A stretch of 32,174 nt of DNA from Caldisericum exile. GTDB lineage: Bacteria > Caldisericota > Caldisericia > Caldisericales > Caldisericaceae. Positions 1-32,174 of this stretch are shown piece by piece (the first letter of the stretch is position 1; every line of letters starts with the position of its first letter). Where the stretch lies: NCBI GenBank assembly GCA_002877955.1, contig PNIL01000061.1:1-32174 (forward strand). Direction: 5' to 3'. The notes below the pieces were generated by a model. It did no database searches. It was not told the origin of the DNA and worked only from the letters and a program-made list of their open reading frames with translations. The translations under genes and the position numbers were made by a program.

Positions 1-40
1 AAACTACCTTCGTTGGTATATGTAACACAAAATTGTCCAT
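1..40 (-). CDS. Iron-containing alcohol dehydrogenase, 5' fragment (left copy)
   Basis: Only the first 13 codons are present, reading MDNFVLHIPTKVV toward the left edge, after an AAGGAGG ribosome binding site (49-55 on the minus strand). The opening resembles iron-dependent (butanol-type) alcohol dehydrogenases, which begin with an aromatic-rich strand, then a Pro-Thr-Lys step and a Phe-Gly-Lys-Gly turn. That turn would lie just outside the window. The family reduces aldehydes with NAD(P)H in fermentation. The assignment rests on a very short match and could be wrong. The same 13 codons occur at the right edge on the other strand. Confidence 0.5.
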   Translation of the reverse strand, partial: MDNFVLHIPTKVV

Positions 41-55
41 AGTATTTTCCTCCTT
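1..55. repeat. Terminal inverted repeat, left copy (55 bp)
   Basis: Positions 1-55 are the exact reverse complement of 32120-32174. Identity stops at position 56 (C here, where the other end would need G). The repeat spans the ribosome binding site and first 13 codons of an outward-facing alcohol dehydrogenase gene. The exact length of 55 equals a common de Bruijn k-mer size, so the repeat probably marks the point where two identical longer sequences collapse in an assembly. It may also reflect a genuine inverted duplication. Confidence 0.95.
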
Positions 56-62
56 CTTTTTA

Positions 63-91
63 ATTATATCAAAAAAATGTATAATATCTAA
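63..91 (-). promoter_or_regulatory. Possible promoter of the left alcohol dehydrogenase copy
   Basis: On the minus strand a TATAAT -10 (63-68) lies 17 bp downstream of a weak TTAGAT -35 (86-91) and leads to the adh ribosome binding site. It overlaps the polA promoter, so the two genes are divergent with interleaved core promoters. The assignment is by consensus only. Confidence 0.45.
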
Positions 92-92
92 A
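80..92 (+). promoter_or_regulatory. polA -10 element, apparently leaderless transcript
   Basis: A perfect TATAAT (80-85) ends 7 bases before the polA ATG at 93, so transcription should start at or within a base or two of the start codon. No Shine-Dalgarno sequence precedes this ATG, unlike almost every other gene here. The -35 region (57-62, all A/T) is weak. Confidence 0.5.
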
Positions 93-2684
93 ATGGAGAA
101 AATAATCCTTGTCGATGGTAGCAGTATAATTTTTAGGGCTTACTTTGCCTTGCCTAAGTTTTCAACTTCAACTGGTATTCCAACGTCTGCTGTATATGGG
201 TTTCTTAGGATGCTCTTGAGGATTCTTAAAGACGAAAAACCTAACTATCTTGCAGTTGCTTTTGATAAGAAAGCCCCTACATTTAGACATATCGAATATA
301 AGGAGTATAAGTCTCAGAGACCAAAAATGCCTGATGAGTTATCACTTCAGTTTGATGTATTAAAAGAGGTGCTTATTGCACTTAACATAAGATATTTTGA
401 ACTTGATGGCTTTGAGGCAGATGATATCATTGCAACTTTTGTAGAAAAATTGAAAGGAACCGATCTTGAAATTTTAATATTATCCTCTGACTTTGATCTT
501 GCACAGCTTATTCAAAAGAACGTTAAATTGCTTGTTACAAGAAAAGGTGTTACAAAAATTGAGGTATATGACGAGGAAAAATTTATTAAGGAGTTTGGCT
601 TTGAACCTGTTCATCTCGTTGATTATAAAGCTCTCTTAGGTGATGTTTCAGATAATATTGAGGGAGTTAAGGGAATCGGAGAAAAAACTGCATCAAAACT
701 TATAAGTGAATTTAAAAGTGTTGAAAATATAATAAAGAATGAAGAAATAGTTGAAAGGTTTCATTTAAATGGAGAAGAAGAAAAGATACTTAGAAATAAA
801 TCATTATGTATGCTTGTTAAAGATGTGCCAATTGAGTTTAGGCTTGAAGAGTTAAAAGTGCCTGATTTTAAAACGGAAAAAGCTTATAAAGTATTAAAAA
901 AATTTGAATTTAATTCGCTAATAAAGGAATTAGGTTTTCAATTTCAAGAAGAAAATGGAGATGCTGATTCGCTGTTTAAAAGTATTGATAAGAATAATGG
1001 TTCTAATGTGGACTCCGAAGATAAATCAAGTTCTACCGCTTTAAGGATTGAAAATAGAAATAGCTTTGTCGAGAGAGCGGTTTTATATGTGATATCTTTC
1101 GAGAAAAAAATAGAAAAAGTTGTTCTCAATTATAAAAATTTTAATTATGAGTTTGATTTTGAAAATAATCTTTTCCTTGACCATCGTAATCTTCCACTTT
1201 TAAAAGAAGTTCTCTCAAATGAAAATGTAGAAAAGTACACAAACAATTTGAAAATGCTTTACAAAGTTGCAGATTATACTGAAACATCTCTTAGAAATGT
1301 AGTTCTTGACTCAACTCTTGCTTTATATCTTATAGATCCAGACCAAGAAGACTTTTCGATTAAAAATTTTAAGAGTTATCTAAACATTGATAGTCCAATA
1401 ACGAATTTAGAAGATGAAATAAACTTCTTAAAGACACACGGAACTGATATTTTGGAGTATCTTAAAAAAGAAAATTTGGAATTTGTATTTACTCGCATTG
1501 AATTACCCTTAGCGAGGGTCCTTTATGAAATGGAAAAAGTAGGTATTGAAGTCGATGTAGAGTATTTCAAAAAATTAAAGGAAGAAATAGAAAAGCATAT
1601 TGAAGAGCTTGAACAGAAAATTTATAAACTAGCAGGTATATCTTTTAATATTTTATCTTCTAAGCAGCTTTCATCAGTTTTGTATGAAGTCTTGGGCCTT
1701 GAATTGCCAAAAGGTTATTCAGGCGGAACCGGTAGTAATGTTTTGTTAGAGATAAGTGGATCGCATCCTATAATTCCTCTTATAATTGAATATAGACATC
1801 TTGTTAAATTAAAGAATACTTATATTGATCCAATTCCACATCTTGTTTCAAAAGAAACTGGTCGATTGCATACAATATATCATCAAATTGGAACGTCAAC
1901 TGGTAGATTAAGAAGCACAAATCCAAATCTACAGAACTTACCAGTGAAAGATGAATGGGGAATAAAGATTCAAAAAGGATTTGTAGCTCATGGAGAAAAA
2001 AAAGTCCTTGTAAGTGCTGATTATTCTCAGATAGAATTACGAATACTTGCACACTTATCGCAGGATAAAAATCTCATAGAATCATTCTTAAATAAGGAAG
2101 ATATCCATAAAAGAACAGCAATGGAAATTTTTAACTTAAAAGAGGATGAAGTTACAAAAGAAAAACGCAATTTCGCTAAAGCTATAAATTTTGGCATCAT
2201 TTATGGAATCTCTCCTTACGGACTTGCAAAGCAAGTAGGTATTTCAAAAGAAGAAGCAAAAGAATATATTGAACTTTATTTTAAGAGATATCCAATGGTT
2301 AAAGAATACATAGAAAGAGAGATAACTCTTGCAAGGGAAAAAGGAGAAACTCGAACTATCTTTGGTAGAAGGCGTTTTATTAGAGGACTTGATGATAAAA
2401 ATGGAGTAATAAGGGAGAGCGCACGAAGAATCGCTATCAATAGTCCTATTCAGGGGAGTGCTGCAGATATAATAAAACTTGCAATGGTCGAAATAGTAAA
2501 TAAGATAGATGATATTAAAATTTTGCTTCAAATTCATGATGAACTTGTTTTTGAAACTGAAGCGGATTTTCTTCAAGAAAAGCTACCCTTGATAAAAGAT
2601 GCGATGGAAAACATATACAAACTTGCTGTTCCTCTTGAAGTTGACATCGCCTATGGCAAAAATCTTGGGGAGGCTAGATCTTGA
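93..2684 (+). CDS. polA: DNA polymerase I
   Basis: An 863-residue family A DNA polymerase for Okazaki-fragment maturation and repair synthesis. The N-terminal ~290 residues form a FEN-type 5' nuclease, with the GFEADD and SSDFD acidic motifs and a GVKGIGEKTA helix-hairpin-helix. The polymerase domain (about 490-863) has motif A DYSQIELR (Asp643), the O-helix ending NFGIIYG with a Phe at the dideoxy-discriminating position, and motif C QIHDELVFE (Asp816). The central domain lacks the Asp-x-Glu of exonuclease motif I and the Asp of the usual NLKxD motif. It is probably a structural remnant without proofreading, as in many bacterial Pol I enzymes. An in-frame ATG at 33 would add 20 residues that read as promoter sequence and lie partly in the terminal repeat. 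The ATG at 93 matches the family N-terminus (MEKIILVDGSS). The stop overlaps the coaE start by 4 bases. Confidence 0.97.
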   Translation: MEKIILVDGSSIIFRAYFALPKFSTSTGIPTSAVYGFLRMLLRILKDEKPNYLAVAFDKKAPTFRHIEYKEYKSQRPKMPDELSLQFDVLKEVLIALNIRYFELDGFEADDIIATFVEKLKGTDLEILILSSDFDLAQLIQKNVKLLVTRKGVTKIEVYDEEKFIKEFGFEPVHLVDYKALLGDVSDNIEGVKGIGEKTASKLISEFKSVENIIKNEEIVERFHLNGEEEKILRNKSLCMLVKDVPIEFRLEELKVPDFKTEKAYKVLKKFEFNSLIKELGFQFQEENGDADSLFKSIDKNNGSNVDSEDKSSSTALRIENRNSFVERAVLYVISFEKKIEKVVLNYKNFNYEFDFENNLFLDHRNLPLLKEVLSNENVEKYTNNLKMLYKVADYTETSLRNVVLDSTLALYLIDPDQEDFSIKNFKSYLNIDSPITNLEDEINFLKTHGTDILEYLKKENLEFVFTRIELPLARVLYEMEKVGIEVDVEYFKKLKEEIEKHIEELEQKIYKLAGISFNILSSKQLSSVLYEVLGLELPKGYSGGTGSNVLLEISGSHPIIPLIIEYRHLVKLKNTYIDPIPHLVSKETGRLHTIYHQIGTSTGRLRSTNPNLQNLPVKDEWGIKIQKGFVAHGEKKVLVSADYSQIELRILAHLSQDKNLIESFLNKEDIHKRTAMEIFNLKEDEVTKEKRNFAKAINFGIIYGISPYGLAKQVGISKEEAKEYIELYFKRYPMVKEYIEREITLAREKGETRTIFGRRRFIRGLDDKNGVIRESARRIAINSPIQGSAADIIKLAMVEIVNKIDDIKILLQIHDELVFETEADFLQEKLPLIKDAMENIYKLAVPLEVDIAYGKNLGEARS

Positions 2685-3283
2685 AAGTAATTGGACTAAC
2701 TGGAAATATAGCTTCTGGGAAGAGTTCAGTTTCAAATATCTTAAAAGATCTGGGAGCTAAAATTATTGATATGGATGATATTGCTAAGGAAATTCAAAAT
2801 TTGAATTACAGAGGTGTATTGGATAAAATTAGAGAGACTTTTGGAGATAGTGTATTTCAAAACGGAAATATGCTTGACAGACGTGCACTAGGAAAAATTG
2901 TCTTCAGCAATAAAAATATGCTTGAGAAATTGAATAGTATTATGATTCCCGTAATGACTGAGAGGCTTTTAGAAGAGTTAGAAAAGGCAAAGAGAAAAGG
3001 TTTTGATGTAGTTATTGTTGATGCAGCTATTCTTATTGAGGCAAATTGGGATAGGTTCGTAGATGAGGTATGGGTTGTTTATACGCCCAAAGAGCTTCAG
3101 GTAAGAAGATTAATGGAAAGGGAAAATATAGATAAAGAATTAGCTTTAGAAAGAGTGAGTTCACAAATGCCAATAGAAGAGAAAATAAAGCGAGCTAATG
3201 TAGTTATAGATAATAGCGGTGACTTTAATGAGTTACGAAATAAAGTTTTAGAGTTATGGGAAAGAGTGAAAAGTTCTACTTAA
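2681..3283 (+). CDS. coaE: Dephospho-CoA kinase
   Basis: A 200-residue P-loop kinase that phosphorylates the 3'-OH of dephospho-CoA, the last step of coenzyme A synthesis, in the cytoplasm. The Walker A loop GLTGNIASGKSS is at residues 5-16, followed by the family's IDMDDIAKEI segment (usually I/V-D-x-D). The mid-region VIVDAAILIEANWD matches the family's V-x-D-x-P-L-L-x-E stretch. Length is normal. The start is TTG, overlapping the polA TGA as TTGA, with a GGGGAGG ribosome binding site at 2667-2673. The polA-coaE order is common in bacteria and points to co-transcription and translational coupling. The 3' end overlaps the next gene by 28 bases. Confidence 0.95.
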   Translation: MKVIGLTGNIASGKSSVSNILKDLGAKIIDMDDIAKEIQNLNYRGVLDKIRETFGDSVFQNGNMLDRRALGKIVFSNKNMLEKLNSIMIPVMTERLLEELEKAKRKGFDVVIVDAAILIEANWDRFVDEVWVVYTPKELQVRRLMERENIDKELALERVSSQMPIEEKIKRANVVIDNSGDFNELRNKVLELWERVKSST

Positions 3284-4023
3284 GTTATTCAAAAATTTCT
3301 ACATACATTAAGTGCCCGTTAAGATATAAATTTATTTATGTAGATAATTTAGAGACAGAAATAAAACCTTATTTTAGTTTTGGAAATTCCATTCACAAAG
3401 TGCTTGAGAAATTCTATAGTCCAGAGGAAAACTTCAAAGTTCTTAAAAAGGATCCGTATAAATATCTTTTAGAACTTCTTGATAAGCATTGGATAAGCGC
3501 TGGGTATAAAAATGTTCAAGAAGAGTTAAGTGCAAAAAACAAAGCAAAAGAAATCCTTATTGCTTATTATAGGGAAAATATTTTTGGATTTGAACCTGCC
3601 TTTGAGGTTGAGAGTGAGTTCTCAATACCATTTTTAGGCTTGGACTTGAAAGGACGTCTGGATAGAGTTGATAAGGTTAACAAAGATTTTATAATAATTG
3701 ATTATAAGACAAACAATTTTCTTTCTGATTCATTCAGAGAAGATGAAATTTTGCAACCAGTTATTTATAAGATTGCAGGTGACTATAAATATGGGAAAAA
3801 TATAAAAGAAATTAGCTTTCATTATTTAAGGAAAGGGAAGAAAGTCAATTTTGAAGTCAGGTCTTATCTTATTGAAAAAAGTAAAAAGAGAATTGGGGAA
3901 ATTGTTGAAAATATATATAAAGGATATTTTCAACCAAATGTAAATAAAAGCTGTAGTACTTGTGAGTTTAAAGACCGTTGCGAAGCTTACGCTCTTGTAC
4001 AATTATCTCGTAAATCTCTTTAA
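3256..4023 (+). CDS. RecB-like PD-(D/E)XK nuclease with Fe-S cysteine cluster
   Basis: A 255-residue standalone nuclease of the RecB/AddB/Cas4 type. The core motifs are visible: His47 in GNSIHKVLE, Asp136 in GRLDRVD, Asp149-Tyr150-Lys151 in IIDYKTNN, and the trailing Gln167-x3-Tyr171. Cys20 (YIKCPLRYKF) pairs with a C-terminal Cys233, Cys236, Cys242 group. This is the split four-cysteine arrangement that holds a [4Fe-4S] cluster in AddB and Cas4. The family cuts single-stranded ends during recombination or repair. No helicase domain is fused and no CRISPR array or cas gene is nearby, so a repair role alongside polA is more likely than CRISPR adaptation. The specific function is not assigned. 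The ATG lies 28 bases inside coaE. The 3' end overlaps the opposing gmk gene by 56 bases. Confidence 0.85.
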   Translation: MGKSEKFYLSYSKISTYIKCPLRYKFIYVDNLETEIKPYFSFGNSIHKVLEKFYSPEENFKVLKKDPYKYLLELLDKHWISAGYKNVQEELSAKNKAKEILIAYYRENIFGFEPAFEVESEFSIPFLGLDLKGRLDRVDKVNKDFIIIDYKTNNFLSDSFREDEILQPVIYKIAGDYKYGKNIKEISFHYLRKGKKVNFEVRSYLIEKSKKRIGEIVENIYKGYFQPNVNKSCSTCEFKDRCEAYALVQLSRKSL

Positions 4024-4531
4024 CAGTGCTATCCAAAACATCATTTACAACCACATAATCGTATAGGTATCTTTCTTCCATTTCTTCTTTTGCTCGCTTT
4101 GTTCTTTTTTCTATTTCCGAAAGGTTTTCTGTTCCTCTTTTGTTGAGTCTTTCAAGTAAAACTTCAATACTTGGCGGCATTAGAAATATCAAAAGTGCTT
4201 CTTCGTACTTATTTTTTATCTTTTTTGCTCCCTGAACATCAATTTGGAATATAACATCTTTCTTGTTACTTAGTCCTAAATCAATATACATTTGGGGAAT
4301 TCCATATAAATTCCCATGCACTATTGAGTATTCAGCAAGTTTGCCTTCATCAATCATTTTTTTAAAAGTTTCTTCATCAACAAAATAGTAATCAATACCG
4401 TTAATCTCATTTTCTCTCGGATGTCTTGTTGTGCATGTAACAGCAATCTCAAAACGTGTGTCAAGCTTAACAAGTTCCTTTGTTACAGCATTTTTACCAA
4501 CACCAGATGGGCCAGAAATAACTATAATCAT
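3968..4531 (-). CDS. gmk: Guanylate kinase
   Basis: A 187-residue enzyme that converts GMP to GDP with ATP, essential for GTP and dGTP supply. The P-loop is GPSGVGKNAV (Lys13), followed by the GMP-binding TCTTRHPRENEINGIDYYFV segment, in which Arg and Tyr bind the GMP phosphate. The lid contains EKRTKRAKEEM, and the C-terminal YDYVVVNDVLD is typical. Residue 14 after the P-loop lysine is Asn, where Ser, Thr or Gly is usual. The start overlaps the preceding protease stop as ATGA, with no strong ribosome binding site, so translation is probably coupled. It is the last gene of the leftward carbohydrate operon, and its 3' end overlaps the nuclease gene on the other strand. Confidence 0.95.
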   Translation of the reverse strand: MIIVISGPSGVGKNAVTKELVKLDTRFEIAVTCTTRHPRENEINGIDYYFVDEETFKKMIDEGKLAEYSIVHGNLYGIPQMYIDLGLSNKKDVIFQIDVQGAKKIKNKYEEALLIFLMPPSIEVLLERLNKRGTENLSEIEKRTKRAKEEMEERYLYDYVVVNDVLDSTVKEIYEIIVQERKLRNGL

Positions 4532-5649
4532 GGCTTCAAAAGTTCTAATGCTTTATTTAATTGTTCGTCTTCCTTTGTGTTTGGATTATTATTTATTTCA
4601 ATATCTGGAGTTATACCTTTCCCGTTAATACTTGTTTTATCGGGGAGAAGATATTCTTCAACTGTTATCTTGATTGAGTATGATTGAGGAAGAGGAAAAA
4701 TCTGCTGTATAACACCCTTTCCAAAAGTTTTTTCGCCTATAACTTTTGCGACTTTATAGTATTTGAGTGCCCCAGTAAGAATTTCCGAAGCACTTGCAGT
4801 CCCTTGATCCACAAGGACAACCATTGGAATATTGAGTTTTTTCCCATTTACTGTAATTGGAGTTAGTTTTCCGCTTCTATCCTTTGTATATAATAATACA
4901 CCGCTTGGGATTAATTGGCTTGCTATATTTTCGCATTCAGATAAAAGTCCCCCTGGATTGCCTCTTAAATCTAATATAATTCCCCGTACATTTTTTTGTT
5001 TGAATTCATCAAGTGCTTTCTTGACATCATTGCTTGCTCCCTCTGAGAACATAAAAATCTTTAAGTAACCAATTTTGCCATTTTCGTAATATCGTGTGTC
5101 AGTTAATGGTATGTTTATTTTTTCTCTTGTTACATTAAAAGTTAATTCTTTACTGTCTCTCTTAATTTTCAAGACAACCTGTGTTCCTATTTTGCCCTTT
5201 ACTTTGGAGGCAACCTCATCCAAAGTTAATCCAAATGTTGACACTCCATCAACTTCCAATATGATATCTCCTTCCAATAACCCACTTTTTTCAGCTGGTG
5301 AACCCTTAAAAACGGTTACAATTTCTGGATAATTTAATTTTTCGTTTTTATTTATTACAACTCCAATTCCTGCATATTCCCCTTTTACTTCTTCTTGTAG
5401 TGCCTTTGTTTCTTCAGGATTCATAAATACAGTGTATGGATCGTTTAAAGAATTAACCATCCCCTTTATAAGTTCGTCTTCAGTTATTGGCTTGTAGAAA
5501 TTTGAAAGAAGATAATCAGCTGTTCTTGTTAAGAGTATATGAGAGCCTGTTTGACTAACTCCAAGGGGATATCTAAAACCTACAAAATAACCTGCAATAA
5601 ATGAAATCATTATAAGCAAAATTACTATAAGTATAATGTTTCTCTTCAT
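4528..5649 (-). CDS. ctpA: S41 family C-terminal processing peptidase (CtpA/Prc type)
   Basis: A 373-residue serine protease that degrades or trims envelope proteins from their C-termini. An N-terminal hydrophobic segment (residues 5-24) is a signal anchor, so the rest lies outside the membrane. The PDZ domain covers about 85-170, with GIGVVI, SPAEKSGLLEGDIILEVDG and the GTQVVLKIKR strand. The catalytic core has the LDLRGNPGG loop (227-234), Ser286 in GTASASEI and Lys311 in KTFGKGVIQQ, 25 residues apart as in the Ser-Lys dyad of Prc. An upstream ATG at 5667 is possible. The ATG at 5649 is preferred because AAGGAG (5656-5661) precedes it by 6 bases and it places the hydrophobic segment at the N-terminus. 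It sits between pgi and gmk with no metabolic link visible. Confidence 0.92.
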   Translation of the reverse strand: MKRNIILIVILLIMISFIAGYFVGFRYPLGVSQTGSHILLTRTADYLLSNFYKPITEDELIKGMVNSLNDPYTVFMNPEETKALQEEVKGEYAGIGVVINKNEKLNYPEIVTVFKGSPAEKSGLLEGDIILEVDGVSTFGLTLDEVASKVKGKIGTQVVLKIKRDSKELTFNVTREKINIPLTDTRYYENGKIGYLKIFMFSEGASNDVKKALDEFKQKNVRGIILDLRGNPGGLLSECENIASQLIPSGVLLYTKDRSGKLTPITVNGKKLNIPMVVLVDQGTASASEILTGALKYYKVAKVIGEKTFGKGVIQQIFPLPQSYSIKITVEEYLLPDKTSINGKGITPDIEINNNPNTKEDEQLNKALELLKP

Positions 5650-5659
5650 TAGAGTCTCC

Positions 5660-7027
5660 TTAATCAAGGATTAGTTTATCAACATTTTCTAATTTTTCAA
5701 GTGTTTTAAGGTATTCAGAGTAATTTTTGTCTCCCATCAATGCATGGGTAAATCTCTTACCTATTTCAACTGATGGTTGATCAATCGGGTTTATGTTTAA
5801 AAGCTCCCCAAGCGCAAGTACTTCAAGTTCCATAAAGTAAATTAAACGACCAAGATTTTCCTCATCTATTTTCTCAATTTCAATCGAAACGTTTGGTCTT
5901 CCATTTTGAGTGAGTGCCATTTTTGTTGCAATGTATTCGTTTAAAAGCAATTCTGAATAATGTTTTCCGGTTAAGAAATCTAACTCTAAATATCCAAGGC
6001 TATTGTAAATAAGAGCATCCTTTCTGAACTTTTTTGGAACAACAAAGATTATCAGCTTGTCGTAAGGTCCTTCCATGAAAAGCTGAAGCGTTGAGTGTTG
6101 ATGATATGGTCCTCTTGCAACAACAGGTGTAATTCCTGCATATATTTCTTTTCCATCTCGTGAGAATTTTTTACCGATACTTTCTGCAAGCAGTTGCTCA
6201 TAAAATTTGCCCAAATATTCAAGACCATCTGAATACGAGAATATTACATTTATATTAACATCTTTTTCTTTAAAGAATTTGTATTGGGTTAAAGCAAATA
6301 ACATTTCACTATTTTCAATAGGCTCTTTGTTTAAAAATTTTTCTTTTCTTTCTTTTGCACCAAGTAGGAGTTTTTCAATATTAATCTCCTCAAAGGCTGC
6401 AGAAAATAGGCCAACGTGCGATAAAACTGAATACCTCCCTCCAACTTTTGGATGAATTGGGTAAGTCTTAATTTCAAGCTCATTTGAAAGTTTTCTAAGT
6501 AGTCCTTTTTCTGGGTCCGTTGTAAAGAGGAAATGTTCTTTAGGATTAAGTCCTTCTTTTTTGAGAATGTCAACAAGTAGAAGTAGATTGAGTAGCGTTT
6601 CACTTGTTGATCCAGATTTTGTTATAATATTAAAAAAAGTCTTTTTGAGGTCAAGAGTTTGTATTAATGTGAGGTTTGTCTCAGGATCAATATTATCAAT
6701 AAAATAAACTTTTTTAGGTTTTACAAAGTTCGAATAAATACCATTAACTGAATAATGTAGGAGTTCATTTCCAAGAATTGATCCACCCATTCCAATAACT
6801 ACGAGATTATCAAATTTTTCTCTTATGTAAGATGCATAATTGTTAATTTCGTAAACTTCCTTAAGCATTTCATCTGGAAGGGTTAGAGGATAAAAATCGT
6901 CGTTAATTTTGTCTATTATTCTTTTTTTGACACTCTTTATCAATTCTACCTTTTTAAAAATTTCATTTCTGTTAACTCCATGCTCACCAATGTTTTCTGA
7001 AAAAATATTTGTAAAATCAATTTTCAC
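5660..7027 (-). CDS. pgi: Glucose-6-phosphate isomerase
   Basis: A 455-residue PGI-superfamily enzyme interconverting glucose-6-phosphate and fructose-6-phosphate, cytoplasmic. It shows the KSGSTSETL phosphate-binding loop, the signature GGRYSVLSHVGLFSAA, the EQLLAES stretch with a catalytic-region Glu, the HQHST segment and the C-terminal IDQPSVEIGKRFTH, whose Lys is the ring-opening residue region. The length fits the short bacterial type (about 450 residues) rather than the 550-residue type. The start is GTG, overlapping the upstream phosphohexomutase stop by 11 bases, with AGGTGG just upstream. In this operon it connects glucose phosphates derived from glycogen to glycolysis. Confidence 0.96.
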   Translation of the reverse strand: MKIDFTNIFSENIGEHGVNRNEIFKKVELIKSVKKRIIDKINDDFYPLTLPDEMLKEVYEINNYASYIREKFDNLVVIGMGGSILGNELLHYSVNGIYSNFVKPKKVYFIDNIDPETNLTLIQTLDLKKTFFNIITKSGSTSETLLNLLLLVDILKKEGLNPKEHFLFTTDPEKGLLRKLSNELEIKTYPIHPKVGGRYSVLSHVGLFSAAFEEINIEKLLLGAKERKEKFLNKEPIENSEMLFALTQYKFFKEKDVNINVIFSYSDGLEYLGKFYEQLLAESIGKKFSRDGKEIYAGITPVVARGPYHQHSTLQLFMEGPYDKLIIFVVPKKFRKDALIYNSLGYLELDFLTGKHYSELLLNEYIATKMALTQNGRPNVSIEIEKIDEENLGRLIYFMELEVLALGELLNINPIDQPSVEIGKRFTHALMGDKNYSEYLKTLEKLENVDKLILD

Positions 7028-8447
7028 TTAGTCCACCTGCCTTATTAAAGATTTGAATTGCAAAATTTGATAATTCGTCTAATTTTTCTTCTGAATATGC
7101 TTCAAGATAAATCCTAGTCTTTGGCTCTGTTCCAGAGAGTCTAAAAAGAATTGTGCTGCCATCTTCAAGTGATATTTGTAAACCATCGAGTTCATTTATA
7201 TTTTTTATAGAAAGAAAATCTTTGTTTTGAAGTATATAGCTTTTTAGAAGGTTCATAATCTTACCTTGCAATTCTTTTGAAAAAGGAAAATCTATTCTTT
7301 TGTTGTATACGGCACCAAATTTTTCAAACAACTTGTTTCTTAATTCTCTAAGGCTTTTTTTATAATGAGAGATTATCTCGAGTACGAGCGTATTAACGAA
7401 TATACCATCCTTTTCTTGTAGCCATCCTTGGATAGAAGCTCCACCACTTTCCTCTCCACCAAAAATTGCTCTTTTCTCAAAGAGTGCTTCACCTATGTAT
7501 TTAAAGCCAACAGGAGTTACAATTGCTTCAAATCCGTAAGCTTTTGCAATCCTATCAAGTAGTGTTGTTGTTGAAATAGTCCTAACAACGTTTCCTTTGA
7601 GTTGTCTTACATCAAGTAAATAGTAGTATATTATAGAAAGAATAATATTGGGCGAAATAAAACTTCCATCCGAATCGATAAATCCAAATCGGTCGGCGTC
7701 TCCATCTGTTGAGAGTCCGACATTTGCTCTTTGGTTAAGAACTGCTTCTTTTAGTTGTTTAAGATTTTCTTCTATTGGTTCTGGATGAAGTTTTCCAAAA
7801 AGTGGATCACGTTCACCATGTATCATCTCAAAATCCGTTATATCTTTGACTAAAGGTGGCAAAAACCTTCTCCCTGTTCCAAAGAATGGCTCATAGACAA
7901 CTTTAAGATGTCTCTCTTTAATTTTTTCGAAATCGACAAGTTTTTTTAAATTTTCGAAGTAATTTGTTTTATCGAAAATGGATATTATACCCTTGGAAAC
8001 TGCTTCATTGAATTCAATAGACAAAATTTTTTCCTTGTTTTCTTTGATTTGGTTAATTATTTCTTCAATCCTTTTTGTTTCCTCCGGAAGAGCAGGTCCC
8101 CCTGTTTTATTTGAAAATTTAAGCCCATTGTACATATAATCATTGTGAGAAGCTGTTATGTTTATTCCTCCGGAAGCCTTCTTATCTAAAATTTCAAAAG
8201 CGACAACTGGTGTTGGAATATCGTATTGAGAAAAATGGACATTTATTCCGTGTGCAGCAATAACTGATGCCACAGATTTGGCAAAGTCCTCTGACATAAA
8301 ACGTGTATCATAGCCAACAACGATAGACTTAGCATCAATTTCTTTAAGATAATTAGCGATAGCTGTTGAAGCTAATCTTACATTTTCAAATGTAAAATCA
8401 TCTGCAATTATTCCTCTCCATCCTGATGTACCAAATTTAATTGGCAT
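7017..8447 (-). CDS. Phosphoglucomutase/phosphomannomutase (alpha-D-phosphohexomutase)
   Basis: A 476-residue alpha-D-phosphohexomutase that moves phosphate between C1 and C6 of glucose or mannose via a phosphoserine. The four domains are marked by FGTSGWRGII (5-14), the catalytic loop ITASHN (Ser100), the Mg-binding STDGDADRFG, the sugar-specificity loop GGEESGGAS and the C-terminal phosphate-binding RLSGTEPKTRIYLEA. The GEESGG form is found in enzymes using glucose or mannose, so the substrate is not fixed by sequence. Placement between glycogen synthase and pgi argues for glucose-1-phosphate/glucose-6-phosphate conversion. AAGGAG lies 7 bases before the ATG, and the gene overlaps glgA by 11 bases. 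Confidence 0.93.
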   Translation of the reverse strand: MPIKFGTSGWRGIIADDFTFENVRLASTAIANYLKEIDAKSIVVGYDTRFMSEDFAKSVASVIAAHGINVHFSQYDIPTPVVAFEILDKKASGGINITASHNDYMYNGLKFSNKTGGPALPEETKRIEEIINQIKENKEKILSIEFNEAVSKGIISIFDKTNYFENLKKLVDFEKIKERHLKVVYEPFFGTGRRFLPPLVKDITDFEMIHGERDPLFGKLHPEPIEENLKQLKEAVLNQRANVGLSTDGDADRFGFIDSDGSFISPNIILSIIYYYLLDVRQLKGNVVRTISTTTLLDRIAKAYGFEAIVTPVGFKYIGEALFEKRAIFGGEESGGASIQGWLQEKDGIFVNTLVLEIISHYKKSLRELRNKLFEKFGAVYNKRIDFPFSKELQGKIMNLLKSYILQNKDFLSIKNINELDGLQISLEDGSTILFRLSGTEPKTRIYLEAYSEEKLDELSNFAIQIFNKAGGLSEN

Positions 8448-9864
8448 TTCTTAACTCCTTATAAATTTCTAAATATTTTTTTGCAGATTGCTCCCACGAA
8501 AAGTTACAACTCATACCAATCCTAATTAATTTTAGTAATAAGCTCTCATTTTTGAAAATCAAGAGTGCTCTCTTAATCGTTAAAGTAAGCTCATCACTTG
8601 AATACTCCTCGAATGAAAAGCCATTTCCACATTGAGTTATTTCTGAATAATTGTCAACAGTATCTTTTAATCCGCCAACTTCATGGACAAGGGGAAGCGT
8701 TCCATATCTCTGAGCTATCATTTGGCCAAGTCCACAGGGTTCATACTTAGATGGCATAAGGAAAAAATCTGATGAAGCATATATTTTGTGGGCCAGTGCT
8801 TCGTCAAATGTTAAAAACAGTTTGAATTTTTCAGGATACAAATCGCTCAATGTTTTTAATTTTTCCTCAAGAGGTTTCTCGCCAGTTCCTAAAATTACAA
8901 CATTAAGGTCTTCGTTTAATATTTCTTTCAGGGATTCTGAAAGAATATCTAACCCCTTTTGCGAAGCAATTCTTGAAACCATTCCAAAAAGTGGTGCGTT
9001 AGCATTTTTTAACCCAAATTCCTCTACAAATCTCTTTTTATTATCTTTTTTATTATTTATGTTTTCGACGTCAAAATTTCTATAAATGAGAGGGTCATTT
9101 TGTGGATTCCATATTTCATAATCAATACCATTTAGAATTCCCACAAGATCGTGCTTTCTTGTCCTTAAAATTCCCTCCATTCTTTCGCCAAATTCCTCTG
9201 TGAGTATTTCTTTTGCGTAAGTTGGGCTTACTGTGCTTATTTTATCTGCAAAAACAATACCAGCTTTCATAAAACTTACCTTGCCATAAAATTCTAAACC
9301 GTCAATTGAGAAATATTTATCATCAATTTCTAAAGACCTTAATACTTCTTTGTCAAAGTTTCCTTGATAAGCAAGATTGTGTATAGTGTAGAGTGTCTTA
9401 TATGGCAACCCCTTATCTTTTACAAACATTGGTATAAGTCCTGTTTGCCAATCATTTAAGTGTAAAACATCAATTTTCAGTTCTAACACCTTAATTATTT
9501 CAAGAACAGCTTTATCAAAAAATCCAAATCTTATTGCGTTATCTGGATAATCAATTCCTTTTTCTCCATAAAGGTTGTCTCTATCAAAAAAGTGGTCTTG
9601 TTCTATCAGGACTGCAAATCCGTTTTTATAGAATTCGACTAAATTGGCAAAACCTTCAACATCAATACCATCTATTCTGATTTTAAAAGGGATTCTTTTT
9701 TCGATTTGCTTAAATTGTTCTTTTGTTTTTTTGTAATAGGGAGTGAATAAGTAGACTGTTTCTCCTATGTTTGTAAGAACTTTAAATAAGGCTCCTGCAA
9801 CATCTGCAAGGCCACCAGTTTTTGAAAATGGAACTGCTTCACTTGAGACTATTCCTATATTCAT
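8437..9864 (-). CDS. glgA: Glycogen synthase (GT5)
   Basis: A 475-residue GT-B glycosyltransferase that adds glucose from ADP-glucose (or UDP-glucose in some members) to the non-reducing end of alpha-1,4-glucan. The N-terminal KTGGLADVAG (15-24) is the nucleotide-sugar loop of bacterial and plant synthases. HLNDWQTGLIP and YTIHNLAYQG mark the acceptor side, and the C-terminal PSKYEPCGLGQMIAQRYG contains the E-x7-E type catalytic region. The length is typical. Its ATG overlaps the galT stop as ATGA, behind AAGGAGGAG. No glgC (ADP-glucose pyrophosphorylase) or glgB lies in the window. The adjacent galT-family enzyme may supply the sugar nucleotide. Confidence 0.95.
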   Translation of the reverse strand: MNIGIVSSEAVPFSKTGGLADVAGALFKVLTNIGETVYLFTPYYKKTKEQFKQIEKRIPFKIRIDGIDVEGFANLVEFYKNGFAVLIEQDHFFDRDNLYGEKGIDYPDNAIRFGFFDKAVLEIIKVLELKIDVLHLNDWQTGLIPMFVKDKGLPYKTLYTIHNLAYQGNFDKEVLRSLEIDDKYFSIDGLEFYGKVSFMKAGIVFADKISTVSPTYAKEILTEEFGERMEGILRTRKHDLVGILNGIDYEIWNPQNDPLIYRNFDVENINNKKDNKKRFVEEFGLKNANAPLFGMVSRIASQKGLDILSESLKEILNEDLNVVILGTGEKPLEEKLKTLSDLYPEKFKLFLTFDEALAHKIYASSDFFLMPSKYEPCGLGQMIAQRYGTLPLVHEVGGLKDTVDNYSEITQCGNGFSFEEYSSDELTLTIKRALLIFKNESLLLKLIRIGMSCNFSWEQSAKKYLEIYKELRNAN

Positions 9865-10874
9865 GATTGTTTCTCCTCCTTAGTATTTCTTAAAAATTGT
9901 GCTGCTTGTTCTGGGATCATTGGATTAATGTAGAACCCCGATCCCCATTCAAAGCCTGCAAGTTGAGTAAGTCTTGGGACAATATGAATGTGGAAATGGT
10001 AATACGAGATATTCAGATTATCCAGGGGTGATGTGTGAATATAAAAGTTATAAGGAACATTTGGAACTGCTTTTTCAAGCATCTTTAATGAATTTTGTAA
10101 AATTTCTGCAAGTTTTGTAATTTCATTTGCTTTAATTTGTCCAAAATCAGAAATATGTTCCTTTGGAAGAATCATTATTTCAAAGGGGACTGCAGAAGCA
10201 AATGGAACGATAGAAATGAACTTCTCGTTTTCGTCAATTAGCCTTTCTTTTTCATTGAGCTCTTGTTCGACAATATCACAATAAATGCATCTTTCTTTAT
10301 ATTGATAGTACCTTAATGCCATATCAAGTTCAAGCTTTACAACATCTGGCAATACCGGTGTAGCGATTAGCTGACAATGTGGATGCTCTAAAGAAGCACC
10401 CGCCCTTCTTCCTTTATTCTTAAAAACAAGGATGTATTTGAGCCTTACGTCCTTTCTTAGATCAAGCATTCTTTCTCTAAACATCCAAATTACTTTTTCT
10501 ACTCGATCAAGCGGTAAAGTATCGAGAGATTTGTAGTGATCACCTGATTCGATTATTACTTCATGAGCACCTATTCCGTTCATAACATCATAAATCCCTT
10601 TACCATGACGGTTTAATTCTCCCTCCACTTTAAGAGCAGGAAATTTATTTGGAACAACTCTCACAAACCAACCGGGTTCGTTAGGATTTGTTCCTTCTTT
10701 TCTTATTGAGGTAATTTCTGGAGGAGTCATTGATTCGTGGCCTTCGCAAAAGGGACAGTTCTCTGGTCCTTTGAGAGCTTCTTCTTCACTTTTAAAGTCT
10801 GTTGGCCTTAATGCTCTTTCTGTTGCTATAATTACCCATTTTCCCGTTGTTGGATCTCTTCTCAGTTCTGGCAT
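9861..10874 (-). CDS. galT: Galactose-1-phosphate uridylyltransferase family protein
   Basis: A 337-residue HIT-superfamily nucleotidyltransferase. The family transfers UMP between UDP-glucose and galactose-1-phosphate through a nucleotidyl-histidine. His164-Pro165-His166 in LEHPHCQ gives the nucleophile (second His). The first zinc site is Cys40-x2-Cys43 with His104 and His164. A second CxxC (CIYCDIVEQEL) and the FHIHIVPR strand belong to the second HIT-like half. The C-terminal GFEWGSGFYINPMIPEQAA is typical of this subfamily. AAGGAGGT lies upstream of the ATG. No galK or galE is present. Sitting directly upstream of glgA, it may act on glucose-1-phosphate to make a nucleotide-glucose, a role known for some GalT relatives. 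That is inference. Confidence 0.88.
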   Translation of the reverse strand: MPELRRDPTTGKWVIIATERALRPTDFKSEEEALKGPENCPFCEGHESMTPPEITSIRKEGTNPNEPGWFVRVVPNKFPALKVEGELNRHGKGIYDVMNGIGAHEVIIESGDHYKSLDTLPLDRVEKVIWMFRERMLDLRKDVRLKYILVFKNKGRRAGASLEHPHCQLIATPVLPDVVKLELDMALRYYQYKERCIYCDIVEQELNEKERLIDENEKFISIVPFASAVPFEIMILPKEHISDFGQIKANEITKLAEILQNSLKMLEKAVPNVPYNFYIHTSPLDNLNISYYHFHIHIVPRLTQLAGFEWGSGFYINPMIPEQAAQFLRNTKEEKQS

Positions 10875-10884
10875 TTAAACCTCC

Positions 10885-12324
10885 TTATGGGAATCTTTTT
10901 ATTGGATAATACAAATATGGATTTACTTCTTTATTACTCTCTAAAAGAGACCTTATAAGGTGGCCTCTGAATAAAAAGTCAAAGTCAAAATTAATTTCTT
11001 TCTTATGAAAGTCACTATACCACCAAAAGTGGTCACTTGCTTCTGCCTTTAGTATGAATTCGATTGCCTTGTCGCTTTTAACAAATTCTCGAGTTTCAAT
11101 TAGATAAGTCCAAGCGGCGTTTGTTTCCTCATCTCCAATCCATGTGTCAAAATGACCATTTATCCACGACCCTGGCGTAAAATGATCAATCTCTTGTAGA
11201 GGAATTGCTTCACTGCCAAGGAGAGTTTCTTTTTCATTGAATGATTTAAATAATTCTTCCATAAAGTTTATTCCGTAATTTTCGAAGTATTCCCAAGGGT
11301 TTTCTCCATCGAGTATAAGTATAAGAGTACCATTTTTTTCAAGTTCATGTTTCAGGTCTAATACCGCATCCGTTGGTTTCATCTTGTTATAAATGAAACC
11401 AATTTTATCGGAAACGCTATGGTTTCTTAGAAATAAGATTGTATTTTTATAATTGTAAATGCCCTGTCCTAAACCAATTGATTTGACGAGTGCTTCGTCA
11501 CTTCCAATCCATTTAACTTTGGATTCTTTAAATAAGGGAACTGCTTCTTCTGATATACTTCCTTCAGCAGGCCACATTCCTTTAATCTCAATATCGAATG
11601 TTTCTTTACCTATTTTTAAGGATCTCTCAATATGTGCTTTTGCATCTTCTAATAAATTAGATTTAACAAGTGGAACTTTTGCATCTGGTTTACTTTTTAC
11701 TGCTGAATTAAAATCGAGAAGAAGTGGAATGATCGGATGGTAGTAAGGTGTAAAAGTTATCTCGATTTGGTTTCTTGCAATTAATTCCTTGTATTTAACA
11801 AAAAGATTATCGATAATTTTCTTTTCTAGACTTATTATCACCTCTTTATCTTGTTTTGTGAAGTGCAAACTCTTGTTTCTCATTTCTATTATTTCTTCGT
11901 CAATTGGAGCAAAAGCGGATAACTTAAAAATAACTTGGAAATCAAGTATTTCTGAAGCTGTTAATTTTTCACCTTTAGAAAATTTTTCTCTAAGATAATC
12001 TAAACGCTTGCTTTTGAACGAATAAGGGGTTCTAAATCTTCTGAACATAAAGTTTATTTCGCTTTGGTTCAGACTTTCAGGATCTGCGTCTTCGTAAACT
12101 TGATAAACATCTTTCTCTCCGTTTTGATATCTTTTTATTTGTTCAATAAGAATGCCAGAGAAATTTATATTGGCTTTGAACTCACTCTTAAGAAGCATCG
12201 AAGGTACAGAGTAATAGCCATTTAAAGAATGCCTTCTAACCCAAGGTAAAATTATTTTGTTTGTTAAAGAATCTAAATAATCTGGTTGGTGCATATGAAG
12301 CCATAAAAACAATTTATTTTGCAT
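10885..12324 (-). CDS. Glycoside hydrolase family 57 (amylopullulanase/alpha-amylase-like), intracellular
   Basis: A 479-residue GH57 (beta/alpha)7-barrel enzyme acting on alpha-glucans. The conserved regions can be followed: LHMHQP (9-14), TPYYHPIIPLL (192-202), MWPAEGS with nucleophile Glu254, LDGENPWE with acid Asp339, and an AAWTYLIETR stretch near 403-412. The pattern is closest to the amylopullulanase/alpha-amylase branch. GH57 branching enzymes and 4-alpha-glucanotransferases have different region-2 and region-3 contexts. It has no signal peptide, so it probably degrades or remodels internal glycogen or imported maltodextrin. It is the first gene of the leftward operon, with CGGAG before its ATG. 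Confidence 0.88.
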   Translation of the reverse strand: MQNKLFLWLHMHQPDYLDSLTNKIILPWVRRHSLNGYYSVPSMLLKSEFKANINFSGILIEQIKRYQNGEKDVYQVYEDADPESLNQSEINFMFRRFRTPYSFKSKRLDYLREKFSKGEKLTASEILDFQVIFKLSAFAPIDEEIIEMRNKSLHFTKQDKEVIISLEKKIIDNLFVKYKELIARNQIEITFTPYYHPIIPLLLDFNSAVKSKPDAKVPLVKSNLLEDAKAHIERSLKIGKETFDIEIKGMWPAEGSISEEAVPLFKESKVKWIGSDEALVKSIGLGQGIYNYKNTILFLRNHSVSDKIGFIYNKMKPTDAVLDLKHELEKNGTLILILDGENPWEYFENYGINFMEELFKSFNEKETLLGSEAIPLQEIDHFTPGSWINGHFDTWIGDEETNAAWTYLIETREFVKSDKAIEFILKAEASDHFWWYSDFHKKEINFDFDFLFRGHLIRSLLESNKEVNPYLYYPIKRFP

Positions 12325-12342
12325 TTCTAACTCCGTTCTATT

Positions 12343-12399
12343 TTGTTTTTTTTAAAAAAATATACTATAATAGTATACATAACATTGCATTTATTACAA
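12343..12399. promoter_or_regulatory. Divergent promoter with 17-bp palindrome over both -10 elements
   Basis: Forward: TTGTTT (12343-12348), 17 bp, TATAAT (12366-12371), driving the ABC ATPase. Reverse: TTGTAA (12394-12399 on the minus strand), 16 bp, TATACT (12372-12377), driving the GH57-to-gmk operon. Both -10 boxes lie inside a perfect palindrome at 12361-12377 (TATACTAT, central A, ATAGTATA). The palindrome could be an operator for a sugar-responsive regulator acting on both transcripts. Palindromes of pure consensus -10 sequence can also arise by chance in AT-rich DNA. Confidence 0.6.
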
Positions 12400-12426
12400 A
12401 ATGTAAAAAATAGGAGAGGTGAAACA

Positions 12427-13539
12427 ATGGCTGATGTAAAATTAGTTAATGTTACAAAAAAGTTTGGGAATGTTGTTGCAGTTGACAATGTAAACATTGA
12501 TGTCAAAGATGGGGAATTTTTAGTGTTACTTGGACCATCAGGGTGCGGAAAAACAACTACTCTAAGAATTGTTGCAGGTCTTGAGGAGGTAACATCTGGT
12601 GAAGTTTATATTGGCGGTAAATTGGTTAATGATGTACCACCGAAAGACAGAGATATTGCTATGGTGTTTCAGAACTATGCTCTTTATCCGCACATGAATG
12701 TATATAAAAATATCTCCTTTGGGCTTGAATTAAGAAGAGTACCAAGGGATGTAATTGATAAAAAGGTAAGAGAAGTTTCTCAAATGTTAGGTCTTGAAAA
12801 TCTTTTAGACAGAAAACCCAGAGAACTGTCAGGTGGTCAAAGACAGAGAGTTGCTCTTGCAAGGGCAATTGTAAGAGATCCAAAAGTTTACCTTATGGAT
12901 GAGCCACTTTCCAACCTTGATGCAAAGCTTAGAGTTCAAACCAGAGGCGAGCTAATTAAACTACACGAAAGGCTTGGGGTTACAACAATTTATGTAACAC
13001 ATGACCAAGTTGAAGCAATGACACTTGGAGACAGAGTCGTCGTTATGAACAAGGGTAAAATTCAGCAAGTAGGAACACCTAAAGAGGTTTTTGATAAACC
13101 AGCGAATAAATTTGTTGCAGGTTTTGTAGGAACACCTCCTATGAATTTCTTCGACGTTACTGTCGAAAAAGAAGGCGATGATTTAGTTTTAAAGGGCTCT
13201 GATTTTAGAATTAAGCCATTGAAAGAGCATGCAAAATTATTAGAGTCCGCAAACATCAAAGGGAAAGAAGTAATTCTTGGAATTAGGCCAAAAGATATTT
13301 TCCCTAAGGAAGAGTTGCTGGAAAGCATGAAACCTTACATAGAACAGTTAAAGGCACCTATTGATTTTGTCGAACTAATGGGTTCTGAGACTTTTCTCCA
13401 CTTCAAATTGAACGGAACTCTTGCAATTGCACGTGCTTCCGCTAATGCAAATTATGCAATGGGCGATATTGTTGAGTTATACGTAGACTTAAGAAATATT
13501 CATGTATTTGATAAAGAGACTGAAACTGCTTATTTCTAA
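12427..13539 (+). CDS. Carbohydrate ABC transporter ATPase (MsmX/UgpC/MalK type)
   Basis: A 370-residue ATPase that energises sugar importers from the cytoplasmic face. Walker A GPSGCGKTT (36-44), Q-loop VFQNYALYPHM, signature LSGGQRQRVALARA, Walker B VYLMDEPLSNLD and switch His in YVTHDQVEAM are all present. A C-terminal OB/TOBE regulatory region follows (about 240-370), as in MalK and UgpC. The permeases and binding protein are not in the window. Such solitary ATPases often serve several sugar transporters. An upstream in-frame ATG at 12343 would place the start before the promoter. The ATG at 12427 has AGGAGAGGTG at 12412-12421 and matches the family N-terminus. The divergent alpha-glucan operon supports a maltodextrin-related role. 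Confidence 0.93.
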   Translation: MADVKLVNVTKKFGNVVAVDNVNIDVKDGEFLVLLGPSGCGKTTTLRIVAGLEEVTSGEVYIGGKLVNDVPPKDRDIAMVFQNYALYPHMNVYKNISFGLELRRVPRDVIDKKVREVSQMLGLENLLDRKPRELSGGQRQRVALARAIVRDPKVYLMDEPLSNLDAKLRVQTRGELIKLHERLGVTTIYVTHDQVEAMTLGDRVVVMNKGKIQQVGTPKEVFDKPANKFVAGFVGTPPMNFFDVTVEKEGDDLVLKGSDFRIKPLKEHAKLLESANIKGKEVILGIRPKDIFPKEELLESMKPYIEQLKAPIDFVELMGSETFLHFKLNGTLAIARASANANYAMGDIVELYVDLRNIHVFDKETETAYF

Positions 13540-13817
13540 TGCAAGTTGGCATTTGCAATATCAAATTTTTAGTTCCTGATTCCTTTTCGCTTAAGGATAA
13601 AAGACAAGTTACTCAAAGCCTTGTTAAGAAATTGCGGAACAACTTTAATGTATCAATTGCAGAAGAGAACATTGATTCATGGAAAGACGTTTATTTAACT
13701 GTTGTAAGTGTTAATACTGAAAAATCGCATCTTTTTAGTACTCTTTCCAAAGTTGTTGAATTTATTAAGAGCGAGCCAAGAGTAGTATTAGAGGATTATA
13801 ATATTGAAATTCTATAA
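13539..13817 (+). CDS. DUF503 (YlxP-like) protein
   Basis: A 92-residue protein of the DUF503/YlxP family, recognised from the opening strand (MQVGICNIKFLVP), the SLKDKRQV helix start and the LRNNFNVSIAEEN turn. Members are small alpha/beta proteins found in many bacteria, often near infB and rbfA, and are suspected to assist ribosome maturation. The function is not established. The ATG overlaps the TAA of the upstream ATPase by one base (TAATG), so translation is probably coupled. The linkage to a sugar ATPase rather than to infB is unexplained. Confidence 0.85.
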   Translation: MQVGICNIKFLVPDSFSLKDKRQVTQSLVKKLRNNFNVSIAEENIDSWKDVYLTVVSVNTEKSHLFSTLSKVVEFIKSEPRVVLEDYNIEIL

Positions 13818-13829
13818 GGAGGAGGTTTT

Positions 13830-15155
13830 ATGAAAGTTCTATATAACGGTAAAATTATAACTTTTAACGTAGAGCAGCCTTATATTGATAACGGTGCAAT
13901 TGTTATTGAAAACGGAGCAATCAAAGATTTAGGAATAACCCAACAAATCCTCTCTAAATATAAAAACGCTGAACTTTATAACCTTGAGAATAGATATGTG
14001 ATTCCTGGCTTTATTAATACTCACATGCACCTTTATAGTACTTTTGCTAGGGGTTTTGGCTTTGGTGGAGCAAGTCCTTACACTTTTAAAGAAATTCTTG
14101 AGCAGATATGGTGGAAGCTCGATAAACTCCTTGACACGGAAGAAGAAATTTACTATAGTGCCTTAATGCCTGCAATTGAAGGTTTAAAATCTGGGACAAC
14201 AACCATAATTGACCATCATGCCTCTTTTGGGCTTATAGATGGCTCTCTTGACATTTTAGAAAAAGCACTGAAAGATGTTCAAATAAGAGGTGTTCTTGCT
14301 TATGAGACCTCTGACCGATGGGGTAAGGAACTATCTCAAAAATCGATAAGGGAAAATGAAAGGTATATAAAAAAAGAAAAAGATAAAGATTTCTTTAATG
14401 CGCTTTTTGGACTTCATGCTTCATTTACTCTTGAGAATGATACGCTTGAAGAGGTTGCAAGTATTGGAAACTCACTGAATGTTGGTTTTCATATACATGT
14501 TGCAGAAGGAATAGAAGATGTTGAGCATGCACAAAGAGTTGCAAATAAGAGAACAGTTGAAAGACTTAATGATTTCGGGATTCTAAAAAGAGATACTCTT
14601 GCAATTCATTGCATAAATATAAATGAAAAAGAAATAGAAATCCTTAGGCAAACAGAAACAACTGTAATACATAACCCTGAATCTAATATGAATAATGGAG
14701 TTGGAGTTGCCCCTATTCTTGAGATGGACAAAAAGGGTATTTTGATTGGTCTTGGGACTGATGGATACACCCCATCAATGATTGAGTCGGTGAAAGTTGC
14801 ATATATCTTGCCCAAACTTCACCACAGAGATCCAAGAGTTGGAAGCGATCTTGCAAGGAGAATGCTTTTTGAAAATAATGCCTCTATTGCAAACCGTTTC
14901 TTTAATAGGGAATTAGGCGTTATAAAAGTTGGAGCTTACGCTGATCTTGTTGTACTTGATTACAATCCGCCAACTCCACTTGATGAAAATAATTTCTTCT
15001 TCCATCTTATTTTCGGAATAAGAGATAATGCGGTTAAAGATGTTTTTGTACATGGAGAATTACTAGTAAAAGATCAAAAGCTTACAAAAATTGACGAAGT
15101 TGAAGTCTCAAAAAAGTCACAAGAAGTAGCTCAAAAATTTTGGAGGAAGTTTTAG
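13830..15155 (+). CDS. ssnA: SsnA-like amidohydrolase (guanine deaminase/chlorohydrolase branch)
   Basis: A 441-residue metal-dependent amidohydrolase. Metal ligands are visible as His65-x-His67 (NTHMHLYSTFARG), His223 in HIHVAE with catalytic Glu226, His260 in AIHC, and Asp311 in GLGTDGYTP. The IIDHHASFGLIDGSLD stretch and the later YETSDRWG are characteristic of SsnA. SsnA proteins resemble guanine deaminase and cluster with molybdenum/selenium purine hydroxylases in anaerobic purine degraders. The true substrate is not known. AAGGAGGAGG precedes the ATG closely. Adenine deaminase and an allantoinase-like enzyme follow in the same operon, supporting a role in purine breakdown. A general guanine or cytosine-type deaminase is the alternative. 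Confidence 0.75.
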   Translation: MKVLYNGKIITFNVEQPYIDNGAIVIENGAIKDLGITQQILSKYKNAELYNLENRYVIPGFINTHMHLYSTFARGFGFGGASPYTFKEILEQIWWKLDKLLDTEEEIYYSALMPAIEGLKSGTTTIIDHHASFGLIDGSLDILEKALKDVQIRGVLAYETSDRWGKELSQKSIRENERYIKKEKDKDFFNALFGLHASFTLENDTLEEVASIGNSLNVGFHIHVAEGIEDVEHAQRVANKRTVERLNDFGILKRDTLAIHCININEKEIEILRQTETTVIHNPESNMNNGVGVAPILEMDKKGILIGLGTDGYTPSMIESVKVAYILPKLHHRDPRVGSDLARRMLFENNASIANRFFNRELGVIKVGAYADLVVLDYNPPTPLDENNFFFHLIFGIRDNAVKDVFVHGELLVKDQKLTKIDEVEVSKKSQEVAQKFWRKF

Positions 15156-15157
15156 AT

Positions 15158-16885
15158 ATGGAACTCGATAGAAGGAAACTTTCAAATATTATAGATGTTG
15201 CAAGGAGAAGAAGAGCAGCAGATGTTTTAATTAAAAATGCAAAAATCATTAATGTATTTAACGAATCAATTGAAGAGGGGGACATTGCAATTGCAGAAGG
15301 AGTTATAGCAGGAGTCGGAAGATATGACGAGGGAAACGTAGTGTATAATGTCGACGGAGCCTTTGTTTCTCCATCGTTTATTGATTCGCACATGCACATC
15401 GAAAGTACGATGCTTATCCCTACTGAATTTGCAAAGGCAGTAGTTCCGCTTGGTACAACAACAGCTGTAGTTGATCCACATGAAATTGCAAATGTTGCGG
15501 GAATTCCAGGTATTCAGTTTATGATTAATGCTTCAAATAATGTGCCAATGGATATTTACTTTATGCTTTCAAGCTGTGTTCCTGCAACAAACCTTGAGAC
15601 TTCTGGTGCAACTCTATATGCGGAAGATCTTGCAGTGTTGAAAAACCATAAGAGAGTTTTAGGACTTGCAGAAATGATGAACTACCCAGGTGTTATAAAT
15701 AAAGACCCCGAAATACTTGATAAAATTCTTCTTTTTAGAGATGGTATAATTGACGGTCATTCTCCAACGCTTTCAGGCTATGAACTTAATGCCTATTTGT
15801 CAGCAGGTATTCTTGCAGATCACGAATGCACAACAAAAGAAGAGGCATTTGAGAAGTTATCTAAGGGTATGTGGATAATGATGCGTGAAGGATCTGTCAC
15901 AAGAGATGTGAGAAATTTGCTTCCCGTTTTAAATGACAAAACTAAACATCGATTTTTACTTTGTACTGATGATAAGCATCCGGAAGATCTAATATCAGAG
16001 GGTCATATAAATTTTGCAATAAAACTTCTTTTTGAAAGTGGAATTCCTTTACCTACTTCTATAAGACTTGCAACGCTTAATCCATCACTATTTTTTGGAT
16101 TTAGAAGAAAAGGAGGCATTGCACCTGGTTATGCCGCAGATATAGTCGTATTTGAAAATCTAAACAAAATGGATTTGGTTTTCAAGGACGGTAATTTAGT
16201 TGCAAAAGATGGAGTTCCTTTGTTTGATGTTGAGGAGCCAAAGCACGATGACGCTGTTAAAAATACTATAAATATTAAAGTCGCAACATTTGAAAAGCTT
16301 AAGGTTCCTTTGAAAGGGAAAAGAATTAGAGTAATTGGCTTACGACATGATTCAATAGTAACAGACGAGCTTGTATTCGAACCGAGAGTAGATAACGGTT
16401 TGTTAGTTTCTGATACAGAAAGAGACATCATTAAGATAGCAGTTTTTGAAAGACATAAAGCAACTGGTAAAGTCTCGGTTGGTTTTATCCATGGGCTTGG
16501 TTTAAAAAAGGGAGCTTTTGCTACCTCAATTGCACACGATTCTCATAATATTATTGTTGCAGGAGAAAATGATAAAGACATGCTTCTTTCAGTAAGTCAA
16601 CTTGAGGCAATGGGTGGCGGTATTTCAATTGCAAAAGACGGAGTTGTCATTGATTATTTGGCACTTCCCTATGGTGGACTTATGACCAATCGATCGGTGT
16701 ATGAGGTTGCAGAGGTCTTAAAAAGGCTTCACAAAGTTGCTCACGAGGAACTCGGAGTATCTTATCCTGATCCTTTTATGGCGCTTGCATTTATGCACCT
16801 TGCAGTAATCCCCAAACTTAAAATTACTGATTCAGGTCTTGTCGATGTTGAAAAGTTCAGTTTTGTTGATCTATTCGTTGAGTAA
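15158..16885 (+). CDS. adeC: Adenine deaminase
   Basis: A 575-residue enzyme of the Ade/AdeC family converting adenine to hypoxanthine and ammonia. Metal-binding His78-x-His80 with Glu82 (IDSHMHIESTM) is followed by PLGTTTAVVDPHEIANVAG, MMNYPGVI, DGHSP, DHECTT and CTDDKHP, in the order seen in known adenine deaminases. The C-terminal domain (about 380-575) ends in the LGVSYPDPFMALAFMHL segment typical of the family. A TTG at 15140 would add six residues but has no ribosome binding site. The ATG at 15158 has GGAGG at 15142-15146, 11 bases away, which is rather long. It lies 2 bases after the ssnA-like stop and is probably co-transcribed. Confidence 0.95.
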   Translation: MELDRRKLSNIIDVARRRRAADVLIKNAKIINVFNESIEEGDIAIAEGVIAGVGRYDEGNVVYNVDGAFVSPSFIDSHMHIESTMLIPTEFAKAVVPLGTTTAVVDPHEIANVAGIPGIQFMINASNNVPMDIYFMLSSCVPATNLETSGATLYAEDLAVLKNHKRVLGLAEMMNYPGVINKDPEILDKILLFRDGIIDGHSPTLSGYELNAYLSAGILADHECTTKEEAFEKLSKGMWIMMREGSVTRDVRNLLPVLNDKTKHRFLLCTDDKHPEDLISEGHINFAIKLLFESGIPLPTSIRLATLNPSLFFGFRRKGGIAPGYAADIVVFENLNKMDLVFKDGNLVAKDGVPLFDVEEPKHDDAVKNTINIKVATFEKLKVPLKGKRIRVIGLRHDSIVTDELVFEPRVDNGLLVSDTERDIIKIAVFERHKATGKVSVGFIHGLGLKKGAFATSIAHDSHNIIVAGENDKDMLLSVSQLEAMGGGISIAKDGVVIDYLALPYGGLMTNRSVYEVAEVLKRLHKVAHEELGVSYPDPFMALAFMHLAVIPKLKITDSGLVDVEKFSFVDLFVE

Positions 16886-16895
16886 GGAGGGCAAA

Positions 16896-18272
16896 TTGCT
16901 TTTAAAAAACGCAAATATTATTGCAAATGGTAATAATCTGAAAAAAGTTAATATTTTAGTTGAAAATAAAAAAATCAAAGAAATTTTTGAAGGCAATATT
17001 CCTTACGGCATAGAGGATAAAGAAATAATAGATTGTAGCAATTATATTGTATTTCCTGGATTTATTGATGCTCATGTTCATTTTGATGATCCTGGTTATA
17101 CTGATAGAGAGGATTTCTTTACTGGTACACAAAGTGCTGCAAAAGGTGGAGTTACAACAATTGTAGACATGCCTTGTACATCAGTTCCTGAAGTGATCTC
17201 AAAGGAAAATCTTCACTACAAACTTGATATTGTTTCAAAAAAGGCTATTGTAGATTTTGCTTTTTGGGGTGGAGTAACTCCTATTCAGATTCAAACTGGT
17301 GAATACAAAAAGACTATAAAAGAATTGAAAGAAGAGGGTGTTGTAGGACTAAAACTCTATACGATATCTGGAATGAAGACTTATCCGAAAGTTAATACTG
17401 AGGAAATGGCAGCTGTTTTTGATTACATAAGAGACCTTGGACTCGTTGCGGGAATTCATGCTGAAGATTTTGAACTTGTTGATTACTTTTCAAAAAGAGA
17501 GCAAAATTTGAATCATATTTATCCCTTGGCATGGACAAAAGGTAGAAACTATGAAGCTGAAGCAGTTGCTATTTTAAGAAGTATTGCCCTCGCGAAAGAG
17601 TTTAAAAATAAGGTTCATATAGTTCATCTTTCTACAAAACTTGGCCTTATGATAATCGAAATGGCAAAAAATGAGGGTATTAATATTACAACTGAGACTT
17701 GCCCTCATTATCTTGTTTTTAATGAGAATGACCTTGAAAGAATTGGTCCAATTCTCAAAACTGCACCTCCAGTTCGAAGAAGAGAGGATTCAGAATATCT
17801 TTGGGATGGGCTTAAAAAAGGAAGTGTTGATTTTGTAACAACAGATCATGCAGGGGGTGTTTATCCACAAGAAAAAAATAAACAAAGTATTTGGGATAAT
17901 TATGCTGGTATCCCGGGTGTTCAAACCCGATTTAACGTTTTATTTACATATGGTTATTCAACTGGACGCCTTACCCTTGAGGATTTAAGGAAAGTGTTGT
18001 CTGAAAAACCTGCCGAAAGATTTGGACTCAAAAGCAAAGGTAAAATTGAAATCGGGAATGATGCGGATTTTGTTATTGTAAATCCATATGGTGAATTTAA
18101 ATTTAATGCAAGCAAAGATCTTCTTTGCAAAAACAAGTATTCTCCTTTTGATGGATTTACGTTTAAAGGGGAGATTGAAAAAACTATTGTTAGAGGGCAA
18201 ATTGTTTACGAGAAAGATAAAGGTATAACAGTAAATGGAGGTTTTGGAAAATTTGTAAAAAGCGAATATTAG
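16896..18272 (+). CDS. Allantoinase/hydantoinase-like cyclic amidohydrolase
   Basis: A 458-residue cyclic amidohydrolase with the two-metal, carboxylated-lysine site: His60-x-His62 (DAHVHFDDPG), Lys153 (GLKLYTIS), His188 (GIHAED), His244 (VHLSTKLG) and Asp317 (TTDHAGG). The AAKGGVTTIVDMP segment and the final KYSPFDGF-x-FKGEIEKTIVRG match allantoinase (AllB) better than dihydroorotase. Substrates of this group include allantoin, hydantoins, dihydropyrimidines and possibly purine ring-opening intermediates. Here the substrate is undetermined. The start is TTG at 16896, with AAGGAGGG (16884-16891) five bases upstream. Start codons further upstream would overlap adeC without a ribosome binding site. 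It is the last gene before a strong bidirectional terminator. Confidence 0.8.
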   Translation: MLLKNANIIANGNNLKKVNILVENKKIKEIFEGNIPYGIEDKEIIDCSNYIVFPGFIDAHVHFDDPGYTDREDFFTGTQSAAKGGVTTIVDMPCTSVPEVISKENLHYKLDIVSKKAIVDFAFWGGVTPIQIQTGEYKKTIKELKEEGVVGLKLYTISGMKTYPKVNTEEMAAVFDYIRDLGLVAGIHAEDFELVDYFSKREQNLNHIYPLAWTKGRNYEAEAVAILRSIALAKEFKNKVHIVHLSTKLGLMIIEMAKNEGINITTETCPHYLVFNENDLERIGPILKTAPPVRRREDSEYLWDGLKKGSVDFVTTDHAGGVYPQEKNKQSIWDNYAGIPGVQTRFNVLFTYGYSTGRLTLEDLRKVLSEKPAERFGLKSKGKIEIGNDADFVIVNPYGEFKFNASKDLLCKNKYSPFDGFTFKGEIEKTIVRGQIVYEKDKGITVNGGFGKFVKSEY

Positions 18273-18294
18273 GTATTCTAAACTTATTTATTTA

Positions 18295-18328
18295 AAAAGA
18301 GGGGTGAAACACCCCTCTTTTATTTTTC
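18295..18328. terminator. Bidirectional intrinsic terminator
   Basis: A 12-bp stem (AAAAGAGGGGTG at 18295-18306 with its complement at 18310-18321) closes an AAA loop. A T-rich tract follows on the plus strand (TTTTATTTTT, from 18318). On the minus strand the tail is TTTTTAAATAAAT. It serves both the amidohydrolase operon and the convergent ABC transporter operon, and it overlaps the permease stop codon at 18320-18322. Confidence 0.92.
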
Positions 18329-19240
18329 TCCTTTTATGAACGGTTCACCAAGAGATTTTGGTGCACCAAGATGTTTTCTCATTACTTCTCTTGCTGTTAT
18401 AATAAGCACTATAATTGTTACAAAATATGGTGTCATTTTAAGTATTGGAACAGGAATACCAAGTGGTTGTAAAATGTATTGTAAAACATCTACACCACCA
18501 AATAGATATGCGCCAAGAATTGCACGAAGAGGGTCCCACTGAGCAAAAATTGTAAGCGCAATTACAATCCATCCTCGTCCTCCAGTCATTCCTTCAATCC
18601 ACGACGGCATATACGCAAGTGTTAAGTATGCACCTGCAAAACCAGCAAAGCAACCACCAATAAAAGTAGAAAGATATCTTACAAGAGAGACATTTATGCC
18701 CAAAGCATCAGATGCTTTAGGGTTTTCACCAACTGATCTTATAATAATCCCCCATCTTGTTTTAAAAAGGATAAACCATGATACTACTGCAAGAATGATA
18801 CCTATGTAAAATAAGGGATCTCTATTGAATAATATTGGGCCAATGAATGGTATTTTTGAAAGTCCAGGAATTGCTACTTCAGAAAACCTTACTGAAAGTG
18901 GTGCTCCAATATAGCTTTTGCCTAACATACCAGCAAGTCCAATGCCTATCATTGCAATTGCAAGTCCTGAGAGTGTTTGTATTCCACGTATTGTAATCGA
19001 AACAAATGCATGCAAGAGCGAAAGAATTCCTCCTGATAGGATTGCCGCAATCAAGCCCAAAGTTGGATTTTTAGTTATATATGTTACGCTAAATCCTATA
19101 ATCGCTCCCAAAGCCATCATTCCTTCTATACCCAAGTTTAAAATGCCAGATCTTTCTGTAATTATTTCGCCTATTGTGCCCAAAAGAAGGGGAGTTCCTG
19201 CAACCATTGTTCTTTGAAGAATTGATATAATTAAATCCAT
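18320..19240 (-). CDS. BMP-type nucleoside/purine ABC transporter permease (NupQ/YufQ-like)
   Basis: A 306-residue polytopic membrane protein, very hydrophobic throughout, of the branched-chain permease fold used by nucleoside importers. The opening TPLLLGTIGEIITERSGILNLGIEGMM is the family hallmark. The central SVGENPKASDALGINVSLVR loop is the coupling region facing the ATPase. It pairs with the permease encoded just upstream to form the transmembrane channel. AAGGTGAT precedes the ATG, which lies 4 bases after the upstream permease stop. Last gene of the operon. Confidence 0.92.
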   Translation of the reverse strand: MDLIISILQRTMVAGTPLLLGTIGEIITERSGILNLGIEGMMALGAIIGFSVTYITKNPTLGLIAAILSGGILSLLHAFVSITIRGIQTLSGLAIAMIGIGLAGMLGKSYIGAPLSVRFSEVAIPGLSKIPFIGPILFNRDPLFYIGIILAVVSWFILFKTRWGIIIRSVGENPKASDALGINVSLVRYLSTFIGGCFAGFAGAYLTLAYMPSWIEGMTGGRGWIVIALTIFAQWDPLRAILGAYLFGGVDVLQYILQPLGIPVPILKMTPYFVTIIVLIITAREVMRKHLGAPKSLGEPFIKGEK

Positions 19241-19244
19241 AGCA

Positions 19245-20312
19245 TCACCTTCTTATCTTTATTTTATATTCTGTAAAGAAATTACCCACCATGACAAAAA
19301 TTAGGATTAAGCCGTTAAATGCGTTTATAGTTGAAAATGGAAAGCCAAGTGAAGTTTGGATTACATCGCCGCCTACTAAAATACCTCCAAAAAAGACTGC
19401 TGAGACAATTGCAAGAATTGGATTCAGTTGAGCAAGCCATGCAACTATAATTGCAGTGTATCCATATCCAGAGGAAATCTGAGCAGGATAAGTAAGATGC
19501 CTATGAATTCCTGCAACTTCTCCTACTCCTGCAATTCCTGCAAGTCCTCCTGAAATTAGCATCATAATTATAGTTATTTTAACAAAATCGATTCCAGAAT
19601 ACCGCGCAGCGTGAGGATTTTCGCCAGTAACTTTTATTTCATAACCATATTTGGTTTTTTCAATAAATAAATAGATCAATACTGCTGATAATAAAGCAAT
19701 TATCAAAGTAATATAGCTTATTCTTGTCCCTGGAATCTGGGCTAAGGTTGCACTTTGTGGAAAATTGTCTGTATATGGAAAACCATACTGTGTTTTACCT
19801 TTCCAAGGGCCATATACAAGATATTCTACAAAATCTTCTGCAATGTAATTCAGCATAAGTGTGGAAATAATTTCATTGATTCCTAACTTGACTTTAAGTA
19901 GTGCAGGAATTAAACCAAATAGCGCACCACCCAAAAAACCCACCAAAAACATAATAGTTATTGTTGAAATTGATGAATGATAAGGACCAAAGTTTAATGC
20001 AATCCATGTTGCAAAAGTTGCCCCAACCAATAACTGTCCATTTGCGCCTATATTCCAAAATTTGCCTTTAAATGCTACAATTAAACCTTCTGTTATAAGA
20101 AGCAGTGGGATTGCTTTAGCTATTGTTTCTTTTAAACCAAAAGGCGAACCAAATGACCCTTGAAAGATCTTAGAGAATGCATAAAAAGGGTTAATACCAC
20201 GCAATAAAAAAATAAAACTTGATAAAATTACAGCTACAAAGATGGAGATGAGATAAACAGAAGTATAGTACTTTTTTGAGACATAACCCCTCTTTTCAAT
20301 TGAGATGTGCAT
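19245..20312 (-). CDS. BMP-type nucleoside/purine ABC transporter permease (NupP/YufP-like)
   Basis: A 355-residue polytopic membrane protein and partner of the neighbouring permease. After a short cytoplasmic N-terminus (about 18 residues) there is a long first membrane segment. FKGKFWNIGANGQLLVGA and the VTGENPHAARYSGIDF coupling loop are typical of the family. Its ATG lies inside the end of the ATPase gene (17-base overlap) behind AGGAGGAG, indicating coupled translation. Together with the ATPase and binding lipoprotein it forms a full importer. Confidence 0.92.
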   Translation of the reverse strand: MHISIEKRGYVSKKYYTSVYLISIFVAVILSSFIFLLRGINPFYAFSKIFQGSFGSPFGLKETIAKAIPLLLITEGLIVAFKGKFWNIGANGQLLVGATFATWIALNFGPYHSSISTITIMFLVGFLGGALFGLIPALLKVKLGINEIISTLMLNYIAEDFVEYLVYGPWKGKTQYGFPYTDNFPQSATLAQIPGTRISYITLIIALLSAVLIYLFIEKTKYGYEIKVTGENPHAARYSGIDFVKITIIMMLISGGLAGIAGVGEVAGIHRHLTYPAQISSGYGYTAIIVAWLAQLNPILAIVSAVFFGGILVGGDVIQTSLGFPFSTINAFNGLILIFVMVGNFFTEYKIKIRR

Positions 20313-21849
20313 TATTCTCCTCCTGTTTCCTTAGGGATCCAGCCATCATTAAACCAATTTCTTCAATTGAAACTTTCTTTGGATCAACTATACCCATAAA
20401 TTCTCCCATAAACATCACTGCAACTCTGTCACTTAGTTGAAGTATTTCCTCTAAATCTTCTGAGACAAGAAGTATTGCAGAACCTTCTTTCCTCTTCTTT
20501 AACAATAGTTTTCTTATATATTCAGTTGCAGCGATATCAAGGCCATAAGTTGGGTGTGCGGCAACAATAAAATTAGACTTTGTTGTAGTCTCTCTTGCAA
20601 GGATTAATTTTTGTATATTTCCTCCCGATAAAAGTTTTGTTTTTGTCTCTATCGACGGTGTTGCAATTGAAAAATCTTTCACCAGTTTAATTGTAAAATC
20701 TTTAATTGTTTTGTAATTTAAAAATCCTCTGTTAGAAAATGGCTCTTTATAGTAGTCTCTAAGCACGGCGTTTTCGTAAACTGGAAAATTTGGTACTATT
20801 CCATACTTTATCCTTTCCTCAGGAATGTGAGCAACACCCATTTCTCCTATTTCTCGTGCACCTCTGTTTTGTATCTCCTTATTATTAATAATTACCTTCC
20901 CTTTTTCTACTCTCCTTAGTCCAGTAAGTGCTTCTACTAATTCCTTTTGTCCATTTCCGGAAACACCGGCTATACCGAGAATTTCTCCCTTTCTTATTTC
21001 AAAAGATAAATTTTTTACAGCCTTTATGCCTTTGTCACTTAGAACATCAATATTTTCAACTTTAACTACAACTTCACCTGGTTCAACCTTTTCCTTTTCC
21101 AAATTGAATATAATTTCTCTACCAACCATCATTTTTGCTAACTCTTCTTTTGTTGCATCCTTTGTCGTTGTGGTTCCAATAACTTTTCCTTGCCTTAAGA
21201 CTGTTACAATTCCACCTAATTCATAAACCTCTTCAAGTTTGTGAGTTATAAAAATGACTGAATGTCCATTAGCAACGAGTTTTTTAACTGTTTTAAAAAG
21301 TTCAGTTGCTTCTTGTGGTGTAAGTACTGAGGTAGGTTCATCAAGGATAAGCAATTTTGCTCCACGCATTAGTGCTTTTAAGATTTCAACCCTTTGTTGT
21401 TCTCCTGCTGAAAGCTGCCATATTTTTGCATCTGGATTTACATGTAAACCAATTTCGTTACTGTACCTCTCTATTTCTTTTGCAATATCTTCTGTTGGAT
21501 TTAGAAATTTAGTTCTATTAAGTCCAAGCGCTACATTTTCAGCAACTGAGTGATTTTCTACAAGCATGAAATGCTGGTGAACCATACCGATTCCATAATT
21601 CATTGCAGTTCGAGGAGAGTCAATAAAAACTTTCCTTCCGTTTATAAATATTTCTCCATCATCAGGTTGGTAGATGCCATAGATTATATTCATAAGTGTT
21701 GTTTTTCCCGCACCATTTTCTCCTAAAAGGGCATGAATTTCACCTGCATTGATTTTTAAAGAGATTTTATTGTTTGCTACAACTCCTGGAAATTCTTTGT
21801 AGATGTCCTTTAATTCAAGCGATTTGAATTCGATATTGTCTAATTCCAA
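20296..21849 (-). CDS. Double-domain ABC transporter ATPase (NupO/YufO-like)
   Basis: A 517-residue ATPase with two fused nucleotide-binding domains that powers the BMP-type importer. Domain 1 has an intact Walker A GENGAGKTT (43-51), signature LSAGEQQRVEIL and Walker B LLILDEPTSVLT. Domain 2 has a degenerate Walker A (GVSGNGQKELVEAL, lacking the Gly-Lys-Ser/Thr) and the LSGGNIQKLILARE signature. Its Walker B ends in His (FIVAAHPTYGLD) where a Gln or Glu is usual. The asymmetric pattern is normal for sugar/nucleoside ATPases such as RbsA. The start is TTG with GAGGTG five bases upstream. The gene lies 70 bases after the binding-protein gene, separated by a GC-rich hairpin. Confidence 0.93.
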   Translation of the reverse strand: MELDNIEFKSLELKDIYKEFPGVVANNKISLKINAGEIHALLGENGAGKTTLMNIIYGIYQPDDGEIFINGRKVFIDSPRTAMNYGIGMVHQHFMLVENHSVAENVALGLNRTKFLNPTEDIAKEIERYSNEIGLHVNPDAKIWQLSAGEQQRVEILKALMRGAKLLILDEPTSVLTPQEATELFKTVKKLVANGHSVIFITHKLEEVYELGGIVTVLRQGKVIGTTTTKDATKEELAKMMVGREIIFNLEKEKVEPGEVVVKVENIDVLSDKGIKAVKNLSFEIRKGEILGIAGVSGNGQKELVEALTGLRRVEKGKVIINNKEIQNRGAREIGEMGVAHIPEERIKYGIVPNFPVYENAVLRDYYKEPFSNRGFLNYKTIKDFTIKLVKDFSIATPSIETKTKLLSGGNIQKLILARETTTKSNFIVAAHPTYGLDIAATEYIRKLLLKKRKEGSAILLVSEDLEEILQLSDRVAVMFMGEFMGIVDPKKVSIEEIGLMMAGSLRKQEENNAHLN

Positions 21850-21876
21850 GGTTTCACCTCACTTAATTTAATTGAA

Positions 21877-21894
21877 GGGGGGATTTAACCCCCC
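21877..21894 (-). other. Intercistronic hairpin between binding protein and ATPase genes
   Basis: Six consecutive G (21877-21882) and six C (21889-21894) flank a six-base loop. Flanking TTAATTT and AAATTAA can extend the stem through an internal loop. In the minus-strand direction no U-run follows, so it is unlikely to be a full terminator. It is better explained as a stabiliser of the upstream binding-protein mRNA or a partial attenuator, giving more lipoprotein than ATPase. Confidence 0.75.
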
Positions 21895-21919
21895 TAAATT
21901 AACTTCTTTAATTGTTTTT

Positions 21920-23122
21920 TTATTTTGGAATTTCTCCAACTACATTGTCAACAAACCAATTAATATTCCACAATAAATCGTGAGAAGCCCTTTCTCCTGG
22001 TTTTAATCTCAATGTTCCTTTTTGATCATAGATTGGACCTGTAAACGGATCAAAGAGAACTGTTGGTTCACTCATTTGTTCTTCTCTCTTCATAACAAGA
22101 TCGTATATGCTAATTTTTCCAAGGATTGGATCGTTTACAAATTTTGCTTTAAGTGCATCAACAAACTTTGGATTAATTGGAGTATTAAAGTCTGCTCCAA
22201 GTTTGCAAGCGCCTTCTTTCATAAGCCACCAGTAGTCCTGGTTAGTCCAAGTATTTGTGTATACTCTTCTTATAATGTCTTCATAGATTGGTTCCCAATC
22301 TGCAAGCTGCCCAGAAACTACTGTATCGGGTCCATATTGTAACATAGGGCTATAGTGAGAAAATGTATAGATCTGCTGTCCTTTCTTTGTATGTTCTTCG
22401 CCAACATCGATCACAGCAGTAGAATCTTCTGTGAACGCTAAGGCATCAACTCCATCAGATATCAGAGATTCTGCTGCTTCTTTTGCCTTTGCAGGGTCAT
22501 ACCAAGAGAATAGCCATCTTACATAGACTTTTGCCTTTGGATTGGCTTCTTTTACACCAATTGCAAATGCGTTAATGTGTCTTATAACTTCGGGAATTGG
22601 ATGAGCTGCAACATATCCAATTTTATTAGTTTTTGTAAGAGCGCCAGCCATTAAACCTGTAAGATAATAAGCTTGGTAAAGTTCAGAGAAATAAGTGCCA
22701 AGATTGGTATCCCTCTTGTAGCCAGAGCAATGTTCAAAAATAACATTTGGATACTTTTTTGCTGCTTCAGCTGTTGCGTCCATAAATCCGAAACTTGTTG
22801 TGAATACAATGTTGCATTTTTCTTCGTTAACTAACCTGTCGATGTAACGACCAGCATCAGTTTCTGGAACTGATTCAATGTAGACTGTTTTAAGCCATGG
22901 GAATTTTTGTTCGAGTTGCTTTCTTGCTACATCATGTGCATTAGTCCAACCATAATCACCCGTAGGTCCTACATAAATAAATCCTGCTTTAATAGTTTTT
23001 TCTTGAGCTTGTGGTTGGGATGTTGTTTGGGAAGGTTGTTGCGGCGAACATGAGACAGAAGTAAATACAAGCATTAATAAAACTAATGCTACTAATAATG
23101 TTTTTAATTTGTTTTTTAGCAT
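21920..23122 (-). CDS. BMP family (PnrA-like) substrate-binding lipoprotein
   Basis: A 400-residue extracytoplasmic binding protein for a nucleoside or purine-base importer. An N-terminal Lys-rich stretch and hydrophobic core (residues 1-20) lead to Ser-Val-Ser-Cys25, a lipobox with an unusual residue at -3. A Ser/Gln/Pro-rich linker precedes the folded domain. The body begins KAGFIYVGPTGDYGWTNAHD, typical of the BMP subgroup. Later segments include NIVFTTSFGFMDA, KIGYVAAHPIPEVIRHINAF and the ligand-side region around ALAFTEDST. The ligand is not fixed by sequence; adenine, guanosine or inosine are plausible given adenine deaminase nearby. The ribosome binding site AAAGGAGGTGA is near-perfect. 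It is the first and probably the most highly expressed gene of the operon. Confidence 0.92.
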   Translation of the reverse strand: MLKNKLKTLLVALVLLMLVFTSVSCSPQQPSQTTSQPQAQEKTIKAGFIYVGPTGDYGWTNAHDVARKQLEQKFPWLKTVYIESVPETDAGRYIDRLVNEEKCNIVFTTSFGFMDATAEAAKKYPNVIFEHCSGYKRDTNLGTYFSELYQAYYLTGLMAGALTKTNKIGYVAAHPIPEVIRHINAFAIGVKEANPKAKVYVRWLFSWYDPAKAKEAAESLISDGVDALAFTEDSTAVIDVGEEHTKKGQQIYTFSHYSPMLQYGPDTVVSGQLADWEPIYEDIIRRVYTNTWTNQDYWWLMKEGACKLGADFNTPINPKFVDALKAKFVNDPILGKISIYDLVMKREEQMSEPTVLFDPFTGPIYDQKGTLRLKPGERASHDLLWNINWFVDNVVGEIPK

Positions 23123-23142
23123 ACTTCACCTCCTTTAAAGTT

Positions 23143-23171
23143 ATTTTATTAAATTTACTTAAAATTTGCAA
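23143..23171 (-). promoter_or_regulatory. Promoter of the BMP transporter operon
   Basis: On the minus strand TTGCAA (23166-23171), 17 bp, then TAAAAT (23143-23148), reading into the near-perfect ribosome binding site of the binding-protein gene. The leader is short. No purine-riboswitch-like fold is apparent in it. Confidence 0.55.
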
Positions 23172-23176
23172 TATGT

Positions 23177-23206
23177 TTGTGAATATTTCTTAAAAAATAT
23201 TATAAT
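23177..23206 (+). promoter_or_regulatory. Promoter of threonine synthase gene
   Basis: TTGTGA (23177-23182), 18 bp, then TATAAT (23201-23206), about 40 bases before the start codon. It is divergent from the transporter promoter. The surrounding run of A/T repeats makes the exact -10 uncertain. Confidence 0.55.
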
Positions 23207-23246
23207 ATAATATAAAAGCTATCTTAAACAAGAAAGGAGACAATCT

Positions 23247-24485
23247 ATGGGACATGTTAAAAGCTTGAAGTGTTTGATTTGTGGATCCGAATATCAAGAA
23301 GATGAAGTAGAGTACACTTGTCCTAAGTGCGGAAACGAAGGTTTGCTTGAAGTTGAATACGATTATGGAACAATCAAAACAGAGTTTACTAAAGAATATC
23401 TAAAAAATAATAAAAATTATTCTATGTGGAGATATTTGCCATTACTTCCAATAAACGATGCTTCAAAAATTGGACCACTTCAAGTAGGCTTTACTCCACT
23501 TTATGATGTGCCAATAATTAGAAAAGATTTAGGTGTGAGAAATCTTTTTATAAAAGATGAAGGAAGAAATCCAACTGCCTCTTTAAAAGATAGGGCATCA
23601 GCTGTAGTTGTTGTTAAAGCTCAGGAAGTTGGGTTAAATGATATAACTTGTGCTTCAACTGGAAATGCTGCTTCATCTCTTGCTGGTGCAACTGCTTCAG
23701 TCGGCTTAAAATCATACATTTTTGTCCCCAAAAATGCTCCAAAGGCAAAACTTACTCAGCTTTTAGTTTTTGGTGCAACAGTATTTGCTGTAAACGGGAC
23801 CTACGATGAAGCATTTGATCTTTCAATAAAGGCGACAAAGGAATTTGGATGGTATAATAGAAATACAGGTTTTAACCCATATACTGTTGAAGGAAAGAAG
23901 ACTGTAGCACTTGAAATTGCAGAACAATTGAACTTTGATGTTCCCGACTATATTTTCGTTTCAGTTGGAGATGGCAATATTATTTCAGGAGTTTATAAAG
24001 GGTTTTTTGATTTATTAAATCTCGGCTTTATAGATAGAATGCCAAAACTTATTGCAGTCCAGGCAGAAGGTTGCTCTCCCGTTGTTGATGCCGTTAATGG
24101 GGATGGAATAATTAGACCAGTCATACCTAATACAATAGCTGATAGTATTTCAGTTGGAATCCCAAGATCTGGAATTATGGCAGTTAAGTATATTAAAGAG
24201 AGCGGAGGTTTTGGAATAAAAGTCAGTGATTTAGAAATTCTAAATGCAATAAAATATCTTGGATCTAAAAGTGGTATCTTTGCTGAACCTGCTGGATCAA
24301 CTTCATTTGCAGGTTATTTGAAGGCGCTTAATAGCGGTTCTATTAGAAAAGATGATAAAGTAGTTGTGATTATAACTGGGAACGGCTTAAAAGATGTTGA
24401 TAGTGCTATGAGAGCTGTAAAGGAACCTATTTATGTAGATCCTACTATTGAGGATGTTAAAAATAAATTAAAAGAGACAAAATAA
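23247..24485 (+). CDS. thrC: Threonine synthase
   Basis: A 412-residue PLP enzyme converting O-phosphohomoserine to threonine. It has an N-terminal zinc ribbon (Cys9, Cys12, Cys25, Cys28) followed by a fold-type II core. The PLP lysine is Lys114 in NPTASLKDRAS, the STGNAASSLAG loop binds the phosphate side, and SVGDGN is the glycine-rich PLP phosphate region. Zinc-ribbon forms are common in archaea, Thermotogae-like bacteria and Firmicutes. A related cysteate or threonine-like synthase cannot be fully excluded. AAGGAG lies 7 bases before the ATG. The gene is monocistronic. Its stop codon directly abuts the stop codon of the opposing gene, with no terminator between. Confidence 0.9.
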   Translation: MGHVKSLKCLICGSEYQEDEVEYTCPKCGNEGLLEVEYDYGTIKTEFTKEYLKNNKNYSMWRYLPLLPINDASKIGPLQVGFTPLYDVPIIRKDLGVRNLFIKDEGRNPTASLKDRASAVVVVKAQEVGLNDITCASTGNAASSLAGATASVGLKSYIFVPKNAPKAKLTQLLVFGATVFAVNGTYDEAFDLSIKATKEFGWYNRNTGFNPYTVEGKKTVALEIAEQLNFDVPDYIFVSVGDGNIISGVYKGFFDLLNLGFIDRMPKLIAVQAEGCSPVVDAVNGDGIIRPVIPNTIADSISVGIPRSGIMAVKYIKESGGFGIKVSDLEILNAIKYLGSKSGIFAEPAGSTSFAGYLKALNSGSIRKDDKVVVIITGNGLKDVDSAMRAVKEPIYVDPTIEDVKNKLKETK

Positions 24486-24740
24486 TTATTCTGATACTGG
24501 TGAAATCACAACTATCATTTCCTTTTTTATAAGAATAAAGTCTCTTTTTTCAATGACTTCTTTAGAATTAATTGAGCGTATTTCTGCATCTACTACGGGT
24601 AAGAACTGTGTGTCCTTTAAAAACTTATTTAACGCATCTGAAAATCGCATATTCGCTGGAACATAAACGAAACCTTTTATTACAAATGCTTCTGTTAATA
24701 TTGTAACTTCTGTTTTTTTAGTGTTTGGATTTATTGCCAT
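24486..24740 (-). CDS. Small conserved-looking protein of unknown function (84 aa)
   Basis: An 84-residue protein, cytoplasmic and without cysteines, predicted mainly beta-strand from alternating hydrophobic runs (VTILTEAFVIKGFVYV and FILIKKEMIVVISPV). A central helix-like segment (RFSDALNKFLKDTQ) lies between them. The layout recalls small DUF6812-like domains, but I cannot confirm a family. A strong GGAGG sits just before the ATG, directly after the T-tract of the S21 terminator. Expression therefore depends on read-through from rpsU or an undetected promoter. It abuts thrC end to end. Confidence 0.75.
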   Translation of the reverse strand: MAINPNTKKTEVTILTEAFVIKGFVYVPANMRFSDALNKFLKDTQFLPVVDAEIRSINSKEVIEKRDFILIKKEMIVVISPVSE

Positions 24741-24750
24741 TTATACCTCC

Positions 24751-24787
24751 AAAAAAATTAAAGGCAGGTTTTTTCCCTGCCTTTAAT
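24751..24787 (-). terminator. Intrinsic terminator of rpsU, overlapping its last codons
   Basis: In the minus direction a 12-bp stem (24776-24787 with 24757-24768) closes a GAAAAAA-type loop and is followed by a run of seven T (24751-24757). The stem and loop include the final codons and stop of rpsU (24758-24760). The next gene's ribosome binding site starts right after the T-run, so this can act as an attenuator between the two genes. Confidence 0.85.
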
Positions 24788-24952
24788 TTTTAACTTTTTC
24801 TTTGCTTCTTTTTGTTTTTTTCTTACACTTGGTGGGACATAGTAACGTCTTTTTTTAATTTCTGCATAAATCCCATCTTTTGCGCATTCTCTTCTAAATC
24901 TCTTAAGCATGTCCTCTAAGGACTCATTTTGTCTTCTATGTACTTCTGCCAC
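24758..24952 (-). CDS. rpsU: 30S ribosomal protein S21
   Basis: A 64-residue basic protein. The sequence runs VHRRQNESLEDMLKRFRRECAKDGI, then KKRRYYVPPSVRKKQKEAKKKLK, the S21 pattern of an Asn-Glu-Ser start, an Arg-rich helix and a Tyr-Tyr-x-Pro-Pro/Lys-Pro-Ser turn. S21 binds the 30S platform near the 3' end of 16S rRNA and aids initiation. The start is GTG, because no ATG lies in frame upstream before a stop. Its Shine-Dalgarno AGGAG overlaps an 8-bp leader hairpin. The last four codons form part of the terminator. Confidence 0.92.
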   Translation of the reverse strand: MAEVHRRQNESLEDMLKRFRRECAKDGIYAEIKKRRYYVPPSVRKKQKEAKKKLKIKGREKTCL

Positions 24953-24959
24953 TGGTTTT

Positions 24960-24979
24960 CTCCTAACTTTTAGTTAGGA
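24960..24979 (-). promoter_or_regulatory. Leader hairpin sequestering the rpsU ribosome binding site
   Basis: The palindrome 24961-24979 has 8-bp arms (TCCTAACT and its complement) around a 3-base loop. On the minus strand the downstream arm ends in AGGA, which belongs to the AGGAG Shine-Dalgarno (24960-24964), seven bases from the GTG. Folding would hide most of it. A second AAAGGAGG (about 24986-24993) lies further upstream with no start codon in range. Confidence 0.6.
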
Positions 24980-25011
24980 TAATCGCCTCCTTTCACAATT
25001 TTCTCAATACA

Positions 25012-25039
25012 AGTTTACAGAATTTTCAATTATTGTCAA
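25012..25039 (-). promoter_or_regulatory. rpsU promoter
   Basis: On the minus strand a consensus TTGACA (25034-25039), 16 bp, then TAAACT (25012-25017). This gives a leader of about 50 bases that contains the hairpin. The consensus -35 fits a highly expressed ribosomal gene. Confidence 0.65.
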
Positions 25040-25080
25040 GAATTTTTACTAAAATTTATAAAAATTCTTTAAATTTTATC

Positions 25081-25109
25081 TTGCAAAATATTACTTTTAT
25101 AGTTATAAT
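25081..25109 (+). promoter_or_regulatory. Promoter of the DUF438/Fe-S operon
   Basis: TTGCAA (25081-25086), 17 bp, then perfect TATAAT (25104-25109). The start site would be near 25116, leaving only about a dozen bases before the ATG at 25128. It is divergent from the rpsU promoter. Confidence 0.7.
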
Positions 25110-25127
25110 TAATGCGTGGTGATAAAA

Positions 25128-26366
25128 ATGAGCGAATTTATACAAAACAATTTAAGTAGAGTTGAAAGACTAAATTTAATGAGAAAGCTTCTTATCGACA
25201 TGGATAAAGGACTAATTTCTCCTGCGGAAGTGAAGGAGCGTTTCAAGAAGATTTTGGAAAATGTTCATCCGGCTGAAATTGCAATAATTGAAAACATTCT
25301 TATAGTTCAGGATCATTTTCCACAAGAAAAAATTCATCGACTTTGCGACGTGCATATCGACATTTTTAGAGAATCACTTGAAAGTCAAGAAATTAATGTT
25401 CAAAAAAGCCATCCCTTATACCTTTTGTATGATGAACATAAAAAAATATCTGAAATTTTGGGAATGGTGATGAAAATTGCATCAAGCATTGAGAATAACA
25501 AAAATGTTGATGCGGTTACAAAAATTCTTGAAGAGAATTTACCTGTCTTTGATAGCTTATTTGATATTGAAAATCATATGGTTAGGGAAGAAAATGCCTT
25601 ATTTCCCTTTTTAGAGAAGCATGATGTAGTTCAGCCGCCTCAAATTTTATGGAACGAACATGATTCGCTACGAGCAAGACTTAAAGATTTGAGAGGATAT
25701 CTAAATAAGGCTTCAAATCTTAATAATCAAGAAATCGATGAATTACCAAATCTACTCAAATATATTGTAGATCTTAAAACTTCCCACATTTACAAAGAGA
25801 ACAAAATACTTTTTCCAACTGCACTTGATAAACTTGAGGAGGCGGAGTGGGATAAGGTTTGGGAGGGGATGAACGAGATTGGATATGCAAAATATACAGA
25901 TTTAAGTTTAGTGAAGGAAACAGGGAAAATTTACAAAAAGAAAGAAATTTTAGAAGATAGATATATATATCTTGAATCGGGTAAATTTACACTTGATGAG
26001 TTAAATGCTCTTTTTGAGACTTTACCTATTGAAATCACATTCATAAATAAGGATGATATAGTACAATTTTTTAACAGGGGTGAAAAAAGAGTATTTGTAA
26101 GAACAAAGACGGTTTTAGGACGCACTGTTCAAAATTGCCATCCGCCAAAGAGCGTCCACATAGTAAACAAAATTTTGGAAGACTTTAAAAGTGGCAAAAG
26201 AAATGTTGCTGAGTTTTGGATAAATATGCAAGGGAGATTAATATATATTAGGTACTTTGCAGTTCGTGATTCTTTAGGAAACTATCTTGGAACTTTGGAA
26301 GTAACACAAGATGTTACAGATATTAAAAAGTTAGAAGGAGAAAAAAGAATTTACTCAGAAGAGTAG
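25128..26366 (+). CDS. DUF438 - hemerythrin - PAS domain protein
   Basis: A 412-residue cytoplasmic protein with three parts. Residues about 5-75 match DUF438 (MRKLLIDMDKG, FKKILENVHPAEI). Residues about 95-235 form a hemerythrin-like four-helix domain with the full iron-ligand set His104, His150-x3-Glu154, His178 and His220-x3-Glu224, expected to bind a di-iron centre and O2 or NO. Residues about 290-405 are a PAS domain with GRTVQNCHPPKSV (Cys337-His338), a motif typical of PAS domains in this family. No output domain follows, so it is a sensor or regulator working through a partner. The ATG at 25128 is chosen for its GGTGA; a GTG at 25116 would sit at the transcription start. It is followed 10 bases later by Fe-S assembly genes, suggesting an oxygen or redox link. 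Confidence 0.88.
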   Translation: MSEFIQNNLSRVERLNLMRKLLIDMDKGLISPAEVKERFKKILENVHPAEIAIIENILIVQDHFPQEKIHRLCDVHIDIFRESLESQEINVQKSHPLYLLYDEHKKISEILGMVMKIASSIENNKNVDAVTKILEENLPVFDSLFDIENHMVREENALFPFLEKHDVVQPPQILWNEHDSLRARLKDLRGYLNKASNLNNQEIDELPNLLKYIVDLKTSHIYKENKILFPTALDKLEEAEWDKVWEGMNEIGYAKYTDLSLVKETGKIYKKKEILEDRYIYLESGKFTLDELNALFETLPIEITFINKDDIVQFFNRGEKRVFVRTKTVLGRTVQNCHPPKSVHIVNKILEDFKSGKRNVAEFWINMQGRLIYIRYFAVRDSLGNYLGTLEVTQDVTDIKKLEGEKRIYSEE

Positions 26367-26376
26367 GGAGGAAAAA

Positions 26377-26682
26377 ATGGTTTCAAAAGAAGAAATTATT
26401 AATGCATTAAAAAATGTTTATGACCCAGAAATACCGATTAACATTGTTGATCTTGGCCTTATCTACAAACTTGATGTGGATGAAGAAAATGGGATTGTGA
26501 AAATTTTAATGACTTTAACTGCACCTGGGTGTCCCATGGGAAATTATATAGTTAATGACGTTGAAATGGTTTTAAGGTCTCTTGATGGCGTAAAAGATGT
26601 TCAAATTGAGCTTACCTACGATCCGCCGTGGTCACCCGATATGATGAGTGAAGAGGCGAAGAAGGAGCTGGGCTATTTATGA
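26377..26682 (+). CDS. MIP18/DUF59 family Fe-S assembly protein (SufT-like)
   Basis: A 101-residue DUF59 domain protein. NVYDPEIPINIVDLGLIY (DPE at 16-18) and TAPGCPMG with the conserved Cys52 are the family hallmarks, followed by the final V-x-V-x-L-T-Y-x-P-P-W-x-P-D-M-M-S-E tail seen in SufT and PaaD-like members. The family helps deliver or mature Fe-S clusters. Good GGGAGG five bases before the ATG. It lies 10 bases after the hemerythrin-PAS gene and overlaps the desulfurase gene by 4 bases. Confidence 0.92.
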   Translation: MVSKEEIINALKNVYDPEIPINIVDLGLIYKLDVDEENGIVKILMTLTAPGCPMGNYIVNDVEMVLRSLDGVKDVQIELTYDPPWSPDMMSEEAKKELGYL

Positions 26683-27827
26683 TTTATTTTGATAGTGCAA
26701 GTTCTACAAAACCCGATCCAGAAGTATTGCATGAAATGTGCGAGTTTGCGAGTGATTATTATGCAATACCTTCTTCTATTTTTTCTCATACATTAGGATT
26801 ACAAGTCGCTGATAAAATTCAAGAGGCAAGAGATTTTATAGGAAACAAATTAGGTGTTAAGGGAAGTGAAATTATCTTTACTTCCTCCGGAACTGAAGCA
26901 AACAATTTAGCAATTAAAGGCTATGTTTTTGCTAACAGGAATAAAGGAAAGCACATAATAACCTCAAAAATTGAGCATATCTCTGTTTTAGAAACTGTAA
27001 AAAAGCTTTTGAGAGATGGTTATGAGATTTCTTATATAGGAGTCGATAAGGACGGTTTCATAGATATAGATGAATTAAAAAAATCCATAAGGGATGATAC
27101 TATTCTGGTTACTATACAGCTTGCAAATCACGAGGTTGGTACAGTTCAAAATATCGAAGAAATCGCCAAGATCTCTAAAGAAAAAGGAATTACTGTACAT
27201 GTTGATGGTGCTATTGCTATTCCGTATATAAATTTGAAATTGGATAATATTGATATGCTCACTATTTCTCCTCATAAGTTTTATGGTCCAAAAGGTGTTG
27301 GAATATTATATGTTAAAGAAGGTTTGAAGCTTGAAAAAATATTAGACGGTGGATATAACGAATTTAATTTAAGGGCTGGTCATGAAAATACTCCTGCGAT
27401 TGTTGGCGCAAAAAAAGCGTTTGAAATTTGGGATAGCAGTATATCGGAGTATTTAAGGAACTTGAAAATGTATCTATATGATAAATTATTAAGTGAAATA
27501 CCTGATGTTATGCTTAATGGAAGTCTTAATAAATCTTTGCCGCACATACTTAATGTTACCTTCAAATATATTGAAGGTGAATCAATTGCTTTAAGGCTTG
27601 ATTTTGAAGGTATTTCAGTAACGACAGGATCTGCCTGTTATAGCAGAAACTTACAGGCAAGTCATGTTCTCCTTGCGATGGGAAAATCACACGAAGATTC
27701 TCATGGTTCAATACGATTCTCATTGTCCAAGTATAATTCTAAAGAAGAAATTGATTATACAGTTTCAAAACTTAAAGAAATTGTAGAAGATTTGAGAAGA
27801 ATAAGTCCACTTTTAGGAGGTGAGTAA
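26679..27827 (+). CDS. Cysteine desulfurase (NifS/IscS family, divergent)
   Basis: A 382-residue fold-type I PLP enzyme that removes sulfur from cysteine as an enzyme-bound persulfide. PLP Lys200 (SPHKFYGPKG), stacking His100 (KIEH), Asp176 and active Cys320 (TTGSACYSRN) are in place, with the following loop as in IscS/NifS group I. Two usually invariant spots differ. The Gln three residues after the PLP Asp is Ile179 (VDGAIA), and the GGGQE-x2-R-x-G-T stretch reads GGYNEFNLRAGH. It is probably active but may have altered partner or cofactor binding. The ATG overlaps the DUF59 stop (ATGA). It supplies sulfur to the IscU-like protein and perhaps to the ubiquitin-like carrier encoded downstream. 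Confidence 0.9.
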   Translation: MIYFDSASSTKPDPEVLHEMCEFASDYYAIPSSIFSHTLGLQVADKIQEARDFIGNKLGVKGSEIIFTSSGTEANNLAIKGYVFANRNKGKHIITSKIEHISVLETVKKLLRDGYEISYIGVDKDGFIDIDELKKSIRDDTILVTIQLANHEVGTVQNIEEIAKISKEKGITVHVDGAIAIPYINLKLDNIDMLTISPHKFYGPKGVGILYVKEGLKLEKILDGGYNEFNLRAGHENTPAIVGAKKAFEIWDSSISEYLRNLKMYLYDKLLSEIPDVMLNGSLNKSLPHILNVTFKYIEGESIALRLDFEGISVTTGSACYSRNLQASHVLLAMGKSHEDSHGSIRFSLSKYNSKEEIDYTVSKLKEIVEDLRRISPLLGGE

Positions 27828-27828
27828 T

Positions 27829-28464
27829 ATGCCAATTCCATATACTAAGTTGGTTATAGAACATTTTAAAAATCCACATAACGTTGGTGAAATACAAGAT
27901 GCTGATGTGAAAGTAACTGAGGGAAGCCCGGCCTGTGGTGATATGATAACTCTCTATCTTAAGATCGATCCAAAAACACGCAAAATTGTTGATGTAAAGT
28001 TTAAGTCATACGGATGTGCTTCAAACATTGCAACTGCTTCAATTATTACAGATTTGGTTAAAGGAAAGACTGTTGAGGAGGCAAAAAATATTACATGGAA
28101 AGATGCTGCGGAGGCTTTGGGTGGTCTTCCTCCTGTTAAGGTTCACTGTTCTGTTCTTGCGGCAGATGCATTGCATTCTGCTGTTGAACTCTACCTTGAG
28201 AAAAACGGTTTAACTAAAGAACATGAACCTACTACTGTTGATAAAGTGTATGAGCGTTTGTCTCATGTTATGAATCCTGAAACAGGTATTGATATTGTTA
28301 AATCAAAGATTGTAAAATCTGTTGTCGTAAATTCTCACGTAGTTGAAATCGTTCTTAATATTCCTGAAACTTTTCAATTTGGAGAAAATATAAAAGAAGA
28401 AATATTAGAAAGACTTCAGTATCTTTGGGATGTAAAAGAGGTTAAAATATTGTTTAAGGAGTAA
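27829..28464 (+). CDS. IscU/NifU-type scaffold fused to a DUF59-like domain
   Basis: A 211-residue protein. Residues 1-128 are a Fe-S scaffold with Cys36, Asp38, Cys63, His106 and Cys107, matching the IscU ligand set at nearly the same numbering (ACGDM, YGCASN, VHCSVLA). Residues about 135-211 (VDKVYERLSHVMNPETGIDIV, then VVEIVLNIP) resemble the MIP18/DUF59 fold but lack its TAPGCP cysteine. NifU proteins normally carry a CxxC Nfu domain instead. The scaffold would assemble [2Fe-2S] clusters with sulfur from the adjacent desulfurase, and the extra domain may act in transfer. The start is the ATG at 27829, eight bases after AGGAGG; the in-frame GTG at 27820 sits on the ribosome binding site. 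Confidence 0.88.
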   Translation: MPIPYTKLVIEHFKNPHNVGEIQDADVKVTEGSPACGDMITLYLKIDPKTRKIVDVKFKSYGCASNIATASIITDLVKGKTVEEAKNITWKDAAEALGGLPPVKVHCSVLAADALHSAVELYLEKNGLTKEHEPTTVDKVYERLSHVMNPETGIDIVKSKIVKSVVVNSHVVEIVLNIPETFQFGENIKEEILERLQYLWDVKEVKILFKE

Positions 28465-28468
28465 AAGT

Positions 28469-28693
28469 ATGAATGTAAAAGTCAAACTCTACGGAGATTA
28501 TTTAAAATATGGTCCAGAAGAAACATACATTGATATTGAAGAAGGCTCAACAGTGGAAGATGTTTTGAATAGATTTGGCATAAAGGAAAGAAAATATATT
28601 ATAGTCCTTGTTAATCTTAAAAGAGCATGGTTTGAGGACAAGTTAAACGATGGAGATGTGGTAAGCGTGTTCTCACCTGTTGGAGGTGGCTAA
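28469..28693 (+). CDS. Ubiquitin-like sulfur carrier (MoaD/ThiS family)
   Basis: A 74-residue beta-grasp protein ending Pro-Val-Gly-Gly-Gly. The free C-terminal diglycine is the site adenylated by an E1-like enzyme and converted to thiocarboxylate. The body (VKVKLYGDYLKYGPEETYIDI, EGSTVEDVL, LNDGDVVSVFSP) fits MoaD/ThiS. The sulfur acceptor could be molybdopterin/tungstopterin, thiazole or another product. No moaE, moaA or thi genes are in the window. AAGGAG is 7 bases upstream. The glycine codons also form the ribosome binding site of the next gene. Confidence 0.9.
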   Translation: MNVKVKLYGDYLKYGPEETYIDIEEGSTVEDVLNRFGIKERKYIIVLVNLKRAWFEDKLNDGDVVSVFSPVGGG

Positions 28694-28867
28694 ATGGTTC
28701 AAGACCCAGTTTGTAAAATGATTATGGAGAAAATCGAAGCACTTACAAGAGTTGAATATAATGGTGAGATTTATTATTTCTGTTCAGAAGATTGCAAAGA
28801 GCAGTTTCTGAAGAATCCAGAGAAGTATCTTATTAAACCCAAAAAACCTGAAAATTCGGGGTGTTAG
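28694..28867 (+). CDS. YHS domain metal-binding protein (57 aa)
   Basis: A 57-residue protein starting MVQDPVCKM, with a later YYFCSEDCKEQFLKNPEKY. This is the YHS (TRASH-like) pattern: Asp-Pro-Val-Cys-x-Met, then Tyr-Phe-Cys-Ser-x2-Cys-x3-Phe and Asn-Pro-x-Lys-Tyr. Cys7, Cys30 and Cys34 are candidate metal ligands, and Cys57 is the final residue. YHS domains occur in copper and other heavy-metal proteins and in some monooxygenases. Its ATG directly follows the carrier's TAA, with GGAGGTGG (28682-28689) upstream. Its TAG directly precedes the next ATG. The zero-base spacing on both sides implies co-production with the sulfur carrier and its E1. Confidence 0.88.
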   Translation: MVQDPVCKMIMEKIEALTRVEYNGEIYYFCSEDCKEQFLKNPEKYLIKPKKPENSGC

Positions 28868-29629
28868 ATGTTATCAAAAGATGAATTAGAAAGATATGAT
28901 AGACAAATACGTATTGATAAAATAGGAATAGAAGGTCAAATAAAATTAAAGAATTCAAACGTTTTAGTTATCGGAGCTGGCGGCTTAGGAAGTCCTATTC
29001 TTCTTTATCTTGCATCTGCAGGTGTTGGTAGGATTGGTATTGTAGATGGTGATGTAGTTTCCGTTGGAAATCTAAATAGGCAAATTCTTTATAATATTGA
29101 CGATATAGGGAAAGCGAAAGTACTAGTTGCAAAAGAAAAAATAGAGAAATTAAATCCTAATATTGCAGTGGAAGCTTACAACACTTGGCTTACAGAGGAA
29201 GAGACTGCGAGAATAATTTTAAGAAAATTCACAGCTATAATAGATGCAACTGATAATTATGAAACAAGATATTTAATAAATAGAGTGGCAGTTCATTTAA
29301 ATAGGCCTTTATTTATTGGGGCTGTTGGGCGTTTCGTTGGTCAAGTAATGGTTGTAATACCACATGAGACAGCTTGTTTAAACTGTATCTTTCCAGAAAG
29401 AGAAAAACAAATTCTTTTTAAATTAACCGAAGAAAATAGGAATCAAGGTATTATTGGAACTACAGTTGGAGTAACAGGAACAATTGTGGCAAATGAGTTT
29501 TTAAAATATACTTTAGGCATCGGTTCCTTACTTAAAAATAAGCTTCTAATATTTGATGGTTTAACTAATGAATTTTCGATAATTAGTTTAGAAAGAGATC
29601 CAAATTGTAAAATTTGTAGTATAATTTGA
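28868..29629 (+). CDS. E1-like adenylyltransferase (ThiF/MoeB family)
   Basis: A 253-residue enzyme that adenylates the C-terminal glycine of a MoaD/ThiS-type carrier. It shows the ATP loop GAGGLGSPI, catalytic RQILYN, DATDNYETRYLIN and zinc-binding CLNC and CKIC pairs (near residues 175 and 248). The active-site loop usually holding a cysteine (as Cys-Ala-Glu-Gly/Ala-Gly) reads NQGIIGTTVGVTG without it, so thiocarboxylate formation may use a persulfide relay from the desulfurase rather than a ThiF-type disulfide. The start directly follows the YHS stop. The rubrerythrin promoter lies in its last codons. Confidence 0.92.
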   Translation: MLSKDELERYDRQIRIDKIGIEGQIKLKNSNVLVIGAGGLGSPILLYLASAGVGRIGIVDGDVVSVGNLNRQILYNIDDIGKAKVLVAKEKIEKLNPNIAVEAYNTWLTEEETARIILRKFTAIIDATDNYETRYLINRVAVHLNRPLFIGAVGRFVGQVMVVIPHETACLNCIFPEREKQILFKLTEENRNQGIIGTTVGVTGTIVANEFLKYTLGIGSLLKNKLLIFDGLTNEFSIISLERDPNCKICSII

Positions 29630-29642
29630 TAGTATCTATAAT
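29614..29642 (+). promoter_or_regulatory. Promoter of the rubrerythrin operon
   Basis: TTGTAG (29614-29619), 17 bp, then TATAAT (29637-29642), just before AAAGGAGGAG of the rubrerythrin gene. The -35 lies in the final codons of the E1-like gene. A second TATAAT at 29620-29625 has no good -35. No palindromic PerR-type operator is obvious. Confidence 0.55.
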
Positions 29643-29664
29643 TATTTGAAAGGAGGAGATTAAA

Positions 29665-30168
29665 ATGAGACAAATGACGGAAAAAAGTTTAAGAGAAGCA
29701 TTTGCGGGTGAATCTCAAGCTCACATGAAGTACTTAATTTTTGCAGAACAAGCTGAGAAAGAAGGATTACATGATGTAGCAAGACTTTTCAGGGCGATTT
29801 CGTTTGCAGAACAAGTTCATGCTACCAATCACTTTAAAGCCTTAATGGAGCTTAAGAAAACTTCTGAAAATCTTCAATCGGCTTGGGGTGGAGAGAATTT
29901 TGAGGTTGAAGAAATGTATCCTGCTTACAATGCGATAGCAACTTTGCAGGACGAGAAAGATGCTCTTAGGTCAATTCATTTTGCTTTATCAGCCGAAAAA
30001 ATACATAGAGAACTCTACGCAGAAACTAAAGAAAAATTAGACAAAGGTGAGGAAGTCAAATTTGATAAGATTTATATTTGTCCTGTTTGTGGTTATACAG
30101 TAATTGGTGAAGCACCAGAGCAGTGCCCGATTTGTGGAGCACCAAAGAGTGCTTTCAAAGAATTTTAA
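29665..30168 (+). CDS. rbr: Rubrerythrin
   Basis: A 167-residue peroxide-scavenging protein of anaerobes. Residues 1-130 form a ferritin-like four-helix bundle with the di-iron Glu/His residues ([33 protein letters not shown]). The C-terminus is a rubredoxin-like Fe(Cys)4 domain (ICPVCGY and CPICGAP). It reduces H2O2 to water with electrons from rubredoxin. The ribosome binding site AAAGGAGGAG is strong. It is first in an operon with its presumed electron donors. Confidence 0.96.
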
Positions 30169-30181
30169 TAAGGAGGCAAAA

Positions 30182-30340
30182 ATGAAAAAGTACAAATGCA
30201 TGGTTTGTGGGTATGTTTATGATCCAGCAGAAGGCGATGACACCCAGGATATCCCTCCTGGAACACCCTTTGAGGACTTGCCAGAAGACTGGACTTGTCC
30301 AGTTTGTGGAGCTACAAAAGACCAGTTTGAGGAGATTTAA
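30182..30340 (+). CDS. Rubredoxin
   Basis: A 52-residue one-electron carrier with Fe(Cys)4 ligands Cys6-x2-Cys9 (KCMVCGY) and Cys39-x2-Cys42 (CPVCGA), plus the acidic and proline-rich middle normal for rubredoxins. The ATG at 30182 follows AAGGAGG. A longer reading frame from 30104 would overlap the rubrerythrin gene and is not supported. It probably carries electrons from the flavoprotein at 30852 to rubrerythrin. Confidence 0.97.
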
Positions 30341-30342
30341 AC

Positions 30343-30834
30343 ATGGATGATGTTTTGGAAATTTTGAAAGCTGCAATGGAAGTTGAACTCGATGGCATAA
30401 ATTTGTATAAAACTGCAGCTGAAAAAACAGAGGATAGACAAGCAAAAGAAGTTTTTCTTTTCCTTGCACAGGAAGAAGGCAAACACTATAGATATTTAAA
30501 AGAATTACACGATGCAATAAAGAACAAGACTAATTTTGATGTAAATAGCATTCCTAAGCCAAGCTTGACTTTTAAAAGAATTTTTTCTGAGGATTTCTTA
30601 AACAATCTGAAAGGTAAAAATTACGAATTTTCTGCAATCTCTACGGGAATGATATTGGAGAAAAATTCAATTCTGTTCTATAAGGAGCAAGCAGAGAAAG
30701 CCCACGATCCAAAGGTAAAATACCTATTTGAAGAACTTATGAAGTGGGAAGAAGAGCATCTAAATATGCTTACTAATGAATATAACGATTTAAAAGAAAG
30801 ATTTTGGCAGGTAAATGATTTTTCGCCATTTTAA
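30343..30834 (+). CDS. Ferritin-like (rubrerythrin-family) di-iron protein without rubredoxin domain
   Basis: A 163-residue four-helix protein. Glu15, Glu45-x2-His48, Glu106 and Glu136-x2-His139 are positioned as di-iron ligands in two Glu/Glu-x2-His pairs, the rubrerythrin/ferritin-like arrangement. It lacks the C-terminal Cys4 domain. It may act as a second peroxidase or oxidase fed by the neighbouring rubredoxin, or in iron handling. The start ATG lies 2 bases after the rubredoxin stop, with GAGGAG in the last rubredoxin codons. Confidence 0.88.
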   Translation: MDDVLEILKAAMEVELDGINLYKTAAEKTEDRQAKEVFLFLAQEEGKHYRYLKELHDAIKNKTNFDVNSIPKPSLTFKRIFSEDFLNNLKGKNYEFSAISTGMILEKNSILFYKEQAEKAHDPKVKYLFEELMKWEEEHLNMLTNEYNDLKERFWQVNDFSPF

Positions 30835-30851
30835 ATTGGTAGGTGAAAGAT

Positions 30852-32066
30852 ATGATATACGCTATTATTGGTTTAGGGGTTGCAGGCGTTACAGCTGCTA
30901 AGATTATAAGACAATTAGATCCCAAGGGAGAAATTCATATTTTTTCGGACGAGCCCACCCTTTACTATCCTAGACCTAAATTGTTTGAGGTTATAAGAGA
31001 GGAAATAAAGGCTAGAGATTTATATTTCTATGATTCAATGTGGTATGAAGAAAGAGATATAAAGCTTCACCTTGGTGTAAAGATTAGAAAAATTGATCCT
31101 AAGGAGCATCTATTATATCTGGATATGGGAGGCAGTGTTGCATATGATAAACTTTTGATTGCAAATGGGGCTTCTTCCTTTGTACCACCTATTGATGGAG
31201 TTTATACAGAAGGCGTATTTACTTTGAGAAATCTAAATGATGCATTTAAAATTAGAAGACATTCTTTTCTTATAGGTAACGGAAAACCGACTGCTGTTAT
31301 TGGTGGTGGTGTTTTAGGATTAGAAGCGGCATACTCATTTCTAAAAAATAAACTCAAGCCTGTTGTTGTCGAGGGCGCTCCTTATCTTCTACCAAGGCAG
31401 CTAGATGAGGAAGGTTCAAAAATTCTAAAAGGTATATTAATGAGTTGGGGAATAGGTGTTTTGGAAAATGCAAAAGTAGAAAGAATTGAGGGAAATACAA
31501 ATGTAGAAAAAGTTGTTTTGGCCGATGGCACGGTTGTTCCGGCAGAAATGGTTCTTTTATCTACAGGTATTCGTCCTAATACTTCACTTTTAGAACTTTC
31601 TAAGTTGCCATTTAATAGAGGTGCTATTGTCGATTCTTATATGCAGGTTGCAGAAGACATTTTTGCTGCCGGGGATATAGCGGAGTTTAATGGAACTATT
31701 TATGGAATAATTCCTCCGGCAATAGAACAAGCAACAATTGCTGCAACAAACATGGTTAAAGATAGATCATTAGAGTATAAAGGCTCTGTTCCATCTAATA
31801 CTTTGAAGGTTGTTGGACTTGATTTGACTTCTGTTGGTCTTGTAAATCCTAAGGAAGATGGTTATGAAGTTATACGAGCAAGTGACGAGTCGTCTCATAA
31901 ATATAGAAAGATTGTACTTAAAGATAATAAGGTTGTAGGAATAATTATACTTGGTATTAAGGAAGCAAATATAGCAAACAAACTTGTTAACAAAAAGGTG
32001 GATGTCACCCAATATAAGGATAAATTAGGTGATATTAATTTCTCTCTCAAAGAAATTAGTGCCTAA
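30852..32066 (+). CDS. FAD-dependent NAD(P)H oxidoreductase (NADH:rubredoxin reductase-like)
   Basis: A 404-residue flavoprotein of the pyridine nucleotide-disulfide reductase fold. The N-terminal GLGVAG (7-12) binds FAD, AVIGGGVLGLEAAY (near 150-163) binds NAD(P)H, and AAGDIAEF is the second FAD contact. There is no redox-active Cys pair, as in NADH:rubredoxin reductases and the reductase part of NirB. Placement after rubredoxin supports electron transfer from NADH to rubredoxin. The ATG at 30852 has AGGTGA five bases upstream, preferred over the GTG at 30843 that overlaps this site. Substrate pairing is inferred. Confidence 0.88.
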   Translation: MIYAIIGLGVAGVTAAKIIRQLDPKGEIHIFSDEPTLYYPRPKLFEVIREEIKARDLYFYDSMWYEERDIKLHLGVKIRKIDPKEHLLYLDMGGSVAYDKLLIANGASSFVPPIDGVYTEGVFTLRNLNDAFKIRRHSFLIGNGKPTAVIGGGVLGLEAAYSFLKNKLKPVVVEGAPYLLPRQLDEEGSKILKGILMSWGIGVLENAKVERIEGNTNVEKVVLADGTVVPAEMVLLSTGIRPNTSLLELSKLPFNRGAIVDSYMQVAEDIFAAGDIAEFNGTIYGIIPPAIEQATIAATNMVKDRSLEYKGSVPSNTLKVVGLDLTSVGLVNPKEDGYEVIRASDESSHKYRKIVLKDNKVVGIIILGIKEANIANKLVNKKVDVTQYKDKLGDINFSLKEISA

Positions 32067-32085
32067 CGATTTTTTATTTTAAAAA

Positions 32086-32108
32086 AGAGGGGGCATAAAA
32101 TACCCTCT
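32086..32108. other. Intergenic hairpin before the right alcohol dehydrogenase copy
   Basis: AGAGGG (32086-32091) can pair with CCCTCT (32103-32108) around an 11-base loop. On the plus strand no T-run follows, so termination after the flavoprotein gene would be weak. On the minus strand six T (32081-32086) follow, so it would work better as a leftward terminator. No -10/-35 pair for adh is seen between 32067 and 32134. Confidence 0.5.
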
Positions 32109-32119
32109 CTGATCCTCAC

Positions 32120-32174
32120 AAGGAGGAAAATACTATGGACAATTTTGTGTTACATATACCAACGAAGGTAGTTT
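32120..32174. repeat. Terminal inverted repeat, right copy (55 bp)
   Basis: This is the exact reverse complement of positions 1-55. It starts at the Shine-Dalgarno sequence of the outward-facing alcohol dehydrogenase and runs to the window edge. Upstream flanks differ completely from the left copy. Confidence 0.95.
32135..32174 (+). CDS. Iron-containing alcohol dehydrogenase, 5' fragment (right copy)
   Basis: Thirteen codons, identical to the left-edge copy, follow AAGGAGG (32120-32126). The family assignment is tentative, as for the left copy. Here the gene lies 68 bases after the flavoprotein operon with no visible promoter of its own, so it may be expressed by read-through. The left copy has its own likely promoter. 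Confidence 0.5.
   Translation, partial: MDNFVLHIPTKVV

Follow-up and report, generated by a model that had tools for sequence, protein, structure and literature searches.

An operon-like unit of Caldisericum groups a DUF438-hemerythrin-PAS protein with genes of cysteine-sulfur supply and oxygen defence

Why would a heat-loving anaerobe place its only recognisable cysteine-sulfur enzymes in one cluster with a di-iron protein of a putative repair type and a set of oxygen-detoxifying genes? This is the arrangement found in Caldisericum, and the di-iron protein concerned, here called Hr-PAS, belongs to the DUF438-hemerythrin-PAS proteins, which occur widely among anaerobes, both bacterial and archaeal, and are largely without an assigned function; our literature searches returned no title on the function of the DUF438 family and no paper joining DUF438, hemerythrin and PAS. 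An original prediction, made on the window (the whole stretch of 32,174 nucleotides of Caldisericum exile DNA analysed here, from a genome that is 55% complete), had read seven of these genes as a possible oxygen- or NO-responsive sulfur-trafficking unit, with Hr-PAS as its sensor and one desulfurase serving both Fe-S assembly and a thiocarboxylate carrier.

The unit is real, operon-like, genus-specific and built from known families. All seven predicted open reading frames are present at the coordinates given, with the identities proposed for them, each backed by Pfam/NCBIfam, and four further genes follow on the same strand:

25081-25109, plus strand: promoter-like element, TTGCAA-17-TATAAT, kept in 4 Caldisericum genomes shortly before the start codon
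25128-26366, plus strand: Hr-PAS, with DUF438, a hemerythrin domain with a six-ligand di-iron set, and PAS_10 (ORF, Pfam, alignment)
26377-26682, plus strand: stand-alone DUF59/SufT-like protein with conserved Cys (TAPGCP) (Pfam, NCBIfam)
26679-27827, plus strand: NifS/IscS cysteine desulfurase (Pfam, NCBIfam)
27829-28464, plus strand: IscU scaffold (three Cys, Asp, LPPVKxHC) with a Cys-less DUF59 domain (Pfam, alignment, model, hhalign)
28469-28693, plus strand: MoaD/ThiS-like sulfur carrier, C-terminal VGGG (Pfam, NCBIfam)
28694-28867, plus strand: YHS-domain protein, terminal SGC (Pfam)
28868-29629, plus strand: ThiF/MoeB-type E1 (Pfam, NCBIfam)
29665-30168, plus strand: rubrerythrin (ORF, Pfam, NCBIfam)
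30182-30340, plus strand: rubredoxin-like protein (sequence read directly, [19 protein letters not shown])
30343-30834, plus strand: ferritin-like/rubrerythrin-fold di-iron protein (ORF, Pfam)
30843-32066, plus strand: FAD/NAD(P) oxidoreductase with a rubredoxin-reductase C-terminal domain (ORF, Pfam, NCBIfam)

The tight coupling claimed for the seven genes is evident from their spacing: Hr-PAS and DUF59 are separated by 10 bases, DUF59 and IscS overlap by 4, IscU follows IscS after 1 base from its start at 27829, which is the start used by its relatives (a start at 27820 would give an 8-base overlap), and the remaining gaps measure 4 (IscU/MoaD), 0 (MoaD/YHS) and 0 bases (YHS/E1). The limit originally set at 29629 proved too short. 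Rubrerythrin begins 35 bases after E1, the rubredoxin, ferritin-like and rubredoxin-reductase-like genes follow after 13, 2 and 8 bases, respectively, and the terminator scan returned no plus-strand terminator between E1 and the downstream genes. The unit very likely runs through these four genes, spanning 25128-32066 with a largest gap of 35 bases, and the whole is presumably co-transcribed. At its upstream end, 25128 is the likely start of Hr-PAS, because the conserved promoter-like element ending at 25109 and a GGTGA-type ribosome site precede the ATG. Since promoter-like matches in the region are no commoner than in shuffles (33 vs 30.3), the weight given to this element rests on its conservation. 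No convincing regulatory palindrome was seen by eye in the conserved upstream region, and the window gave no match to Rfam families or in a tRNA scan. The YHS protein (28694-28867) carries its C-terminal cysteine in an SGC motif conserved in 4/4 Caldisericum genomes. Elsewhere in the window (13830-23122), amidohydrolase-type genes (13830-18272) face the genes (18320-23122) for an ABC transporter of nucleoside type and a BMP-type lipoprotein, an arrangement that, read by eye, resembles nucleobase salvage.

The seven-gene order is kept in all three other Caldisericum genomes covering it, namely G009 (a single contig of 1,558,103 bases), G011 and G012 (on two contigs), and the flanking gene order is likewise kept in all three. 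Genus-level order alone is weak evidence, because synteny in the genus extends to the flanking genes; the arrangement is not a product of chance, because the order is shared with three other genomes and the promoter-like element is conserved in all four. The conservation that a gene-neighbourhood survey was to test holds within the genus and nowhere beyond it in the genomes surveyed, and this arrangement of known parts appears limited to Caldisericum. In G009, the operon's downstream part contains an inserted transposase-like gene of 556 residues (L053:5588-7258), whose protein recurs at L198:14315-15985.

Confinement of the order to one genus, in which flanking order is equally kept, would also be expected if compaction of a small genome had brought unrelated stress and housekeeping genes under one promoter, leaving Hr-PAS uncoupled from sulfur transfer. 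We regard this reading as rather unlikely in view of how the same genes are distributed elsewhere. Sister genera hold the order SufS-SufU-DUF59-IscS-IscU59-MoaD, in some followed by CysE, CysK and E1, without Hr-PAS in the locus. Hr-PAS lies directly before a DUF59 gene of its own (8-11 bases) at a separate locus in G006, G007, G015 and G016, and the adjacency is kept in four genera. In three genera besides Caldisericum the pair forms a locus of its own, and no IscU was detectable in two of these. Family searches found no IscU/SufU in G006, G015 and G016 (the last 99%-complete), all of which retain a SufB-like protein. At the G007 locus, an E1 gene and a gene of MoaD-like type also lie behind one for a transporter. 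Because they occur separately elsewhere, Hr-PAS plus DUF59 and DUF59-IscS-IscU59-MoaD(-E1) can be seen as two modules joined in the operon.

Outside the phylum, the link between Hr-PAS and Fe-S assembly reappears with other partners. Among the 80 best-matching Hr-PAS loci in genomes, 75 belong to other phyla, bacterial and archaeal, and at none of these 75 does the seven-gene set occur. An IscU gene is present at 10/75, against 0.66 expected (P 2e-9) from genome size, IscU copy number and length searched, on the assumption of random gene placement and for best-matching loci only; as shared descent makes the loci non-independent, P is about 6e-6 if they are counted as ~7 lineages. Nine of the ten IscU genes lie on the Hr-PAS strand. 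The closest same-strand neighbours (n=77) include flavodiiron-type (ODP) proteins (14), low-molecular-weight phosphatase/arsenate-reductase-like proteins (8), rubrerythrin (5), rubredoxin (5), flavin reductase (5), Rrf2 (4) and desulfoferrodoxin (3). The excess of IscU near Hr-PAS in other phyla, far above expectation, and the repeated Hr-PAS/DUF59 pairing argue against compaction. In distant bacteria, Nfu-type (NifU C-terminal) proteins adjoin or closely follow Hr-PAS (L156:6729-6953, L157:4734-4955); DUF59-like matches beside Hr-PAS in these two loci were rejected, being on inspection the Nfu-type proteins.

The Hr-PAS protein itself combines DUF438 (E=1e-14), Hemerythrin (1.6e-18) and PAS_10 (1.4e-28) Pfam matches in one chain, with no output domain. 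The predicted full di-iron ligand set is borne out by the family alignment, in which all nine relatives keep H104, H150, E154, H178, H220 and E224, the last five (H150 onward) aligning directly with the ligands of YtfE, the nearest characterised hemerythrin relative. We keep Hr-PAS out of the RIC family because two marks of that family were tested and both point away from it: the N-terminal ScdA_N/DUF542 domain with its Cys is absent, Pfam giving DUF438 there, and the NCBIfam RIC model scores 36.5 bits, below its cut-off of 204.7. By sequence, it is of the same family as 3CAX (E 3e-88) and 2QKP (E 3e-31). The AlphaFold model is of modest confidence (pLDDT 75, pTM 0.53); its PAS fold resembles sensor domains, with weaker fold matches to heme-PAS domains that, given this modest confidence, we do not count as evidence for heme. 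Among homologues, Ddes_1165, a hemerythrin plus PAS protein, is induced by NO and has been proposed as a YtfE equivalent, while DVU2590 of D. vulgaris reportedly does not respond to oxidative stress (PMC5701242).

These properties bear on the sensor role. An O2/NO sensor controlling Fe-S versus thiocarboxylate sulfur flow through contact with DUF59, IscS or IscU would suit the di-iron plus PAS architecture, the first place of Hr-PAS in the operon, its adjacency to DUF59 in four genera and the sensor-like PAS fold. However, the protein has no output domain and turns up in other genera and phyla where IscU, or a carrier or E1 close by, is missing, and we judge such control decidedly unlikely. 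The sensor of sulfur traffic, as originally proposed, fares poorly also because Hr-PAS pairs with DUF59 even in the IscU-less G016 and its neighbours elsewhere are O2/ROS/NO-detoxification and Fe-S assembly genes. A related view, in which Hr-PAS and DUF59 form an undescribed O2/NO-responsive module acting on IscS-IscU-DUF59 by iron donation or gating and so setting the share of sulfur passed to clusters and to carriers, seems to us very unlikely. We favour a YtfE-like protein of Fe-S protection or repair over a regulatory sensor, because Hr-PAS has no output domain, YtfE is its nearest characterised relative, a homologue is induced by NO, and its neighbours belong to Fe-S assembly and detoxification.

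The stand-alone DUF59 protein matches FeS_assembly_P (77.3 bits, Pfam), has an invariant C52 in the alignment and scores 128 against the SUF_assoc model (cut-off 143); owing to low supports in the tree of this short protein, Hr-linked and Isc-linked ancestries are not separated. IscS carries the PLP-lysine and catalytic-Cys loop motifs (SPHKFYGPKG, GSACYS) and matches the NifS model with E 1.7e-125, yet below the NCBIfam cut-off. The scaffold is an IscU, as predicted, with invariant C35, D37, C62 and C106, an LPPVK motif and a fold match to IscU; it is not a plain scaffold, since a C-terminal DUF59 domain without the Cys of active DUF59 proteins is fused to it after residue ~135 (FeS_assembly_P 38.3 bits, Pfam; E 6.9e-6 when its profile is compared with that of the stand-alone DUF59 by hhalign), and the model has high confidence over its whole length (pLDDT 91). 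Within the phylum Caldisericota this fusion is found in the three families closest to the window; outside the phylum, 12 of ~237 genomes from other groups of bacteria have it (L217-L228), and there its usual neighbour is the gene for an IscS or for a regulator of Rrf2 type; no description of an IscU with a Cys-less DUF59 was found in the literature searched. G009 also encodes a second IscU-like gene (L204:8131-8487), which is degenerate and without the first active-site Cys region. A Caldisericum SufB/SufC pair (L202:5498-7200), consisting of SufC and a short SufB-like protein (317 residues), resembles the minimal SMS system (PMC12192291).

The genome content speaks to the proposed sharing of one desulfurase. 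Among class-V aminotransferases, the operon IscS is the only strong match of cysteine-desulfurase type found in G009, G011 and G012 (245-264 bits), the next family member scoring 92-97 bits (97 in G009) and being, where checked, a glyoxylate-type aminotransferase; likewise, searches of Caldisericum genomes gave no full-length ThiF/MoeB protein other than the operon E1. Because a single recognisable cysteine desulfurase and a single E1 are encoded, both of them in the operon, one desulfurase probably feeds both the Fe-S and thiocarboxylate routes, as predicted. The idea is not new: in Thermus thermophilus, one E1 (TtuC) with a cysteine desulfurase serves TtuB, MoaD and ThiS (PMC3980101), which provides a precedent. 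The customers of the sulfur carriers are likely to be MoaD/MoaE and TtuA, encoded outside the operon. The genus holds a MoaD-MoaE pair, further MoaD-like genes and a TtuA relative, whose best model is tRNA-5-methyluridine(54) 2-sulfurtransferase (253 bits, below the cut-off of 450) and which adjoins a gene read by eye as TrmI-like, a reading that no NCBIfam model confirmed. TtuA was not found in G012, nor was it detected in other Caldisericaceae genera retaining MoaD/E1, where it is therefore an unlikely carrier partner.

In sister genera (L057, L060, L061), CysE and CysK genes after MoaD suggest that the carrier is connected with cysteine synthesis. The MoaD/E1 pair could, on this pattern of orthologous genes, act as a CysO-like thiocarboxylate donor for cysteine synthesis instead of tRNA thiolation, which we consider quite unlikely in Caldisericum, where the operon adjoins no CysE/CysK, the CysK relatives match best O-acetylserine-type enzymes, and both TtuA and MoaE are encoded.

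Taken together, we lean, with somewhat better than even confidence, towards a genus-specific operon of about eleven genes that would serve as the cysteine-sulfur hub of the cell and protect its Fe-S clusters, with Hr-PAS in a YtfE/RIC-like role. IscS would take sulfur from cysteine and pass it to IscU-DUF59 for cluster assembly, with the SufT-like DUF59 aiding target maturation, and also to carriers adenylated by the only E1; the MoaD-like carrier of the operon probably donates to TtuA in tRNA thiolation, in the manner of TtuB, and the MoaE-linked MoaD would supply molybdopterin. The di-iron centre of Hr-PAS may trap or react with O2, NO or iron and help to keep or repair Fe-S clusters, its PAS acting as a module for interaction or for a cofactor. 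Removal of peroxide would fall to rubrerythrin, rubredoxin and the reductase, and the ferritin-like protein may take up iron that has been freed. Most informative is the cross-phylum linkage of DUF438-hemerythrin-PAS proteins to Fe-S assembly and oxygen-defence genes, combined with a genome content of a single desulfurase and a single E1. The linkage to IscU and flavodiiron/rubrerythrin genes gives these proteins a testable role in Fe-S protection, and one recognisable desulfurase and one E1 in one operon offer a simple case of sulfur sharing among Fe-S clusters, Moco and tRNA.

Within the literature searched, no described system has the exact seven-gene composition, in agreement with the original prediction, and several resemble parts of it. 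YtfE/RIC proteins (ScdA, DnrN) share with Hr-PAS the hemerythrin-like domain with its H, HxxxE, H, HxxxE pattern and the linkage to Fe-S biology, whereas Hr-PAS has DUF438 in place of the Cys-bearing N-terminal domain, plus an extra PAS_10. Described DUF438-hemerythrin-PAS proteins include P. furiosus PF0695 (3CAX), S. mutans SMU_1151c (2QKP, PAS part) and Desulfovibrio Ddes_1165/DVU2590; no desulfurase, scaffold, carrier or E1 is reported to accompany these described examples, in contrast to Caldisericum Hr-PAS. The operon DUF59 resembles SufT, a DUF59 Fe-S maturation factor (PMC4982691), in standing alone, carrying a conserved Cys and adjoining Fe-S assembly genes, but is partnered by IscS-IscU and Hr-PAS instead of SufBC. 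The IscS and IscU pair recalls the minimal ISC system (MIS) and A. fulgidus IscS-IscU, and the closest solved structures by sequence or fold are 4eb5 and 4r5f; here, however, IscU bears a Cys-less DUF59, and DUF59, MoaD, YHS and E1 share the operon. Finally, T. thermophilus TtuA/TtuB/TtuC with IscS or SufS offers the same sole E1, desulfurase-dependent carrier and TtuA in one genome, while in Caldisericum the carrier, only putatively TtuB-like, and its E1 sit within the Fe-S operon.
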